Below, in pieces: positions 1-64,000 of a DNA stretch of 64,000 nucleotides. The translations under genes and the position numbers were made by a program. The DNA is taken from positions 1 through 64,000 of the forward strand of contig CALWOX010000004.1 of assembly GCA_944383265.1 (NCBI GenBank). Reading direction: 5' to 3'. This DNA is from an uncultured Lachnospiraceae bacterium (GTDB taxonomy: Bacteria; Bacillota; Clostridia; Lachnospirales; Lachnospiraceae). Numbering within the stretch: the first letter of the stretch is position 1; each line of letters begins with the position of its first letter. A model generated the notes under the pieces. The model saw only the letters and a program-made list of their open reading frames with translations. It had not been told where the DNA came from and searched no databases.

Positions 1-69
1 ACAATGGCCAAGTGTCGGATAGGAACGGCAAAATTTTTTGCACTTCTATTGCTTCTTTATCACACATAA

Positions 70-165
70 GCAAAATCGCAGGGCATGAAACAGCTTATGG
101 CGGGTGGCGGCGTTGCCCTTATCGGTATGCTCCTTGTACCGCAGCTTACCGGGCTTTTCGGATAA
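70..165 (+). pseudogene. 3' remnant of a Maff2-family small conjugation membrane protein gene
   Basis: The frame from 70 to the TAA at 163-165 encodes AKSQGMKQLMAGGGVALIGM followed by LLVPQLTGLFG. This matches the C-terminal half of the roughly 70-residue Maff2 proteins that normally sit just before the TrbL-like gene in this ICE family. An in-frame TAA at 67-69 directly precedes the conserved part, and the upstream bases do not encode the expected hydrophobic N-terminal half. The gene is therefore broken at about position 69, by an insertion or rearrangement whose other side lies outside the window. A short restart at ATG 85 is possible but would give only 26 residues. Confidence 0.6.
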
Positions 166-184
166 GCCGCAGGAGTAGCCGCCT

Positions 185-1054
185 ATGCAGAGCATACTTG
201 ACGCGATTAACGAATGGATAAAGGGTATCTTAATCGGAGCCATTAACGGTAATCTGTCAACTATGTTCGGGGACGTAAACGAAAAGGTAGGCACTATCGC
301 AAACGAGGTAGGCAAGACCCCGCAGGGGTGGAACGCGAATATCTTCTCCATGATACAGAACCTTTCGGAGAATGTAATCGTCCCCATAGCGGGGCTTGTC
401 ATTACCTATGTCCTATGCGTGGAGCTTATCAGCATGGTAACGGAAAAGAACAATCTGCACGACGTTGACACTTTTATGTTTTTCAAGTGGTTTTTCAAAG
501 CGTTCGTTGCCGTCTTTCTGGTAACGCATACCTTTGACATTACTATGGCAGTCTTTGACATGGCGCAGCACATTGTTTCCGGCGCGGCGGGGGTTATCGG
601 CAGCGATACGGCTATCGACGCTGCCGAAGCCCTTGCTTCCATGCAGGAGGGGCTTGAAGAAATGGAAATCCCCGAACTACTCTTGCTCATGCTTGAAACA
701 AGCCTTGTGAGCTTGTGCATGAAAATCATGTCTGTACTGATAACGGTTATCCTCTACGGCAGAATGATTGAAATTTACCTTTACTGTTCGGTATCGCCTA
801 TCCCATTCGCAACCATGACCAACCGGGAATGGGGACAGATAGGGAACAACTACCTAAAGGGCTTATTCGCCCTTGGCTTTCAGGGGTTCCTCATTATGAT
901 ATGCGTCGGCATTTACGCCGTCCTTGTAAATGACATGATTATCGCAGACAACTTACACAGCGCGATATTCTCCCTTGCAGCCTATACGGTTATCCTCTGT
1001 TTTTCCCTGTTCAAATCCGGCGCACTGGCAAAATCAATCCTCAATGCACACTAA
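185..1054 (+). CDS. VirB6/TrbL-like conjugal transfer membrane protein
   Basis: This 289-residue polytopic protein is the likely inner-membrane channel component of the ICE type IV secretion system. Hydrophobic segments lie at about residues 59-81, 104-125, 160-195, 225-250 and 258-280, with long soluble stretches between them, as in TrbL/VirB6-like proteins of Tn1549-type elements. ATG 185 follows an AGGAG site after the Maff2 remnant. It is followed 44 bp later by the PrgI gene and then VirB4, the standard order of the Gram-positive mating-pair module. The family call rests on topology and gene order, since these proteins have few conserved motifs. Confidence 0.8.
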   Translation: MQSILDAINEWIKGILIGAINGNLSTMFGDVNEKVGTIANEVGKTPQGWNANIFSMIQNLSENVIVPIAGLVITYVLCVELISMVTEKNNLHDVDTFMFFKWFFKAFVAVFLVTHTFDITMAVFDMAQHIVSGAAGVIGSDTAIDAAEALASMQEGLEEMEIPELLLLMLETSLVSLCMKIMSVLITVILYGRMIEIYLYCSVSPIPFATMTNREWGQIGNNYLKGLFALGFQGFLIMICVGIYAVLVNDMIIADNLHSAIFSLAAYTVILCFSLFKSGALAKSILNAH

Positions 1055-1098
1055 TATAGAAAACGCGGGGAACTTCCCCGCAGAAAGGAGGTTTTTTC

Positions 1099-1539
1099 TT
1101 GGCGTATGTACCCGTACCGAAAGACTTATCCAAAGTCAAAACAAAAGTCGCTTTCAACCTGACGAAGCGGCAGCTCATTTGTCTTGCGGGAGCCTTAGGC
1201 GTAGGCTTGCCGCTTTTCTTTTTGCTCAAGGACAGCGCAGGGACGAGCCTTGCGGCTATGGCGATGATTGTCGTCATGCTGCCCTGTTTCCTCTTTGCCA
1301 TGTATGAGAAACACGGGCAGCCCCTTGAAGTGATTGCAAAGAACATCATACAGACCCGGTTTATCCGTCCAAAGGAACGCCCCTACCGGACGGAAAACCT
1401 TTACGCCGTCCTGGAACGGCAGAGAAATTTAGAAAAGGAGGTATCAGCGATTGTCAAAAAGACAGGCAGCACAGGCGCGGGCAGCCGCCCCCGCAAAGGG
1501 AAAACGAAAGCTGACCCGCGCCGAAAAGAAACAGATTGA
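1099..1539 (+). CDS. PrgI family conjugation protein
   Basis: This 146-residue membrane protein is the likely VirB3-position partner of the VirB4 ATPase. It opens with MAYVPVPKDLSK, typical of the family, and has two close transmembrane segments (about residues 32-50 and 54-72) followed by a basic cytoplasmic tail. The start is TTG 1099, chosen because AAAGGAGG ends about 8 bases upstream and no ATG lies nearby. The last 89 bases overlap the start of virB4 in another frame, which suggests translational coupling. Confidence 0.85.
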   Translation: MAYVPVPKDLSKVKTKVAFNLTKRQLICLAGALGVGLPLFFLLKDSAGTSLAAMAMIVVMLPCFLFAMYEKHGQPLEVIAKNIIQTRFIRPKERPYRTENLYAVLERQRNLEKEVSAIVKKTGSTGAGSRPRKGKTKADPRRKETD

Positions 1540-3886
1540 AGCCCTGATACGGCAGGCAAAGGGCGACGGGAAAGCGCATACCGCGCAGCAGACCATTTCC
1601 TACTTGCAGATGTACCCGGACGGTATCTGCCGGGTAACGGATAAGAAGTATTCCAAAAGTATCGCCTTTGAGGACATTAACTATCAGCTTGCGGGCAGCG
1701 ACGACAAGACCGCCATTTTTGAAAACTGGTGCGATTTCCTCAACTACTTTGACGCTTCCGTATCGGTGCAGCTTTCCTTTATCAATCAGGGGACGCAGCG
1801 GGAGGAAGCGGAAAAAGCCATTGACATACCCCCGCAGGACGACGCTTTCAATTCTATCCGCAGCGAGTACGCGGGTATGCTGAAAAATCAGCTTAGTAAA
1901 GGAAACAACGGGCTTGTGAAGCACAAGTACATCACGTTTTCCGTGGAAGCCGACAACCCGGCGGCGGCAAAATCCCGCCTTGCCCGCATTGAAACCGACA
2001 TACTCAATAACTTCAAGGTGCTTGGCGTGACCGCCCGCCCTCTTAACGGGCAGGAACGCTTAAAGGTGCTGCATGGGGTATTCCACCCGGACGGGGAGCC
2101 GTTTTCGTTCTCCTATGACTGGCTTGCCCCGGCAGGGCTTACCACAAAGGACTTTATCGCCCCGTCCTCTTTCCGGTTCGGGGTGGGCAGGTATTTCCGC
2201 ATGGGGCGAAAAATCGGCGCGGTGTCTTTCCTTGAAATCCTTGCGCCGGAACTGAACGACCGTATGCTTGCCGACATTCTGGACTTGGAAACGGGCGTAA
2301 TCGTCAACTTACATATCCGCAGTATCGACCAGACGGAAGCCATTAAGACCATTAAGCGCAAAATCACAGACCTTGACAAGATGAAGATTGAGGAACAGAA
2401 AAAAGCCGTCCGTTCCGGGTACGACATGGATATAATCCCGTCCGACCTTGCCACGTTCGGCAGCGAAGCGAAAAATCTCTTGCAGGATTTACAAAGCAGG
2501 AATGAGCGAATGTTCCTGTTGACGTTCCTTGTGGTAAACATGGCAGATACGAAGCGGAAACTGGAAAATGACGTGTTCGCGGCGGCGGGTATCGCACAGA
2601 AATATAACTGCGCCCTGACCCGCCTTGACTATCAGCAGGAAGCGGGGCTTATGTCCTCTGTCCCACTTGGGGAAAACCTTGTCCCCATTCAGCGGGGGCT
2701 TACCACTTCCAGTATCGCAATCTTTATCCCCTTTATCACGCAGGAGCTTTTCCAGACCGGGGAAGCCCTCTACTACGGGCTGAACGCGCTTTCCAATAAC
2801 ATGATACTCTGCGACCGCAAGCAGCTTAAAAACCCGAACGGGCTTATCTTGGGAACGCCGGGAAGCGGGAAATCCTTTGCGGCAAAGCGGGAAATGACAA
2901 ATGCGTTCCTCATTACGGACGACGACATTATCATCTGCGACCCGGAAGCCGAGTATTTTTCCCTTGTGCAGCGGCTGAACGGACAGGTGGTACGGCTCTC
3001 CCCGGCAGGGAAAGGCATGGACGGCAAGCCCCAGTATGTGAACCCTATGGATATAAACCTCAATTACAGCGAGGACGACAACCCCCTTGCTTTAAAAAGC
3101 GATTTTATCCTTTCTCTCTGTGAACTTGTCATTGGCGGCAAGGAGGGCTTGCAGCCTGTCGATAAGACCGTCATTGACCGGGCGGTACGGAACGTGTACC
3201 GCCCGTTTTTAGCTGACCCCGACCCTGCGAAAATGCCTGTCCTTGGCGACCTCTACGACGAGCTTCTAAGGCAGCCGGAGCCGGAAGCGGCGCGGATTGC
3301 GGCGGCGTTGGAGCTGTATGTCTCCGGCTCTCTGAACGTCTTTAACCACCGTACCAACGTGGAGCTGAATAACCGCCTTGTCTGCTTTGATATTAAGCAG
3401 CTTGGGAAGCAGCTCAAAAAGTTAGGTATGCTCATTGTGCAAGACCAGGTATGGAACCGCGTGACCGTCAACCGGGCAGAGAAAAAGGCAACGCGCTACT
3501 ACATGGACGAATTTCACTTGCTTCTGAAAGAGGAACAGACCGCCGCGTACAGCGTGGAAATCTGGAAGCGGTTCCGTAAATGGGGCGGCATACCGACCGC
3601 CATTACCCAGAACGTGAAAGACCTTTTGGCAAGCCGCGAGGTGGAGAACATCTTTGAGAACAGCGATTTTGTCCTCATGCTCAATCAGGCGCAGGGCGAC
3701 CGGGCTATCCTTGCAGGGCAGTTAGGCATTTCCCCACAGCAGATGAAGTATGTGACCCATACCGAAGCGGGCGAGGGGCTTATCTTCTACGGGAACGTGG
3801 TGCTGCCCTTTGTAGACCGCTTCCCGAAGGACACGGAGCTTTACCGGGTAATGACGACGAAGCCGGAGGAAGTGGGGGACGCATGA
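1451..3886 (+). CDS. VirB4-like conjugation ATPase
   Basis: This 811-residue cytoplasmic ATPase should power the mating channel. The Walker A motif GTPGSGKS is at about residues 468-475, and the Walker B-like YYMDEFH has its Asp at about residue 686, as in VirB4/TrsE proteins. The region before the P-loop is the usual N-terminal VirB4 domain. The start is TTG 1451, with AAAGGAGG about 8 bases upstream, inside the end of the PrgI gene. Its stop overlaps the ATG of the DNA methyltransferase gene by four bases (ATGA), so the two are co-translated. Length and motif order look complete. Confidence 0.92.
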   Translation: MSKRQAAQARAAAPAKGKRKLTRAEKKQIEALIRQAKGDGKAHTAQQTISYLQMYPDGICRVTDKKYSKSIAFEDINYQLAGSDDKTAIFENWCDFLNYFDASVSVQLSFINQGTQREEAEKAIDIPPQDDAFNSIRSEYAGMLKNQLSKGNNGLVKHKYITFSVEADNPAAAKSRLARIETDILNNFKVLGVTARPLNGQERLKVLHGVFHPDGEPFSFSYDWLAPAGLTTKDFIAPSSFRFGVGRYFRMGRKIGAVSFLEILAPELNDRMLADILDLETGVIVNLHIRSIDQTEAIKTIKRKITDLDKMKIEEQKKAVRSGYDMDIIPSDLATFGSEAKNLLQDLQSRNERMFLLTFLVVNMADTKRKLENDVFAAAGIAQKYNCALTRLDYQQEAGLMSSVPLGENLVPIQRGLTTSSIAIFIPFITQELFQTGEALYYGLNALSNNMILCDRKQLKNPNGLILGTPGSGKSFAAKREMTNAFLITDDDIIICDPEAEYFSLVQRLNGQVVRLSPAGKGMDGKPQYVNPMDINLNYSEDDNPLALKSDFILSLCELVIGGKEGLQPVDKTVIDRAVRNVYRPFLADPDPAKMPVLGDLYDELLRQPEPEAARIAAALELYVSGSLNVFNHRTNVELNNRLVCFDIKQLGKQLKKLGMLIVQDQVWNRVTVNRAEKKATRYYMDEFHLLLKEEQTAAYSVEIWKRFRKWGGIPTAITQNVKDLLASREVENIFENSDFVLMLNQAQGDRAILAGQLGISPQQMKYVTHTEAGEGLIFYGNVVLPFVDRFPKDTELYRVMTTKPEEVGDA

Positions 3887-4803
3887 GAAAATTGACACAT
3901 TTCAGCCTGTTTACCGGGATTGGCGGAATTGACCTTGCAGCAGAAGCAGCGGGATTTTCTACCGTCTGTCAATGTGAATGGGCGGAATACCCAAACAAAG
4001 TGCTTGAAAAGCATTGGCCGTATGTGCCGCGCTTTCAAGACATTACAACCGTAACAAAGGAGGCATTTATTGAAAAAACAGGACAAGAAACAGTCACGCT
4101 CATCTCCGGGGGCTTCCCCTGCCAGCCATTTTCCGCAATCGGCCCGAAGCAGGGATTTTCCGACCCCCGTTATCTCTGGCCGGAAATGTGCCGCGTCATT
4201 AAGGAGCTGCGCCCCCGTTGGGTGCTTGGCGAAAATGTTGCTAACTTCATCAATATGGGGCTCCACAAAACGCTCTTTGACTTGGAGCAGGCGGGATATG
4301 CTGTTTGGACATTCGTACTTCCTGCTTGCGCCGTCGGCGCATGGCATGAACGCAAGCGAACTTTTATCGTGGGGGCTGATGTTTCCCACACCACTTGCTT
4401 CCGACACAGGTTCAAAGGCAAATGTAGAGCGGATAAGTCTAACGAAAGCGGGAGCGTTCCGCAGACAGAAAAGGGACGGGACATACTGGACGCCCAAACT
4501 GTCGGAAACCATTTACTTTCTGACCCCGACAACCGATATGACCCAGCGTTTCAACCCCGAATGGGTGGAATGGCTCATGGGATTCCCACAGGGGTGGACG
4601 GAAATCTCTTATGGGGCATAGAACCATTGAATATTCCCCGGCTTGTTCCAGACAAAAAAGACCGGGCAAAACGGCTGAAAACGCTTGGCAATGCGGTTGT
4701 CCCGGCGCAGGTATATCCGATACTTAGATATATCGCAGACATAGAACTTGGGCGCTGCCGGGAGTGGTGTGTATTTTCGGAGGGAGGAGGTGGAACGCCA
4801 TAG
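3883..4803 (+). CDS. DNA (cytosine-5-)-methyltransferase, orphan
   Basis: This 306-residue C5-cytosine methyltransferase contains the ordered motifs of the family: FTGIGGIDLA (AdoMet binding, residues 10-19), GGFPCQPFS with catalytic Cys80, ENV at 117-119, and a C-terminal LGNAVVPAQV (motif X). The stretch between motifs VIII and X is short, so the target-recognition region is small. There is no restriction endonuclease next to it. It lies inside the transfer operon, overlapping virB4 by 4 bp, which suggests it marks the element's own DNA to escape host restriction, in parallel with the Ard fusion downstream. The recognition site cannot be read from the sequence. Confidence 0.9.
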   Translation: MRKLTHFSLFTGIGGIDLAAEAAGFSTVCQCEWAEYPNKVLEKHWPYVPRFQDITTVTKEAFIEKTGQETVTLISGGFPCQPFSAIGPKQGFSDPRYLWPEMCRVIKELRPRWVLGENVANFINMGLHKTLFDLEQAGYAVWTFVLPACAVGAWHERKRTFIVGADVSHTTCFRHRFKGKCRADKSNESGSVPQTEKGRDILDAQTVGNHLLSDPDNRYDPAFQPRMGGMAHGIPTGVDGNLLWGIEPLNIPRLVPDKKDRAKRLKTLGNAVVPAQVYPILRYIADIELGRCREWCVFSEGGGGTP

Positions 4804-6887
4804 AACAATATAAGCCCCGTGATAAAATCACGCAGAAAATGACCCGTGACGGGCTGACCGAGCAGAACCAGACCACGGGCGAAAGCGAACGTATCAGCAA
4901 GCGCATACAGGAAGCGGATTTCCAGAAAACGCTGGAGCAGCAAGCCGCACAGGACGCGGCGCAGCTTCAAGGGGCGGCTTCCCCGCCATCTCCCTTGCCC
5001 CATGCGCCGGGGACTGCCCCGAAGCAGGACACCGGAACCGCCGAGCGCGTCATGGAGCGTATCGACGCAGCCCATACCCGCAAGGCAAGCAAAAAGGCGG
5101 CACGCAAGGCACAGGAAGAAGCAACGGTTAAAGAGAAATCTTCCCGCTTGCAGTTTACCGAAGAAGAGCTTTCCACACCGGAACTGGAAAAGTACATTGA
5201 GAAATCCAACCGGACAGCCGACCGTCTGGACGCGGCAAAGGCAGCTATCCCGAAGCAGAAAAAACTTGTTAAGGAGCGCACTTTTGACGAAGCCACCGGA
5301 AAGGCAAAGACCCGCTTACGCTTTGAGGAACGGGAAAAACCCATGCCCGGAAGCAAAAGCCATAAAAACCCGCTGTCCCGCCCCGCGCAGGAAGCGGGTA
5401 TTTTCGTCCACAACAAGGTACATTCCGTAGAAAAGGACAATTCCGGCGTGGAGGGCGCGCACAAATCCGAAGAACTGGCGGAAAAAGGCGCAAAATACGG
5501 GGCGCGGAAAGTCAAACAGGGACACCGCAGTCACAAGCTCAAACCCTACCGGAAAGCGGCAAAGGCAGAGAAAGCGGCGGCAAAGGCGAATGTCAACTTC
5601 CAGTACCACAAGACGCTGCACGAAAACCCGCAGCTTACAAGCAATCCCCTTTCCCGCTTCTGGCAGAAACAGCAGATTAAAAAGCAGTATGCAAAAGCGG
5701 CAGGGGCAGGCGGCGCAAAGGGTATCAAAGCCGCAGCAGAGAACACCCGGAAAGCGGCAGCCAAAGCCGCCGAGAAAACAAGGCAGACCGTAGCGTTTGT
5801 GGCAAGGCACCCGGCAGGCGTTTGTATCGCCATAGCCGCGCTGCTCCTGATTATCCTTGTCTTTGCGGGGCTGTCGTCCTGTTCGGCTTTTGTTTCCGGG
5901 ACGATAAACGGCGTTGTGGGGACTTCCTACACATCAGAGGACAGCGACCTTGTGGCGGTGGAAAACAATTATGCCGCTATGGAAAATGAGCTGCAAGCAG
6001 AGATTGACAATATCGAGCGAACCCACCCCGGCTATGATGAATACCGCTACGACCTTGACACAATCGGGCATAACCCCCATGAATTAGCGTCTTATCTGAC
6101 TGCCCTTTTGCAGAGCTACACCCTGGAGAGCGCACAGGCAGAAATCGAGCGCATTTTCGGCTTGCAGTACACCTTGACACTGACCGAGGAAGTAGAGATA
6201 CGCTACCGCACCGAAACAAGCACTGACCCGGAAACCGGAGAAACCACAAGTGAGGAAGTCCCTTATGAGTATTATATCCTCAACGTGGAGCTGACGAACA
6301 AGCCCATTTCCTCACTTGCGGAAGAACTCCTGACCCCGGAGCAGCTTGAAATGTTCCGTGTCTACATGGAAACAAGCGGAAACAAGCCGCTGATTTTCGG
6401 CGGAGGTTCCCCGGACACTTCCGCGTCGGAGGATTTAAGCGGCGTACAGTTTGTAAACGGCACACGCCCCGGAAACACCGCCCTTGTAGACCTTGCGAAA
6501 CAGCAGGTCGGCAACGTGGGCGGCTATCCCTATTGGAGCTGGTATGGCTTCAATTCCCGCGTCGAGTGGTGCGCCTGCTTTGTGAGCTGGTGCTACAATC
6601 AGGCGGGTGTGAGCGAACCGAAGTTTGCCGCCTGCCAGTCGCAGGGCGTCCCGTGGTTCCAGTCACGGGGACAATGGGGCGCAAGGGGCTATGAGAATAT
6701 CGCCCCCGGCGACGCTATCTTTTTTGACTGGGATTTAGACGGCAGCGCAGACCATGTAGGCATTGTCATAGGCACAGACGGAAGCCGCGTCTATACCGTG
6801 GAGGGCAATTCCGGCGACGCCTGCAAGATAAAAAGCTACGACCTGAACTATCAGTGTATCAAAGGGTACGGGCTGATGAACTGGTAA
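4800..6887 (+). CDS. Membrane-anchored CHAP-type peptidoglycan hydrolase of the conjugation system
   Basis: The protein is about 695 residues long. It has a long Lys/Ala/Glu-rich cytoplasmic N-terminus (1-330), one membrane helix at about 338-360, a linker, and a C-terminal CHAP/NlpC-like domain from about 559. That domain holds EWCACFVSW (catalytic Cys about 591) and DHVGIV (His about 652). It likely opens the cell wall locally for the mating channel (VirB1-like role). The start is unusual. The best-placed ribosome site, GGAGGAGG ending at 4790, points to AUA 4800, which gives IEQYKPRDKITQKMTRDG, like the N-termini of relatives. ATG 4764 in the same frame has no suitable site, and ATG 4839 is the fallback. 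Confidence 0.88.
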   Translation: MEQYKPRDKITQKMTRDGLTEQNQTTGESERISKRIQEADFQKTLEQQAAQDAAQLQGAASPPSPLPHAPGTAPKQDTGTAERVMERIDAAHTRKASKKAARKAQEEATVKEKSSRLQFTEEELSTPELEKYIEKSNRTADRLDAAKAAIPKQKKLVKERTFDEATGKAKTRLRFEEREKPMPGSKSHKNPLSRPAQEAGIFVHNKVHSVEKDNSGVEGAHKSEELAEKGAKYGARKVKQGHRSHKLKPYRKAAKAEKAAAKANVNFQYHKTLHENPQLTSNPLSRFWQKQQIKKQYAKAAGAGGAKGIKAAAENTRKAAAKAAEKTRQTVAFVARHPAGVCIAIAALLLIILVFAGLSSCSAFVSGTINGVVGTSYTSEDSDLVAVENNYAAMENELQAEIDNIERTHPGYDEYRYDLDTIGHNPHELASYLTALLQSYTLESAQAEIERIFGLQYTLTLTEEVEIRYRTETSTDPETGETTSEEVPYEYYILNVELTNKPISSLAEELLTPEQLEMFRVYMETSGNKPLIFGGGSPDTSASEDLSGVQFVNGTRPGNTALVDLAKQQVGNVGGYPYWSWYGFNSRVEWCACFVSWCYNQAGVSEPKFAACQSQGVPWFQSRGQWGARGYENIAPGDAIFFDWDLDGSADHVGIVIGTDGSRVYTVEGNSGDACKIKSYDLNYQCIKGYGLMNW

Positions 6888-6917
6888 ACCGACCAAAAAT
6901 GAAAGGAGAAATTTTAT

Positions 6918-7199
6918 ATGGCTATGAACAAGATTGAACGTATCGACCGGGAAATCCAAAAGACCCGTGAGAAAATCACAGAGTACCAGAACAAGTTAAA
7001 AGGCTTGGAAGCACAGAAAACCGAAGCGGAAAACCTACAAATCATACAGCTTGTGCGGGCTATGAAGCTGACCCCGCAGGAGCTTAACGCCATGCTTTCG
7101 GGCGGCGGTATTCCGGGCATGGAACCCGCGCCGGACTATGGCACAGCGGAACCCGCAGCCTATGACGAGGGACAGGAGGACGCAGAACATGAAGAATAA
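6918..7199 (+). CDS. DUF4315 family protein
   Basis: This small 93-residue protein of Tn1549-like elements starts MAMNKIERIDREIQKTREKI, with a heptad-rich helix over residues 5-40 that probably forms a coiled coil. The conserved KLTPQELNAMLSGG follows, then an acidic tail. Function is unknown; it is always placed between the CHAP hydrolase and the DUF4366 gene, so it is probably part of the secretion apparatus. ATG 6918 follows AAAGGAG at good spacing. The 3' end overlaps the next gene. Confidence 0.8.
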   Translation: MAMNKIERIDREIQKTREKITEYQNKLKGLEAQKTEAENLQIIQLVRAMKLTPQELNAMLSGGGIPGMEPAPDYGTAEPAAYDEGQEDAEHEE

Positions 7200-7929
7200 A
7201 ATCACAAGGACACTGACCGCCTTTTGCGCCGCCCTGCTCCTTATGGGCGGCGTTTCCGTTCCCGCTTTTGCACAAACCCTGGAGGACACGCCCGACGCGA
7301 CCGACGACAGCGGCGTTGTCGTGGAGGAACCGCAGGAAGCCGAACCCCTCACGCCGGAGGGGAACGCCACCCTTGTAGATGATTTCGGCGGGAACAAGCA
7401 GCTTATCACAGTAACGACCAAAGCCGGGAATTACTTCTATATCCTCATTGACCGGGACGACGAGGGGGAAAACACCGTCCATTTCCTCAATCAAGTGGAC
7501 GACGCAGACCTTTCTGCGCTTTTGGAGGACGGGGAAACGGAGAAAACGCCCGCCGTCTGCACCTGTACGGAGAAATGCGAAGCCGGAGCCGTCAATATCA
7601 ACTGCCCCGTATGCTCTACTGACCGTACCCAGTGTGCGGGCGTGGAAGCCGAACCGGAGCCGGAGGAACCGGAAGAACCACAAAAGGAAGAAAGCGGCGG
7701 CAACATGGGCTTGCTGCTTATCGTCCTTGTGCTTGCCGGGGCAGGCGGCGCGGCGTTCTATTATTTCAAAGTGTTGAAACCGAAGAAGGACGCGGCAAAG
7801 GGAAGCGACGACCTGAGCGATTATGACTTTGACGACTACAACGAGGACGAAGAAACCGAGGAAGAACAGCCGGAGGAAGCTGACGACGGGGAGGAAGCTG
7901 ACGAAGGGCAGGAGGATAAAGAAGTATGA
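7189..7929 (+). CDS. DUF4366-like exported, membrane-anchored conjugation protein
   Basis: This 246-residue protein has a signal peptide (MKNKITRTLTAFCAALLLM, cleavage near AFA-QT) and an acidic extracellular domain with a Cys-containing patch (VCTCTEKCEAGAVNINCPVC). One C-terminal membrane helix follows (about 183-203), then a highly acidic cytoplasmic tail rich in Asp and Glu. The start is ATG 7189 behind an AGGAGG; longer frames begin upstream but would bury the signal peptide. Its role in mating is unknown; the topology fits a cell-surface part of the channel. Confidence 0.8.
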   Translation: MKNKITRTLTAFCAALLLMGGVSVPAFAQTLEDTPDATDDSGVVVEEPQEAEPLTPEGNATLVDDFGGNKQLITVTTKAGNYFYILIDRDDEGENTVHFLNQVDDADLSALLEDGETEKTPAVCTCTEKCEAGAVNINCPVCSTDRTQCAGVEAEPEPEEPEEPQKEESGGNMGLLLIVLVLAGAGGAAFYYFKVLKPKKDAAKGSDDLSDYDFDDYNEDEETEEEQPEEADDGEEADEGQEDKEV

Positions 7930-8105
7930 CCCTGTTCACGGACAGCCCCTATGAAAAAATGATGATACAGAAGCCGGAGGACGGGAAGCGGGACAAATCC
8001 CCGCCCGCTTCCTTTCCCCCGCGCTGCGCGGGATGCCCCTATCGGGGGCAGTCCCCTTGTATCGGGTATTGTATCAAACAAATTTCTATCGACCTTTCCA
8101 AATAG
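7926..8105 (+). CDS. Small Cys-containing protein of the transfer operon (59 aa)
   Basis: The ATG at 7926 overlaps the TGA of the previous gene (ATGA). The protein begins MTLFTDSPYEKMM and carries the cysteine cluster RCAGCPYRGQSPCIGYC, with spacing C-x2-C-x7-C-x3-C, followed by KQISIDLSK. This could bind a metal. Start-stop overlap, GC-rich codon use like its neighbours and the ordered cysteines make it a real gene despite its size. Function is unknown. Confidence 0.65.
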   Translation: MTLFTDSPYEKMMIQKPEDGKRDKSPPASFPPRCAGCPYRGQSPCIGYCIKQISIDLSK

Positions 8106-8157
8106 ACGTGTTCATAGTGATATGATAGAATGGAAAGAAAAAGGGAGCGTGAACCTT

Positions 8158-8643
8158 ATGGAGAAAAAAACTCTATTTGAAATACCGATTTACTCTATGA
8201 GTGAAAAGGAATTTAATAAGCGGTGGAATAAAAAGAAAACTGAATTTTATGATATGCTTGTATCTCATGGACATTCTGATGAGGACGCAAGATATTATAC
8301 ATCAGCTTCAAGTTTTCCACGTTGTCTTTGGAAATATAATCAGATTATCGGATATATCAAAATCTCTGTCACTAAACATGAAGTTTGGTTCGATATATAC
8401 TGTTCCTTAGACAAAATATATTATGCAGATAGTAAACAAAAACATTTCATTCAAGATATTCACGCAAACGGAACACACTTTTATCTTTCCAATCCGCAAG
8501 ATAAAGAAATTAAAGAGGAAATATTGAAGTGGTTAAAAGCTATTGAAAAAGACCATTTAAGAAAAACTTTTTATGTGGACTATTCCACATTTAACAATAT
8601 CTTTGAATACGTTAATATTGAACAGATAATGAAAGCTATGTAA
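8158..8643 (+). CDS. Hypothetical protein, AT-rich insertion in the transfer operon
   Basis: This 161-residue soluble protein begins MEKKTLFEIPIYSMSEKEFN; I do not recognise the family. It contains many aromatic and charged residues, with no signal peptide or membrane helix. ATG 8158 is chosen because AAAGGGAG lies upstream; an in-frame ATG at 8122 would add 12 residues without a good site. Codon use is strongly AT-rich, unlike the GC-rich genes on both sides, and it has its own terminator at 8663. This suggests a separately acquired cargo gene. Confidence 0.6.
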   Translation: MEKKTLFEIPIYSMSEKEFNKRWNKKKTEFYDMLVSHGHSDEDARYYTSASSFPRCLWKYNQIIGYIKISVTKHEVWFDIYCSLDKIYYADSKQKHFIQDIHANGTHFYLSNPQDKEIKEEILKWLKAIEKDHLRKTFYVDYSTFNNIFEYVNIEQIMKAM

Positions 8644-8662
8644 ACAAATATTTTAGTCACTG

Positions 8663-8699
8663 ACGGCAAATTTCTATCAAAGAGATTTGCCGTTTTTTT
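8663..8699 (+). terminator. Rho-independent terminator after the 8158 gene
   Basis: The arms ACGGCAAATTTC and GAGATTTGCCGT can form a 12-bp stem with one G-U pair, followed by seven T. It ends the AT-rich gene just before the topoisomerase gene. Confidence 0.8.
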
Positions 8700-8722
8700 A
8701 TGTCTGAAAGGAGGATTTTTTA

Positions 8723-10828
8723 TTGACTTCACATATCTTAGTAATCGCTGAAAAGCCCAGTGTGGCGCAGTCTATCGCCGCTGTCCTTGGCGCAAGAGAG
8801 AAAAAGGACGGCTTTATCGAGGGGAACGGCTACCTTGTTTCATGGTGTGTCGGTCATTTGGTAGGGCTTGCGGAAGCTGCCGCCTATGGGGAACAGTACA
8901 GGAAATGGAGCTATGACAGCTTACCCATTCTGCCGCAGGAATGGAAATACACCGTCGCCGCCGATAAGAAAGCACAGTTTGACACCCTCAAAGACCTTAT
9001 GCACCGGGAGGACGTTTCCGAAGTCGTCAACGCCTGCGACGCAGGACGCGAGGGGGAATTGATTTTCCGTTTCGTCTATGAAGTTGCCGGGTGTAAAAAG
9101 CCCATGCGCCGCCTTTGGATTTCCTCAATGGAGGACGAAGCTATCCGGGACGGCTTCTCCCACTTAAAGGACGGACGGGACTATGACCCCCTCTTTGCTT
9201 CTGCCCTTTGCAGGGCAAAAGCTGACTGGATTATCGGTATCAACGCCACCCGCCTTTTCTCCTGCCTTTATAACCATACCCTGAACGTGGGGCGCGTCCA
9301 GACCCCGACCTTAAAAATGCTTGTTGACCGGGACGCTGCCATTACCACGTTCAAGAAAGAAAAATACTATCATGTGCGGCTCATGCTCCCCGGCGCGGAA
9401 GCCATAAGCGAACGGCTCCCCGCCGCTGATGAAGCGCGGGAACTGAAAAAGGCTTGCGAAGCAGCGCAGGCGGTTTGTGCTTCCCTTTCCAGAGAACAGA
9501 AAACCGCAGCCCCGCCGAAGCTCTTTGACCTCACTTCCTTACAACGGGAAGCGAACCGGATTTTCGGCTATACCGCAAAGCAGACCCTTGACCTTGCACA
9601 AGCTCTTTACGAAAAGCGGCTCCTTACTTATCCGAGGACAGACAGCAGCTACCTGACCGACGACATGGGCGACACGGCGGCGGATATCATCACAATGCTA
9701 TGCGGAAAGCTCCCCTTTATGGAGGGCGTTGCCCTCACGCCGGAAGTCTCCCGGCTCTTAAACAGCAAAAAGGTGTCCGACCACCACGCAATCATTCCTA
9801 CTATGGAGCTTGCAAAAACCGACCTTTCCGGGCTTCCGGAAACGGAACGGAATATCCTTACCCTTGCCGGGGCAAGGCTTCTCATGGCTGCCGCCGAACC
9901 GCATACCTTTGAAGCGGTCACGGCGGTTTTTGAATGTGCGGGACAGACCTTTACCGCAAAGGCAAGGGCGGTACTTTCCGACGGTTGGAAAGGCTTGGAA
10001 CGCCGCTACCGGGCGACCCTCAAAACAAAACCAGACCCGGAGGACGACGGAGAAAGCGGGCTTCTCCCCGGTACACTCTCCTTTAGCGAGGGGCAGACCT
10101 TTGACAGTCCCACGGCAAAGGTAACGGAGCATGACACCACGCCGCCGAAGCCACACAACGAAGCGTCCCTGCTCTCCGCTATGGAACGCGCCGGGAATGA
10201 GGAAACCGACCCAGACGCGGAACGCCGGGGGCTTGGAACGCCTGCGACCCGCGCCGCTGTCATTGAAAAGTTAGTCAAGGGCGGTTTTGTGGAGCGTAAG
10301 GGGAAGCAGCTTATCCCTACAAAGGACGGTATCAACCTTGTATGCGTCCTGCCGGAAGCCCTCACTTCCCCGAAGCTGACCGCCGAATGGGAAAACAACC
10401 TGACGCAGATAGCAAAGGGAAAGGCAGACCCGGACGCATTTATGGGCGGTATCGAGGAAATGGCAAAGGGGCTTGTGAAATCCTATCCCTTCCTTTCCGA
10501 CGAGAAAAAAGACCTGTTCAAGCCGGAACGTGCCGAGCTTGGCAAATGCCCCCGCTGCGGCTCCCCGGTCTATGAGGGGAAAAAGAACTATTATTGCAGC
10601 AGCCGGGAATGTGCCTTTACCATGTGGAAGAACGACCGTTTCTTTGAGGAAAGGAAAGTAACCTTTTCCCCGAAAATCGCCGCTGCGCTCCTAAAGGACG
10701 GCAAGGCAGCCGTGAAAAAGCTCTATTCCCCGAAAACAGGCAAGACCTATGAGGGAACCGTCCTTTTGGCTGATACGGGCGGGAAGTACGTCAATTACCG
10801 GGTGGAGCTTCCGAAGAAACGAAAGTAA
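8723..10828 (+). CDS. topB: DNA topoisomerase III (type IA)
   Basis: This 701-residue type IA topoisomerase starts with the Toprim domain (HILVIAEKPSVAQSIAAVLG; DAGREGELIFR). It has the catalytic tyrosine in LLTYPRTDSSYL (Tyr about 303) and ends with a zinc-ribbon-like segment, CPRCGSPVYEG then YYCSSRECAF, near 608-632. The start is TTG 8723, placed after AAAGGAGG. Such enzymes are standard in Tn1549-like elements and probably resolve or relax the transferring DNA. The gene follows a terminator and precedes a 207-bp control region. Confidence 0.93.
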   Translation: MTSHILVIAEKPSVAQSIAAVLGAREKKDGFIEGNGYLVSWCVGHLVGLAEAAAYGEQYRKWSYDSLPILPQEWKYTVAADKKAQFDTLKDLMHREDVSEVVNACDAGREGELIFRFVYEVAGCKKPMRRLWISSMEDEAIRDGFSHLKDGRDYDPLFASALCRAKADWIIGINATRLFSCLYNHTLNVGRVQTPTLKMLVDRDAAITTFKKEKYYHVRLMLPGAEAISERLPAADEARELKKACEAAQAVCASLSREQKTAAPPKLFDLTSLQREANRIFGYTAKQTLDLAQALYEKRLLTYPRTDSSYLTDDMGDTAADIITMLCGKLPFMEGVALTPEVSRLLNSKKVSDHHAIIPTMELAKTDLSGLPETERNILTLAGARLLMAAAEPHTFEAVTAVFECAGQTFTAKARAVLSDGWKGLERRYRATLKTKPDPEDDGESGLLPGTLSFSEGQTFDSPTAKVTEHDTTPPKPHNEASLLSAMERAGNEETDPDAERRGLGTPATRAAVIEKLVKGGFVERKGKQLIPTKDGINLVCVLPEALTSPKLTAEWENNLTQIAKGKADPDAFMGGIEEMAKGLVKSYPFLSDEKKDLFKPERAELGKCPRCGSPVYEGKKNYYCSSRECAFTMWKNDRFFEERKVTFSPKIAAALLKDGKAAVKKLYSPKTGKTYEGTVLLADTGGKYVNYRVELPKKRK

Positions 10829-10831
10829 CGC

Positions 10832-10931
10832 AGCAAGCATAGGAAAGGGGTACCCTTTCCGTAAAATCCCCGCTTCCCCTTACCGGGAACGACGGGGATT
10901 TTTGCTTGTTGGGAAGTGTCCCAAACCCTCT
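10832..10931 (+). repeat. Copy A of a 100-bp two-block inverted repeat; candidate oriT or shared leader
   Basis: Two blocks, 10832-10863 (32 nt) and 10902-10931 (30 nt), are identical to the reverse complement of 19665-19696 and 19598-19627. The first block contains the palindrome GGAAAGGG-GTA-CCCTTTCC; the second contains TTGGGA-AGTG-TCCCAA. The 38 bases between the blocks differ from copy B but again form a hairpin (AAATCCCCG with CGGGGATTT). The site lies upstream of the Ard fusion gene; copy B lies upstream of mobC, in the same orientation relative to the gene it precedes. Confidence 0.8.
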
Positions 10932-11035
10932 GAAAAAATAAAAAACACTTTGGCAAAAGCGCGGCAGCCCCGTAGTAGGAAGTAAAACCGGAAAACGGCA
11001 GCTTCCGCGTTGCCACTGGCGAAAGGAGGTTATAC

Positions 11036-14000
11036 ATGGCAAGTTTGCGCGACGCGATAAAGGCACAGCAGGAAGAACTACAAGGCGGTAACGCATGGGT
11101 GGCGTTCTGGAAAGAGGGGCGTTCCTGGCGCAGCGAAGCGTTCCACCTTGATATGGGCGCGACCCTCTACCCGGAGGACGAATGGCGGCTGCGGGAAATC
11201 GAAGCGGCAGACCCCGCCGCTATCGTACTGAACGGATATTTGAGCGAGGACATGACCCTTGACGAGCTGACGACCTCTATCCGTTACCACTATGAACACC
11301 GCATGAACGGGATTACCGGGTTCCTCACAGAGTACAGCGACCGCCTATCCCCGGAGGAAATCGAGAAAGGACGGGCAGCCGCCCGCGCCGCAGGGCTTCC
11401 CTTTTCCGAAAAACCGTTCCGGGACTGGGAAGATTTTGACCCTTATGTATATGACGGCAGCATGAGTATAGAGGACTACGAGTTTATGCAGCGCATGATT
11501 GAAAAAGAAAGGAGTGAACGAATGGACGAACCGATTTTAAGCGGGTATCTTTCCAATCTTGGGAAGTACACCGAGGGCAGACCCGCGGGCGAATGGGTAA
11601 CATTCCCCACGACTGGCGCACATCTGAAAGAAGTCTTTGACCGTATCGGCATTGATTTTAAGCATTACGAAGAATGGCATTTTACGGAATATCAATCCTC
11701 TGTTCCGGGCTTGACAGAACACCTAAGCGAGTATTCCCACCCCGACGAGCTGAACTATTTAGCAAAGTTGCTTTCCATGCAGTTTGACGACGACCGGGAA
11801 AAATTCGTTGCCGCCCTTACCTACGGCGACCACACAGGCAGCTTGCAGGACATTATCAACCTTGCACAGAACCTTGACTGCTACTGGATTTACCCGTCCG
11901 TCCACAATGAGGAAGAATACGGGCATTACCTTGTTGATGAACTGGAAGAACCCGAATTGCCGGAGGAAGCAAAAAAGTATTTCATGTATGAGGAATACGG
12001 GCGGGACGCAGCTATCAATGACGGGGGACTGTTTACCGAACAGGGCTACATTTACAACAACCGCAACACCTTTACAGAATGGTACGACGGGCGGGACGTG
12101 CCGGAGGAATACCGGGTAACGCCTGCACCGCCGGAGCCGGGACGCCCAGACCCTAAAAAGGTGGAAATGGACGCTGCCCCCGCAGGGCAGACCACAGCGC
12201 AGCCAAAGGAGCAGGCACAGGAACCGCGCCCGGTTATTCCCATTGTCCTTACGTCCGAAAAGCCCGCCGACAAGCTCAAAGAGATTACCGACCGTCTGGA
12301 GCAGGGGATAACGGAACTGTTTGAAAGCGAGCGTTACAAAGAGTATCTGCGCGTCATGTCGAAATTCCACAATTACAGCTTTAACAATACGCTGCTTATC
12401 GCCATGCAGAAGCCCGACGCTTCCCTTGTGGCAGGCTTTTCCTCTTGGAAAAATAACTTTGGGCGGAACGTGATGAAAGGCGAAAAGGGAATCAAAATCA
12501 TAGCCCCGTCGCCGTTTACGGTAAAGCAGGAAGTAGAGAAAACCGACCCGCAGACCGGGAAGCCTGTTATCGGGAAGGACGGGAAGCCCGTTACCGAGGA
12601 AAAGGAAATCAAGGTACCCGCCTATAAGGTGGTATCTGTCTTTGATGTGTCCCAGACCGAGGGACGGGAACTGCCGGATATAGCCGTGGACGAGCTGACT
12701 GGGGACGTTGACCGCTTCAAGGACTTTTTCGCAGCACTGGAACAGGCTTCCCCTGTCCCTATTGGCTTTGAGAAAATCGAGGGCGGCGCACACGGCTATT
12801 ACCACTTGGAGGAAAAGCGGATTGCCATTGACGAGGGTATGAGCGACTTGCAGACCCTTAAAACCGCTATCCATGAAATCGCCCATGCGAAGCTCCACGA
12901 CATAGACTTAAATGCCCCGAAAGAGGAACAAAAGCCCCGCGTTGACCGCCGCACCCGTGAGGTGGAAGCGGAAAGCGTCGCCTATACCGTCTGCCAACAC
13001 TACGGGCTTGACACGTCGGACTATTCGTTTGGATATGTCGCCGGGTGGAGCAGCGGAAAAGAACTTGTGGAGCTTAGAGGCTCCCTTGAAACAATCCGCA
13101 GTACCGCCGCAGAAATGATAAACGCCATTGACGGGCATTTTGCGGAGCTTCAAAAGGCACAGGAGAAAGAACAGGCACAGCCGCAGCATGAGGGTAACAC
13201 CCCGGAGCAGCCGGAAGCTGCCCCGCAGGAGAAAGCCGCCTTTACCCCCGAAACCATTTACCGGGTACGCCGCAACCCATACAGTGACAGGGAGGAAAAC
13301 GCCTATCTGCTGCAAGCCTTTGTCACGCAGGAAAACGGGCGGGCAAAAATGGGCGAAGTGCTTTTCCGGGGGACACCGGAAAAATGCCGGGAGCTTTTGG
13401 GACAGTTAAACGCCGGGGAACTGACCGAGGGGCAGGTAAAGGAACTGTACGCAAAGGCGCAGGAGCAGCCGGAAACCGGGCGGGACGACACCTTTTCCAT
13501 TTACCAGTTAAAGGACGGGGACGAAACACGGGACTACCGTTTTGAGCCTTACGACCGCCTGCAGGCGGCGGGGCTTGCCGTTGACCGGGCGAACTATGCG
13601 CTTGTCTATACCGCGCCCCTTGTGCCGGGAACGTCCCTTGACGACATTTTTACCTGGTTCAATATCGACCACCCGAAAGATTTCAAAGGACATAGCCTTT
13701 CCGTTTCTGATGTGGTGGTGCTTCATCAGGGCGGGCAGGACACCGCCCACTATGTGGACCGTGGGGATTTTAAGCAGATACCAGAGTTTTTGCAGGAGAA
13801 ACAGCCGCAGCGGGAAAATCCTTTAAAAGCCGCCGAGCAGACCACCGAGCAAAACTACAACATGATTGACGGACGGATAAATAACACCCCGACCGTGGAC
13901 GAACTGGAAGCAAAGGTCAAGGCGGGGGAAACCATTTCCCTTGTTGACCTGGCGAACGCGGTCAAAGCGGATAAGGAGCGCGGCAGGGCGGCGAAGCCGG

Positions 14001-14101
14001 AAAAGAAGCCCTCTATCCGGGCGCAGCTCAAAGCCGATAAGGAACGGGCGGCGCAGAAGAAACCCTCAAAGCAGAAATCACAGGGCTTGGAAAGGAGCTG
14101 A
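11036..14101 (+). CDS. Multidomain antirestriction protein: ArdA + ArdC/metallopeptidase + YodL/DUF4316-like
   Basis: This 1021-residue fusion starts at ATG 11036 behind AAAGGAGG. An ArdA-like region (about 20-360, including NAWVAFWKEGRSW and LSNLGKYTEGRPAGEW) should mimic DNA and block type I restriction enzymes. From about 400 an ArdC-like part follows: an N-terminal ssDNA-binding-type region (YSFNNTLLIAMQKPDASLVA), then an HExxH metallopeptidase motif HEIAHAKLHD at about 613-622. A YodL-like domain (about 820-930) and a Lys-rich C-terminus like DUF4316 complete it. It likely protects incoming element DNA in the recipient. Domain assignments rest on remembered family features; the limits are approximate. 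Confidence 0.82.
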   Translation: MASLRDAIKAQQEELQGGNAWVAFWKEGRSWRSEAFHLDMGATLYPEDEWRLREIEAADPAAIVLNGYLSEDMTLDELTTSIRYHYEHRMNGITGFLTEYSDRLSPEEIEKGRAAARAAGLPFSEKPFRDWEDFDPYVYDGSMSIEDYEFMQRMIEKERSERMDEPILSGYLSNLGKYTEGRPAGEWVTFPTTGAHLKEVFDRIGIDFKHYEEWHFTEYQSSVPGLTEHLSEYSHPDELNYLAKLLSMQFDDDREKFVAALTYGDHTGSLQDIINLAQNLDCYWIYPSVHNEEEYGHYLVDELEEPELPEEAKKYFMYEEYGRDAAINDGGLFTEQGYIYNNRNTFTEWYDGRDVPEEYRVTPAPPEPGRPDPKKVEMDAAPAGQTTAQPKEQAQEPRPVIPIVLTSEKPADKLKEITDRLEQGITELFESERYKEYLRVMSKFHNYSFNNTLLIAMQKPDASLVAGFSSWKNNFGRNVMKGEKGIKIIAPSPFTVKQEVEKTDPQTGKPVIGKDGKPVTEEKEIKVPAYKVVSVFDVSQTEGRELPDIAVDELTGDVDRFKDFFAALEQASPVPIGFEKIEGGAHGYYHLEEKRIAIDEGMSDLQTLKTAIHEIAHAKLHDIDLNAPKEEQKPRVDRRTREVEAESVAYTVCQHYGLDTSDYSFGYVAGWSSGKELVELRGSLETIRSTAAEMINAIDGHFAELQKAQEKEQAQPQHEGNTPEQPEAAPQEKAAFTPETIYRVRRNPYSDREENAYLLQAFVTQENGRAKMGEVLFRGTPEKCRELLGQLNAGELTEGQVKELYAKAQEQPETGRDDTFSIYQLKDGDETRDYRFEPYDRLQAAGLAVDRANYALVYTAPLVPGTSLDDIFTWFNIDHPKDFKGHSLSVSDVVVLHQGGQDTAHYVDRGDFKQIPEFLQEKQPQRENPLKAAEQTTEQNYNMIDGRINNTPTVDELEAKVKAGETISLVDLANAVKADKERGRAAKPEKKPSIRAQLKADKERAAQKKPSKQKSQGLERS

Positions 14102-14105
14102 ACCA

Positions 14106-15050
14106 TTGAATAAGTTTGAGAACGTGGACGTTATCGCGTCCCTTGACGCTATCATGCGGCAGAACACCGCATTTTATCAAGATGATTTTGACATAGACAA
14201 ACGGATTTTGCAGGAAGCAGCGGCAAGACCCGGCGCGGAGGACAGGAAAATCCTCTGGTTTTCCCGCCCGTCCGGGACTTGCTGCGTCCGGGAGCGCGAC
14301 GTGTTCCTAAAGGACACAAGACAGCACAACACATGGCGGTTTTACGGGGAGCAGACCCGCGATACCGTCCTTGCCTATCTGGTGGAGCTGACCGGGAAAG
14401 AGGACGGGAAGCTCAAAGGCAACCTCTATGAGCTTGACTATGAGCAGCACTTCCGGCGCGTGATAGAAAAGTCCGTCCCTGCCGATAATTACACGCTTGT
14501 TTATGAGCATGGGGAGCGCAGCATACCCGCCAGACAGTATTTTGACGGCAACCCCGACCCGCAGCTTGGGAAGTTTGAACGCTTTGAAGCGCAGCCGAAC
14601 GACCCGGAAGCCCTGCGGGGCGTACTCATGGAGGAACAGCGCAGCCGGGAAAAGCTGCGTCCGGGGGATTTCAAAGCCCATGTAACCATGCTGCACGATA
14701 ACAGGATAGAACGGGAAGCCCGCCGCGTGGTGGAGAAAATGAAGTCCTTGCAGGAGCCGAACAGCCCGGACAAGACCCGTTTCATGGTGGAGCTGTCCCC
14801 GTATTTTGTCCGGCTTGCCACAGATAAGGACGCTGACCGCCTGTTTTCCATGCTGCCCTATCAGACCCTTGCCTTTTCCAAAAGCAAAGACCGTTTCGTA
14901 ACCTATGCGCTGATTGACAAAGGCGAGGACAGGAGCAAAGGAATACGCAAGCCCCGCCCCTCTGTCCGGGCGCAGCTTGCCGCAGGCAAAGAGAAAGCCG
15001 CCCCGAAAAAGGCGGCGGCAAAGACCAGACAGAAAGAAATGGAGGTATGA
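14106..15050 (+). CDS. ICE protein of unknown function (314 aa)
   Basis: This soluble protein begins LNKFENVDVIASLDAIMRQN. TTG 14106 is chosen because GGAAAGGAG ends about 8 bases upstream, only 4 bp after the Ard stop. It carries a central segment LYELDYEQHFRRVIEKSVP and a C-terminal RKPRPSVRAQLAAGKEK, which resembles the C-terminus of the preceding Ard fusion (KPSIRAQLKADKER). The two may share a binding partner or derive from a common tail. I recognise it as a regular neighbour of ArdC-type genes in these elements but cannot assign a function. Confidence 0.7.
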   Translation: MNKFENVDVIASLDAIMRQNTAFYQDDFDIDKRILQEAAARPGAEDRKILWFSRPSGTCCVRERDVFLKDTRQHNTWRFYGEQTRDTVLAYLVELTGKEDGKLKGNLYELDYEQHFRRVIEKSVPADNYTLVYEHGERSIPARQYFDGNPDPQLGKFERFEAQPNDPEALRGVLMEEQRSREKLRPGDFKAHVTMLHDNRIEREARRVVEKMKSLQEPNSPDKTRFMVELSPYFVRLATDKDADRLFSMLPYQTLAFSKSKDRFVTYALIDKGEDRSKGIRKPRPSVRAQLAAGKEKAAPKKAAAKTRQKEMEV

Positions 15051-15052
15051 GC

Positions 15053-15259
15053 ATGACACAGTTTACCGTGGAAGAAACGAACCTTTTGAGCATTTACCAT
15101 GAGGGGAGCCGGGAGCAGCTTAGAGAGAACATGAACGCTGCGCTTCCCTACATGGACGCGGATATGCGGGAGCTTGCAAAGCGCACCCTTTCCAAAGTAG
15201 ACGCGCTGACGGAAACGGAATATGCGGAGCTTGCCGTCTACGCCGCTGATGAAGCATGA
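15053..15259 (+). CDS. TTRAP (transposon-transfer assisting) family small protein
   Basis: This 68-residue protein begins MTQFTVEETNLLSIYHEGSR, matching the small acidic helical proteins called transposon-transfer assisting proteins. ATG 15053 sits 6 bases after GGAGGT; ATG 15047, in the same frame, is too close to that site. The molecular role is unknown. The gene overlaps the next one by 4 bp. Confidence 0.75.
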   Translation: MTQFTVEETNLLSIYHEGSREQLRENMNAALPYMDADMRELAKRTLSKVDALTETEYAELAVYAADEA

Positions 15260-15621
15260 GCGCGGTCAAGCGGCTCACGCCGTCGCAAAGCCGGAAAGTC
15301 AATGCCCTTGTAAAGCGGGAGTGCTGCAACTGCGATAACGGACACTGTATCTTACTGGACGACGGGGAGGAATGTGTCTGCCCGCAGCTCATTTCCTATT
15401 CCCTGCTCTGCAAGTGGTTCCGTATCGCCGTACTTCCCGGCGACAAGCTACTCTATGCGGAGCTTTATAAGACCGAGGACAGGAAGAAGTGTACCGAGTG
15501 CGGCGCGTTCTTTGCTTCAAGGTCAAATAATGTCAAATATTGCCCGGACTGCCGGAAGCGTATCACGAACCGACAGGCAGCGGAGCGCATGAGGAAACGC
15601 CGCGCCCTTGTTACGCGATAG
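15256..15621 (+). CDS. Cysteine-rich VLP-domain protein
   Basis: This 121-residue protein has an N-terminal cluster VKRECCNCDNGHCILLDDG and a second Cys set, KKCTECGAFFASRSNNVKYC then PDC, that looks like a treble-clef zinc finger; the C-terminus is Arg-rich. This fits the Cys-rich VLP family found at this place in Clostridia ICEs, probably nucleic-acid binding. ATG 15256 overlaps the TTRAP gene stop. It is the last gene of the forward operon before the terminator at 15749. Confidence 0.75.
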   Translation: MSAVKRLTPSQSRKVNALVKRECCNCDNGHCILLDDGEECVCPQLISYSLLCKWFRIAVLPGDKLLYAELYKTEDRKKCTECGAFFASRSNNVKYCPDCRKRITNRQAAERMRKRRALVTR

Positions 15622-15748
15622 GGGCGAAAACAGCCTTGATTTATGCGGCTTTCCGGGCAGGAAAACAGTGCAGCCGATACAGATTACCTTTTCCCTCAAA
15701 AATAGGGTTCTACTGCGTAACAAAACCATAGCAGCACCCACACAGACA

Positions 15749-15793
15749 CGGGGCGCGGTTAGCCTTTTTTGGCTTTCCGCGCCCCGTTTTTTT
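15749..15793 (+). terminator. Strong terminator at the end of the forward transfer operon; group II intron target
   Basis: CGGGGCGCGG (15749-15758) pairs perfectly with CCGCGCCCCG (15777-15786), with an inner AGCC/GGCT stem, and seven T follow (15787-15793). The group II intron begins at the very next base. Before that insertion the terminator would have faced the stop of the minus-strand gene at 17683 and probably served both operons. Confidence 0.9.
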
Positions 15794-17679
15794 GTGTGCC
15801 CGGCGGGCACACGTTCTAACGGGTGAAAGTCCCTGACCCGCCCGGCAGTGGGAAGGGTGCAGCTAATGGCAAGGGCGTCATCGTGAGGTGGGGTCTGAAG
15901 GAAGCCGGAGGCAAACCACTGGCCTGTAAAAGTTGTCCGGATAGGCTGTAAAGCGTGGATGAGGTTGCAAACCAAACTAAAGTCCAATAACTGCACGGAA
16001 CGCCAACAGTAAACGGGGCAGGTATAAGTGGGAAAGAGCGTGTGAGTACCCGGGGAGGTCTCATGAACATGGCAAAGACGATATAACGTTCGTTGTCATG
16101 GAGTAAAGCTTGCCATGAGAAGTCAGCAGAAGTCATAGTACCGGAACAGCTATAGATGTCCCGGGAAGGACGGAACAGTAGGAGGTGCCATTTCCAAATG
16201 GAAACCGGACATGGAATTAAGTACAGACAACTTCATATTGAAGACTACCTGAGAGAGATACCTGCGGAACAGGGAAGGGGAACAGGAGTGTACGTCCATG
16301 AATGGATTACCGGGAACCCTGACACCAACACGGACTTTTGGACGGACAACCTGCTTGATACGATACTCAGGAGCGACAACCTGAATGCCGCATACAAGAG
16401 AGTGAAAGCAAACAGAGGGTCAGGGGGAATGGATGGGATGCAGGTGGATGAACTTCTGCCCTACCTGAAAGACCACCGGGACGAACTGGTCAGGCAGCTG
16501 AGGGAGGGGAAGTACAAACCCAACCCCGTCCGAAGGGTAGAAATACCCAAAGAAGAGGGAAACAAAGTCAGGAAGCTGGGAATTCCAACTGTGGTCGACC
16601 GGATGATACAACAGGCGATAGCGCAGGAACTGACGCCTATTTATGAGGAACAGTTTTCGGATAACAGCTACGGCTTCCGGCCAGGCAGGAGCGCACAGGA
16701 CGCACTGGCAAAGTGCAGAGAGTATGTGGATGAAGGATACGCCTACGCAATCAGTATGGACTTGCAGTCCTATTTTGATACCGTAAACCACAGCAAACTG
16801 ATAGAGGTGCTGTCGAGGACGATCAAGGATGGACGAGTAGTCTCGCTGATACACAAGTACCTGAAGGCCGGGGTAATGGAAGACGGAGGATTTCGTGCGA
16901 CAACCGAGGGGGTGCCCCAGGGAGGCCCCTTAAGCCCGCTGTGTGGAAATGTCATGTTGAACGAGCTGGACAAGGAACTGGAACACAGAGGCCATAAGTT
17001 CGTGAGATATGCGGATGACTGCATCATCCTATGCAAGAGCCGGAAAAGCGCAGAAAGAACGCTGGAGCACATCATCCCATTTATAACGGGAAAGCTGTAC
17101 CTGAAAGTCAACCTTGAGAAAACGACAGTGAGTCACATCAGCAAAGTGAAGTACCTTGGATACGGTTTCTACCGAAACAAAGGAAGATGCCGTATGCGGG
17201 TACACCCCAGGTCAATCAGGAAGATGAAGGACCATCTGAGGGAATTGACAGTGAGAGGAAACAAGTGGAGCAACCCGGAGAGAGAGGAGAAGCTCAGGAG
17301 ATATACGACTGGGTGGATAAACTACTACCGGTATGCGGACATGAAGAGACTGATGGAGGACACAGACGAATGGCTCCGCCGCAGGATACGGGCGGTGTAC
17401 TGGAAACAATGGAAAAGAGTGCGAACGAGGTATAAAATGCTTCGTGCACTCCATCTGCCGGAGTGGCAGGTGCATAAACTGTCAAACTGTCGGAAGGGGA
17501 CATGGAGGGCGGCGGAGATGCTGAACTCTGTGCTCACCAAGACGATAATAGTGGACAGACTCGGATACCCATCCATGACTGCCCACTATCTGAAAGTACG
17601 CGTAAACTATTGAACCGCGTAGTACTGAACGGTACGCTACGTGGTGTGGAAGGGGAGGGTCAAATCTCCCCTATCCGAT
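15794..17679 (+). mobile_element. Group II intron (1886 bp) with maturase
   Basis: The 5' end GTGTGCCCGGCGGGCACACG fits the GUGYG consensus and begins directly after the terminator T-run. A structured 5' region follows (including ACGGGTGAAAGTCCC), then the maturase gene. Domain V is at about 17612-17650 (GAACCGCGTAGTAC ... GTGGTGTGG) and domain VI at about 17650-17675 (GGGGAG/CTCCCC arms). The 3' end is set after CTATCCGAT, matching the AY rule. Insertion just behind a terminator hairpin is characteristic of bacterial class C introns. The class is inferred from position only. Confidence 0.85.
16198..17613 (+). CDS. Group II intron reverse transcriptase/maturase
   Basis: This 471-residue protein is encoded in intron domain IV. 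It has RT motifs YGFRPGRSAQDAL, the catalytic YADD (about 271-274), and the thumb/maturase X region GWINYYRYADMKRLM near the C-terminus. No HNH endonuclease Cys pairs are visible at the end. It should promote intron splicing and reverse splicing into DNA. The start is ATG 16198, 10 bases after GGAGGT; an in-frame ATG at 16156 adds 14 residues without a site. It appears intact, so the intron may still move. Confidence 0.92.
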   Translation: METGHGIKYRQLHIEDYLREIPAEQGRGTGVYVHEWITGNPDTNTDFWTDNLLDTILRSDNLNAAYKRVKANRGSGGMDGMQVDELLPYLKDHRDELVRQLREGKYKPNPVRRVEIPKEEGNKVRKLGIPTVVDRMIQQAIAQELTPIYEEQFSDNSYGFRPGRSAQDALAKCREYVDEGYAYAISMDLQSYFDTVNHSKLIEVLSRTIKDGRVVSLIHKYLKAGVMEDGGFRATTEGVPQGGPLSPLCGNVMLNELDKELEHRGHKFVRYADDCIILCKSRKSAERTLEHIIPFITGKLYLKVNLEKTTVSHISKVKYLGYGFYRNKGRCRMRVHPRSIRKMKDHLRELTVRGNKWSNPEREEKLRRYTTGWINYYRYADMKRLMEDTDEWLRRRIRAVYWKQWKRVRTRYKMLRALHLPEWQVHKLSNCRKGTWRAAEMLNSVLTKTIIVDRLGYPSMTAHYLKVRVNY

Positions 17680-17682
17680 TGC

Positions 17683-17934
17683 CTATACGATTTCTATATC
17701 TGCTATTCTGGCCGCTATTACAGCGTAAAGCCTGCCGTCGTCTACTTCTATGATAATCATATCATTTTTTTTAGGAATATCCCCATATTCCACACATAAA
17801 ACGCGACCTGCGAGAGTTTCTCCGGTGTCGAACGTAATCCTGACTTTACAGCCCGTGTCAAGATACATTTCCATGCCGCACATTTCATTTTCCATTGTTA
17901 TTTTGTAAGACGTTCTAATCTCTGTTATTTTCAT
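17683..17934 (-). CDS. Small ICE protein of unknown function (83 aa), end of the relaxase operon
   Basis: The 83-residue protein MKITEIRTSYKITMENEMCG... has alternating hydrophobic residues and glycine turns suggestive of a small beta-barrel (SH3- or Sm-like); I do not recognise a family. Its ATG begins 1 bp after the relaxase stop, with AAGGAACGGG upstream, so it is translated with the relaxase. Its stop codon (17683-17685) is only 3 bp from the 3' end of the group II intron. The intron therefore did not damage it but separated it from its probable terminator. Confidence 0.65.
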   Translation of the reverse strand: MKITEIRTSYKITMENEMCGMEMYLDTGCKVRITFDTGETLAGRVLCVEYGDIPKKNDMIIIEVDDGRLYAVIAARIADIEIV

Positions 17935-17935
17935 A

Positions 17936-19282
17936 CTATTCCCGTTCCTTTCCTTTTTCCCGTTCCGGCTCCCTTGGCTGCCGTAAAATGCTGTCTATGT
18001 TCTGCTTGATAACGTCGTATTCCCTGACCTGCTTTTTCAGCTTCCCGTAGTCGGCGCGGAGGGCTTCTTTCTGCTCTTGCAGCTTTTCATATTCCGCTTG
18101 CAGGGCTGCAAGGTTCGGCAGCTTGGAAATGCCCGCCGCCTTTAATGCTTTTGCCGCCGCTTCATGGAGAATGACAGTCCCCTCATGGGCTGCCCGGTAT
18201 CGCTCTTTGTTCCTTGCTTTCCGGTAGGTATCATAGGCGGGCTTTGTCTTTTGGAACGTGGAAACATTCTTGATAAGTACAGCCATATCCGCAAGCCGTT
18301 TTTCCACTTCCTTTAGTGCGTCGCCTGCCTTGTCGCTTTCTGTCTGGATTTCCGTTATCTTTGCAGTCAAATCCTCATACCGGCTTATCTGGTGTTCCGT
18401 AAGGAAATTGAGCGTCTTTGCTGCCTGCTTCAGATTATGGATTTTCGCCCATTGTTCATAGCCCCGGCTCTGCGCCGCCTTAATACTGTTCTCAATGTCA
18501 ATGAGTAAGGAAACGCCGCGCTCTGCCTTTGTAGCTTTGGCAGTTCTGGTACGTCTGCCCTCTATCCGTTCCCTTATGGCTTCTTCTGTATAGTCTGCTC
18601 CGAGGGTTTTCAAACGGGTAAACCGTTCCTGTCCCGGAGCGCGGCAGGAAACGTATTTCCCCGGCTTTATCTCATAGCCCAACCCTTGCAGCCGGGAAAG
18701 CAATTCTTCAAAACTGGATACCTGGGGGATAAGCCCATCCACGGCAATTTTCAGCTTGCCTTTCCAACTGGTTCCGGTTTTCTCTGCAAGATATTCCGCA
18801 TAGTTCTTTCCCTTGCCGCCCTTTTGCGGTACGACGACGGACAAACCGTTTTCCCTGCACAGCCTGTCGCTCATGTTCCGTATGCCGTAATAGCTGCGCT
18901 TATTGGAATTGTACTTGTGGTGGTCTACAAAATTGACCGCGCAGAAAATGATATGGTTATGAACGTGTCCCTTGTCTATGTGGGTGGTAAGGACGTATTC
19001 ATATTGCCCCTTTGTTACCGCGTCGGAAAGCTGCTTCCCGATTTCATGGGCTTTCTGATAGTCCACTTCCCCCGGCTCAAAGGACTGTATCAAATGGTGG
19101 GCGAGGTTGTTTCCCCGGTTTAACGCCTGCGCTATGGTAAATTCAAATTCAATGTCTGCCGTTTCCGGCGAGCAGCCAAAGGAGGACACAAGCATTTTCC
19201 CGTCCGTCTTGTCCGGGTTCTGGATATAGTCAAGGGCTTTTTTCAACGTGCTTTTAATAGGCTTAATCTTTGTAACCGCCAT
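17936..19282 (-). CDS. Relaxase/mobilization nuclease (MOBP-like)
   Basis: This 448-residue protein has a probable nicking Tyr in ALDYIQNPDKT (about Tyr19), the motif region FEFTIAQALNRGNNLAHHLI and the metal-binding three-His motif HIDKGHVHNH (His101, 106, 108, 110). The C-terminal half is a long Lys/Glu-rich coiled coil (about 280-440). It should nick oriT and pilot the single strand into the recipient. It overlaps mobC by 40 bp, so the two are co-translated; copy B of the two-block repeat lies upstream of mobC, the usual place of oriT. Convergent with the transfer operon. Confidence 0.9.
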   Translation of the reverse strand: MAVTKIKPIKSTLKKALDYIQNPDKTDGKMLVSSFGCSPETADIEFEFTIAQALNRGNNLAHHLIQSFEPGEVDYQKAHEIGKQLSDAVTKGQYEYVLTTHIDKGHVHNHIIFCAVNFVDHHKYNSNKRSYYGIRNMSDRLCRENGLSVVVPQKGGKGKNYAEYLAEKTGTSWKGKLKIAVDGLIPQVSSFEELLSRLQGLGYEIKPGKYVSCRAPGQERFTRLKTLGADYTEEAIRERIEGRRTRTAKATKAERGVSLLIDIENSIKAAQSRGYEQWAKIHNLKQAAKTLNFLTEHQISRYEDLTAKITEIQTESDKAGDALKEVEKRLADMAVLIKNVSTFQKTKPAYDTYRKARNKERYRAAHEGTVILHEAAAKALKAAGISKLPNLAALQAEYEKLQEQKEALRADYGKLKKQVREYDVIKQNIDSILRQPREPEREKGKERE

Positions 19283-19572
19283 ATCTCCGCAAGCACCCCC
19301 TTTATTTCCTCTATGTCCTCTTGGTAGACGCTGCCCGTGGCATTGACGCGCCGCGCTATCTGGTTGATGTTGACACCGATTTTCTGTATCTCCGCTGTCA
19401 TGGCTTTTATGTCGGCGTGGTCTATCTGAATGATGTACCCGTCGATTGCCATTTTCCGAAGATAGGCTTCCATGTTCCGGGTGGGGACGAGCTTCATTTT
19501 CTGTTCAATCAACGCCCGTTCTTCCTCTGTTACTCTGAATTTGATTTGCACTGTCCGTTTCCTGCCGTCCAT
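19243..19572 (-). CDS. MobC-like relaxosome accessory protein
   Basis: This 109-residue protein has an N-terminal ribbon-helix-helix-type DNA-binding region (MDGRKRTVQIKFRVTEEER) and the conserved MobC segment IQKIGVNINQIARRVNATGS. It probably binds near the nick site and helps the relaxase. The start at 19572 is preceded by AAAGGAG; the frame stays open upstream into the repeat region but those residues are not protein-like for this family. It overlaps the relaxase gene. Confidence 0.85.
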   Translation of the reverse strand: MDGRKRTVQIKFRVTEEERALIEQKMKLVPTRNMEAYLRKMAIDGYIIQIDHADIKAMTAEIQKIGVNINQIARRVNATGSVYQEDIEEIKGVLAEIWRLQRLSLLKAR

Positions 19573-19597
19573 GCGTTCACGCTCCTTTCCGTTTTTT

Positions 19598-19696
19598 AGA
19601 GGGTTTGGGACACTTCCCAACAAGCAATTTTCAACCGACGCGCCGTAGCGCAGGAGGGCGAAAATACGGAAAGGGTACCCCTTTCCTATGCTTGCT
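19598..19696 (-). repeat. Copy B of the two-block inverted repeat, upstream of mobC; candidate oriT
   Basis: Blocks 19665-19696 and 19598-19627 are exact reverse complements of the two blocks of copy A (10832-10863 and 10902-10931). The 37 bases between the blocks differ in sequence but keep hairpin potential (TTTTC/GAAAA ends with GCGC-TACG-GCGC inside, read on the minus strand). It lies 25 bp from the mobC start. Position next to mobC and relaxase favours an origin of transfer; a shared transcriptional or RNA control element is the alternative. Confidence 0.8.
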
Positions 19697-19828
19697 AAGA
19701 AACTTTCTCCCTTTATCCCTACTACGGAAGAAACCTTGATTTTGCCAAACTTACGCAAAAGAAAAACGCTGCAATCTTCAAAGATTACAACGCTTCCTAA
19801 AATCCATATTCAATTTTGCCGGACGCTT

Positions 19829-20188
19829 TCATTCGTCCTCTTTTTCGACTTCCGCTATTTCTTTTGCGGTGGCTGTCACAATCCGAAGCCCCGTATCGCT
19901 TATCCCGTCGAGCAGCGCGTCAAGCTGCCGCCGCTGCGTGTTCTTTTCGGCGGGTTTGTCTGAAAGGAACTGGTCTACGGATATATTGTAACGGAGCATA
20001 AGCTCAAAGAAAATCTGCAAACTGGGGTGCTGCCCGTTGTTCTCTATATTCGCAAGGTAGCGGGGAGAGATAAACATTTCGTCGCATACTTTCTTACGGC
20101 TCTCTTTCCTGTCCGTTCGCGCTGCCTTTATCGCTGCTCCAAAAGCCTTGAAGTCGTATTTTGGTACTGGTCTTTTTGCCATATTCAT
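19829..20188 (-). CDS. XRE-family transcriptional regulator
   Basis: This 119-residue protein has a Cro/CI-type helix-turn-helix over about residues 14-70 (FGAAIKAARTDRKESRKKVC, ISPRYLANIENNGQHPS) and an acidic C-terminal helix. It is divergent from the HTH/two-component operon, across 163 bp that hold a strong forward promoter. It may set the basal expression of the cargo or of the mobilization operon. MNMAKRPV is taken as the start; GGGGAACAG is a weak upstream site. Confidence 0.85.
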   Translation of the reverse strand: MNMAKRPVPKYDFKAFGAAIKAARTDRKESRKKVCDEMFISPRYLANIENNGQHPSLQIFFELMLRYNISVDQFLSDKPAEKNTQRRQLDALLDGISDTGLRIVTATAKEIAEVEKEDE

Positions 20189-20286
20189 TCACCAAGTTAC
20201 ATTTTACTGTTCCCCTTTTCTATTGGATATGTCTATACATTTCCTACTATGCACTTAAATATTTCCCAATATTCACGGGCTGTTTA

Positions 20287-20315
20287 TTGCTTTTATTCGG
20301 TTCTCCGCATATAAT
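20287..20315 (+). promoter_or_regulatory. Sigma-A-type promoter for the HTH/two-component operon
   Basis: TTGCTT (20287-20292) and a perfect TATAAT (20310-20315) are separated by 17 bases, with the start codon of the HTH gene about 37 bp downstream. It is the clearest promoter in the cargo region. Confidence 0.75.
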
Positions 20316-20351
20316 ATAGATTGATAGATTATGTGAAAGGACGGTTTAAGT

Positions 20352-20540
20352 ATGGAATATATGTCATGCCCCGAAGCAGCGAAAAAATGGGAGATTTCAG
20401 AAAGACGGGTGCAAAAGCTATGTGAAGAAAACCGCATACCCGGCGTTTCAAAACTTGGTTATATGTGGCTGATACCAAAAAATGCGAAGAAACCGATTGA
20501 CGGGAGAACAAAAAAAGGAAAGGGGCTTCAACATGAATAG
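20352..20540 (+). CDS. Small helix-turn-helix (MerR/excisionase-like) DNA-binding protein
   Basis: This 62-residue protein, MEYMSCPEAAKKWEISERRV..., has the winged-helix pattern of AlpA/excisionase-like proteins: SERRVQKLCEENRIPGVSKL followed by GYMWLIPKNAKKP. ATG 20352 follows AAAGGACGG. It overlaps the response-regulator gene by 8 bp, so it belongs to the same transcript and may modulate it or the element's excision. The function beyond DNA binding is not known. Confidence 0.75.
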   Translation: MEYMSCPEAAKKWEISERRVQKLCEENRIPGVSKLGYMWLIPKNAKKPIDGRTKKGKGLQHE

Positions 20541-21225
20541 GATTTTAATTATAGATGATGACAAGGAACTCTGCACTTTAATTAAGCGCAGCGTCCTATC
20601 CGAAGATATAGAAGCAGATTTTTGTAATAGCGGAAAAGCAGGCTTGGCAAAGCTAAAGGAACAGGACTATCAGCTTGTAATACTTGACATTATGATGCCG
20701 GGAATGGACGGCTTTGAAACATTGGAGCAAATCAGAAAAGAAAGCAGCCTTCCCATTCTGATGTTCACATCAAAAAATGACAGTGCTTCTAAAGTGCGGG
20801 GTCTGCGCGCGGGGGCAGATGATTACTTAACAAAGCCTTTTGATATGGACGAGCTGATTGCCCGCATTATTTCCCTTATTCGACGATATACCCGATTTAA
20901 TCAGTCGGAAGGAACACCGAAGCAGCTTGAATTTGACGGATTGAAAATTGATGTTGATAACCGCGCAATAACCACGGTCAATGGAACTTTTGAACTTCCC
21001 CCAAAGGAGTTTGATGTTCTTTTGTTGCTTGTGAAGTATCAGGGGAAGATTTTAACCAAACAAAGAATTTATGAAGAAGTCTGGGGCGAAGAATACTGTT
21101 ATGACGATAGCAACATTATGGCAATTATCAGCCGTCTACGGAAGAAATTAGAAAAAAATTCCGGCACCCCTAAATATATTCAGACGATAAAGGGTATCGG
21201 TTACCGTTTCAACAAGGAGGTATGA
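20533..21225 (+). CDS. OmpR-family response regulator
   Basis: The protein is 230 residues. The receiver domain is at 1-115, with acidic pocket Asp8-Asp10, phosphoacceptor Asp52 in VILDIMMPGMDG and Lys in YLTKPFD. The C-terminal winged helix is at 130-228 (ELPPKEFDVLLLLVKYQGKI, IKGIGYRF). ATG 20533 follows AAAGGAAAGG. It is paired with the kinase 3 bp downstream. The likely target is the set of 11-bp repeats at 22220, in front of the ABC transporter genes. Confidence 0.92.
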   Translation: MNRILIIDDDKELCTLIKRSVLSEDIEADFCNSGKAGLAKLKEQDYQLVILDIMMPGMDGFETLEQIRKESSLPILMFTSKNDSASKVRGLRAGADDYLTKPFDMDELIARIISLIRRYTRFNQSEGTPKQLEFDGLKIDVDNRAITTVNGTFELPPKEFDVLLLLVKYQGKILTKQRIYEEVWGEEYCYDDSNIMAIISRLRKKLEKNSGTPKYIQTIKGIGYRFNKEV

Positions 21226-21228
21226 CTT

Positions 21229-22152
21229 TTGTATATGGAGTTAGCTATGTATTTGTTAATTATGATTACCGTCATTTCTGTTTTATCTTCATGCTTTGTT
21301 ATCAGACGTGTAAAAAAACAGATAAGGGAAATGTCTGATACATTGGAAGATATAAAAAACGGGAATGGAAACAGGCGTATTTTATCAGAGACACATGAAA
21401 TAGTCGCCCCTCTTGTCTATGAAATCAACGAAATTATCGTTTCTTATGAAAACAGGATTACTGAATTTCGTCAAACAGAAGAAACAAATCGCCAGCTTAT
21501 GACAAGTCTTTCCCATGATGTGAGAACGCCCCTTACTACGCTGATAGGGTATCTTGACGCAGCACATAAAGGGATTGTCACAGGGAAAGAGAGAGATGAT
21601 TACATCGAAACTGCCCGCCGGAAAGCCCATGACTTGAAAGATTATATTGATGTCCTTTTCGACTGGTTCAGATTAAATTCTAATGAGTTTGCTATGGATA
21701 TAAAAATTATTGAAGCCGCTGAGTTTACACGAAATATCTTGATTGACTGGATACCCATATTTGAAGATAAGCAGATAGACTACTGTATTGATATTCCCGA
21801 ACAGCCTTTCCGGGTAAACCTTGACCCGGACGCATATATGAGGATATTAAACAATCTCATTCAAAACGTGATTGCTCATAGCCATGCAGATAAAATAGAA
21901 ATATCTTTAACAAAACAAAATAATGATATGAAAATCCTTGTGTCTGATAATGGTGTGGGAATTGAAAAATCAGATTTAAAGCACATTTTTGAACGACTTT
22001 ATAAATGCGATAAAGGACGGTCTGAAAAAGGGAGCGGTCTTGGTCTGGCTATCACACATCAGCTTGCCGAAAAGATGAATGGTTCGATAAGCGTCGAAAG
22101 TACACAAGGGAAAGGAACTACATTTACTTTGCTCTTTCCGCTAACTGATTAA
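21229..22152 (+). CDS. Sensor histidine kinase
   Basis: This 307-residue kinase has one clear N-terminal membrane helix (about 5-24), a short HAMP-like segment, phosphoacceptor His96 in SLSHDVRTPLTTL, N box NLIQNVIAHSHADK, and G boxes DNGVGIE and GSGLGLAI. It lacks a large extracellular sensor, like the short kinases that detect cell-envelope peptide antibiotics together with an ABC transporter. TTG 21229 is preferred because AAGGAGG sits 8 bases upstream; ATG 21235 is the alternative. Confidence 0.9.
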   Translation: MYMELAMYLLIMITVISVLSSCFVIRRVKKQIREMSDTLEDIKNGNGNRRILSETHEIVAPLVYEINEIIVSYENRITEFRQTEETNRQLMTSLSHDVRTPLTTLIGYLDAAHKGIVTGKERDDYIETARRKAHDLKDYIDVLFDWFRLNSNEFAMDIKIIEAAEFTRNILIDWIPIFEDKQIDYCIDIPEQPFRVNLDPDAYMRILNNLIQNVIAHSHADKIEISLTKQNNDMKILVSDNGVGIEKSDLKHIFERLYKCDKGRSEKGSGLGLAITHQLAEKMNGSISVESTQGKGTTFTLLFPLTD

Positions 22153-22219
22153 GGCTCTCCCCTCTACGGTGAGGGCTTTTATTATCTTCTGTCTATCAAA
22201 ATATCCAAAATAGAAATTA

Positions 22220-22272
22220 CAAGGTTAATGCAAGGTTGCGGCAAGGTTAATGCAAGACTGGCGTGATATGAT
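22220..22272 (+). promoter_or_regulatory. Direct-repeat operator and promoter of the ABC transporter operon
   Basis: CAAGGTT occurs at 22220, 22231 and 22242, exactly 11 bp apart, and a fourth partial unit (CAAGACT) follows at 22253. The repeat CAAGGTTAATGCAAG appears twice, 22 bp apart. A -10 sequence TATGAT is at 22267-22272, so the repeats cover the -35 position. This is the usual layout for activation by an OmpR-type regulator, and the regulator gene is just upstream. Confidence 0.75.
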
Positions 22273-22297
22273 ACTTTTCAGAACAGGAGGTCAAAAT

Positions 22298-23221
22298 ATG
22301 AGCAAATATATTATTGAAACTAAGCACCTTACCAAACAGTATGGTTCACAAAAAAGTGTCGCTGATTTGAATATTCATGTAGAGAAAGGAAGAATTTACG
22401 GATTACTTGGACGGAATGGTGCCGGAAAGACTACTACTATGAAAATGCTTTTGGGATTGACAAAGCCAACGTCCGGAGAAATTAAAGTTTGGGGCAAACC
22501 TTTGCAGGGAAACGAGAATAAAGTGTTACCCCGCATCGGCAGCCTGATTGAGTCCCCCGGCTTTTATCCAAATTTGACTGCGACGGAAAACCTGCGTATC
22601 TTTGCTACTCTACGAGGTGTACCAAACCGGCACGCAATCAAGGACGCTCTGGATTTAGTCGGTCTGCCATATAAAGACAAAAAACTATTTTCACAATATT
22701 CTCTTGGAATGAAACAGCGGTTGGCGATTGCTCTTGCAATCATGCACGACCCGGAGCTTTTAATCCTGGACGAGCCTATCAATGGGCTTGACCCTATCGG
22801 AATAGCAGAAGTACGTTCCTTTATCCGTGACTTATGCGATACCAGAGGAAAAACGATTTTAATTTCCAGTCATATCCTTTCTGAAATCGCATTACTGGCT
22901 GATGATATTGGCATTATCGACCACGGGGCATTATTGGAAGAAGAAAGCCTTGCGGAGTTGGAACAAAAAAGCAGTAAGCATATCCGCTTTACCGTTTCTG
23001 ATACAGCACAGGCAGCGAGAATTTTAGAACGTATGTTTAACGAAAACAATTTTTCTATTAGAGACGACCATAACCTACAGCTTTATAATCTTGATTTGCC
23101 TGTAGGGAAAATTGTCACTGTCTTTGTAGAAAATGGATTGGAGGTATCAGAAGCCTATACTTGTGAAGAAAGTCTGGAAGATTATTTCAAACGGGTAACA
23201 GGGGGTGAGGGAATTGCTTAA
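22298..23221 (+). CDS. ABC transporter ATP-binding protein, lantibiotic-immunity/BcrA type
   Basis: This 307-residue protein has Walker A GRNGAGKTTT, signature YSLGMKQRLAIAL, Walker B LLILDEPINGLDP and an H-loop in ILISSHIL. The C-terminal third resembles BcrA/NukF/EpiF-type subunits. It should drive two membrane subunits that remove cationic or lanthionine peptides from the membrane. ATG 22298 follows AGGAGG; an in-frame ATG at 22250 lies inside the operator. It overlaps the first permease gene by 17 bp. Confidence 0.92.
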   Translation: MSKYIIETKHLTKQYGSQKSVADLNIHVEKGRIYGLLGRNGAGKTTTMKMLLGLTKPTSGEIKVWGKPLQGNENKVLPRIGSLIESPGFYPNLTATENLRIFATLRGVPNRHAIKDALDLVGLPYKDKKLFSQYSLGMKQRLAIALAIMHDPELLILDEPINGLDPIGIAEVRSFIRDLCDTRGKTILISSHILSEIALLADDIGIIDHGALLEEESLAELEQKSSKHIRFTVSDTAQAARILERMFNENNFSIRDDHNLQLYNLDLPVGKIVTVFVENGLEVSEAYTCEESLEDYFKRVTGGEGIA

Positions 23222-23999
23222 ATTGATTTTCTGCGAATTTTATAAATTTAAAAGACGCCCCCTTTTTGTTTTGGCTACCCTTGTTGCTATAATTTTCCCA
23301 GTGGTAATGACAGCATTGTATTGGAATATTCCTACACAAGTTAATTATGACAATCTCTTTTCGGGAATTGTAGACTATGGAGACTTCTTGCTTTTATTAC
23401 CCATTTTAGTTGTGATTGCAACTACATTATTCTTTACCGAACAAGATAATAAAACACTGAAAAACCTTGTTACAATTCCATTAAGCAAAGGGAAAATAGT
23501 TATAGCTAAAATTGGGGTTATGGCAATTATATCGGTAGCTTATACTCTGGTAGGCTTTATATCCAGTATGGTTTGTTCTAATATCCTTGGGATTGCTATG
23601 GAGAATATGATACAAGAATTTATTCTGAACATAGCATTAGGACTTATGCTTTTAGCAGCAGCATTACCTTGTGTAGCCCTTGTCGTATGGTTTAATAAAA
23701 GTGACTTGATTTCTATTGTTATTACGCTTTTTTATACCATTGTAAACTATGTCGTTCATGTAACTGATATAGGTATGCTCACACCGACAGGATTAAATGT
23801 TGGTACAATTTTACCCATACCGCTTATCAATCGTTGGATATATCAATTTTATGATGAGGGGAGCGGAGCCGCAGCAGAATTTTACAATACAATGCGACCG
23901 TACTTTGTGCCGACACCTATATGTATAGGTATTCTGCTGTTTGTTGCCGGTATATCCATATATGCAATTATAAAAATTTACAGCAAGCGCGAGATATGA
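23205..23999 (+). CDS. ABC transporter permease, lantibiotic-immunity type (first)
   Basis: This 264-residue protein has six predicted membrane helices: about 17-37, 63-83, 102-125, 135-160, 170-190 and 232-255. It starts at GTG 23205 with MRELLKLIFCEFYKFKRRPL, typical of the N-terminus of EpiE/MutE-type permeases. It overlaps the ATPase gene and is followed 15 bp later by a second permease, giving the heteromeric F-E-G arrangement of peptide-immunity transporters. Confidence 0.85.
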   Translation: MRELLKLIFCEFYKFKRRPLFVLATLVAIIFPVVMTALYWNIPTQVNYDNLFSGIVDYGDFLLLLPILVVIATTLFFTEQDNKTLKNLVTIPLSKGKIVIAKIGVMAIISVAYTLVGFISSMVCSNILGIAMENMIQEFILNIALGLMLLAAALPCVALVVWFNKSDLISIVITLFYTIVNYVVHVTDIGMLTPTGLNVGTILPIPLINRWIYQFYDEGSGAAAEFYNTMRPYFVPTPICIGILLFVAGISIYAIIKIYSKREI

Positions 24000-24014
24000 A
24001 AGGGGGAATAAAAT

Positions 24015-24824
24015 ATGCTCAAATACATTACGACTGAATTTCAAAAGTTAAAGCGATATAGCATTATTTTAGTTGGTATGATTGGCGTAGCCTGCTCTCC
24101 CGTTATTTCTCTTGTATCACAAAATATTATGTCTGATGACGCAAAGGCGGTTCTCAATTATACCTTTCCAGATTTGCTTAACAGTACAATTTGGAACAAT
24201 ATGACTATTTTCTTCCCTATGATTTTAGCTTTAATCGGGGGATATATGATTAACAGGGAATATACCGACGATACTTTAAAAAACTTGCTTACAGTACCTG
24301 TTTCGTTTGCTAAGCTGCTCACAGTAAAACTAACAACATTAGGGATTTTATCTATTCTATTAGGATTGTTTAATGCACTTGTTACAATCATTGTTGGATT
24401 GGTGGCTTGTCGAGAAAACTTAACTTTCTCTACTGCATTTATAGGCTGCCTACAAATTAGCGGTATGGCACTATTTACTTGCATTGGAGAATTGCCTTTA
24501 ATAGCATATTGCGGAAGAAAACAAGGAGCTTTTAAAGGCGGCGCAATCGCTGCATTTATTTTAGGTTATATTAGCATTTACTTCAAAAATCCTCTTATCC
24601 GCAACGTATATCCTCTTTCAGCCGGATTAAGCATTATTGGATTTAACGGAGAAGGGTTTGTTACAGATACCGTTGGAGCCTATTCTTCTTCACAAAATAA
24701 TCTAATTGGTATTTTTGTAATTATATTTATGATTGTACTATCACTCATAATTGCTGCTATTCCGCTGAAAGAAACATCATCTGTTGCCACAAAAAAGAAA
24801 AAGGGCAGTCGAAATACCCGATAG
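24015..24824 (+). CDS. ABC transporter permease, lantibiotic-immunity type (second)
   Basis: This 269-residue protein has six predicted membrane helices and the same plan as the preceding permease (MLKYITTEFQKLKRYSIILV at the start, then INREYTDDTLKNLLTVPVS). The shared stretch (KTLKNLVTIPLS in the first, DTLKNLLTVPVS here) shows they are paralogs. ATG 24015 follows AAAGGGGG. A Lys/Arg-rich cytoplasmic tail ends the protein. It probably forms the channel with the 23205 product. Confidence 0.85.
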   Translation: MLKYITTEFQKLKRYSIILVGMIGVACSPVISLVSQNIMSDDAKAVLNYTFPDLLNSTIWNNMTIFFPMILALIGGYMINREYTDDTLKNLLTVPVSFAKLLTVKLTTLGILSILLGLFNALVTIIVGLVACRENLTFSTAFIGCLQISGMALFTCIGELPLIAYCGRKQGAFKGGAIAAFILGYISIYFKNPLIRNVYPLSAGLSIIGFNGEGFVTDTVGAYSSSQNNLIGIFVIIFMIVLSLIIAAIPLKETSSVATKKKKGSRNTR

Positions 24825-24834
24825 GAGAAGAAAC

Positions 24835-25293
24835 ATGAAAAAAATAATATCTGTATTTTTAATTATATGTTGCCTTGTGTCTATGACAGCGTGTTCAAAA
24901 GATGAAATTGTCGAACAATATAATCAGGCTTTACAGGCTGTTGGAGATAATGGCTTAACAAAAGATAGCGATTTGCAGGGAAAACGAAGTCTGGGAGCTG
25001 ATAGCTATGTGGGGACTTATGAAGCTGACTATGAAAGTTTTTCCGGCAAGGAAATCCTTTTTGGCGGAACGGCGCTTGAACGTGACGACGGAAACGAAAT
25101 AAAAATATCCTGCAATATGGATATAACAAGCGGAACATTAAAAATCATGTTACAAACAGGAGCAAGTGAACCGGAGGTTCTTTGTAATACTGAAACTTCA
25201 TATTCTAAAACTCTTGAACTGCCTTCCGCAAGTAATTATATTTTCGTCGAAGCAGAGAACTTTACGGGTTCAATAAATTTAACAATCGAATAA
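24835..25293 (+). CDS. Small lipoprotein of the ABC transporter operon
   Basis: This 152-residue protein has a lipoprotein signal (MKKIISVFLIICCLVSMTAC, lipobox VSMTAC) and then an acidic domain of about 130 residues. It starts at ATG 24835 behind TAGGAGAAG, 10 bp after the second permease. An extracytoplasmic lipoprotein beside an immunity-type transporter suggests a peptide-sequestering or sensing partner, as LanI proteins do, but I see no clear similarity to a known LanI. Confidence 0.8.
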   Translation: MKKIISVFLIICCLVSMTACSKDEIVEQYNQALQAVGDNGLTKDSDLQGKRSLGADSYVGTYEADYESFSGKEILFGGTALERDDGNEIKISCNMDITSGTLKIMLQTGASEPEVLCNTETSYSKTLELPSASNYIFVEAENFTGSINLTIE

Positions 25294-25311
25294 TAGAAAG
25301 GACTGGACGCT

Positions 25312-25575
25312 ATGAAGAATAAAATCTTAAGCATTATATCTCTTATTACAATTTTTGTTCCCTTTACAATGCTGTTTGTTTGGAAACCAACTTCGCCAAA
25401 TGCTACTACTATTGCGATAGGATATTGTGTATTTATTGCAATTAGCTTTTTCTACGCACTATTCCTCTTTACAAAAATACACATACGGGACATTTACGCT
25501 AAAATTGGATTGATAGTCAACGCTTTGTACCTCATTGGGGTGTTAGCCTTAGTTGTATTCCCACGCCTGTTCTAA
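25312..25575 (+). CDS. Small integral membrane protein, last gene of the ABC cargo
   Basis: This 87-residue protein has three predicted helices (about 5-25, 34-54, 63-84) and very few charged residues. ATG 25312 follows GAAAGGA, 18 bp after the lipoprotein gene. The family is not recognised. It is transcribed with the transporter and followed by a terminator at 25668, so it may help in peptide resistance. Confidence 0.7.
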   Translation: MKNKILSIISLITIFVPFTMLFVWKPTSPNATTIAIGYCVFIAISFFYALFLFTKIHIRDIYAKIGLIVNALYLIGVLALVVFPRLF

Positions 25576-25667
25576 TTAAATTTAATAATCTGCTTACCTG
25601 CCGGACGACGGCAAAAGAAAAAAAGCCGTCGCAGAGCAGAGATGTTTTCACGCGCCATTTCACATTC

Positions 25668-25704
25668 ACGGCGGCTTTGATTTTCAGAGCCGCCGTTTCT
25701 TTTT
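25668..25704 (+). terminator. Terminator after the ABC cargo operon
   Basis: ACGGCGGCT and AGCCGCCGT form a 9-bp stem followed by a T-rich tail (TTCTTTTT). It closes the cargo transcript. Confidence 0.75.
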
Positions 25705-26054
25705 GCCTATCATAACCTGCGACGACCCTTAGCCATATAGGAATGGCGGCTTTAGGAGGTAGCCGCCATGATACATAGGGCGTATCGACAAATTTCTATA
25801 AATTTCTACATATCAAAAAAAACCCGGTCACCGCCGGGGAATATTCCACCCTTGAATATGAACTGTCAAATCATCTAAATACTTTTATTATTTCCTTTGC
25901 GCCTGTCTGCGCCTTGCAGACGGGTGCATTTTGTTTTCAGAAAAACTTTTTTAAAAAAGTTTGCCATTCCGGTTGGCAAATCTACGGTGCGTCCGTGGAA
26001 GGCAGCCGAAAAGGGATAAATAACCCACCCCTGGGACGGAAAGGGGGTGAGAAT
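25705..26054 (+). other. Structured leader region before the sigma-like gene
   Basis: This stretch holds no large gene but several hairpins: TGGCGGCT/AGCCGCCA (25744-25768) with GGAGG in its loop, GTCTGC/GCAGAC near 25905-25921, the perfect 20-bp palindrome AAACTTTTTTAAAAAAGTTT at 25943-25962, and TTGCC/GGCAA just after. Together with the short reading frame at 25768 it looks like a regulated 5' leader for the 26055 gene, such as attenuation, as is known for Tn916-type regulatory regions. Confidence 0.5.
25768..25878 (+). CDS. Possible leader peptide (36 aa)
   Basis: ATG 25768 lies 9 bases after TTAGGAGG and opens a frame starting MIHRAYRQISINFYISKK, which stops at 25876-25878. The ribosome site sits in the loop of an 8-bp hairpin whose right arm ends at the start codon, so translation could be switched by folding. 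No known family; the support is the strong ribosome site only. Confidence 0.3.
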   Translation: MIHRAYRQISINFYISKKTRSPPGNIPPLNMNCQII

Positions 26055-26492
26055 ATGAACCCCGAACGGTTTGAATGGCAGACCAGATGTGAGTTTAATG
26101 CGTATTGCAAACATGCGCTACGCAACGAACTGATTGACGCTCTGCGGGAGCGTAAAAGTCGGGAACGCCGAGAAGTTTATTTTTCAGACCTTTCCCCGCA
26201 TGAAGAGAAGCAACTTTATACCGTTGACCGCTATTTTGTCAACGAGGAAGAAGAAGCCTTTTGCGCGGGTGGCTTGAAGATAACGGCAAAGCTGTTGGCT
26301 GACGCTTTACATTCCCTGCCGGACGAGAAACGTCAAGCTGTATTGCTGTATTACTTTTTCAGTATGACAGATGCGGAGATTGCGGAAATGATGAAAATTC
26401 CCCGCAGCACAGTACAGTATCGACGGACAAGCTCTTTTGAACTGCTAAAAAGATTTTTGGAGGAACGCGCTGATGAATGGAATGAACTCTAA
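26055..26492 (+). CDS. Sigma-70-like regulator of the ICE (Tn916 Orf7-like)
   Basis: This 145-residue protein has a sigma region 4-like helix-turn-helix at the C-terminus (LHSLPDEKRQAVLLYYFFSM, TDAEIAEMMKIPRSTVQYRR) and a shorter region-2-like start (ELIDALRERKSRER). Such proteins sit upstream of xis/int in Tn916- and Tn1549-type elements and control transfer or excision genes. ATG 26055 follows AAAGGGGGTGAG; the longer open frame upstream runs through the hairpins and is unlikely. It overlaps the next gene by 20 bp. Confidence 0.85.
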   Translation: MNPERFEWQTRCEFNAYCKHALRNELIDALRERKSRERREVYFSDLSPHEEKQLYTVDRYFVNEEEEAFCAGGLKITAKLLADALHSLPDEKRQAVLLYYFFSMTDAEIAEMMKIPRSTVQYRRTSSFELLKRFLEERADEWNEL

Positions 26493-26727
26493 CGATAATG
26501 AGCGCGGCTTATTACCTTTCCCGGTCATTTTAGCCGCGACAAAGGGCGACCCTGACGCCATGAAAATTGTTTTGCAGCATTATCAAAGCTACATAGCCCA
26601 CCTGTCTATGAAGAAAATCCGTGATGAAAACGGAAATACCTACTGGGGAATAGACGAGGACTTGCGGGAACGGCTGCAAACAAAACTCATGCAAGCTGTC
26701 CTGAATTTTAAGATTTACCGAGACTAA
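26473..26727 (+). CDS. Conjugative-element HTH protein (Tn916 Orf8-like)
   Basis: This 84-residue protein has the sigma-like or HTH_16-type segment PFPVILAATKGDPDAMKIVL and DLRERLQTKLMQAVLNFKI. It is the usual partner of the Orf7-like sigma factor. ATG 26473 lies 9 bases after GGAGG inside the preceding gene, so the two are co-translated. Confidence 0.85.
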   Translation: MNGMNSNDNERGLLPFPVILAATKGDPDAMKIVLQHYQSYIAHLSMKKIRDENGNTYWGIDEDLRERLQTKLMQAVLNFKIYRD

Positions 26728-27125
26728 ACCGCATTTGCAAAGTGTTTTCCCTTTTCCACTTTGCGCGGCTGATAAAGCACCTTGACAAAGAAAGCGGCGC
26801 AAGATAACGGCGGCGCAGTATAGGGCAAACCGGATACATTCGATATATGGGGAGCCGTTGGGCTGATACGCGACGACGAAAGGAGGGACAAACCGAGCGG
26901 GAAATATCAGCGTTCCAAAGCAGACTTAGCAACTCTGCCGCCATAATCCATATATCGGTACAATGATACTCCTTTACCGCCGTAGTCCGAGCGTTCAAAG
27001 CGTCGCAGGCAACGGGTAGAGCTTCGGCAGACCGCCGGAGGGGTGCAAGTCCCGTGGAGCTATGCTAACAGCCGTCCGGTTAAAGCTCATTTTGATTTTG
27101 AATTTTGAAAAGGGGGAAATTTATT
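26728..27125. other. 398-bp non-coding region before xis with several inverted repeats
   Basis: No convincing gene was found. Visible structures are a hairpin GCAAAGTG/CACTTTGC (26737-26764), a distant inverted pair CGATATATGG and CCATATATCG about 110 bp apart, and a GC-rich segment at about 26990-27080 containing CGGC-AGAC-CGCCG and GGGGTGCAAGTCCC, flanked by two AGCT-containing arms. The last part looks like folded RNA. Binding sites for Xis/Int or a structured 5' leader of xis are both possible. Confidence 0.5.
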
Positions 27126-27413
27126 ATGAAGAAACCAGATACCCCTTACATATCAAAAAGTAAAGGGACACCAATATTCGAGAATGAAGAAAACGAATTA
27201 TATTCATATAGAAAAGACGAAACAAAAGTACCCATACACCTTAAAGTAACATTAACAATCAAAGAAGCCGCTGAATACAGCAATATAGGAATAAACAAAA
27301 TTGACACCATGCTTAAACAGCCAAATTGTCCGTTTGTCCTATTCGTTGGTACCCGGAAATTGGTAAAGCGGCGAGAGTTTGAGGAATTTATTCGTCGTGA
27401 AATAATCATCTAA
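27126..27413 (+). CDS. xis: Excisionase (Tn916 Xis-like)
   Basis: This 95-residue protein has the Tn916-Xis pattern: VTLTIKEAAEYSNIGINKID, then a wing and VLFVGTRKLVKRREFEEFI. It should bend DNA near the element ends and turn the integrase to excision. ATG 27126 lies after AAAGGGGG; an in-frame ATG at 27105 has no site. It precedes int by 118 bp, with a separate promoter for int. Confidence 0.9.
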   Translation: MKKPDTPYISKSKGTPIFENEENELYSYRKDETKVPIHLKVTLTIKEAAEYSNIGINKIDTMLKQPNCPFVLFVGTRKLVKRREFEEFIRREIII

Positions 27414-27453
27414 TTTTCCAGACCGTTAATCACGGAAGATTTATCGGTTATGA

Positions 27454-27526
27454 TTGAAAAAATGGAGTCTTTGTGCTATACTTTATAGTTGCGTTGGACT
27501 CTTTTTTTGAGTTAAGAAGGGAGTCC
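27454..27526 (+). promoter_or_regulatory. Promoter and Shine-Dalgarno-hiding hairpin of int
   Basis: TTGAAA (27454-27459) and TATACT (27477-27482) are 17 bases apart. In the transcript, GGACTC (27496-27501) can pair with GAGTCC (27521-27526), which overlaps the ribosome site GAAGGGAG (27516-27523). The integrase mRNA may thus be poorly translated when made from its own promoter and better when read through from upstream. Confidence 0.6.
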
Positions 27527-27531
27527 GTACA

Positions 27532-28716
27532 ATGGGAAAAAATTTAAAAGGCAAAGAGTGTGGAAAAGGTATTTGCCAAAGAAAGGACGGTTTATATTTC
27601 GCACGATTTTATAGTAAGGACGGCAGACGGCAGGGAAGATATTTTGAAACCTTACCGGAAGCAAAAAACTGGCTTGCTGACGCAAGATATGAAGAACGCC
27701 ACAGTATAATTGTCACTGCACCAGACATGACAGTAGACAAATGGTTCGATTATTGGATTGAAAATATCGTATGTGACCTTGCTCCGAATACAAAAAGGAA
27801 TTATAAGGAGCGTTACAAATGGAATATTCAACCTGTAATTGGAACTATGTGCATAGGAGATGTAAAGCCCATGCACTGTAAGGCGGTTCTCAATCGAATG
27901 GAAACAACCTATGCTGGCTCAACTATCCGACAGGCTTACATTACAATGGGAACGCTGTTTAAATCAGCAGTTATGAATGATATTATCGCAAAGCACCCTA
28001 TGAATGGTGTTCGATACACGAAACCCGTTCGGGCTGTTGATGATATTAAGTATCTGACGGTTGATGAACAGGAAAAATTTATGGAAGCGGCAAAGCGTTC
28101 ACATAATTACAGACAATACGCTTTGTTGTTGGAAACGGGCTTGAGAACAGCAGAATTGATTGGTTTGACATGGGACTCCATAGATTGGAAGAAACGTACT
28201 TTGACCGTGAATAAAAGTTTAGAGTATCGGCATAAGCAAGGTTATTGGCGAGCGGGACCACCTAAGACAAAAAAGAGTTATCGAACCATTCCTCTTACTG
28301 AAAAGGCATATTCCATTCTTAAAAGCTGCTATGATGAAAGAAACAGCCGGAAAGAAGCCGAAACGCTGTCACAGGTTTTGGAATATACAGACAGCAGAAC
28401 GGGAGAAAAGAAATGTCTTGTCATGCGAGATTTGGTTTTTATTAACTGGCGAACAGGAGAACCCGCAAAAAACAGTTCTTATGACACACATCTGTATAAG
28501 TTGTGTGATGAAGCCGGGATTAAACGCTTTTGTATGCACGCGCTACGTCATACTTATGCGACCCGCGCGATTGAGCGAGGTATGCAGCCGAAAGTCTTGC
28601 AGCAACTATTAGGTCATGCAAGTATTAAAACAACTATGGACAGATATGTTCATGTTACGGACGAGTCACTGGTAAACGCAGTACACCTGTTTGAAAATTT
28701 TACTCCCACCAGTTAA
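27532..28716 (+). CDS. int: Tyrosine recombinase integrase (Tn916/Tn1549 Int family)
   Basis: This 394-residue protein has an N-terminal arm-binding domain of the AP2-like type ([20 protein letters not shown]), a SAM-like core-binding domain (about 65-165) and a catalytic domain with Arg205 ([11 protein letters not shown]), His336-x-x-Arg339 ([10 protein letters not shown]), His362 (LLGHASI) and nucleophile Tyr372 (MDRYVHV). All catalytic residues are present. It is the last gene of the element, transcribed outward, within 90 bp of the chromosomal ychF. Confidence 0.95.
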
Positions 28717-28806
28717 GAAAAAAGGGTGTAAAAAGGGTGTAAACAAAATAAAGAGAAAGGCAGAAAGCCCGTAAAATCAAGGCTTTCTGGACAGGTAAAG
28801 ATAGAT
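28717..28806. other. Right end of the ICE: arm-type repeats and presumed attachment region
   Basis: Directly after the int stop comes a tandem pair of AAAGGGTGTAA units (about 28722-28744), a likely arm-binding site for the integrase N-terminal domain. Then come a 9-bp hairpin CAGAAAGCC/GGCTTTCTG and the short leader of ychF. The crossover core cannot be fixed without the left end or an empty site; it must lie between about 28745 and 28806. Confidence 0.55.
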
Positions 28807-29904
28807 ATGAAATTAGGAATCGTAGGACTTCCCAACGTCGGAAAGTCAACATTGTTTAATTCAATAACAAAGGCGGGAGCAGAGTCGGCAAATTATCCCT
28901 TCTGTACTATAGATCCCAATGTGGGAGTTGTGGCGGTGCCCGACGAGAGGCTTAATAAGCTTGCGGCATTATATAATTCGGAAAAGATAACTCCCGCTGT
29001 AATAGAGTTCGTTGACATTGCGGGCCTTGTAAAGGGTGCATCGAAGGGTGAGGGCCTCGGAAATCAGTTCCTCGGAAACATTCGCGAGTGCGACGCTATA
29101 GTCCATGTGGTAAGATGCTTTGAGGATGAAAATATAGTTCACGTTGAGGGGTCCATAGACCCTATCAGAGATATTGAGACCATAAACCTTGAGCTTATAT
29201 TCTCGGACCTTGAGCTCCTTGAAAAGAGGATCGGAAAGACAGCAAAGCTTGCCCACAATGACAAGGAGGCAAAAAAGGAGCTTGAGATACTTGAAAGATT
29301 AAAGGCAAGGCTTGAGGAGGGAAAGAGCGCAAGAGGACTTGAGCTTTCTGACGAGGAAGAGGAGAAGTTTGTGAACTCTCTTCAGCTACTTACATGGAAG
29401 CCCCTTATATTTGCGGCAAATGTAGCCGAGGATGACCTTGCTGATGATGGAGCTTCAAATCCTTATGTTGCAAAGGTAAGAGAGTATGCAAAGGAAAACG
29501 GAGACGGAGTATTTGTTATCTCCGCAAGAATAGAGGAGGAGATATCAGAGCTTGACGATGCGGAGAAGGCGGAGTACCTCGAGAGCCTCGGACTTAAGGA
29601 GTCGGGTCTTGATAAGCTCATAAAGGCAAGCTATGATCTTCTCGGACTCATGTCCTTCCTTACAGCGGGAGAAAAGGAGACGAGGGCTTGGACAATTAAA
29701 AAGGGAACCAAGGCTCCTCAGGCTGCGGGAAAGATACACTCGGATTTCGAGAGAGGCTTTATCCGCGCCGAGGTAATAAACTATCAGGAGCTTCTTGACT
29801 GCGGTTCTATGGCTGCCGCAAAGGAAAAGGGCCTTGTTCGTCTTGAGGGCAAGGAGTACGTGGTTCAGGACGGAGACACGATACTTTTCAGGTTCAATGT
29901 ATAA
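28807..29904 (+). CDS. ychF: Ribosome-associated P-loop ATPase YchF
   Basis: This 365-residue protein has G1 GLPNVGKST, the YchF-specific PFCTIDPNVG, a coiled-coil insertion (about 130-200) and a C-terminal TGS domain ending with EYVVQDGDTILFRF. YchF/OLA1 proteins hydrolyse ATP rather than GTP and act in translation and stress. It is the first core gene after the ICE. The upstream ribosome site is weak (GGACAGG), so the original promoter and leader may have been displaced by the insertion. Confidence 0.95.
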   Translation: MKLGIVGLPNVGKSTLFNSITKAGAESANYPFCTIDPNVGVVAVPDERLNKLAALYNSEKITPAVIEFVDIAGLVKGASKGEGLGNQFLGNIRECDAIVHVVRCFEDENIVHVEGSIDPIRDIETINLELIFSDLELLEKRIGKTAKLAHNDKEAKKELEILERLKARLEEGKSARGLELSDEEEEKFVNSLQLLTWKPLIFAANVAEDDLADDGASNPYVAKVREYAKENGDGVFVISARIEEEISELDDAEKAEYLESLGLKESGLDKLIKASYDLLGLMSFLTAGEKETRAWTIKKGTKAPQAAGKIHSDFERGFIRAEVINYQELLDCGSMAAAKEKGLVRLEGKEYVVQDGDTILFRFNV

Positions 29905-29941
29905 TTGAATACAAAATATAATCCGGAACAGTGATTAAAAT

Positions 29942-29981
29942 AGCACAGTATACATCGGGTAACCGAGTACTGTGCTTTTTT
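29942..29981 (+). terminator. Terminator after ychF
   Basis: AGCACAGTA pairs with TACTGTGCT across a 17-base loop, followed by TTTTTT. Confidence 0.8.
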
Positions 29982-30107
29982 GTTGCCTGAAACTATATCT
30001 TGTATAAGCATTTTGCATCGTATACAAGTCTGAAACCGGACGGAAAACAAGCGCGAAAATCAGACTTTTCGACCCTTTTAAAACTTTATATTTTTGCCTC
30101 TTAAGTA

Positions 30108-30185
30108 TTGACTTTTATACTGATTTAGGTAAAAATATAGTCAAGAGTGGAAGAAAGTGGCAGTTTGTGTCAGAAAGTGGCGGAT
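30108..30185 (+). promoter_or_regulatory. dcw promoter region with four MraZ-type repeats
   Basis: Four 10-bp units lie head to tail at 30146-30185: AGTGGAAGAA, AGTGGCAGTT, TGTGTCAGAA and AGTGGCGGAT. MraZ is known to bind GTGG-type repeats with 10-bp spacing upstream of its own gene, so this is very probably the auto-regulatory operator. A TTGACT at 30108-30113 is a candidate -35; the -10 (about 30131-30139) is AT-rich but not canonical. The repeats end 5 bp before the mraZ start. Confidence 0.8.
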
Positions 30186-30190
30186 AACAG

Positions 30191-30616
30191 ATGTATATCG
30201 GAGAATACAACCACACAATAGACACTAAAGGCAGATTGATCGTCCCTGTGAAGTTCAGAGAGCAGCTTGGAGACAAGTTTGTGGTGACAAAGGGATTAGA
30301 CGGCTGTCTTTCTCTTTATGACATGAATGCATGGAATATCCTGGAGGAAAAGCTCAGCTCACTGCCTATGACCAATCCTTCCGCAAGAAAGCTTTCCCGT
30401 TTTATGCTTGCAGGTGCATCCGAGTGTGAACTTGACAAGATGGGAAGGATACTCATACCTCAGGTTTTGAGAAACGCCGCGTCCCTTGAAAAGGATGTGG
30501 TGCTTGTAGGAGTCGGAACCAAGATCGAGATCTGGGACAAGAGCAAGTGGATTGAAGCCAACTCCTACGATGACATGAGTGAGATAGCTGAGAGCCTGGA
30601 GGGATTCGGTATATAA
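30191..30616 (+). CDS. mraZ: Transcriptional regulator MraZ
   Basis: The protein is 141 residues, with two SpoVT/AbrB-like halves ([38 protein letters not shown]) that form the MraZ ring subunit. It controls the division and cell-wall cluster through the repeats just upstream. The stop overlaps the rsmH start by one base (TAATG). Confidence 0.95.
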
Positions 30617-31551
30617 TGTTTGAACATAAATCGGTGCTCCTTAAGGAGACGATAGAGGGCCTTAATATAAAGCCGGACGGCATATATGTTGACGGAACTC
30701 TTGGAGGAGGCGGACACTCATACGAGATAGCAAGGCGTCTTGATAAGGGTGGAAAGCTTATAGGCATCGACAGAGATGAGGATGCTTTGAGAGCCGCATC
30801 CGAGAGACTTTCCGAGTTTTCCGACAGAGTGAAGCTCATTAGAGGGAATTACGAGGATACGGTATCCATACTTCATGATCAGGGTATCTTCGGAGCGGAC
30901 GGAATACTTCTTGACCTCGGTGTTTCTTCATATCAGTTTGATGAAGCCGAAAGAGGCTTTTCATATAAGAAGGAAGCGCCTCTTGACATGAGGATGGACA
31001 GGAGAGAAAAGCGCACCGCGGCGGATATCATAAACGGATATACGGAATCCGAGCTTTACAGGATAATAAGAGATTACGGCGAAGACAGATTCGCAAAAAA
31101 TATAGCAAAGCATATAGTTAATGAAAGACAGAAAAAGCCTATAGAGACCACTACAGAGCTCGCGGAGATAATAAAGCATGCCATACCCGCAAGAGTCAGA
31201 GAGGGAGGCGGACATCCCGCAAAAAAGACCTTTCAGGCTATAAGGATAGAGCTTAACAGAGAACTGGATATACTTTCAGGCTCGATAGAGGGACTTATAG
31301 ACATATTGAATCCGGGAGGAAGGATAGCCATAATAACCTTCCACTCCCTGGAAGATAAAATAGTAAAATCGGCGTTCAAAAAAGCTGAAAATCCCTGCAC
31401 CTGTCCCCCGGACTTTCCGGTATGTGTCTGCGGAAAGAAATCAAAGGGAAGGGTGTTGACAAGAAAGCCGATAGTAAGCGGAGACGAGGAGCTTTCGGAA
31501 AATAACCGGGCACACAGCGCAAAGCTCAGGATCTTCGAGAAAAACAGATAA
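30616..31551 (+). CDS. rsmH: 16S rRNA (cytosine1402-N4)-methyltransferase RsmH
   Basis: This 311-residue protein has the AdoMet site [24 protein letters not shown], the family signature [17 protein letters not shown] and the C-terminal Cys stretch [15 protein letters not shown]. It methylates C1402 of 16S rRNA and is regularly the second gene of the dcw cluster. Confidence 0.97.
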
Positions 31552-31571
31552 AGGGATGAAGGTTGGGGAGT

Positions 31572-32075
31572 ATGAGAAACACAAGGGAGGTCAATAACAA
31601 GAGAATAAATCCTTCCGCAAGGCAGATGACTTATGTTGAAGGCAATACTGTAAGAAAAATCAGACCCGAGCATGCTCCCGCCGGAAGGATAAAAAAGGAT
31701 CCTGCCGCAGTACGCAGGGAACAAATCAGAATAGCCAAAAATCGTGAGAAGGCGTTGGCTATGGATGTTCCTTATCTTATGGTTTTAACGGCGGCAGTCA
31801 TAATAACCTTATATATTTGCTACAGCTATCTGTGCCTTCAGTCTTCCATCAGTTCTCACATGGAAAATGTTGAGCAGCTTGAAACGAGATATGAAACCCT
31901 GAAGGCTGAAAATGATGCCCTTGAATCAAGCATTAACACAAGCGTTGATCTGAATTATGTGTATAATGTGGCGATCAATGAGCTTGGTATGGTTCATGCG
32001 GGTAAGGACAGTATAATTAATTTTGATAAGACAGAAAGCGAATATGTAAGGCAATATGAGGACATCCCGGAATAA
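31572..32075 (+). CDS. ftsL: Cell division protein FtsL-like
   Basis: This 167-residue bitopic protein has a basic cytoplasmic N-terminus, one membrane helix (about 62-82, YLMVLTAAVIITLYICYSYL) and an extracellular coiled coil (LETRYETLKAENDALESSIN). It should join DivIB and DivIC at the septum. The call rests on topology and place between rsmH and the PBP, as FtsL sequences diverge. ATG 31572 is preferred over TTG 31563 by spacing to GAAGG. It overlaps the PBP gene by 20 bp. Confidence 0.8.
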   Translation: MRNTREVNNKRINPSARQMTYVEGNTVRKIRPEHAPAGRIKKDPAAVRREQIRIAKNREKALAMDVPYLMVLTAAVIITLYICYSYLCLQSSISSHMENVEQLETRYETLKAENDALESSINTSVDLNYVYNVAINELGMVHAGKDSIINFDKTESEYVRQYEDIPE

Positions 32076-34479
32076 CAATATAAAAGGAAACGGCGGACGG
32101 GGCAGAAATACCCCGTTTGCTAAATATATGCAGGAAAAGCTGGCGATAGCGGTAATTATCATAACGCTGGCTTTATTTATATTGATTGGAGTTATCTATA
32201 ATCTCATAAAAAACAATTCGGAGGACTATAATAAGATAGTCCTTTCTCAGCGTCAGGCGGATTATGTCTCAAAGACCATTCCCTATAAGAGGGGAGATAT
32301 TTATGACAGAAACGGAAATAAGGTGGCGGGCTCCAATCAGGTCTACAATCTTATACTTGATCCCAACCAGATGTTTGCAACTGAGGAGAGTATTTCTCCG
32401 AAGATAGTTGTGGAGCCCACTGTAAGTGCTCTTTCGGACTTCTTCGGCTATGATGCCAAGGATCTTACGGACACAATAAACAGCAGGAGAGACTCCTCCT
32501 ACGTGAGATATGCCAGAGAGCTGACCTATGATCAGAAGACTCAGTTCGAGGCCCTTATTGATGACCTGAATGAAAGCTACATGATGAGCGATGACGAGAA
32601 CGAAAGCAAAAAGAGAATAAGAGGTGTATGGTTCGAGGATGAGTATAAGAGAGTTTATCCCTACAATTCTCTCGGCTGCAATATAATAGGCTTTTCCTCT
32701 GCAGACGGAAGCTCAGGAACAGGCGGGGTGGAGCAGTACTACAACAGCACTCTTGTCGGAGTAAACGGAAGAGAGTACGGCTACCTTGACAGTGAGACAA
32801 ACCTTGAAAAGGTCATAAAGCCTGCAAGGAACGGAAACAGCCTTGTGCTTACTATGGATGCCAACATTCAGGGCATAGTGGAAAAATATCTTGCCGAATG
32901 GGAGGAGACAGGGCCTGAATCAAAGTCTGCCGCAGTTGTCATAATGAACCCGAAAAACGGCGAAGTCCTTGCCATGGGCAGCACAAATTCCTTTGACCTT
33001 AATAATCCGAGAAATACAGATGATTATACAGACGAAGAGATATATGCCATGGGACTTGAGGAGGCTGTCGGTGTATACAGGAGAGAGAACCCCGATGCTG
33101 CAAAGATCACGGAGGAGGAGGTCCCCGAGCATTTCACAAGGGATGAGATAATGTCCTATGGTACGCAGGTGGCATGGAACAAGCTCTGGAGAAATATTTG
33201 CGTGAGCGATACTTTTGAGCCCGGCTCCACCCAGAAGCCATTTACTGTGGCCGGAGTTTTGGAGGAGAGTATAGACAAGCCTACTGACAGCTTCAACTGT
33301 ACCGGAAATGTAAAACTGAGCGATGGAGTACACACCTGGCAGATAAACTGTGTAAACAGAAACGGACACGGATGGCTTGACATTACAGGAGGAATAACAA
33401 ATTCCTGCAACGTTGTAATGATGAATCTTGCCTTCAACGAAGGAATTGAAAATTTTGTTAAATATCAGCAGATATTCGGCTTCGGAGACTATACGGGAAT
33501 AGACCTGCCCGCTGAGGCTGACACGAGCGAGCTTGTGTATACCGCCGATGAAATGGGAAGGACCTCCCTTGCAACTAACTCATTCGGTCAGAACTATAAC
33601 TGCACTATGATCCAGATGATATCGGCTTACTGCTCCATACTTAACGGCGGATATTATTATGAACCCCATGTTGTCAAGCAGGTACTTAACGCTGACGGCG
33701 CGGTAATAGAGGATGTTGAGCCAAAGCTTGTGAGGGAGACAGTATCTCAGGCCACCTGCAATTATTTGAAGCAGGCCATGTTTGAGACTGTGGAGACAGG
33801 AACCGGAAAGCATGCTCAGGTTGAGGGCTATCACATAGGCGGAAAGACCGGAACAGCTCAGAAGCTTCCCAGAGATGCAAGGACTTATGTGGTGTCATTC
33901 TGCGGCTTTGCCCCTGTTGAGGACCCTCAGCTTGTGTGCTATGTTGTTATAGATGAGCCCGGAGAGCCCGGACCCGCACAAGCTAATTCAGCCTATGCCC
34001 AGGAGCTCTTCGCAAAGATAATGGCCGATGTGCTTCCCACAATAAATCTTTATCCTGACGGCGTGGACGCATCCGACTATAAGGCGCCTGTAACCGTACT
34101 TCCCGACAGCGAGGAGGGAATGAATGATATAGCTATGGGAGAGAGCATAGCTGAGACTGACGAGAACGGAGAGACCATAAACGCTCCCGCAGAGGATACT
34201 ACTGCGGCTATCCAGCCCAGCACAGCACCGGAACTTAACGGAGGAGCTGATGCGCCTGATACCCCCACTGTTGAGGGGGCGGGCTTCGGAGAGGCCATAG
34301 AGGATCCGGGAGATGAGGAGATACCTGTTGATATGCCTCCCGGTTACTCGGAGTCTGATTATGAGGGCTCTGCTTCGGGAGGCTCGGCAGCTTCAGCAGG
34401 CTCGGAGGCTTCCGGAGCGTCGGAAAGTGAAAGCTCTGAAACTCTTCCCAAAGAGGCTGAGACCTCTGATGAACAATAA
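32056..34479 (+). CDS. Class B penicillin-binding protein, FtsI/PBP2B-like division transpeptidase
   Basis: The protein is 807 residues. It has a membrane helix at about 34-52, a PBP dimer domain, then the transpeptidase with Ser391 in GSTQKPF (SxxK), SCN at 450-452 and KTG at 597-599. It cross-links septal peptidoglycan with FtsW. No PASTA domains are visible. Instead a tail of about 120 residues (from about 688) is very rich in Glu, Pro, Gly, Ala and Ser and lacks structure. The start at ATG 32056 inside ftsL follows TAAGG. Confidence 0.93.
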   Translation: MRTSRNNNIKGNGGRGRNTPFAKYMQEKLAIAVIIITLALFILIGVIYNLIKNNSEDYNKIVLSQRQADYVSKTIPYKRGDIYDRNGNKVAGSNQVYNLILDPNQMFATEESISPKIVVEPTVSALSDFFGYDAKDLTDTINSRRDSSYVRYARELTYDQKTQFEALIDDLNESYMMSDDENESKKRIRGVWFEDEYKRVYPYNSLGCNIIGFSSADGSSGTGGVEQYYNSTLVGVNGREYGYLDSETNLEKVIKPARNGNSLVLTMDANIQGIVEKYLAEWEETGPESKSAAVVIMNPKNGEVLAMGSTNSFDLNNPRNTDDYTDEEIYAMGLEEAVGVYRRENPDAAKITEEEVPEHFTRDEIMSYGTQVAWNKLWRNICVSDTFEPGSTQKPFTVAGVLEESIDKPTDSFNCTGNVKLSDGVHTWQINCVNRNGHGWLDITGGITNSCNVVMMNLAFNEGIENFVKYQQIFGFGDYTGIDLPAEADTSELVYTADEMGRTSLATNSFGQNYNCTMIQMISAYCSILNGGYYYEPHVVKQVLNADGAVIEDVEPKLVRETVSQATCNYLKQAMFETVETGTGKHAQVEGYHIGGKTGTAQKLPRDARTYVVSFCGFAPVEDPQLVCYVVIDEPGEPGPAQANSAYAQELFAKIMADVLPTINLYPDGVDASDYKAPVTVLPDSEEGMNDIAMGESIAETDENGETINAPAEDTTAAIQPSTAPELNGGADAPDTPTVEGAGFGEAIEDPGDEEIPVDMPPGYSESDYEGSASGGSAASAGSEASGASESESSETLPKEAETSDEQ

Positions 34480-34571
34480 AAATACAAATAAGAAAAATAT
34501 TTGAGAAAGATATTAGAAGAGTATTTTAAAAATATTTAAAAAGTATCTGAGAAATATATCGGAGAAGAAAC

Positions 34572-35606
34572 ATGACCGAGTTCAGTTTGTTTAAAAATTT
34601 AATAGTTCCAATACTTGTTTTGCCCTTGGCCTTTTTATTGGTGGTCTTAATGGCGCCGAGATTTATACCTATGCTCCACAGGATGAAATTCGGACAGGAG
34701 GTAAGAGAGGACGGACCTGAGGCTCATCTCAAAAAACAGGGAACACCTACTATGGGAGGCATAATGTTCCTTATATCAATAACAGTCTCAGTGCTCATAA
34801 AAAATGCCTTTGCTCCTGATGTGCACTCTCTCATGGTGCTGTTTTTAGTGCTGGGATTCGGTATCATTGGTGCTCTTGATGATTACCTTAAGATAAAAAA
34901 GCATCAATCCGAGGGCTTAAATCCAAAGCAAAAGCTGATACTCCAGCTTGTACTGACAGTGATATTTGCTGTTTGGTCTTACAATGAGAGCGTTTTCGGA
35001 GGAAGGATACTTATCCCCTTCGGAGCCGCCTTCGGAAGCTATTTTGAGTTTACGCTTCCTGTTTGGATATATATTCCCTTTGTTGTGTTCGTAGTGCTCG
35101 GAACAGACAACGGAGTGAACTTCACTGACGGATTGGACGGATTATGTTCTTCTGTGACCATAGTTGTGGCAATATTCTTTGCGGCGGCGGGATTTATATT
35201 TTCTCCCGGAGTATCTGTAGTCTCTCTTGCGGTGATCGGAGCTCTCATGGGATTCCTTCTGTTTAATGTATACCCCGCAAAGATCTTTATGGGAGACACA
35301 GGCTCCCTTGCCCTCGGCGGTTTTGTTTCCGCCGCAGCTGTTGTATCAGGACTTGAGCTCTTTGTCCCTGTAGTAGGATTTATTTATATGATAGAGGTTA
35401 TCTCGGTCATCATACAGGTATCATATTTTAAGATGACTCACGGGAAGAGAGTTTTCAGGATGGCACCTATACACCATCACTTTGAGATAATCCTTGGGGA
35501 GAAGGGAGAAAAGGTTACAGAGCCGAGAATAGTTGCGGCATTTACATGCATCACAGCTCTTTTGAGCTTTCTTGCCTTTTCTGTTCTCCTTTTCTACACA
35601 GCTTAA
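34572..35606 (+). CDS. mraY: Phospho-N-acetylmuramoyl-pentapeptide transferase MraY
   Basis: This 344-residue protein with about ten membrane helices makes lipid I. Conserved catalytic segments are visible: DDYLKIKKHQSEGLNPKQK, DNGVNFTDGLDGL, FMGDTGSLALGG and MAPIHHHFE. ATG 34572 follows GGAGAAG. The 92 bp before it are very A-rich and carry repeated AAATATTT-like runs but no terminator. Confidence 0.97.
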   Translation: MTEFSLFKNLIVPILVLPLAFLLVVLMAPRFIPMLHRMKFGQEVREDGPEAHLKKQGTPTMGGIMFLISITVSVLIKNAFAPDVHSLMVLFLVLGFGIIGALDDYLKIKKHQSEGLNPKQKLILQLVLTVIFAVWSYNESVFGGRILIPFGAAFGSYFEFTLPVWIYIPFVVFVVLGTDNGVNFTDGLDGLCSSVTIVVAIFFAAAGFIFSPGVSVVSLAVIGALMGFLLFNVYPAKIFMGDTGSLALGGFVSAAAVVSGLELFVPVVGFIYMIEVISVIIQVSYFKMTHGKRVFRMAPIHHHFEIILGEKGEKVTEPRIVAAFTCITALLSFLAFSVLLFYTA

Positions 35607-35630
35607 TTAATTTTTTGAGGTATATCGGTC

Positions 35631-36983
35631 ATGAGAGAGAAGAAAACTTTGATTGCGGGCACCGGAAAGAGCGGTATTGCCGCCGCTGAGATGGTCCTTA
35701 AAATGGGAGGCGGGATAATACTTTATAATACAGATCCTGATTGCAGCGAGGAAGCTGTAATGAGAAATTTCAATGAGGGGGACGATGTGGAATTTATCTG
35801 CGGAAAGCTCATGCCGTCGCAGATAAGAGACGTGGATCTTGCGGTAATAAGCCCCGGCATACCCCTTACCTCCGACTTTGTAAAGCTTCTTGACAAAAAC
35901 AAGATACCTGTATGGGGTGAGCTTGAGCTTGCGTTCCACGCCATGAAGGGAAAGCTCTGCGCCATAACCGGAACAAACGGAAAGACCACAACTACAGCCC
36001 TTGTGGGTGAGATATTAAAAAAGCATTTTGAGGATGTTCATGTTGTGGGGAATATCGGAGAGCCTTTTTCAAAGGAAGCCCTTGACACTACAGATGAATC
36101 TGTTACAGTATGCGAGGTAAGCTCCTTCATGCTGGAGACTATCATGGATTTCCATCCTCAGGTCAGCGCCATTTTAAATATTACTCCCGATCATCTTGAC
36201 AGACACGGAAATATGGCTAATTATATCAGATGCAAGGAGGCCATAACCCTCAATCAGACCGAGGAAGATTTTTGCATATTAAATTATGAGGACAGCGTCT
36301 TAAGGGAATTCGGTGAGAGCGGTATCAAGCCCAAGCCGGTATTCTTCAGCTCAAAGAGAGAGCTTTTTAACGGTCTCTATCTTGACGGTGACTATATAAT
36401 ACTTTCCAAGGAAGGAAAGAAATTCACCGTAGTGGACACGAGAGAATTGAATATACTCGGAAGGCACAATTATGAAAATGCCATGGCGGCGACTGCCGTA
36501 GCGCTTAAGATGGGTGTGCCTCTTGACACTGTTTCAAAGGCTCTTAAGGAATTTAAGGCCGTAGAGCACAGGATAGAGTTTGTTAGAGAAAGATGCGGAG
36601 TCAAGTATTATAATGATTCCAAGGGTACCAATCCCGATGCGGCGATACAGGCCTTAAATGCAATGCCGGGGCCTACAATACTCATAGCGGGAGGCTATGA
36701 CAAGCATTCCGAGTATGATGACTGGGTAAAGCTCTTTAAGGGAAAGGTAAAGCACCTTATACTTATAGGTCAGACCAGAGACAAGATAGCGGCTTGCTGC
36801 AAAAAGTACAAGTTCACCGAGGTGATGTACGCTGAGGATATGGATGAGGCGGTCAAGGCTGCTGCATCCTATGCCGACGAGGGAGATTATGTGCTCCTCT
36901 CACCTGCCTGTGCGAGCTGGGGAATGTTTAAGGATTTCGAGGAGAGAGGCAGAGTCTTTAAGGACTGCGTGAGAGAGCTTTAA
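35631..36983 (+). CDS. murD: UDP-N-acetylmuramoylalanine-D-glutamate ligase MurD
   Basis: This 450-residue cytoplasmic Mur ligase has P-loop GTNGKTTTTAL, ITPDHLDRHG, and DSKGTNPDAAIQAL in the C-terminal domain, with LLSPACASWGMFKDFEERG near the end, all diagnostic of MurD. It adds D-Glu to UDP-MurNAc-L-Ala. It starts 24 bp after mraY. Confidence 0.97.
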   Translation: MREKKTLIAGTGKSGIAAAEMVLKMGGGIILYNTDPDCSEEAVMRNFNEGDDVEFICGKLMPSQIRDVDLAVISPGIPLTSDFVKLLDKNKIPVWGELELAFHAMKGKLCAITGTNGKTTTTALVGEILKKHFEDVHVVGNIGEPFSKEALDTTDESVTVCEVSSFMLETIMDFHPQVSAILNITPDHLDRHGNMANYIRCKEAITLNQTEEDFCILNYEDSVLREFGESGIKPKPVFFSSKRELFNGLYLDGDYIILSKEGKKFTVVDTRELNILGRHNYENAMAATAVALKMGVPLDTVSKALKEFKAVEHRIEFVRERCGVKYYNDSKGTNPDAAIQALNAMPGPTILIAGGYDKHSEYDDWVKLFKGKVKHLILIGQTRDKIAACCKKYKFTEVMYAEDMDEAVKAAASYADEGDYVLLSPACASWGMFKDFEERGRVFKDCVREL

Positions 36984-36991
36984 AAGGAGGA

Positions 36992-38218
36992 ATGATGGCT
37001 CAGGGAAGACAGGGCCCTAAAACAGCGGGCAATCAAAATATAATAAATGCTCAGAGAGCTGCCGCTGAGCCGAAAAAGCGAAGAGTAAGGCATTTTTATG
37101 ACTACAGTCTTCTTTTTGCGGTCATTTTCATTACAGCCTTCGGACTTATAATGATATACAGCTCCTCTCAGTACATGGCTATGATAAACAGCCTGTCTCC
37201 GGATTATTACTTTAAGAGGCAGCTCATCATAGCAGGAGCGGGGCTCGTGGTGGCGCTCATCATATCAAAGATAAATTACAGGATCTTCAGATTGAAATTT
37301 TTCGTGTGGGGAGCATATTGGGTCTCGGTCGGACTTCTTGTCGCCACTCAGATAATGGGAATAGCTTCCCACGGAAGGACGAGATGGATAGAGATAGCGG
37401 GCGTGAGCTTTCAGCCGACGGAGCTTGCAAAGGCTTCCATGATACTTTTTACGGCCTATATGATATCAAGGAATCCGTCTGTCATGAACAGGTCGGGGCG
37501 CAGCTGGGGAGGCTGGAAGATATATCTTTGGATGCTGCCACCTTTCCTTTTGATCACATCCCAGAACCTGAGCTCGGGAATCATAGTATTCGGAATAGTT
37601 ACTGTGATGCTCTTTATCGCCACAAAAAAGTCACGAGTATTTTATATACTTGGAATTATCGGCGTTATATGTTATATATTCAGGTACCGTGTTGTGGGAG
37701 CTATTGAGTTTATAGGAAGCACCACAGGAATTCTGCAGCCCTACCAGATGGAGAGGATACTTTCCTGGCTTTATCCCGAACAGTATGATGCATACCAGAC
37801 CATGCAGGGACTGTATGCTATAGGCTCGGGCGGCTTTACAGGACAGGGACTCGGGGAGAGCCTTCAAAAGCTGGGGCCTTTGCCGGAAGCTCATAATGAT
37901 ATGATATTTACTGTGATCTGCGAGGAGCTGGGTCTTTTCGGTGCGGTATCTGTGATACTGATCTTTCTGTTTATAATATACAGATGCATGCTTATAGCCT
38001 CCAATTCTCCCGACCTTTTCGGGTCGTTCTTGGCGATAGGAGTCATGGCTCACATAAGCATACAGGTTGTACTCAACATTGCCGTTGTCACAAACTCTAT
38101 ACCGAATACGGGAGTAACACTTCCATTCATTAGCTACGGAGGTACGGCTGTCCTTATACTGATGGCGGAGATAGGCCTTGTCCTAAGCGTCTCCAACAGG
38201 ATAAAGCTTGAGCATTAG
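36992..38218 (+). CDS. ftsW: Peptidoglycan glycosyltransferase FtsW (SEDS family)
   Basis: This SEDS-family protein of 407-408 residues has about ten membrane helices. The conserved features are SSQYMAMINSLSPDYYFKRQ, GRTRWIEIAGVSFQPTELAK, the extracellular PEAHNDMIFTVICEELG and GVTLPFISYGGTAVLILMA. It polymerises lipid II at the septum with the division PBP upstream. Two adjacent ATGs (36992, 36995) follow AAAGGAGG; the second is better spaced. Confidence 0.93.
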   Translation: MMAQGRQGPKTAGNQNIINAQRAAAEPKKRRVRHFYDYSLLFAVIFITAFGLIMIYSSSQYMAMINSLSPDYYFKRQLIIAGAGLVVALIISKINYRIFRLKFFVWGAYWVSVGLLVATQIMGIASHGRTRWIEIAGVSFQPTELAKASMILFTAYMISRNPSVMNRSGRSWGGWKIYLWMLPPFLLITSQNLSSGIIVFGIVTVMLFIATKKSRVFYILGIIGVICYIFRYRVVGAIEFIGSTTGILQPYQMERILSWLYPEQYDAYQTMQGLYAIGSGGFTGQGLGESLQKLGPLPEAHNDMIFTVICEELGLFGAVSVILIFLFIIYRCMLIASNSPDLFGSFLAIGVMAHISIQVVLNIAVVTNSIPNTGVTLPFISYGGTAVLILMAEIGLVLSVSNRIKLEH

Positions 38219-38238
38219 GACAGCTCCGAGGATTTTTG

Positions 38239-39036
38239 ATGAGAGATTACGATTATCAGGACGATGACAGCATAAAGAGAGAAAAGCTGAAAAAATGGAC
38301 GGCCCTTGCGGTACTCTTACTGCTTGCCGTGATAGTGGTGGGAATAAGGCTTACAGATATAACGGTAAAGGGAAGCACCAGGTACAGTCCTGAGGAGCTG
38401 GAGGAAATAATATTCCCGGACTATATGGATAAAAATACCCTGTACTGCCTTATAAAGGACAGGCTGAGGCCTCACAAGGAGATACCCTTTATCGAGGACT
38501 ATGATATTCAGCTTACGGGACCGTTTTCAGCGGACCTTGTAATATATGAAAAAAGTATTATCGGTTATGTCAGGTACATGAGCAGCAATATGTATTTCGA
38601 CAAGGACGGCATAGTTGTGGAGAACTCCAATGAAATGATAGAGGATGTCCCTGAGATAACAGGGCTCAGGTTCGGCCACATCGTGCTTAACAAGGAGCTG
38701 CCGGTGAGCGACAGCGCACTGTTTGGCGAGATAATGAACATAACTCAGCAGCTTGATTATTACGGCATAGATGCTACAAGGATAGACTTTGATTCCATGA
38801 GGAATGTCACAGTATTTGTGTCGGGAGGAAATATAGAGGTAAAGATGGGCTCTTCGGAGAATATCGACTCGAAAATTTCCATTTTAAATGACATGCTTCC
38901 GAATCTTTCCGGCCTTTCAGGGACGCTTCACATAGAAAATTACAGCGATGACGACGACGGAGGGATATACACCTTCGAGAAGAAAAAGGAGAGCCCTGAA
39001 GAGAGCTCGGAAGCAACGGAAAATGAAGCTTTATAA
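38239..39036 (+). CDS. ftsQ: Cell division protein FtsQ/DivIB
   Basis: This 265-residue bitopic protein has one membrane helix (about 22-40) and an extracellular POTRA-type domain starting ITVKGSTRYSPEELEEIIFP. The C-terminus is acidic and Ser/Glu-rich. Position between ftsW and ftsZ and the topology support the call. ATG 38239 fits the spacing from GAGG better than TTG 38236. Confidence 0.85.
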   Translation: MRDYDYQDDDSIKREKLKKWTALAVLLLLAVIVVGIRLTDITVKGSTRYSPEELEEIIFPDYMDKNTLYCLIKDRLRPHKEIPFIEDYDIQLTGPFSADLVIYEKSIIGYVRYMSSNMYFDKDGIVVENSNEMIEDVPEITGLRFGHIVLNKELPVSDSALFGEIMNITQQLDYYGIDATRIDFDSMRNVTVFVSGGNIEVKMGSSENIDSKISILNDMLPNLSGLSGTLHIENYSDDDDGGIYTFEKKKESPEESSEATENEAL

Positions 39037-39095
39037 GCTTTCTTACGAAAAAATTAATTATTGGCCCAAAATATACATTTGCAGTATAAAAACCC

Positions 39096-39124
39096 TTGAT
39101 AAAATAATCCCAAGGCGTTATATT
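39096..39124 (+). promoter_or_regulatory. Promoter for ftsZ
   Basis: TTGATA (39096-39101) and TATATT (39119-39124) are 17 bases apart, 33 bp before the ftsZ start. It gives ftsZ transcription independent of the mraZ-controlled operon. Confidence 0.65.
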
Positions 39125-39156
39125 TATAGTTGATTTATTAAAAGGAGGATTTTCTC

Positions 39157-40383
39157 GTGTTAGAAATAAAGATTCCTGAGTCAGAGGCTGCGGCAAAAAT
39201 TATAGTGTGCGGAGTAGGTGGAGCAGGCAATAATGCCGTCAACCGCATGATAGAGGAGAATGTCGCAGGAGTTGAATTTATCGGGGTTAATACAGATAAA
39301 CAGGCTTTGCAGTACTGCAAGGCACCTACAGCTATGCAGATCGGAGAAAAGGTGACGAAGGGACTCGGTGCAGGAGCAAAGCCCGAGATCGGAAGCAAGG
39401 CCGCAGAGGAGAGCTCTGAGGACATACAGCAGGCTTTCAAGGGAGCCGACATGGCTTTTATCACCTGCGGAATGGGAGGCGGAACAGGAACAGGAGCCGC
39501 TCCTGTAATTGCAGGCATAGCAAAGGAAATGGGAATACTCACAGTAGGCGTAGTGACAAAGCCCTTCAGATTCGAGGCTAAGCAGCGTATGCGCAATGCC
39601 GAGAGCGGAATCGAGAATCTTAAGGCCAATGTTGACGCGCTTATCGTTATACCTAACGACAAGCTTCTTGAGCTTGTTGACAGGCGCACCACGATGCCTG
39701 AGGCATTAAAGAAGGCGGACGAGGTCCTTGAGCAGGCGGTAACAGGTATTACCGACCTTATAAATGTACCCGGACTTATAAACCTTGACTTCGCGGATGT
39801 ACAGACTGTCATGAAGGACAAGGGAATAGCTCATATAGGAATAGGAAAGGCTAAGGGAGACGACAAGGCTCTTGAGGCTGTAAAGCAGGCTGTAGCTTCT
39901 CCTCTTCTTGACACCTCTATCGAGGGAGCATCGGATGTTATCATAAATGTATCGGGAGATATCTCTCTCATTGAAGCTAATGAGGCTGCAAGCTATGTTG
40001 AGGAGCTTGCGGGAGAGAATGCTAACATAATCTTCGGAGCTATATATGATGACAAGGCTCAGGATGAGTGCACCATCACAGTTATAGCTACAGGAATCAC
40101 AGAGGTGGCTCATCAGGAGAACAAGAACTCGAAGCAGCATCGTCAGGCGTCAGGACTTGGTGGATTTTCAACTCAGCAGAGGCCCATGGCTCAGCCTCAG
40201 GGCGGCTACAGACGTCAGGACAGCCCTTCACTTGATTTCGGATACGGCTCAGGCAGACCTGCAGGAGCTAATCAGGGAGCACAGGAGCAGCCTTCACAGT
40301 TTGACAACCAGATGCCCTTCAGACCTCAGGTAAATAAGGAGGTTACTATCAACATTCCCGACTTCCTTAAGAACAGAAAGTAG
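39157..40383 (+). CDS. ftsZ: Cell division protein FtsZ
   Basis: This 408-residue tubulin-like GTPase has [15 protein letters not shown], the GTP signature [16 protein letters not shown] and T7 loop [17 protein letters not shown] Gln/Gly-rich linker (about 330-390) follows, ending in the conserved tail [13 protein letters not shown] that binds division partners. The start is GTG 39157 behind AAAGGAGG. It forms the Z-ring. No ftsA is present upstream. Confidence 0.98.
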
Positions 40384-40430
40384 TCAATCAGATAAAGTAA
40401 ACAATAAACAGAGTGAGACTTTAATAAATC

Positions 40431-40485
40431 ACTGCCGCAAGAGAACTGATATTTCACAGAACGGATTCTTTTGCGGCAGTTTTTA
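40431..40485 (+). terminator. Terminator after ftsZ
   Basis: ACTGCCGCAAGAGA pairs with TTCTTTTGCGGCAGT across a long loop, followed by TTTTTAT. Confidence 0.8.
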
Positions 40486-40522
40486 TAGGCATACTCGATA
40501 TAATATAGTAAAGAACAATAGC

Positions 40523-40576
40523 AGGCTGACTCAGGATATTATGCCAAGGGCGTATATCAGGAGTCAGCCTTTTTAT
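40523..40576 (+). terminator. Second terminator-like hairpin downstream of ftsZ
   Basis: AGGCTGACTC and GAGTCAGCCT form a perfect 10-bp stem across a 28-base loop, followed by TTTTTAT. It may end a short transcript begun after the ftsZ terminator or act as a backup. Confidence 0.65.
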
Positions 40577-41079
40577 ATAAGGAAGACAACGACTGTTTTG
40601 TGAAAGGTGGGATAGTAATTGTCAATGTACATCAAAAAATACATTTCGCCATATTTTAGACACTAAATCAACATGTGTCCTTTATAAACTTAAAAATATC
40701 GGGAGAAAACAAGAAAGACTCTTTGAAAACGAAAATGCGTCAGGGTGGGGTCAGGCGTAGGCTGTGCTCGGAGATTGACAAATAGAGAAAATCATAGTAA
40801 TTATATAGGTAAATAAAACTTCTTTAGTGAGGACTCGGGAAGGACGGCCCTCGACCCCGGCTGTTCTTTCCGGCTTCAATATAGATAAGGTTATAAGGTT
40901 TATACATCATTGGTCAAGACAACAGGCTTTCCTTGTAGCCTTACTGCATTTCCCTCCGCGGGAGAGTGTCCCGCTGCTCTCGTATACTGCAGCATAAAGC
41001 TTTAATGCGGTGTACGAGAGCATCATTTTTACAGGGGTAAAGAATCAGAGCCTGCAGAGAACAGGCGATAGGAGACATT
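40577..41079 (+). ncRNA. Non-coding stretch with a possible structured RNA at about 40812-41030
   Basis: No protein gene is seen over about 500 bp. A TTGACA (40775-40780) with an AT-rich -10 region around 40799-40807 could start a transcript near 40812. It would end at a very strong hairpin, TGCTCTCGTATACTGCA with TGCGGTGTACGAGAGCA (17 pairs with G-U), followed by TCATTTTT at 41023-41030. A smaller hairpin GCGGGA/TCCCGC (40958-40974) is stacked directly before it. It does not match SRP, 6S, RNase P, tmRNA or a cobalamin riboswitch as I know them. It could be a small RNA or a leader of the 41080 gene. Confidence 0.35.
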
Positions 41080-41304
41080 ATGGAGGAATTAGGAGGAAGA
41101 TTTTTTGTTTGCCGTAACTGCGCGAAGTTTGTAGTGCCCGATGCGACCCACGACAGAAGAAGCGTATTTTGCAGCAAGGAGTGTGAGAGAAAATATTGGA
41201 AGCGGAGTGAGGCAATGAGAAAAATGAGATCTCAAAATGCTTATGCCGTCTACTGTAAAATAGATAAATCTATCAAGGCTCTGACGGCTCAATCGGAGAT
41301 GTGA
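41080..41304 (+). CDS. Small treble-clef zinc-finger-like protein (74 aa)
   Basis: The protein MEELGGRFFVCRNCAKFVVP... contains two Cys pairs, CRNC and CSKEC, spaced as in short FYVE/HIT/MYND-like or zinc-ribbon folds, followed by a Lys/Arg-rich helix. ATG 41080 follows AGGAG. It lies between two hairpins and is followed by its own terminator, so it is a monocistronic unit. Function unknown; nucleic-acid or protein binding is plausible. Confidence 0.65.
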   Translation: MEELGGRFFVCRNCAKFVVPDATHDRRSVFCSKECERKYWKRSEAMRKMRSQNAYAVYCKIDKSIKALTAQSEM

Positions 41305-41330
41305 CAGAAGAATAAATACAGAGTATTATG

Positions 41331-41373
41331 CAGCCATGTACCTTATTGAAGGATAGGGACATGGCTGTTTATG
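41331..41373 (+). terminator. Terminator after the 41080 gene
   Basis: CAGCCATGTACC pairs with GGGACATGGCTG (nearly perfect), then TTTATGTT. It separates the small gene from the nrd genes. Confidence 0.7.
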
Positions 41374-41402
41374 TTGACCGGGAGAGCTTTTGTCTTTATA
41401 AT
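41374..41402 (+). promoter_or_regulatory. Promoter of nrdA
   Basis: TTGACC (41374-41379) and a perfect TATAAT (41397-41402) are 17 bases apart, 38 bp upstream of the nrdA start. It overlaps the end of the preceding terminator. Confidence 0.75.
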
Positions 41403-41440
41403 TTATAAACGTAATTCCAACTTTAAAAAAAGGAGCTTTA

Positions 41441-43963
41441 ATGAGATACATAATAAAGAGAAGCGGAAACAAAGAGGAGTATGATTCTGATAAGATAGTA
41501 GCGGCCGTCAGAAAGGCCTTTGAGAGCACCAAGACCTGCGTGGGTGAAGGGGAACTTTCAGGTATACTTGAGGCTGTGGAGGCAAGGCTCTCCGAGGATC
41601 TTGAGAAGGAACTTACAGTCGAGATGATCCAGGATACGGTGGAGGAGGCCCTTATGGAAAAGGGCTTTTTCAAGGAGGCCAAAGCTTATATCCTTTATCG
41701 CGAGAAGCGCTCGGAGCTGAGGAGTGCGAGAAACCATATTGCCGAGGTCATAGGAGACGAGAGGATAGCTGAGGTCTTAAGCGAGGCCGAGAAGGATTTT
41801 AAGGGCGAGGAATATTCGGCCCTGAGGCTTGACTCAAAGTTTTCGGGCTTTTTAAAGCCTGATATGACTGTGGAGGAAAAGCTTGAGGCCCTGATAAAGG
41901 CCGCTGTGGAGCTTACGGATGAGACTGCCACAAGATGGGAGAACATTGCGGCGAGGATACTGGCGTTTTCCTTCCATCGTTCTCTTGATACAGAGCTTAA
42001 AAAGAGAGGCATAGAGAGCTTTTATGACAAGCTCAGATACCTTACGGATGAGGGACTTTACGGAAGCTATATACTTGAGAGTTATTCCCGCAGCGAGATA
42101 GAGGAGGCGGAAAAGCTCATAGATAATAACAGAGACAAGCTTCTCAATTACTCGGGACTTGATCTTATGCTGAAGCGCTATACCATAAGGACCCACAATC
42201 ATGTGCCAATGGAAACACCGCAGGAGATGTTTATGGGGATCGCCCTTCACCTTGCCATGAAGGAGAAGGACCGTATGACATGGGTGAAGAAATTCTATGA
42301 TATGCTCTCAAAGCTTGAGGTGACTATGGCTACACCCACTACCTCAAACGCAAGAAAGCCTTATCATCAGCTTTCAAGTTGCTTTATAGATACTGTGCCT
42401 GATTCCTTAAGAGGTATTTTCCGTTCTGTGGACAACTTTGCCGAGGTGAGCAAGTTCGGCGGCGGTATGGGACTTTACTTCGGAAAGGTAAGAGCAAAGG
42501 GAGGCTCCATCAGAGGCTTTGAGGGCGCCGCGGGAGGCGTAATACGCTGGATAAGGATAATAAATGATACGGCTGTGGCGGTTGACCAGCTTGGTATGAG
42601 ACAGGGGGCTGTTGCAGTCTACCTTGACGTTTGGCACAAGGACATGCCTGAGTTCCTTAATCTTAGGACAAATAACGGTGACGACAGGATGAAGGCTCAT
42701 GACGTATTCCCCGCCGTATGCTACCCCGACCTCTTCTGGAGGATGGCAAAGGAAGACCTTGATCAGGATTGGTATATGATGTGCCCTCATGACATTGAGA
42801 CCGTAAAAGGCTACTGTCTTGAGGATTACTACGGAGACGAGTGGGAAAAGAGATATTGGGACTGCGTAAAGGACCCCCGCATTTCAAAGCGAGTCATAAC
42901 CATAAAGGATATGGTAAGGCTCATACTTAAATCCGCAGTTGAGACGGGAACACCCTTTACCTTCAACAGAGATATAGTAAACAGAGCGAATCCCAACGGC
43001 CATGAGGGAATGATCTACTGCTCGAATCTCTGCACAGAGATAGCCCAGAACATGAAGCCCATCTCTACAGTGAATATAGAGGTAAAGACCAAGGACGGCG
43101 AGACGGTAGTTGTAAACACCACAAGGCCCGGAGAATTTGTGGTCTGCAATCTTGCATCCCTTTCCCTCGGACACCTTCCTGTAAAGGACAAGGCCTACAT
43201 AAGAGAGGTGGTAAGAACTGCGGTAAGGGCCCTTGACAATGTGATAGATTTGAACTTCTATCCCGTTCCCTATGCAAAGCTTACCAATAAAAAATACAGG
43301 TCTATAGGTCTCGGAGTAAGCGGCTATCATCACATGCTCGCAAAGAATTCCATAAAGTGGGAATCCGAGGAGCATCTTGATTTTGTGGATAAGATTTTTG
43401 AAAACATAAACTATGCGGCTATAGAGGCCTCCTGTGATCTTGCGGTCGAGAAAGGAAGCTACAGTCTTTTCGAGGGAAGTGACTGGCAGACGGGAGCCTA
43501 CTTTGAGAAGCGAGGATATGAGGGAGAGGAATGGGAAAGCCTTAAGAAGAAGGTTGCTGCTGCAGGTATGAGAAACGCATATCTCCTTGCCATAGCGCCT
43601 ACAGGCTCTACCTCCATACTCGCAGGAACCACAGCAGGTGTTGACCCTGTCATGAACAAATTTTTCCTTGAGGAAAAGAAGGGAAGCATGCTGCCGAGAG
43701 TGGCTCCCGACCTTGACTTTAACACCTACTGGTATTACAAGAACGCTCACCTTACAGACCAGAGATGGTCCGTGAGAGCCTGCGGCATAAGACAGAAGCA
43801 CATCGATCAGGCTCAAAGCATGAACCTCTATATAACAAACGACTATACCTTAAGGCAGGTGCTGAACCTTTATATACTGGCGTGGGAGTGCGGCGTAAAG
43901 ACTATATATTATGTCAGGTCCAAGTCCCTTGAGGTAGAAGAGTGCGAGAGCTGCAGCGCATGA
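41441..43963 (+). CDS. nrdA: Ribonucleoside-diphosphate reductase, class I alpha subunit
   Basis: The protein is 840 residues. An N-terminal ATP-cone (1-90, MRYIIKRSGNKEEYDSDKIV) gives allosteric control. The catalytic barrel has SSCFIDTV, SNLCTEIAQN (Asn, Cys and Glu of the active site), VVCNLASLSLG and GTTAGVDPVMNKFF. A C-terminal redox pair CESC delivers electrons. It reduces ribonucleotides with the NrdB radical. Complete in length. It is followed 58 bp later by nrdB. Confidence 0.96.
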   Translation: MRYIIKRSGNKEEYDSDKIVAAVRKAFESTKTCVGEGELSGILEAVEARLSEDLEKELTVEMIQDTVEEALMEKGFFKEAKAYILYREKRSELRSARNHIAEVIGDERIAEVLSEAEKDFKGEEYSALRLDSKFSGFLKPDMTVEEKLEALIKAAVELTDETATRWENIAARILAFSFHRSLDTELKKRGIESFYDKLRYLTDEGLYGSYILESYSRSEIEEAEKLIDNNRDKLLNYSGLDLMLKRYTIRTHNHVPMETPQEMFMGIALHLAMKEKDRMTWVKKFYDMLSKLEVTMATPTTSNARKPYHQLSSCFIDTVPDSLRGIFRSVDNFAEVSKFGGGMGLYFGKVRAKGGSIRGFEGAAGGVIRWIRIINDTAVAVDQLGMRQGAVAVYLDVWHKDMPEFLNLRTNNGDDRMKAHDVFPAVCYPDLFWRMAKEDLDQDWYMMCPHDIETVKGYCLEDYYGDEWEKRYWDCVKDPRISKRVITIKDMVRLILKSAVETGTPFTFNRDIVNRANPNGHEGMIYCSNLCTEIAQNMKPISTVNIEVKTKDGETVVVNTTRPGEFVVCNLASLSLGHLPVKDKAYIREVVRTAVRALDNVIDLNFYPVPYAKLTNKKYRSIGLGVSGYHHMLAKNSIKWESEEHLDFVDKIFENINYAAIEASCDLAVEKGSYSLFEGSDWQTGAYFEKRGYEGEEWESLKKKVAAAGMRNAYLLAIAPTGSTSILAGTTAGVDPVMNKFFLEEKKGSMLPRVAPDLDFNTYWYYKNAHLTDQRWSVRACGIRQKHIDQAQSMNLYITNDYTLRQVLNLYILAWECGVKTIYYVRSKSLEVEECESCSA

Positions 43964-44021
43964 TCGTATCGCGAAATACGAAAAAACAGTGACCATATGT
44001 TTATTGAAGAAAGGATAGCTT

Positions 44022-45083
44022 ATGTCAGAACTTAAATTGAACGATGCTCTGCCCCATAAGCCCCTGTTTAATCCCGAGGGAGACACGGATGTACGTTTAA
44101 GACGAATGATAGGGGGCAACACAACAAATCTTAATGACTTCAACAATATGAAGTATCCCTGGGTGTCCGATTGGTACAGACAGGCCATGAATAATTTCTG
44201 GATACCGGAGGAGATAAACCTTAATCAGGATGTGAAGGATTATCCAAAGCTTGATAAGCACGAGAGGACAGCCTACGACAAGATACTTTCCTTCCTCGTA
44301 TTTCTGGACAGCATCCAGACTGCAAACCTGCCCTGTGTGGGAGAATATATCACGGCAAACGAGGTTAACCTCTGCCTTAACATCCAGACCTTTCAGGAGT
44401 GCGTACATTCACAGTCCTACTCCTATATGCTTGACACTATCTGCTCTCCTGATGAGAGAAATGACATACTCTACCAGTGGAAGACGGATGAGCATCTGTT
44501 AAGGAGAAACGAATTCATAGGAAATATATATAATGAATTCCAGACCAAAAAGGACGCGGGGACCCTTCTTAAGGTGATGATGGGAAACTATATACTTGAG
44601 GGCATATACTTCTATTCGGGATTTATGTTTTTCTATAATCTTGCAAGAAACGGAAAGATGCCCGGAAGCGCACAGGAGATAAGATACATAAACAGAGACG
44701 AAAATACTCACCTCTGGCTTTTCAGAAATATCATAAGAGAGCTTCAGAAGGAGGAACCCGAACTTTTCACCGAGGAGAAAACGGAAGAACTCAGGGAGAT
44801 GATAAAGGAAGGTGTAAGGCAGGAGATAGAATGGGGACACTATGTTATAGGCGACAATATCTCGGGACTTACAAAGCAGATGGTGACCGACTATATCGAA
44901 TATCTCGGAAATCTCAGGTGGACCTCCCTCGGCTATGATGTCATCTATGAGGGTAAGGAAAAGGAGCCTGAGGATATGAAGTGGGTATCGAACTACTCAA
45001 ATGCAAATATGGTAAAGACAGACTTCTTCGAGGCAAAATCCACAGCATATGCAAAGAGTACAGCCTTGGTGGATGATCTGTAG
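44022..45083 (+). CDS. nrdB: Ribonucleoside-diphosphate reductase, class I beta subunit
   Basis: This 353-residue ferritin-like subunit has an Asp ligand in FLVFLDSIQTANL and the ligand/radical segment FQECVHSQSY, which has the ExxH ligands and the Tyr four residues after His. The second half carries IEWGHYVIG. The radical tyrosine is present, so this is a Tyr-radical type rather than a Tyr-less type. ATG 44022 follows GAAAGGA. Oxygen is normally needed to form this radical, which is of interest in an otherwise anaerobe-like genome. Confidence 0.94.
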   Translation: MSELKLNDALPHKPLFNPEGDTDVRLRRMIGGNTTNLNDFNNMKYPWVSDWYRQAMNNFWIPEEINLNQDVKDYPKLDKHERTAYDKILSFLVFLDSIQTANLPCVGEYITANEVNLCLNIQTFQECVHSQSYSYMLDTICSPDERNDILYQWKTDEHLLRRNEFIGNIYNEFQTKKDAGTLLKVMMGNYILEGIYFYSGFMFFYNLARNGKMPGSAQEIRYINRDENTHLWLFRNIIRELQKEEPELFTEEKTEELREMIKEGVRQEIEWGHYVIGDNISGLTKQMVTDYIEYLGNLRWTSLGYDVIYEGKEKEPEDMKWVSNYSNANMVKTDFFEAKSTAYAKSTALVDDL

Positions 45084-45106
45084 CTTTAGTACAGGAGGCA
45101 AAGTAA

Positions 45107-45823
45107 ATGAGCATTGCCGAAAATATAAAAAGAGTTGAAAAAAATATTGAAGACGCCCTTATGAGGTCAGGACGAAAACCGGGAGAGACGAAGCTTATCG
45201 CCGTCTCAAAGACAAAGCCCGTGGAGGATATGCTTTCGGCCTATTCTGAGGGCGTAAGGGACTTTGGAGAAAACTATGTTCAGGAGATAGTTCAAAAATA
45301 CGACAACATCCCTTCTGACGCAAGGCTTCACATGATAGGACATCTCCAGACCAACAAGGTAAAAAAGGTAGTGGGGAGAGTGGCTATGATACATTCTGTG
45401 GATTCCCTTCACCTTGCCGAGGCGATATCCCGGGAATCTTTAAAGCAGGGCATCACAACAGATGTGCTCCTTGAGGTAAATATTGCGGATGAGGCCACAA
45501 AATACGGATTTACAAGAGCTGAGGCCATGGCCGTTGTGCCTGAGATCATGGAGCTTTCAGGCGTGGCTTTAAGAGGACTTATGACTTCGGCCCCCATAAC
45601 TGAGGACCCCGAGACAAACAGGACATACTTCAAGGCCATGAGAGAGCTTCTCTCGGAAATGAGAGAGCTCATGAGACAAAGAGGCACTGCAGAGGAAAAG
45701 CTTCCGACTGAGCTTTCCCTGGGCATGACAGGCGATTATATCGTGGCCGTGGAGGAGGGAGCCACCATGGTAAGAGTCGGAACCGCCATATTCGGGGCGA
45801 GAGACTATTCCTCCAGGGCCTGA
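45107..45823 (+). CDS. yggS: Pyridoxal-phosphate homeostasis protein YggS family
   Basis: This 238-residue alanine-racemase-like single-barrel protein has LIAVSKTKP (PLP-binding Lys), GENYVQEI, HMIGHLQTNKVK and ELSLGMTGDYIVAVEEGATM. It balances free PLP. ATG 45107 lies 24 bp after nrdB, after ACAGGAGG, so it may be co-transcribed with nrd. Confidence 0.93.
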   Translation: MSIAENIKRVEKNIEDALMRSGRKPGETKLIAVSKTKPVEDMLSAYSEGVRDFGENYVQEIVQKYDNIPSDARLHMIGHLQTNKVKKVVGRVAMIHSVDSLHLAEAISRESLKQGITTDVLLEVNIADEATKYGFTRAEAMAVVPEIMELSGVALRGLMTSAPITEDPETNRTYFKAMRELLSEMRELMRQRGTAEEKLPTELSLGMTGDYIVAVEEGATMVRVGTAIFGARDYSSRA

Positions 45824-45860
45824 GCTTGGCCTCAGAGCAGATTAAAAGAATATTTAAAAC

Positions 45861-45892
45861 GGGACTCGAGGATATCCTTCGGGTCCCTTTTT
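45861..45892 (+). terminator. Terminator after yggS
   Basis: GGGACTCGAGG pairs with CCTTCGGGTCCC (with G-U pairs) and is followed by TTTTT. Confidence 0.8.
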
Positions 45893-45963
45893 AAAAAGGA
45901 TTTTACATTATTAACATGCATTTTATTTTGGAAAATAAAGCTTAAAATCAAATTAATCAAGTT

Positions 45964-46029
45964 TTACCTTTATTTTCCGGAATAAAGGTAACCTCTCCGG
46001 TATCCTTATAAAGGCTGAAGGGCCGGAGA
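45964..46029 (+). promoter_or_regulatory. Palindromic operator and leader hairpin before the PHP/ABC genes
   Basis: TTACCTTTATT and AATAAAGGTAA (45964-45991) form a perfect 11-bp inverted repeat around TTCCGG, the size of a repressor site. Directly after it, TCTCCGG (45994) and CCGGAGA (46023) make a second hairpin without a T-run. Both lie 35-100 bp before the PHP gene. The controlling protein is not in the window. Confidence 0.55.
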
Positions 46030-46061
46030 AAAAAAGCTTTGAATTAAAGGAAGGTAAAAAA

Positions 46062-46883
46062 ATGAGAATTAAAGCGGATTTTCACACCCATACAAATTAT
46101 GCGGACGGCCGCAACACTCCTGAGGAGATGATAATTTCAGCTATAAATATGGGCATGGAGGAATACGGAATATCGGAGCACGCCTATATTTCAAATTTTC
46201 CGAATGAGCCCTTCGGAATGACAGCCGGTGATTTTGAAAGGTACAAGGCTGAGCTTTCGGAGCTTAAGGAAAAGTATAAGGGAAAGATAAACTTCCATAT
46301 CGGAACAGAAGTCGACAGCTTCGGCGAGCATTTCAGAGCAGAATATATGATAGGCTCCACTCATCAGATAGAAAAGGACGGAATATTTATAACCGTGGAT
46401 GAGAGCGAGGAAAATCTTCAGAAGGCTGTGGACAGATATTTCGGAGGAGACTGGTACAAGCTTTGCGAGACCTATTACGAGCAGGAAGCAAAGACAGCAG
46501 AGCTCACAGGCTGCGATATCATAGGGCACTTTGACCTGATAACAAAGTTCAATCAGGGAGGAAAGCACTTTGACGAGAGCTGTGATGCATATCTTGAGCC
46601 TGCATTGGCCGCAATGAAGGAGCTTTTAAAGGCGGAGATACCATTTGAGATAAACACAGGGGCCATTTCGAGAGGCTACAGAATGGAGCCATATCCTTCA
46701 AAGATACTTTTAAAGGAGCTTAAGGCTATGGGAGGAATGATAATGATAAATTCCGACAGCCATGCCGACAATACGCTCCTTTACAAATTCGATCAGGCTG
46801 AGAGCCTTGCTCTTTCCTGCGGCTTTGAATACTGTGTCATTCCCGATTTTAATGGAGGATTCAGGAGGATAGAGCTCGGATAA
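46062..46883 (+). CDS. PHP-domain phosphatase, histidinol-phosphatase (HisK/HisJ) type
   Basis: This 273-residue metal-dependent phosphatase has DFHTHTNYADGR (His8, His10), GISEHAY (metal His), IGTEVDSFG, IGSTHQIEKDG, GHFDLITKFN and NSDSHADNT, the full set of PHP metal ligands. In family terms it is nearest to monofunctional histidinol-phosphate phosphatases. No histidine genes are nearby; the neighbours are an ABC importer and another PHP protein, so a role in dephosphorylating an imported phosphoester is as likely. ATG 46062 follows AAAGGAAGG. Confidence 0.8.
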   Translation: MRIKADFHTHTNYADGRNTPEEMIISAINMGMEEYGISEHAYISNFPNEPFGMTAGDFERYKAELSELKEKYKGKINFHIGTEVDSFGEHFRAEYMIGSTHQIEKDGIFITVDESEENLQKAVDRYFGGDWYKLCETYYEQEAKTAELTGCDIIGHFDLITKFNQGGKHFDESCDAYLEPALAAMKELLKAEIPFEINTGAISRGYRMEPYPSKILLKELKAMGGMIMINSDSHADNTLLYKFDQAESLALSCGFEYCVIPDFNGGFRRIELG

Positions 46884-46963
46884 CAGTCCTGCCTTTGATA
46901 GTGCTGTAAGCAAGCGAATAATTCGTTTGAGCAGATATAAAGATAAAACAGGAGAAAATAATT

Positions 46964-48055
46964 ATGAAAAAGAAAGCAGTTTTACTGATTGCCGCTGCGG
47001 CTATGCTGGGACTTGCAGGTTGCTCTTCGGAGCCTGAGACAGCTGCTGTGGACCTTAACAGCATGACAGTTGATGAGATCCTTGCCGAGGCTAAGGAGGA
47101 GGGAAGAGTTGATTCTGTAGGAATGCCTGATACCTGGGCTAACTGGGTGGAGACCTGGGAGGATATAAAGACAGAGTACGGTCTTGAGCATACCGACACA
47201 GATATGTCTTCTGCTGAGGAAATATCACTTTTTGAGTCGGAAAAAGATGATGCCACAAAGGATATCGGCGACGTAGGACAGGCTTTCGGCCCTATAGCAG
47301 AGGAAAAGGGTGTTACTCTTAAATATAAGACAAGCTACTGGGACAGCATTCCCGACTGGGCTAAGGACGACGACGGAGACTGGATAATAGGCTACTACGG
47401 AACTATGACCATGATGACAAATACAAAGATAGTTGATAATCCTCCCAAGTCATTTGCGGATCTTCTTGAGGGCGATTACATGGTTGCTGTAGGAGATGTT
47501 GCGGCAGCCAACCAGGCACAGTTTGCGGTACTTGCGGCAGCTATAGCCATGGGAGGCGACGAGGGAAATATACAGCCCGGACTTGATTTCTTCAGACAGC
47601 TTGCGGAGCAGGGAAGACTTGACCTCGGAGAGTTCTCCATGGCAAGAATTGAAAAGGGCGAGGTAGGAGTTGCATTCCTCTGGGATTACAATGCCCTCGG
47701 CTACAGGGAGCAGTTCCTTGAGAATAACCCTGATGCGGAGTTTGAGATATATGTTCCCGAGGAGGGATCGATACAGAGCGGATACTGCACTATCCTCAAC
47801 AAGTACTCAAAGAGGCCTCATGCCGCAGCCATGGCAAGAGAGTTTATCTTAAGCGATGAGGGACAGATAAACCTTGCAAAGGGTTATGCAAGACCGGTAA
47901 GAGACGTTGAGCTCCCTGAGGAGGTCAAGGCAAAGATGCTCCCCGATGAGCAGTATGAAAACGCCAGAATGGTTGAGGACCAGGAAGCTTGGGATGCGAC
48001 CACAAAGGAGATTGGAACTCTCTGGCAGGAAGAAGTAGTGGCATATGCAAACTAA
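46964..48055 (+). CDS. ABC transporter substrate-binding lipoprotein, iron/sugar-phosphate (AfuA/PotD-like) type
   Basis: This 363-residue protein has a lipoprotein signal (lipobox LAGC, Cys20). It belongs by pattern to the periplasmic-binding type II proteins related to Fe3+-, spermidine- and hexose-phosphate-binding proteins (GYYGTMTMMTNTKIVDNPPK, GEVGVAFLWDYNALGY). ATG 46964 follows CAGGAG. It is first of the five-gene run binding protein, permease, permease, ATPase, PHP phosphoesterase. The ligand cannot be deduced directly; a phosphorylated sugar or phosphodiester is inferred from the PHP genes on both sides. Confidence 0.85.
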   Translation: MKKKAVLLIAAAAMLGLAGCSSEPETAAVDLNSMTVDEILAEAKEEGRVDSVGMPDTWANWVETWEDIKTEYGLEHTDTDMSSAEEISLFESEKDDATKDIGDVGQAFGPIAEEKGVTLKYKTSYWDSIPDWAKDDDGDWIIGYYGTMTMMTNTKIVDNPPKSFADLLEGDYMVAVGDVAAANQAQFAVLAAAIAMGGDEGNIQPGLDFFRQLAEQGRLDLGEFSMARIEKGEVGVAFLWDYNALGYREQFLENNPDAEFEIYVPEEGSIQSGYCTILNKYSKRPHAAAMAREFILSDEGQINLAKGYARPVRDVELPEEVKAKMLPDEQYENARMVEDQEAWDATTKEIGTLWQEEVVAYAN

Positions 48056-48911
48056 GTTAAAGGAAAACATAAAGGGCAGGAAGACATATTTGGCAGCTTT
48101 GCTGCCCTTTATATTATTGGTAGGAATGTTTGAGCTCCTCCCCATAGCCATAACCATAGTGAGAAGCTTCCTCAAGGAAGGCGGGGAATTAGGAGTAACG
48201 CTTGAAAATTACATAAATATCTTTACAAAGCCGCTTTACAGATCGGCTATCACAAACAGCCTTCTCATCTCTGTGGTGTCTGCTGTGATAGGACTCATAG
48301 TGGCATTTATCGGCAGCAAGGCCGCCCATGAGAAAAACGGAAAGGTAAAGAGGATATTCATGAGCATGCTTAACATGGTATCCAACTTTTCGGGAGTGCC
48401 CCTTGCCTTTTCCTTCATAATCCTCTTCGGAAATGCGGGAGTTATAACTATACTGGGGCAGACTCTGGGGATAGAATTCCTTGCGGATTTCCCTCTTTAT
48501 ACTTTTTGGGGACTTCTGCTTACATACATATATTTCCAGATACCCCTTGCAACACTTCTTCTTATACCGGCCTTTGACGCCATAAGAAAGGAGTGGAAGG
48601 AGGCGGTGGCTATTATGGGAGGCACGGAGACGACCTTCTGGACCAAGGTGGGTATACCTGTGCTCATGCCCTCGATACTGGGAACACTTGCCACACTTTT
48701 TTCAAACGCCATATCGGCATACGCCACAGCCTATGCTCTCCTTATGAACAATTACTCCATACTCCCCATAAGGATATCCGAGCAGTTTAAGGGCGACATA
48801 GTGCAAAGACCTGAGTTCGGAAGCGCACTGGCTGTGATACTTATGATACTTATGGTACTTTCGCTTATGATAACAAGAAAGCTCACAAATAAGGTCGAAG
48901 GAGGCAGATAA
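48045..48911 (+). CDS. ABC transporter permease (first)
   Basis: This 288-residue protein has six predicted membrane helices and the binding-protein-dependent permease EAA-like loop KEWKEAVAIMGGTETTFWTK. It starts at ATG 48045, overlapping the end of the binding-protein gene by 11 bp; the overlap implies translational coupling. It forms the channel with the next gene. Confidence 0.9.
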   Translation: MQTKLKENIKGRKTYLAALLPFILLVGMFELLPIAITIVRSFLKEGGELGVTLENYINIFTKPLYRSAITNSLLISVVSAVIGLIVAFIGSKAAHEKNGKVKRIFMSMLNMVSNFSGVPLAFSFIILFGNAGVITILGQTLGIEFLADFPLYTFWGLLLTYIYFQIPLATLLLIPAFDAIRKEWKEAVAIMGGTETTFWTKVGIPVLMPSILGTLATLFSNAISAYATAYALLMNNYSILPIRISEQFKGDIVQRPEFGSALAVILMILMVLSLMITRKLTNKVEGGR

Positions 48912-48915
48912 GATA

Positions 48916-49704
48916 ATGAAAAGCAAAAAAAATACCGGCTCAATGGCAGCCATAATCGTAATAGCTTTGTATCTGATGATCCCTCTGTTTTTCACCTTTT
49001 TGTATTCAATGTTCAGGGAGTGGATGGACATACTCCCCACAGGTTTTACCCTTTCCGCGTATGTGGAGATATTTTCGGATATGAGCTTTTGGGCCTCTAT
49101 AGGAAGGACAGTCATTATTTCTATAGTACCTGTAGTGCTCTGCACCTTTATAGTGCTCCTTGCAATGTATGTGGTGATAGTTTATTGCCCTAAGATAGAC
49201 AAATACATAAAGCTTTTCTGTACCATGCCCTATGCGATACAGGGTGTAATACTTCCCATAAGTGTGCTTTCACTCTATGCATCGGCACCTGCACCCTTCA
49301 ACAACAGGATATTCATGCTTGTGTCCACATACTGCATAGTTGTTCTTCCCTACATTTATCAGGGAATAAGAAACAATCTGAACGGGCTTAACGCCACTAT
49401 GATGATAGAGGCTGCAGAGATGCTGGGAGCGGGACCCTTTTATTCCTTCTTTCATATCATCGTGCCTAATATAATGAACGGAGTGGCGGTCTCAGCCATG
49501 CTTGCCATGTCCATAGTTTTCGGAGACTTCGTTGTAATAAACACCATAGCGGGAGGACATTTCCCCACCGCTCAGATGTATTTGTATGATGTAATGAAAA
49601 AATCAAGCCAGAGGACCTGCGCTATAATAATAGTCCTTTTCTGCGTGACGCTTTGCATATCCTTCTTTGCTTTTATGAGAAGCAGAAAGGGTGAGGAAAA
49701 GTAA
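48916..49704 (+). CDS. ABC transporter permease (second)
   Basis: This 262-residue protein has six predicted membrane helices and the EAA-like loop MMIEAAEMLGAGPFYSFFHI. It starts 4 bp after the first permease. The two permeases and the potA-like ATPase make a complete importer. Confidence 0.9.
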   Translation: MKSKKNTGSMAAIIVIALYLMIPLFFTFLYSMFREWMDILPTGFTLSAYVEIFSDMSFWASIGRTVIISIVPVVLCTFIVLLAMYVVIVYCPKIDKYIKLFCTMPYAIQGVILPISVLSLYASAPAPFNNRIFMLVSTYCIVVLPYIYQGIRNNLNGLNATMMIEAAEMLGAGPFYSFFHIIVPNIMNGVAVSAMLAMSIVFGDFVVINTIAGGHFPTAQMYLYDVMKKSSQRTCAIIIVLFCVTLCISFFAFMRSRKGEEK

Positions 49705-49777
49705 AAGAAACAAAGGATGTTTGAATATAAGGAACAGACCGGAAAAGCCTAATTTGAGATAAACGGAGATATTAGAG

Positions 49778-50785
49778 ATGCCATATATAGAATTTAAAAA
49801 TGTAGATAAATTTTACGGAGACAATCAGGTATTAAAGAGTATATCCCTTTCTGTGGAGAAAGGTGACTTTGTAACGCTCTTAGGCCCTTCGGGCTGTGGA
49901 AAGAGTACGCTCTTAAGATGCCTTGCAGGTCTTGAGACCATTGACGGAGGCTCAATATATCTTGACGGAAAGGATATAACAAAGGTAGCACCCAAAGACA
50001 GAAATATAGGAATGGTATTCCAGCATTACAGCCTTTTCCCCAACATGAATGTGGAGGAAAACATTGCCTTCGGATTAAAGATGCAGAAGCTTCCCGAGGA
50101 CGAGATAAAAAGGAGAGTGGAAGGCGCTGTAAAGATGGTAGAGCTTGAGGGTAAGGAAAAGCAATATCCCTCTCAGCTTTCAGGAGGACAGCAGCAGAGA
50201 GTCGCCCTTGCAAGAAGCATAGTCACGGAGCCCAAGGTGCTTCTCTTGGACGAGCCTTTAAGTGCCATAGATGCAAAGCTCAGGAAGTCCCTCCAGACAG
50301 CCATAAGAAAAATAACGAAGAAAATGGGCCTTACAGCTATATTCGTTACTCACGATCAGGATGAGGCCATGGTAATGTCGGATGTCATACACCTTTTCCA
50401 CGAGGGAAAAATAGAACAGTCGGGAAGCCCTGTTTCGGTTTATACAAGGCCTGTAAGTACCTTTGCAGCAGGCTTTATAGGAAGCTACAACATATTGAAG
50501 CCGGATGAATTTGAAAAGGTCACAGGAGTAGGAGACTTAAACAGGGAGGTGGCTATAAGGCCCGAGACTATATCTATCTCAAAAACGAAGCCCGATGTAA
50601 GTGATGAGATAGCTTTTGAGGGAATAATAAAGGACAATGTTCCCAGAGGAAATGTGCTCAGATATACGGTGGAAACAAACGGGATTGAATATCATGTGGA
50701 TGTGCTTTTCAGAAGCAAGGTCCTCTTTGACAACGGTGAGAAAGTATATATGAGTGTCGCAAAGCATAACTGTATTGAGCTTTAA
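49778..50785 (+). CDS. ABC transporter ATP-binding protein, PotA/FbpC type
   Basis: The protein is 335 residues. The ATPase domain has Walker A GPSGCGKST (36-44), signature LSGGQQQRVALARS, Walker B VLLLDEPLSAID and switch His in FVTHDQDEA. From about 240 a C-terminal TOBE-like regulatory domain follows (VAIRPETISISKTK). This build is typical of importers for polyamines, iron or sugar phosphates. ATG 49778 lies 73 bp after the permease gene. Confidence 0.93.
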   Translation: MPYIEFKNVDKFYGDNQVLKSISLSVEKGDFVTLLGPSGCGKSTLLRCLAGLETIDGGSIYLDGKDITKVAPKDRNIGMVFQHYSLFPNMNVEENIAFGLKMQKLPEDEIKRRVEGAVKMVELEGKEKQYPSQLSGGQQQRVALARSIVTEPKVLLLDEPLSAIDAKLRKSLQTAIRKITKKMGLTAIFVTHDQDEAMVMSDVIHLFHEGKIEQSGSPVSVYTRPVSTFAAGFIGSYNILKPDEFEKVTGVGDLNREVAIRPETISISKTKPDVSDEIAFEGIIKDNVPRGNVLRYTVETNGIEYHVDVLFRSKVLFDNGEKVYMSVAKHNCIEL

Positions 50786-50837
50786 GCCCGGTATAAAGAA
50801 GAGCATGGCTTTAGTACTTTATTAACAGGAGAAAAAT

Positions 50838-51824
50838 ATGATAAAGGATCAGAAGGCATTTTTATCAGAAGGAAAATTTTATAAGGGAAATCTTCATAGC
50901 CATACCACAAACTCAGACGGAAAGCTCAGCTGCGCCGAGTCTGTAAAGATGTTTAAGGAGCACGGATACAGCTTTCTGTGCTTTTCCGAACATGATTATT
51001 ATACAGATTACAGAAGTGAATTTGACTGTGAGGACTTCATAATTCTCCCGGGGATAGAAGCTTCTGTAATATTGCTTGAGGAAAATTCCGAAAGAAGGCT
51101 TAAGGTCCATCATATCCACGGAATATTGGGGACTGAGGAGATGGTCAAAAAAGCAGGGGACAAGGCCTTTAAGGACAATGAAAGAGTGGCTCCGAGGATA
51201 ATGAGAGGAAGCTGGGACGGTCAGAGGGAGGCGGACAGGCTGTGCGGCTACCTTAGGGAGAGAGGCTGCATAACTATGTATAATCATCCTGTTTGGTCAA
51301 GAGTTGAGCCTGAGGAGTTTATAAATACAAAGGGACTGTGGGCTCTCGAGATATTTAACTATGACACGGTAAACGAGAGCAATACCGGCTATGACAGTGT
51401 AAGTTGGGATCTTTTCTTGAGAAGAGGAACGAGAATAAACGCTACCGCCACAGACGACAATCACAATGAGGGACTTTTTGATGATTCCTGCGGAGGTTGG
51501 ATCATGGTAAAGGCCGAAGAGCTTTCTCACGAGGCTATAGTTAAAAATATGATCGAGGGTAATTACTATTCATCTTCAGGCCCTGAGATATACAGCTGGG
51601 AGATAAAGGACGGCGTGGCAAGAGTCGAGTGTTCCGATGTATACAGGATAGATTTCTTTGTGGGAAATCATGTAAACGACGGAAGAGCTGTGCTCTCAGG
51701 CGACTTTGAAAAGACCATCAGTTCTGCAGAGTACAGGCTTAAGGGTGATGAGGATTACATCAGAGTCCAGTGTACAGACAAGTATGGAAGGACAGCATGG
51801 AGCAATCCTTTTTATGAAGATTAA
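50838..51824 (+). CDS. PHP-domain phosphoesterase
   Basis: This 328-residue protein has PHP motifs NLHSHTTNSDG (His20, His22), FSEHDYYTD, ILPGIEASV, HHIHGI, YNHPVWSR and ATDDNHNEG. After the catalytic part (about 1-250) a beta-rich C-terminal part follows (YRIDFFVGNHVNDGRAVLSG). It differs from the histidinol-phosphatase group and resembles PHP phosphodiesterases. Last gene of the importer run, with a terminator at 51865, so it probably acts on the imported compound. Confidence 0.8.
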   Translation: MIKDQKAFLSEGKFYKGNLHSHTTNSDGKLSCAESVKMFKEHGYSFLCFSEHDYYTDYRSEFDCEDFIILPGIEASVILLEENSERRLKVHHIHGILGTEEMVKKAGDKAFKDNERVAPRIMRGSWDGQREADRLCGYLRERGCITMYNHPVWSRVEPEEFINTKGLWALEIFNYDTVNESNTGYDSVSWDLFLRRGTRINATATDDNHNEGLFDDSCGGWIMVKAEELSHEAIVKNMIEGNYYSSSGPEIYSWEIKDGVARVECSDVYRIDFFVGNHVNDGRAVLSGDFEKTISSAEYRLKGDEDYIRVQCTDKYGRTAWSNPFYED

Positions 51825-51864
51825 ACTTGTTACAAATAATATAAAGGAATTTGAAAAGCCGGAG

Positions 51865-51885
51865 GAAGCCTTCGGGCTTCTTTTT
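51865..51885 (+). terminator. Terminator of the importer operon
   Basis: GAAGCC-TTCG-GGCTTC is a tight tetraloop hairpin followed by TTTTT. Confidence 0.85.
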
Positions 51886-51920
51886 CATATGCTTACAAAA
51901 AATATTAATAAGAAACGAAA

Positions 51921-51960
51921 GAACAAAAATAAAGGCGATAAGACTGTTATCCTATCGCCT
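51921..51960 (-). terminator. Terminator of the tRNA-Arg gene
   Basis: Read on the minus strand, AGGCGATA and TATCGCCT form an 8-bp stem followed by TTTATTTTTG, just after the tRNA. Confidence 0.75.
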
Positions 51961-51964
51961 CTGA

Positions 51965-52038
51965 TGCACCCGAGAAGGCTCGAACTCCCAACCTTTCGGT
52001 CCGTAGCCGAACGCTCTATCCAATTGAGCTACGAGTGC
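51965..52038 (-). tRNA. tRNA-Arg (anticodon ACG)
   Basis: The minus strand folds as a complete 74-nt cloverleaf: acceptor GCACTCG/CGGGTGC, D-arm with AGCTCAATTGGATAGAGC, anticodon stem TTCGG/CCGAA around loop CTACGGA (anticodon ACG, read as ICG for CGN codons) and T-loop TTCGAGC. The discriminator base is A and CCA is not encoded. It lies alone between two convergent or divergent protein genes. Confidence 0.95.
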
Positions 52039-52234
52039 ATGCTTCCTTAAAAGCAAATTATATTATAGAGAAGTCATCAGGCATTGTCAAGATGTTTTTA
52101 AATTTATTTATCCTGAATGTCCTCACGACAGATGAATTTATTACCTGTATTTATGAATACAGAAAAGCAGATGAATGCATAAAATCAAATGTATTTATGC
52201 TAAGGACAAAATTGCAGAATTGTCTTTTTTTAGC

Positions 52235-52266
52235 TTGAAACCCCGGTTATGATATATTAATATAAT
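52235..52266 (+). promoter_or_regulatory. Promoter of the threonine aldolase/recJ pair
   Basis: TTGAAA (52235-52240) is followed after 17 bases by TAATAT (52258-52263); a perfect TATAAT overlaps at 52261-52266. The leader to the start codon is about 95 bases and very A/T-rich. Confidence 0.6.
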
Positions 52267-52365
52267 CTTTGAAATAACGTATAAAAATATAAAAGACAAG
52301 AAAAACAATATATAAAAAATATATTTGAGAATTATATGAATAATCATATATCGGAGGGCTATGCT

Positions 52366-53418
52366 ATGATAATGTTTAACTGTGACTATCTCGAGGGGGC
52401 ACATCCCGAGATACTAAGGAGGCTTACGGAGACAAACATGCTTCAGACACCGGGCTACGGGGTAGATTCATTTTGCGACAGGGCAAGAGACCTTATAAGG
52501 GCTCAGGTTGGAGATAAGAATGCCTACGTGCAGTTTTTGGTTGGCGGAACTCAGACAAATATGACTGTACTTGCATATCTTATGAGACATCATGAGGGAG
52601 TTATAGCCGCAGACACAGGCCATATAGCTGTTCATGAGACGGGATCTGTGGAGGCAACAGGCCACAAGGTGCTTACCATACCTAACAGTGAGGGCAAGAT
52701 CAGCGCCGCTCAGGTGAACGAGTATGTAATAGCTCACAATGAGGACAAGATGAAGCAGCACATGGTAAAGCCCAAGGTTGTATTTATCGGATATGCAACG
52801 GAGGAAGGAACCCTTTATACAAAAAAGGAGCTTATGGATCTTTACAGCGTGTGCAAGAAGCATGACCTTTACCTCTATGTTGATGGCGCAAGAATGGGCT
52901 ACGGCCTTATGTCGGAGAAATCCGACCTTACAATGAAGGACATTTATGATTACTCTGACGTATTTTATATAGGAGGAACAAAGGTAGGTGCCCTTTTCGG
53001 AGAGGCTATAGTATTCAAGCCCGAGACTCCTCATGATGATTTCAGATACCTTATGAAACAGAAGGGCGGTCTTCTTGCAAAGGGAAGACTCCTCGGAATA
53101 CAGTTTGAGACACTTTTTGACGGAGAGGGCGAGGATTGTCTCTATTACAAGATATCGGCTCATGCGGATAAGCTTGCTCTCAAGTTTAAGGAGGCTGTAA
53201 AGAAGCTCGGCTATGAGCTTTATCAGGACAGCTTTACAAACCAGCAGTTCCCTATCTTTTCCGATGCACTGATAGAAAAGCTTTCCGAAAAGTATTCCTT
53301 TGACTATTGGTGCAGAGTTGATGACACCCACAGTGCTGTGAGAGTATGTACCTCGTGGGCTACTCTTCCGGAAAATGTGGACAGCCTCATTGCTGATATC
53401 GAGAGATGTGATTCTTAA
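52366..53418 (+). CDS. ltaE: Low-specificity L-threonine aldolase (PLP-dependent)
   Basis: This 350-residue fold-type I PLP enzyme has ADTGHIAVHETGSVEATGHK, LYLYVDGARMGYGL and YIGGTKVGALFGEA, with the PLP Lys in GGTK. It cleaves L-threonine or allo-threonine to glycine and acetaldehyde. Related beta-eliminating lyases cannot be excluded. ATG 52366 lies 8 bases after CGGAGG; an in-frame ATG at 52336 has no site. The stop overlaps the recJ start by one base. Confidence 0.88.
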   Translation: MIMFNCDYLEGAHPEILRRLTETNMLQTPGYGVDSFCDRARDLIRAQVGDKNAYVQFLVGGTQTNMTVLAYLMRHHEGVIAADTGHIAVHETGSVEATGHKVLTIPNSEGKISAAQVNEYVIAHNEDKMKQHMVKPKVVFIGYATEEGTLYTKKELMDLYSVCKKHDLYLYVDGARMGYGLMSEKSDLTMKDIYDYSDVFYIGGTKVGALFGEAIVFKPETPHDDFRYLMKQKGGLLAKGRLLGIQFETLFDGEGEDCLYYKISAHADKLALKFKEAVKKLGYELYQDSFTNQQFPIFSDALIEKLSEKYSFDYWCRVDDTHSAVRVCTSWATLPENVDSLIADIERCDS

Positions 53419-55223
53419 TGGCGAGAGAGTGGAGAGTATATTCCAAAAAGGCTGATTTTGATGCTATAGCTGAGAAATTCGGCATAGACAGGCTGACGGC
53501 CGGGCTTCTGGTGAACAGAGGCGTCCGCGATGACAAAGATATAGATAAATATTTAAACGGAGGCCTAAAAGACCTCTATGACCCCATGCTCCTTCCGGAT
53601 ATGGAAAGAGCTGTAGACCGGGTCAAAGACAGCATTATAACCGGAAAGCATATACGAATAGTCGGTGATTATGATATAGACGGAGTATGCTCTGTTTACA
53701 TACTTATAAGAGGTCTTACATTTTTTGCGGAGCGGATCTTTGGGGACTCATTAAAAAAGGAATCAGAGGAGAAAAAGTGTGAGCTGCCTGTGCCTGTTAT
53801 CGACCATGTGATACCTGACAGGATAAGGGACGGATACGGTATAAACCGGCACATAATAGAACGGGCTGTAGAAGAAAAAGTCGATGTGATAATCACCTGC
53901 GACAACGGGATATCCGCTATAGATGAGCTTGAATATGCAAGGGACAACGGGATCTCGGTTATTGTGACGGATCATCATGAGGTGAGAAAGGACGAAGAAG
54001 GGAGAGATATCCTTCCTCCCTGTGATGCGGTGACAGATCCGAAGAGGTCGGACAGCATCTATCCGTTGAGCGGTATCTGTGGGGCCGTTGTTGCATGGAA
54101 GCTTGTATGGGCTTTACTGAGGGAGCTTACTGAGGAAAGCCGGGAGGCCGCACTTAAAGTATGCTTTGAAGAACTTCTTCCCTTTGCCGCAGTTGCAACG
54201 GTGGGGGATGTGATGGAGCTCCTTGATGAAAACAGAATAATAGTCAGGGAAGGGCTGAAGCTCATAAATTCCGGAAGGCTTTTGAACCTTGGAATGAGAA
54301 AGCTCATAGAGGGCTGTGGTATAGCAGATAAGGAGATCGGAAGCTATCATATCGGATTTGTAATAGGACCATGTATAAACGCAGGGGGAAGGCTTGAGAC
54401 TGCGGAGACCGCTTTAAGGCTTTTTATGAGCACTGACGAAAAAAGTGCCTGTGCACTTTCGGAAAAGCTAATAGAGCTTAATGCAAGACGAAAGGAAATG
54501 ACAGAAGAGGGTGTAAAAAAGGCATGTGAGCTCTGTGAGAAGGATTATGCAGACGACAAGGTGCTTGTAGTTTACCTTGGAGATCTGCACGAGTCTCTTG
54601 CGGGAATAGTGGCGGGACGCATAAGGGAGAGGTATTCAAAGCCCGCCTTTGTCATAACCGATGCGGAGGAAGGTCTTAAGGGCTCCGGAAGATCCATAGA
54701 GGCTTATCATATGTTCGACAAGCTATGTGAGGTGGCGGATATCCTTGAAAAATTCGGCGGACACCCTATGGCCGCGGGCCTTTCTTTAAAGAGGGAGAAC
54801 CTTGACGAGCTGAGAAAACGGCTTAACGAAGGCTGCGGACTTACAGAGGATGATTTAAAGGAGAAAAAGGGCATAGACTTTATCATACCTGTATCCTATA
54901 TAACTGCGGGACTTATAGAGGAGATGGACATATTGAAGCCCTTCGGGCAAGGCAACGAGAAGCCTGTGCTTGCTGACAGAGAGCTTTCGGCAACAGACAT
55001 AAGGATACTCGGAAAAAATAAAAATGTCCTTAAGCTCAGGCTTATCGATAAAAACGGATATAATATTTCGGGTATAATGTTCGGAGACGGTGAGGAAAAT
55101 GCCGAAAAAATAAAAGATATAATGTCCAAAAAGGGTAGTAGTGTAAGCATAGTATATTATCCGGAGATAAATGTGTTCAACGGCAGAAGGAGCCTGCAGC
55201 TGACACTTCTTGATATACTTTAG
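53418..55223 (+). CDS. recJ: Single-stranded-DNA exonuclease RecJ
   Basis: This 601-residue DHH/DHHA1 phosphoesterase has the ordered motifs VGDYDIDGVCS, IDHVIPDRIRDGYG, ITCDNGIS, VTDHHEV, and DHHA1 GGHPMAAGLSL, then an OB-like C-terminal domain. It degrades single strands 5' to 3' in recombination and mismatch repair. The start overlaps the aldolase stop. Slightly longer than some relatives through insertions after the first motif. Confidence 0.94.
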   Translation: MAREWRVYSKKADFDAIAEKFGIDRLTAGLLVNRGVRDDKDIDKYLNGGLKDLYDPMLLPDMERAVDRVKDSIITGKHIRIVGDYDIDGVCSVYILIRGLTFFAERIFGDSLKKESEEKKCELPVPVIDHVIPDRIRDGYGINRHIIERAVEEKVDVIITCDNGISAIDELEYARDNGISVIVTDHHEVRKDEEGRDILPPCDAVTDPKRSDSIYPLSGICGAVVAWKLVWALLRELTEESREAALKVCFEELLPFAAVATVGDVMELLDENRIIVREGLKLINSGRLLNLGMRKLIEGCGIADKEIGSYHIGFVIGPCINAGGRLETAETALRLFMSTDEKSACALSEKLIELNARRKEMTEEGVKKACELCEKDYADDKVLVVYLGDLHESLAGIVAGRIRERYSKPAFVITDAEEGLKGSGRSIEAYHMFDKLCEVADILEKFGGHPMAAGLSLKRENLDELRKRLNEGCGLTEDDLKEKKGIDFIIPVSYITAGLIEEMDILKPFGQGNEKPVLADRELSATDIRILGKNKNVLKLRLIDKNGYNISGIMFGDGEENAEKIKDIMSKKGSSVSIVYYPEINVFNGRRSLQLTLLDIL

Positions 55224-55234
55224 CTTTTGAAAAA

Positions 55235-55272
55235 TGCAGGGCAGCGCGTTAAAGCGCAGTCTTGCTTTTTTA
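55235..55272 (+). terminator. Terminator after recJ
   Basis: GCAGGGCAGCGCG and GCGCAGTCTTGC form a mostly paired stem followed by TTTTTTATT. Confidence 0.7.
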
Positions 55273-55382
55273 TTATTATGGAGTTATAATCCTAAAAACA
55301 GATAGGAAAACTAAAAAATAACTGCAAATTAAATATAGGCTCATGATATAGTTGATTAGGCAGGGAAAACGAGGAAATTATA

Positions 55383-56999
55383 ATGAAAAAATATGAAGGA
55401 ATACCTGCAGCTCTGCTGACAACGGCTTTAGCCCTTATCATCTGTACATGTGAGCCCTTCTCTCCTTTTAAAGCATATGCATTTGAGGTCCGTGAGCGAA
55501 ACGCCACGGCCTCTTATGCTGAGAAAAAAGAGCTTAGGGAAAGCAGCGATAACGGCTTTGAATTTGACAGTGAGGAGGGCTGTCTCCTCATAAAAAGTGA
55601 GGCCGGACTGGAGGCCGTAACGGGGAAAGATTCGGGCATTAATTTTCTCGAGATAAAAAAGATTGTCATAGGGGACGATATAAGGGAGCTTTCAAAGCCT
55701 GTGTTTGCAGGGCTTCCGAACCTCAGAGAGCTTGATCTTAATAAGGTGGAAAAGGTCACCGGGTTTTCTTTTACACTTTGCGAAAATCTTGAAAGAATAA
55801 ATGCACCGGAACTCAGGACAGCAGGTGAGCATGCCTTTTCAAATAATAATGCTTTAAAGGAGCTTTACCTTCCGAAGCTTGAGAGTACGGAGGATGCGGC
55901 ATTTTATAATTGTACAGCTCTTTATCACGCAGATATGCCGAGACTTAAGGATATAGGAATGATGTCATTTGCATCCTGCGGGGAGCTGAGGGAGTTTGAT
56001 ATGAAGGCTGTCGTATCTATAGAAGGGTATGCCTTTGCGGAGGATAGAAAGCTTTCGTTGGTAATGCCTGAATCTGCTCCTTCAATATCAGGCAAAGAGG
56101 CAATAAACGATGTTTATGAGCTGTGTATACCTGAGACTTCTGAGGGGTATGACAGCGATGTGTATTCCGGCTTTCCCGGGAAGATAAGCATAATTGCTGA
56201 CGATTTGAAGATACCGGAATATGCCATTCCGAAAAAGGGACAAGAACCTGTGACGGAATATGAGATGTCAGGCTTCGGACACGGAAAATATAAAGTACAT
56301 TTAAAATGGAGCCCTCAAAGCGAGACCTTTGAAGAGAATACAAAATACAGAGCTGAAATAAGCCTTGAGGATACAGGAAGAGAACACTTTACCCTCATGG
56401 GTCTGGATACCTATGCGCTTTATAAGGATAATAAGGACAAGATAGAGAATATAAGCTTTGACACGGAAAGCTTGGAGCTTACAGCTGAATTTTATCCGCT
56501 TATTACTGAAAATGCAGGTGATGAAAATCCTGAAACACCCGAACTTCCTGAGACACCCGAACTTCCTGAGACACCCGAAAGCTCTGAAGATTCAGAACCT
56601 TCAGATAAACCTGGAATGCCTGAAGTCCCTGAGACGCCGCAGTCTTCTGACTCCGGAGAAAATGATTCAAATGATACTGACAAGAATAACATTGCAGAAA
56701 AAAATACGAATAAAGGAGTCGGGAAAAGCGAAGGACTTGAACTTGCTATATCGGGTACATGGACCTGCGAGGGTGAAGGCGCCTCGGCTAAATGGAGATT
56801 TTATGCCTATGGCAGACAGTTTAAGGACGAGTGGGCATATCTTATAAATCCTTATACCGATGATCCGCGGTACAGAGCATCATGGTTCAGGTTTGACGCT
56901 TCCGGAATAATGCTTACAGGCACTTACAGGGATGAGGCGGGAAATACCTGGTATCTGAACCCTATTTCTGACGGAACTCTAGGGAGGCTTGAAACATAA
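55383..56999 (+). CDS. Secreted BspA-like leucine-rich-repeat protein
   Basis: The protein is 538 residues. A signal peptide (1-30, ALLTTALALIICTC) is followed by LRR_5/BspA-like repeats (about 90-230: LPNLRELDLNKVEKVTGFSF, NNALKELYLPKLESTEDAAF). Then come a beta-rich segment and a Pro/Glu-rich linker with repeated PELPETPE. The C-terminal part ends in WYLNPISDGTLG and resembles choline-binding/glucan-binding-type wall repeats. Likely surface-attached by these repeats; no LPXTG motif. It is flanked by terminators, so monocistronic. Confidence 0.8.
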   Translation: MKKYEGIPAALLTTALALIICTCEPFSPFKAYAFEVRERNATASYAEKKELRESSDNGFEFDSEEGCLLIKSEAGLEAVTGKDSGINFLEIKKIVIGDDIRELSKPVFAGLPNLRELDLNKVEKVTGFSFTLCENLERINAPELRTAGEHAFSNNNALKELYLPKLESTEDAAFYNCTALYHADMPRLKDIGMMSFASCGELREFDMKAVVSIEGYAFAEDRKLSLVMPESAPSISGKEAINDVYELCIPETSEGYDSDVYSGFPGKISIIADDLKIPEYAIPKKGQEPVTEYEMSGFGHGKYKVHLKWSPQSETFEENTKYRAEISLEDTGREHFTLMGLDTYALYKDNKDKIENISFDTESLELTAEFYPLITENAGDENPETPELPETPELPETPESSEDSEPSDKPGMPEVPETPQSSDSGENDSNDTDKNNIAEKNTNKGVGKSEGLELAISGTWTCEGEGASAKWRFYAYGRQFKDEWAYLINPYTDDPRYRASWFRFDASGIMLTGTYRDEAGNTWYLNPISDGTLGRLET

Positions 57000-57003
57000 G
57001 CTG

Positions 57004-57036
57004 CAGCTGTCCTTTTTTATGGACAGCTGTTTTTTT
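57004..57036 (+). terminator. Terminator after the LRR gene
   Basis: CAGCTGTCC and GGACAGCTG form a perfect 9-bp stem around TTTTTTAT, followed by seven T. Confidence 0.9.
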
Positions 57037-57072
57037 ATCATGATCTCATAAAACAAAAAGGAGGTCGTGACA

Positions 57073-57312
57073 ATGAGGGCGCATTCGGCGGAGCTTATAT
57101 GGAGAACATGGGTGGATAATGTGGCATTAAACAGCGGAGCTATGAGGCTTCCTGTATATGAAGGAGTCTTTGAGAAAAGGCGGAGGCTCAATCTCTTTGA
57201 TCTTAAAGAGTACGACTTTAATGACACATTTGAAATATTCAATATATCAGACTACAGGGCGGAGGGAGCTGATAACAGAGAAAGAGAATGGGAAGGAAGG
57301 CTTACGGGCTGA
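57073..57312 (+). CDS. Small hypothetical protein (79 aa)
   Basis: The protein MRAHSAELIWRTWVDNVALN... is soluble, with many charged and aromatic residues. ATG 57073 lies 8 bases after AAAGGAGG, an excellent site; GTG 57067 is too near. I do not recognise it. A second small frame (57329) follows, then thyA, so these may be one transcript. Confidence 0.55.
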   Translation: MRAHSAELIWRTWVDNVALNSGAMRLPVYEGVFEKRRRLNLFDLKEYDFNDTFEIFNISDYRAEGADNREREWEGRLTG

Positions 57313-57328
57313 AACCCCATATTCCGTG

Positions 57329-57427
57329 ATGCTGAGGGAAGGATTTGAATATATGGGAGAGTGTTTAAGAGTGTTTGCGTTGTCTTTTCTCGGATGTTTA
57401 TATATAATGAAAAAGGTTAATGAATAA
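57329..57427 (+). CDS. Possible small membrane protein (32 aa)
   Basis: MLREGFEYMGECLRVFALSF then LGCLYIMKKVNE would form one hydrophobic helix with charged ends. The frame is open far upstream, and the ribosome site before ATG 57329 is poor; translational coupling to the 57073 gene (stop at 57312) is the only support for expression. Confidence 0.3.
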   Translation: MLREGFEYMGECLRVFALSFLGCLYIMKKVNE

Positions 57428-57480
57428 ACGAGTATCGATCATTCGGGATGAGAAAGGAGGAGGGCAAGGCCCTGAGTTCT

Positions 57481-58329
57481 ATGGCATACGCAGATGAAGT
57501 ATTTATAAGGATGTGCAGAGACATTATAGACAACGGAACAGACACGAGAGGAGAGAAGGTGAGGCCCCACTGGCCTGACGGGACTCCCGCTTATACCGTA
57601 AAGAGGTTCGGAATAGTCAACAGATATGACCTTAAAAAGGAGTTCCCCATACTTACTTTAAGGAGGACCTCCCTTAAGCTTGCCACAGATGAGCTTTTAT
57701 GGATATGGCAGAAAAAATCAAACAATATTCATGATCTTGGAAGCCATATATGGGACGAGTGGGCTGATGAGGACGGCTCCATAGGCAAGGCCTATGGCTA
57801 TCAGATGAGCGTAAAGCATAAGTACAAGGAGGGAATGTTCGACATGGTGGACCGTGTGCTCTATGACCTTAAGAACAATCCCTACAGCAGGCGTATCATG
57901 ACAAACATATATAATTTCAGCGACCTGAACGAGATGAACCTGTATCCCTGTGCTTACTCTATGACATTCAACTGCACCAAAAACCCGGAGACAGGGAAGC
58001 TTGTGCTTAACGCAATACTTAACCAGCGCTCCAATGATGTACTCGCGGCGAACAACTGGAATGTGGTTCAGTATTCTGTGCTTGTGCATATGTTTGCTCA
58101 GGTATGCGATATGGAGGTCGGAGAGCTTGTACATGTGATAGCTGACGCCCATATCTATGACAGGCATATACCTCTTATAGAAGAGCTTATAAAGAGGGAA
58201 CCGTACCCCGCTCCTAAGTTTTGGATAAATCCCGAAATCAAAAACTTTTACGACTTCACTCCTGATGATGTGAAGGTGACGGATTATCAGACCGGGGAGC
58301 AGATCAAAAATATTCCGATAGCTATTTAA
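57481..58329 (+). CDS. thyA: Thymidylate synthase ThyA
   Basis: This 282-residue enzyme has NPYSRRIMTNIYNFSDLNEM, the catalytic Cys in LYPCAYSMTF, LNQRSNDVLAANNWNVVQYS and HIYDRHIP. It makes dTMP from dUMP using methylene-tetrahydrofolate. PCAY replaces the usual PCH, as in a divergent ThyA branch. MAYADEVFIRMCRDI is taken as the start by family likeness; ATG 57448 would add 11 residues and the strongest AGGAGG lies between the two, so the exact start is open. It is followed by folA, which regenerates its cofactor. Confidence 0.92.
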   Translation: MAYADEVFIRMCRDIIDNGTDTRGEKVRPHWPDGTPAYTVKRFGIVNRYDLKKEFPILTLRRTSLKLATDELLWIWQKKSNNIHDLGSHIWDEWADEDGSIGKAYGYQMSVKHKYKEGMFDMVDRVLYDLKNNPYSRRIMTNIYNFSDLNEMNLYPCAYSMTFNCTKNPETGKLVLNAILNQRSNDVLAANNWNVVQYSVLVHMFAQVCDMEVGELVHVIADAHIYDRHIPLIEELIKREPYPAPKFWINPEIKNFYDFTPDDVKVTDYQTGEQIKNIPIAI

Positions 58330-58339
58330 GGGGGGATCT

Positions 58340-58885
58340 ATGAAGGCTATAGTAAATGTAAATGAGAATTGGGGCATAGGACTTAATGGAGAACTGCTTG
58401 AATTCATCCCGGAGGATATGAGATTTTTCAGGGAGACTACAAAAGAAAAGGTAGTGGTGATGGGCAGAAGGACGCTCCTTAGCTTTCCCGGGGGACATCC
58501 CTTGAAAAACAGGATAAATATAGTGCTTACCTCGGACAAGACTTCTATCGACGGGAAGATGATGGACGAGATAAACCTGGATACCACGAAGAGGACGAGG
58601 CTTATCATAGCGGAGAGCATGGATGAGGTCCTTGAGCTTTTAAGGCTCTATAATACTGATGATGTGTATATTATCGGGGGAGAGAAGGTATACAGAGAAT
58701 TCCTTCCCTACTGCAGTGAGGCTTTGGTCACTATAAACGACAGCAAAAAGCAGGCGGACACCTTTTTCCCGAATTTAAACGAGTTGCCGAACTGGAAGCT
58801 TCAAAGGGAGGGAGCAGAGCACATCAGGGAGGGTCTGCATTACAGATTTACGACATACATAAACACAGATTTTGAGGAGAGGTAG
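58340..58885 (+). CDS. folA: Dihydrofolate reductase
   Basis: This 181-residue enzyme has MKAIVNVNENWGIGLNGELL, FFRETTKEKVVVMGRRT and VYIIGGEKVYREFLPYC, all DHFR motifs. It regenerates tetrahydrofolate spent by ThyA. ATG 58340 follows AAGGGGGG, 10 bp after thyA. Its stop is directly followed by the ATG of the alkD-like gene. Confidence 0.93.
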   Translation: MKAIVNVNENWGIGLNGELLEFIPEDMRFFRETTKEKVVVMGRRTLLSFPGGHPLKNRINIVLTSDKTSIDGKMMDEINLDTTKRTRLIIAESMDEVLELLRLYNTDDVYIIGGEKVYREFLPYCSEALVTINDSKKQADTFFPNLNELPNWKLQREGAEHIREGLHYRFTTYINTDFEER

Positions 58886-59614
58886 ATGGGAGAGCTGAGA
58901 GAGGCGGTGCTTTCCGAGCTCAGGGAAAATACCGACGAAAAATACAGGGAGTTTCATAATACACTGACTACAGGTATCGGAAAGAGCATAGGAGTGAGGA
59001 TACCTGTAATAAAAAGCATAGCCCGAAAGCTTGCAAAAAATAACGGGAGAGAATGGCTTCATGAGATAATGGGCCTTAGCGGTGAAGAAAAAGATGCCCT
59101 CTATCAGGAGGAACTGATACTTTGGGGACTTCTTATCGGACTTATAAAGGCCGAAAGAGACGAAAGAATGACTCTCCTTGATGCATGGGTACCTCGTATA
59201 AATTCATGGGCCGTGTGTGACTGCGGAAATTCCGCTCTCAAATTCATGGAAAAAGACAGAGGATTCTGGTTTGGATATGTATGTCAATATCTGAATTCCG
59301 ACAGAGAATACGAGCTGCGCTTTGCGGCCGTCACCCTGATGCAATATTTTATGACAGACGAATATATAGACAGGCTTCTTGATATATATGGTAATATCCG
59401 TCAGGGAGATTACTATGTAAATATGGCTGTGGCATGGGCAATATCGGTCTGCTTTGTCAAATACAGAGAAAAGACTTTGAGCTTTCTTAAGGATAATGCC
59501 CTGACTCCGGATGTTCAAAATAAAGCAATACAAAAAATAAGAGAGAGCCTCAGGGTCTCAAAAGAGGATAAGGCTCTCGTTCTGTGCTTAAAAAAGAGTA
59601 AATCAGGCATTTAA
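58886..59614 (+). CDS. DNA alkylation repair protein (AlkD-like, HEAT repeat)
   Basis: This 242-residue all-helical protein has IGVRIPVIKSIARKL, WLHEIMGLSGEEKDALYQEE, DAWVPRINSWAVCDC and the conserved YYVNMAVAWAISVCFVKY. These fit AlkD-family HEAT-like glycosylases that remove alkylated bases. It starts immediately after the folA stop, so a thyA-folA-alkD transcript is likely. Its 3' end overlaps the convergent bioY gene by 12 bp. Confidence 0.85.
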   Translation: MGELREAVLSELRENTDEKYREFHNTLTTGIGKSIGVRIPVIKSIARKLAKNNGREWLHEIMGLSGEEKDALYQEELILWGLLIGLIKAERDERMTLLDAWVPRINSWAVCDCGNSALKFMEKDRGFWFGYVCQYLNSDREYELRFAAVTLMQYFMTDEYIDRLLDIYGNIRQGDYYVNMAVAWAISVCFVKYREKTLSFLKDNALTPDVQNKAIQKIRESLRVSKEDKALVLCLKKSKSGI

Positions 59615-60148
59615 AGTTCCGGGGATACGCTTCCTTATTGCCTCAGCAGCAAAGAGGGCTGCACAGAGCTTTAAAAGATCGGGAATTATGAAGGGAATGA
59701 CACATACCGCAAGACTCTGCCAAAGAGTGTTTTTTGTCAAAAACATGAACCATGCGGTGCCGAAGGCATAGCAGATAAAAAGCGATAATACCATTGCGGC
59801 GGTTAAAAGCATAAGCCTTGTAGGCCCGGAAAGTTCAGATGTGAGTTTCGAGGCAAAGGCTGTTATCACGGCTATGAATATGTAACCTATGATGTAGCCT
59901 CCTGTCATGCCGAAAAGCACACCTGCTCCTCCTGAAAAGCCTGCAAATACAGGAAGGCCTATAAGACCGAGGATAATATACACCAATATGGAAAGCATAG
60001 CATTTTTCGGTGTCAGCATAAGTCCTGTAAGGAATGCTCCGAGCACTCCGAGGTTAAACGGTACAGGTCCCAAGCTTATGACAAATTGGGAAAGGACAGC
60101 CATAAGGACTACAAAAAGGGCCGAAAAGGTAAGGTCTTTTGTTTTCAT
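59603..60148 (-). CDS. bioY: Biotin transporter BioY (S component)
   Basis: This 181-residue membrane protein has six predicted helices and the BioY signature FAGFSGGAGVLFGMTGGYII. It binds biotin and works with a shared ECF module or alone. The start is 60148 (MKTKDLTFSALF) behind AGGAG; an upstream in-frame ATG would read through the operator. Divergent from birA, with two BirA-type operators between. Confidence 0.94.
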   Translation of the reverse strand: MKTKDLTFSALFVVLMAVLSQFVISLGPVPFNLGVLGAFLTGLMLTPKNAMLSILVYIILGLIGLPVFAGFSGGAGVLFGMTGGYIIGYIFIAVITAFASKLTSELSGPTRLMLLTAAMVLSLFICYAFGTAWFMFLTKNTLWQSLAVCVIPFIIPDLLKLCAALFAAEAIRKRIPGTLNA

Positions 60149-60187
60149 AAAGTAAAGCTCCTGTCTTAAATAAAATATTATGGCGAA

Positions 60188-60217
60188 AGTAAACTTAAAG
60201 AATATAATAAGTTTACT
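60188..60217. promoter_or_regulatory. BirA operator 1 (bioY side)
   Basis: AGTAAACTT and AAGTTTACT are perfect inverted arms 12 bases apart, the size and style of Firmicutes biotin-repressor sites. It lies 40 bp upstream of the bioY start. Confidence 0.85.
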
Positions 60218-60245
60218 ATAAAAGTCTATCATAGTATAATGAAAA

Positions 60246-60275
60246 AGTAAACTTAAAAATATAGTTCAGTTTACA
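60246..60275. promoter_or_regulatory. BirA operator 2 (birA side)
   Basis: AGTAAACTT and CAGTTTACA, again 12 bases apart, with one weaker arm. It lies 35 bp before the birA ATG, so BirA probably represses its own gene too. Confidence 0.8.
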
Positions 60276-60309
60276 AATAAATATCGAGTTGAAAAAGGAT
60301 GCAATACAT

Positions 60310-61305
60310 ATGAATGCAAAGAGCAAGATAATAGAGATGCTTGAAAAAAACAGGGGAAATGCCGTGTCGGGAGAAAGGCTTGCCGAGGAGGCGGGAGTTA
60401 CGAGAGCTGCCGTATGGAAGATCGTAAAAAGTCTTTGCGATGAAGGTTACAGTATTACATCCCGTAAAAATAAGGGATATATGCTTGAAGAAAAAAGTAC
60501 GGGGATATCCGAGGAGGGTATAGCTCTGTATCTCAGCGAGACCGGATGTTACGAGCCTTCAGATGCGGATTTTGGCATATTTGTTTTTGATGAGATCGAT
60601 TCCACACAAAATTTCGGAAAGAAGCTTGCTGTTGAAGGAAAGCTTAACAGAGCCTTGGTGACGGCTGATTCCCAGACAGCGGGAAGAGGCAGATACGGAA
60701 AAAGTTTTTACTCTCCGGGAAGCACAGGCATATATATGAGTCTTGTCATAAGGGTCGACAGAGATATAAAAGACTTTATTTCCATAACTTTTGCGACAGC
60801 TGTGGCGGTAGCAAGAGTAATAGAAAGGCATTCGGATTTAAAACCCATGATAAAATGGGTAAATGATATATGGATAGATGATAAAAAAGCGGCAGGTATA
60901 TTGACGGAGGCCGTCACAGACTTTGAGAGCGGAATGCTTTCCTATGTGATAATAGGTATAGGTATGAACCTTACTACAGAGGCTTATCCTGATGATCTGA
61001 AAGACATTGCCTGCTCTATAGAGGATATGGACATCAGCAGAAATCGTCTTATAGCAGAGATTGCCGGAGAGGTCTTTAAGGTCTCTGAGCTTCTTTTGAG
61101 TTCCGAAGAAGGAAAAGGGGAGCTTTTATCAGAATACAAGAAGAGGTCTCTCGTCCTTGGGAAAAATATATATTGGAACAGAGGCGGGGTGAAATATACA
61201 GGTAAGGCCGTGGACATAAATGATGAAGGGAATCTTGTGGTTGACACAGAAGAGGGGACTTGCATACTTAATTCAGGAGAAATCTCTGTGAGGCCTGACA
61301 AATAG
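60310..61305 (+). CDS. birA: Bifunctional biotin ligase/biotin operon repressor BirA
   Basis: This 331-residue protein has an N-terminal helix-turn-helix (about 1-60, SGERLAEEAGVTRAAVWKIV), a ligase domain with TAGRGRYGKSFYSPGSTGIY and WVNDIWIDDKKAAGILTE, and a C-terminal SH3-like domain. It biotinylates carboxylase subunits and, when charged, represses bioY and itself. ATG 60310 is used; TTG 60289, in frame, would add seven residues. Confidence 0.95.
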   Translation: MNAKSKIIEMLEKNRGNAVSGERLAEEAGVTRAAVWKIVKSLCDEGYSITSRKNKGYMLEEKSTGISEEGIALYLSETGCYEPSDADFGIFVFDEIDSTQNFGKKLAVEGKLNRALVTADSQTAGRGRYGKSFYSPGSTGIYMSLVIRVDRDIKDFISITFATAVAVARVIERHSDLKPMIKWVNDIWIDDKKAAGILTEAVTDFESGMLSYVIIGIGMNLTTEAYPDDLKDIACSIEDMDISRNRLIAEIAGEVFKVSELLLSSEEGKGELLSEYKKRSLVLGKNIYWNRGGVKYTGKAVDINDEGNLVVDTEEGTCILNSGEISVRPDK

Positions 61306-61420
61306 TTTGTCTCATTCGAGCCTAATCCTGAGCTGTCACGACTCTGCGACCTGAAATATCAGAAATATCTCAGAATGAGAAAGGGACTTAAATATATAGA
61401 AGACGGAACTGAGGTTTAAA

Positions 61421-61610
61421 AATAACTGAAAGAATAAAAGCTTTTTGCAAAAGCCGCTGCGTTCACATTCGCCTTTTAACTTACCTCGCTTTTTCAATAC
61501 TCGGAAACCGTAGGTTTCCTCAGACAATTGAAAAAGCTCGAAGTTAATAAGGCTCGTGCTCACTCCGCAAGCGGCTTAATAAGCAAAAAGCTTTTATTCT
61601 TTCAGATATT
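61421..61610. repeat. Long palindromic repeat (MITE-like), full-length copy
   Basis: CTGAAAGAATAAAAGC ... and its inverse ... GCTTTTATTCTTTCAG form perfect outer arms of 23 bp, and pairing continues inward with interruptions (AAGCCGCT/AGCGGCTT, CTTTTTCAAT/ATTGAAAAAG) to an apex GGAAACC-GTA-GGTTTCC. Nearly all of the 180 bp fits one long hairpin. No gene inside. A shorter relative lies at 62275. It may be a MITE or an RNA element. Confidence 0.75.
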
Positions 61611-61769
61611 TCGGAAAATCCGGAAAGCGGTATTACCGCCCGCTTACAGGTGATAGATGAACTCTTGGTATTATTATTTTGGAAGGCACAGGGACAAATT
61701 GAAAGCAATTTTCGATGTGCTATAATCGGATTAAACAGAGCGATAAATCGGAATTTGAGGGAAGAAAAA

Positions 61770-62219
61770 ATGATTATAAGAAAATATCAGCCATCAGATT
61801 GCAAAGAGTTGACAGAGCTGTTTTATAATACAGTTCACAATGTTAATGCAAGAGATTATACAAAAGAACAGTTAAATGTATGGGCGACAGGGCAAGTAGA
61901 TTTAGAAAAGTGGAATGAGTCGCTTCAAGAACATTTCAGTGTTGTTGCGGTTGATAATGAAATCATTGTAGGCTTTGGGGACATAGATAAAACAGGCTAT
62001 CTTGACCGTCTATATGTTCACTCTGATTATCAAAGAAAAGGCATTGCAACTGATATTTGTAATCAACTGGAGCAAGCGGTTAAAGGAGATATTACTACTC
62101 ATGCTTCTATTACTGCAAAGCCTTTCTTTGAAAAAAGAGGTTATAAGATTGTAAAGGAACAACAGGTAGAACGACAAGGAATTTTTCTTACAAATTATGT
62201 GATGATAAAGGAACGATAA
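61770..62219 (+). CDS. GNAT-family N-acetyltransferase
   Basis: This 149-residue acetyltransferase begins MIIRKYQPSDCKELTELFY and has the acetyl-CoA loop LYVHSDYQRKGIATDICNQL. C-terminal FFEKRGYKIVKEQ is typical of the YafP-like group. The substrate is unknown. ATG 61770 follows GAGGGAAG; the frame upstream is open but has no site. It uses more A/T-rich codons than its neighbours and is bounded by two copies of a palindromic repeat, so it may have been acquired. Confidence 0.85.
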   Translation: MIIRKYQPSDCKELTELFYNTVHNVNARDYTKEQLNVWATGQVDLEKWNESLQEHFSVVAVDNEIIVGFGDIDKTGYLDRLYVHSDYQRKGIATDICNQLEQAVKGDITTHASITAKPFFEKRGYKIVKEQQVERQGIFLTNYVMIKER

Positions 62220-62274
62220 ATTCCGATTTGTCGGTTGTCAGTCCCCATAATATTTATAACAGAACAGAAAATAT

Positions 62275-62340
62275 AAAAAGCCTTTTGCTTATTAAGCCGA
62301 CTGCGAACGCACCGGCTTTTGCAAAAGGCTTTTATTTTTT
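62275..62340. repeat. Short copy of the palindromic repeat; bidirectional terminator
   Basis: AAAAGCCTTTTGC and GCAAAAGGCTTTT pair as outer arms, with inner AAGCCG/CGGCTT. Read on the minus strand, the sequence matches the ends of the 61421 repeat with few changes (AATAAAAGC, TTTTGCAAAAGCCG, GGCTTAATAAGCAAAA), but the middle is missing. T-runs on both sides let it stop the acetyltransferase gene and the convergent 62357 gene. Confidence 0.7.
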
Positions 62341-62356
62341 CGTTATTATAATTTAT

Positions 62357-64000
62357 CTACTTGCAGGCCGTCTTCTTCTCATCAACCTGTTTCCTAAGAT
62401 TCTTTTGTGCTGTCGCAAGCATCAGCTTTATCCTGTTGAGCTGGTTTACCTCCGAGGCTCCGGGGTCGTAATCGACGGCAATGATATTTGCCTCAGGGTA
62501 GGCATGCCTCAGCTCCTTTATGACTCCCTTTCCTACTATATGGTTGGGGAGACAGCCGAAGGGCTGGGTGCATACTATATTGTTTACGCCCTCATGGATG
62601 AGCTCAAGCATTTCTCCTGTAAGGAACCATCCCTCACCTGTCTGATTACCTATGGATACAAAGCTCTTAGCCATCTCGGCAAGCTCCCTGATGTCTGAGG
62701 GAGGAGTGAAGTGCTTTGAGCGCGCAAGCTCCTTCTTTGCCGTGGCTCTGAAGGATTCCAGAAGCTTTATGCCCATGTTTGAAAGGGTTGCAGTCTTTTT
62801 CTTGCCTCCAAGGTGCTCATACTTGAAGTTGCTGTTGTAGAAGCAGTAGAGGAGGAAATCCATTAGGTCGGGCATTACGCACTCCGCACCCTCGCTCTCA
62901 AGAAGCTCTACTATGTGATTATTTGCAAGGGGAGAGAATTTTACAAGTATCTCTCCGACAACTCCGACCTTGGGCTTCTTTACATCAGACATGGGAAGGT
63001 TGTCAAAATCTCTTATTATTCCCTTTACATTTCTTGAGAATCCCAAAAAGTCAGGAGCCTTCTTGCTCAAATGTCTCAGGCATATCCTGAACCACTTCTC
63101 ATGGAGAAGATCTGCAGAGCCCTTCTTTAGCTCATAGGGCCTTGTGGCATAGAGACAGCGCATGAATATGTCGCCGTAAACTATAGCCTGCATGGCCTTT
63201 GTAAGGAGCGGAAGAGTTATCTTGAAGCCGGGATTCGTCTCCATGCCGTTGGCATTTATGGAGATGACAGGTATCTGCGACATTCCCGCTCTCTCAAGAG
63301 CTCTCCTGATAAATCCTATGTAATTTGATGCTCTGCAGCCGCCTCCTGTCTGAGACATGATGACGGCTGTCCTATCGAGGTCATATTTTCCTGACAAAAG
63401 AGCCTCCATGATCTGTCCTATAACTATAAGAGAAGGGTAGCAGGCGTCATTATTTACATACTTGAGTCCTGTATCCACAGCCGACTTGTTGTCGTTTTTA
63501 AGTACCTCTATCTTGTAGCCGAAGTTTCTTATGGCAGGCTCAAGAAGGCTGAAGTGAATAGGGGACATCTGAGGGCAGAGAAGAGTATAATCCTTCTTCA
63601 TTTCCTTGGTGAAAAGTTTCCTCTCGTAGGCTGAGGACTTGACCTCTCTCTTTATATGCCTCTCGTCTCTTACCCTGAGAGCGGCTATAAGGGAACGTAT
63701 CCTTATCCTTGCGGCTCCGAGGTTGTTTACCTCATCTATCTTAAGCACGGTATATATCTTTCCCGAGCCTGTAAGTATGTCGGAAACCTGATCTGTCGTT
63801 ACAGCGTCAAGTCCGCAGCCGAAGGAATTCAGCTGTACAAGATCAAGATCGTCTCTGGTCTTTACAAAAGATGCCGCGCGATAGAGCCTTGAATGGTACA
63901 TCCACTGGTCTGTAACTATAGTGGGCCTTTCCACCTTTCCGAGATGAGATATGCTGTCCTCGGTAAGCACGGCAAATCCGTAGGAGGTTATCATTTCAGG
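62357..64000 (-). CDS. 2-hydroxyacyl-CoA dehydratase/activase-family protein, 3' part
   Basis: About 548 residues are visible; the reading frame stays open to the window edge, so the true start lies outside. It contains [76 protein letters not shown] and [17 protein letters not shown]. These Cys-containing motifs fit the C-terminal half of the large (about 1400-residue) fusions of HgdC-type activase and HgdB-like dehydratase subunits common in anaerobes. The iron-sulfur cysteines are present. The biochemical role of these fusions is not known. Confidence 0.85.

Follow-up and report, generated by a model that had tools for sequence, protein, structure and literature searches.

What do two units with identical edges do in a single Tn1549-type element, where they lie in opposite orientation, one behind topB and the other in front of mobC? 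Tn1549 is a vancomycin-resistance transposon; ICEs of its type are widespread among the Clostridia of the gut, and in enterococci they carry vanB. The window analysed here is a 64,000 nt stretch of contig CALWOX010000004.1 (GCA_944383265.1; positions 1-64,000, forward strand) from an uncultured Lachnospiraceae bacterium. The units are:

Unit A, 10832..10931, + strand: candidate second oriT-like unit, between topB and the Ard/YodL fusion
Unit B, 19598..19696, - strand: putative canonical oriT unit, upstream of mobC

A sequence-only reading had described both units, and a recheck of the window sequence confirms its coordinates and block identities. Each unit is approximately 100 bp long, and their left arms (10821-10863 and 19665-19707) are 91% complementary over 43 nt, including an identical 32-base core, with right arms (10902-10937 and 19592-19627) that are 97% complementary over 36 nt. 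The 2.3-Mb genome contains exactly two occurrences of the left core, and A and B are the only strong covariance-model matches in the window. The E-values under this model (R1), 3e-19 for A and 9e-21 for B, measure uniqueness rather than discovery, as both units are among or close to the sequences used to build it. The description of conserved edges around a differing yet folded middle is also borne out: single strands of A and B fold better than all 200 of 200 dinucleotide shuffles (z = -5.0 and -3.8, respectively). The neighbouring genes are as follows:

8723..10828, + strand: topB, DNA topoisomerase III, directly 5' of unit A (PF01131, 1e-111)
11036..14101, + strand: ArdA-ArdC-YodL polyvalent antirestriction fusion, 3' of unit A (PF07275, PF08401, PF14191)
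17936..19282, - strand: MOBP-type relaxase (PF03432, 8.6e-36), 65% identical to the Tn1549-type relaxase on pMG2200
19243..19551, - strand: mobC, NikA-like/MobC ribbon-helix-helix accessory protein (PF21983, 3.6e-15; PF05713, 2.1e-10)
19829..20188, - strand: HTH regulator (PF01381, PF18430), the first gene in from B under the predicted nic strand

The element has one relaxase gene and two units of one predicted specificity. It had been proposed that each copy faces a downstream operon; this is literally so, but A lies in the 3' region of topB, and the polarity of the nicked strand, as predicted from the motif, runs opposite to the operon sense. A conserved promoter-like motif, TTTGGCA-N-CCGTAGTA, is found downstream of A and upstream of B and nowhere else in the window, placing B between this motif and mobC. 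A sigma-70 promoter scan around A and B called no promoter.

Each unit is more than a pair of edges with a middle: its nic-like edge (AGCAAGCATA) is followed by the palindrome P2 (GGAAAGGGGTACCCTTTCC), then by the hairpin P3 in the middle, and lastly by a right block, TTGCTTGTTGGG, with a hairpin P4 (GGGAAGTGTCCC) and ACCCTCT. These parts are located as follows:

10831..10840, - strand: predicted nic region of A, ATGCTTG|CT, with the predicted nick between 10834 and 10833
19688..19697, + strand: predicted nic region of B, ATGCTTG|CT, with the predicted nick between 19694 and 19695
10842..10860, no strand: P2 palindrome of A, predicted MobC site
19668..19686, no strand: P2 palindrome of B, identical to that of A
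10861..10905, + strand: middle hairpin P3 of A, G+C-rich, with GGGGATTTTT on the 3' side; possible terminator of the topB operon
19624..19667, - strand: middle hairpin P3 of B (ATTTTC...GAAAAT), not terminator-like
10902..10931, + strand: right block of A, TTGCTTGTTGGG, with the P4 hairpin and ACCCTCT
19598..19627, - strand: right block of B

The nic region of A matches the Tn1549 nic sequence RYGCTTG|C (PMC7755788) and is 8 nt from the palindrome. B is predicted on the same basis: CCTATGCTTG|CT is read on the + strand at 19688-19697, with the nic motif eight bases from the inverted repeat. For both units, the assignment of the nicked strand is a prediction from motif and geometry.

Unit B coincides with the published origin. 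The Tn1549 oriT is listed as 28 nt at 22239-22266, with nic RYGCTTG|C (PMC7755788). When these coordinates were transferred via the left end of the Tn1549 on pMG2200, which was fixed from empty-site plasmids, they predicted 28014-28041; the B left block is found at L003:28015-28042, such that the published oriT falls on this block within 1-2 nt. Unit B of the window occupies the same intergenic place, upstream of mobC and the relaxase, and its left block ends in the nic motif ATGCTTG|C. By sequence correspondence, therefore, B holds the published oriT of Tn1549. Nicking and transfer activity have been reported for its Tn1549 homologue (Tsvetkova 2010, as cited in PMC12857230), and it is from this homologue that oriT activity of B is predicted. 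The opposing copy A is also present in the Tn1549 of pMG2200; no second Tn1549 oriT was found in the literature searched.

The alignment of related Tn1549-like elements that had been suggested as a check places both units at fixed positions in 58 elements, and nearly all relatives of the element keep both: in every case A comes after topB and B comes before mobC, and the two are inverted in all 55 elements measured automatically, at a spacing of 2.7-10.3 kb. Mean pairwise identity is 0.91 (A) and 0.90 (B) for the left block and 0.96 (A) and 0.97 (B) for the right block. Within one element, the left blocks of A and B are 98% identical and the middles 56%; the nic edge, palindrome and right block of A are those of the canonical oriT. 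In L133/L139, a more distantly related element that has topB and the Ard fusion, only the mob copy is present. The sequence-only reading had further predicted that recombination between the copies would invert 8.7 kb; no inverted isomer of the A-B segment was seen in any of the 58 two-copy elements.

It is conceivable that A is a passive oriT remnant without current function, left behind when an element lacking a relaxase inserted in the past or when the oriT was duplicated. Similar units do occur in other elements, some of them with no MobC, relaxase or T4SS gene within about 8 kb; one (L118) lies beside a serine recombinase and carries the exact P2 of the window. Units without a nearby mob gene are expected of DNA oriTs that are used in trans. 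Searches of phages and viral contigs contributed no more than a few ICE-like contigs. L005 has lost A by deletion and L057 has a degraded copy, indicating that A is not indispensable. Against a remnant, however, A is retained beside topB in 58 elements, including the Tn1549 of pMG2200 despite a relaxase that is only 65% identical, and its downstream flank has a mean pairwise identity of 0.55, compared to 0.91-0.96 for its blocks. A also follows the P2 class of its element, and we regard a functionless remnant as very unlikely.

A and B share their P2 class in 55 of 58 elements, the exceptions being L024, L029 and L077. The class of B is tracked by a strand residue of MobC (KF[R/Y]VTE) with two exceptions among 70 loci, paralleling the way in which SmpO follows IR2 in pWBG749 plasmids (PMC4652767). 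On the relaxase tree the class changes 6 times for B, 8 times for A and 8 times jointly; because there are so few switches, the agreement between A and B does not reach significance once descent is corrected for (2-4 independent pairs). Gene conversion could also have homogenised the left blocks.

Base pairing of P2 and P3 is strongly supported: across 62 units, both sides of a pair change in 214 cells, compared to 63 in shuffles, and double changes occur at all P2 pairs. No compensatory change is seen in P1, the pairing of the unit edges (GCAAGCA with TGCTTGT), where there are only one-sided changes and breaks; the edges are conserved in their own right. This covariation, the strong RNA folds and the placement of both units in the sense of the next gene would suit a structured RNA leader common to two operons, with a regulator or riboswitch-like fold coordinating the Ard and mob genes, as the sequence-only reading had suggested. 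The remaining evidence opposes this suggestion. G-U pairs, expected of RNA, make up about 10 of roughly 750 paired P2/P3 cells (about 1%), and P1 is uncompensated even though its right side varies. The promoter-like motif precedes B but lies beyond A, which would leave A out of the Ard transcript; A is kept in two elements without the Ard fusion (L044 and L045), and similar units exist where no mob or ard gene follows. An Rfam search at both units returned no match. A shared mRNA leader is thus unlikely, and is the least probable of the readings considered here.

A further alternative is that A binds MobC, and perhaps the relaxase, as a control site and not as a start of transfer. Bound at both units, MobC would sense mob expression, repress or terminate the topB/T4SS and mob operons, or loop both units into one relaxosome. 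The position of B between the promoter-like motif and mobC is consistent with this, as bound MobC would repress its own gene. A is located at the end of the transfer operon, and its middle hairpin is terminator-like, with GGG(G)ATTTT in P3 in 60/60 A units and 0/77 B units. A terminator scan around A and B did not call this hairpin, so we infer a role in ending the topB operon from its shape and place, both of which fit. In contrast, the nic edge AGCAAGCATA, which MobC binding alone does not require, is conserved in A to the same degree as in B, and the complete arrangement is retained in similar units that lie outside any tra operon. We consider control without initiation doubtful, if less so than the leader or the remnant.

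The reading that we favour, and think probable, is that B is the canonical oriT and A a second oriT with the same MobC specificity on the opposite strand. The earlier suggestion of a duplicated oriT gains support from the location of B on the published Tn1549 oriT and from the nic edge, palindrome class and family-wide conservation of A. With the predicted start site present twice, on opposite strands, and kept in nearly all relatives, the transfer machinery probably has two possible launch points and not the single published one. MobC, a ribbon-helix-helix protein, would bind P2 in each unit and recruit the MOBP relaxase to the neighbouring TATGCTTG|CT; the nick would fall on the strand that runs against the operon sense. 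From B, the leading strand would run right, through the HTH regulator, cargo, sigma factor, xis and int; from A, it would run left, through topB and then the T4SS genes. The idea that different genes lead from each copy therefore holds in principle, but Ard or mob would come first from neither copy. Because both predicted nics face outward, the last DNA to enter from either origin would be the segment from the Ard fusion to mobC, contrary to the earlier proposal that it enters first. Drift of the middle hairpin would reflect a constraint mainly on pairing. Two origins of one specificity could persist in opposing orientation because same-strand pairs would be deleted by the relaxase; on two-oriT staphylococcal plasmids same-strand pairs are absent (PMC4652767), and such pairs recombine by deletion.

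Whether this extends to most Tn1549-type ICEs we judge to be evenly balanced. If so, a fixed opposing pair of same-specificity oriTs would allow one relaxase to start from either strand of the excised circle. Transfer or rolling-circle replication could then begin with the T4SS/topB side or with the int/cargo side, the antirestriction-mob segment coming last in both cases, and elements without a relaxase that share the cell would exploit this type of origin. Were two opposing origins confirmed, single-origin models, deletion constructs and oriT databases would be incomplete: transfer would survive removal of the oriT on the mob side, genes would enter in a variable order, and hitchhikers without a relaxase could be predicted from the unit. 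The A/B pair is also a natural test of palindrome reading by a ribbon-helix-helix accessory protein.

Several known systems invite comparison. pAD1 of Enterococcus faecalis is a Gram-positive conjugative element with two transfer origins, oriT1 and oriT2, but the sequences are unrelated. In ICEclc of Pseudomonas knackmussii, one relaxase serves oriT1 and oriT2 and either origin can start transfer (PMC5714925, PMC6561031). The element described here is likewise an ICE with two oriT-like units (the use of A being predicted) and one relaxase; ICEclc is an unrelated element with an unrelated relaxase, whereas here the two units lie in inverted orientation, have a specificity palindrome in common and persist throughout an ICE family. 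The Tn1549 oriT, a palindrome followed by TATGCTTG|C upstream of mobC and a relaxase 65% identical to that of the window, is the same site as the B left block; in the parts of the published accounts available to us, however, the site corresponds to the left block of one copy, without the right block, the middle hairpin or the opposing copy A. The pWBG749-family oriTs also belong to a MOBP system, with branched single-strand hairpins adjoining a conserved core, a variable inverted repeat (IR2) whose specificity is set by the RHH protein SmpO, oriTs carried by relaxase-less hitchhikers and no same-strand pairs on two-oriT plasmids (PMC4652767). The pWBG749 core (CTTATGCTCTT) is different, and several oriTs on one plasmid usually differ in specificity and are found on hitchhikers, whereas the Tn1549-type element appears to carry two oriT units of one specificity on the conjugative element itself.

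The 32-base and 30-base blocks reported by the sequence-only reading are the same in 10832-10931 (+) and in the reverse complement of 19598-19696, and the middles of these two units (A and B) differ in sequence and are both foldable, as it had claimed. Each unit comprises a left block with the nic edge and palindrome P2, a middle hairpin (P3) and a right block with hairpin P4; P1 denotes edge-to-edge pairing. Both fold far better than shuffled sequence. The left core occurs only twice in the 2.3-Mb genome, as A and B. A covariance model of the unit gives two strong matches within the window (E = 9e-21 and 3e-19) and, elsewhere in the same genome, one more unit, diverged, on a different contig (C1:61748-61847). 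The genome has a second MobC-relaxase element there (G000:C1:61748-63233; loci L115 and L131), with a relaxase 48% identical to that of the window and one diverged unit of another P2 class; no T4SS genes were detected near this element.

By gene content, the element around the units is a Tn1549-type ICE: it encodes a CD1110-family VirB4 and a CD1108-family protein, topB, an ArdA-ArdC-YodL fusion, TTRAP, a Cys-rich VLP protein, the oppositely oriented relaxase and MobC, an HTH regulator, two-component/ABC-transporter cargo, and a Tn916-type Xis and tyrosine integrase, its end adjoining a ychF gene. Four bases separate the topB stop from the start of A, and 47 bases separate the end of B from the start of mobC. 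Located features are as follows.

3883-4803, + strand: cytosine DNA methyltransferase (dcm superfamily), inside the T4SS operon
10832-10931, + strand: unit A, between topB and the Ard fusion
10949-10977, + strand: promoter-like motif TTTGGCA-N14/15-CCGTAGTA, downstream of A
15877-17613, + strand: group II intron encoding a reverse transcriptase/maturase, flanked by the Cys-rich VLP gene and the relaxase
19598-19696, - strand: unit B, upstream of mobC
19749-19720, - strand: the same promoter-like motif, upstream of B
25914-26492: sigma factor
26960-27057, + strand: pemK RNA (Rfam match), upstream of xis

The T4SS operon of Tn1549 in pMG2200 carries an MT-A70 methyltransferase, slightly upstream compared with the dcm-type gene of the window.

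PMC7755788 lists the Tn1549 oriT at 22239-22266 and gives its nic as RYGCTTG|C. With the left end of Tn1549 in pMG2200 (L003) set where empty-site plasmids cease to match, this range converts to L003:28014-28041; unit B has its left block at 28015-28042. Along the strand that is nicked, this block consists of palindrome, 8 nt and nic (GGAAAGGGTACCCCTTTCC TATGCTTG|CT). Because both position and layout agree with the listed site, unit B is identified as the canonical Tn1549 oriT. Tn1549 of pMG2200 also has a third, diverged unit (L003:29494-29593 (-), 29 bits), whose palindrome (GGATCAGAATATCC...) is unrelated; it lies between the HTH genes and the vanB cluster.

The comparison across Tn1549-like relatives, proposed in the sequence-only reading, covered 80 relaxase relatives, pMG2200, a Monoglobus element and the window. 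Both units are present in 58 elements, their blocks kept, with B directly upstream of mobC in all 58 and A directly 3' of topB in all save L037 (no recognisable topB). The pairs are inverted in 55/55 measured automatically, at a spacing of 2.7-10.3 kb. A units have a mean pairwise identity of 0.91 in the left block and 0.96 in the right, versus 0.55 just downstream; for B units the two block values are 0.90 and 0.97. In the closest relaxase relative (L005, 98%), a deletion (L005:13300-17452) joins topB residue 438 to Ard fusion residue 79, so unit A is gone; in L057 a damaged left block is all that remains of A, and further loci without both units are truncated. L044 and L045 keep unit A and have no Ard fusion. 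The distant ICE L133/L139, with topB and Ard fusion, has the mob-side unit only; carrying a second copy therefore seems to be particular to the Tn1549 clade.

Of 398 genomes from the phylum, 21 gave matches to the covariance model. Some matches outside the family lie upstream of further MobC-relaxase pairs, most of which have no T4SS genes within reach. For the others (L116-L128), no MobC, relaxase or T4SS gene was detected within about 8 kb, except in L117, where a MobC-like gene lies near a second unit. The L118 unit (L118:8512-8610, contig G269:C10) has P2 exactly as in the window and neighbours a large serine recombinase, a TetR regulator and a MATE transporter. Such orphan units look like probable relaxase-less hitchhikers; several others adjoin ordinary-looking genes.

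P2 falls into five classes among this set, and the A and B units of an element belong to a single class in 55/58 cases (exceptions: L024, L029 and L077). Within an element, left blocks are 98% identical and middles only 56%. L024 and L029 take different positions in the topB tree and in the relaxase tree, a conflict that points to recombination between A and B. A residue in a predicted MobC beta-strand (KF[R/Y]VTE) goes with P2 class: R with AAGCG in 47/48 loci and AAAGG in 7/8, Y with AAAAG in 12/12 and AAGTG in 2/2. The class has switched independently few times (6 for B, 8 for A, 8 jointly), and shared descent therefore accounts for part of the A/B and MobC concordance.

The alternative put forward for the pair, a leader shared by antirestriction and mobilization genes, is not supported. 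Among 62 distinct units, P2 and P3 have two-sided pair changes in 214 cells versus 63 in shuffles, absolute counts that lean towards structure because the alignment was fitted to it, and 95.9% of cells are paired versus 80.4%. G-U pairs number about 10 among roughly 750 paired P2/P3 cells. Perfect dyads of this kind, with few wobbles, point to units acting as DNA, either as bound palindromes or as single-strand hairpins. P1 shows no compensatory change in the 62 units, so constraint on each edge does not stem from its pairing with the other. The promoter-like motif, which the sigma factor encoded by the element may read, lies upstream of 58/77 B units and downstream of 42/60 A units (up to three mismatches); at that threshold no A unit has it upstream and no B unit has it downstream. 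If it is a promoter, A lies outside the Ard transcript and B within the mobC transcript. GGG(G)ATTTT is present in the middle of 60/60 A units and 0/77 B units, which would fit a terminator ending the topB operon and avoided in the mob transcript.

The duplicated oriT of the sequence-only reading is supported, by position for B and as the likelier reading for A, which is equally conserved and usually of the same class. MobC would bind P2, and the relaxase would nick TATGCTTG|CT, at both units, with predicted nicks on the + strand between 19694 and 19695 (B) and on the - strand between 10834 and 10833 (A). Transferred strands would then run outward, from B towards the HTH regulator, cargo and integrase, and from A towards topB and the T4SS genes. 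Different genes would lead from each copy, as had been suggested, but the Ard-to-mobC segment would enter last, whichever origin starts. Since relaxases delete DNA between oriTs on the same strand, opposing orientation would protect the pair.

The literature searched, which did not take in the founding paper on the Tn1549 oriT, describes no fixed, opposing pair of oriTs with one specificity throughout the Tn1549 family. Multi-oriT plasmids and one-relaxase dual origins are already known, ICEclc being a precedent for one relaxase serving two origins. In pWBG749 plasmids, the RHH protein SmpO has been shown to set oriT specificity via IR2 (PMC4652767), a pairing that the P2 class and MobC residue parallel here.
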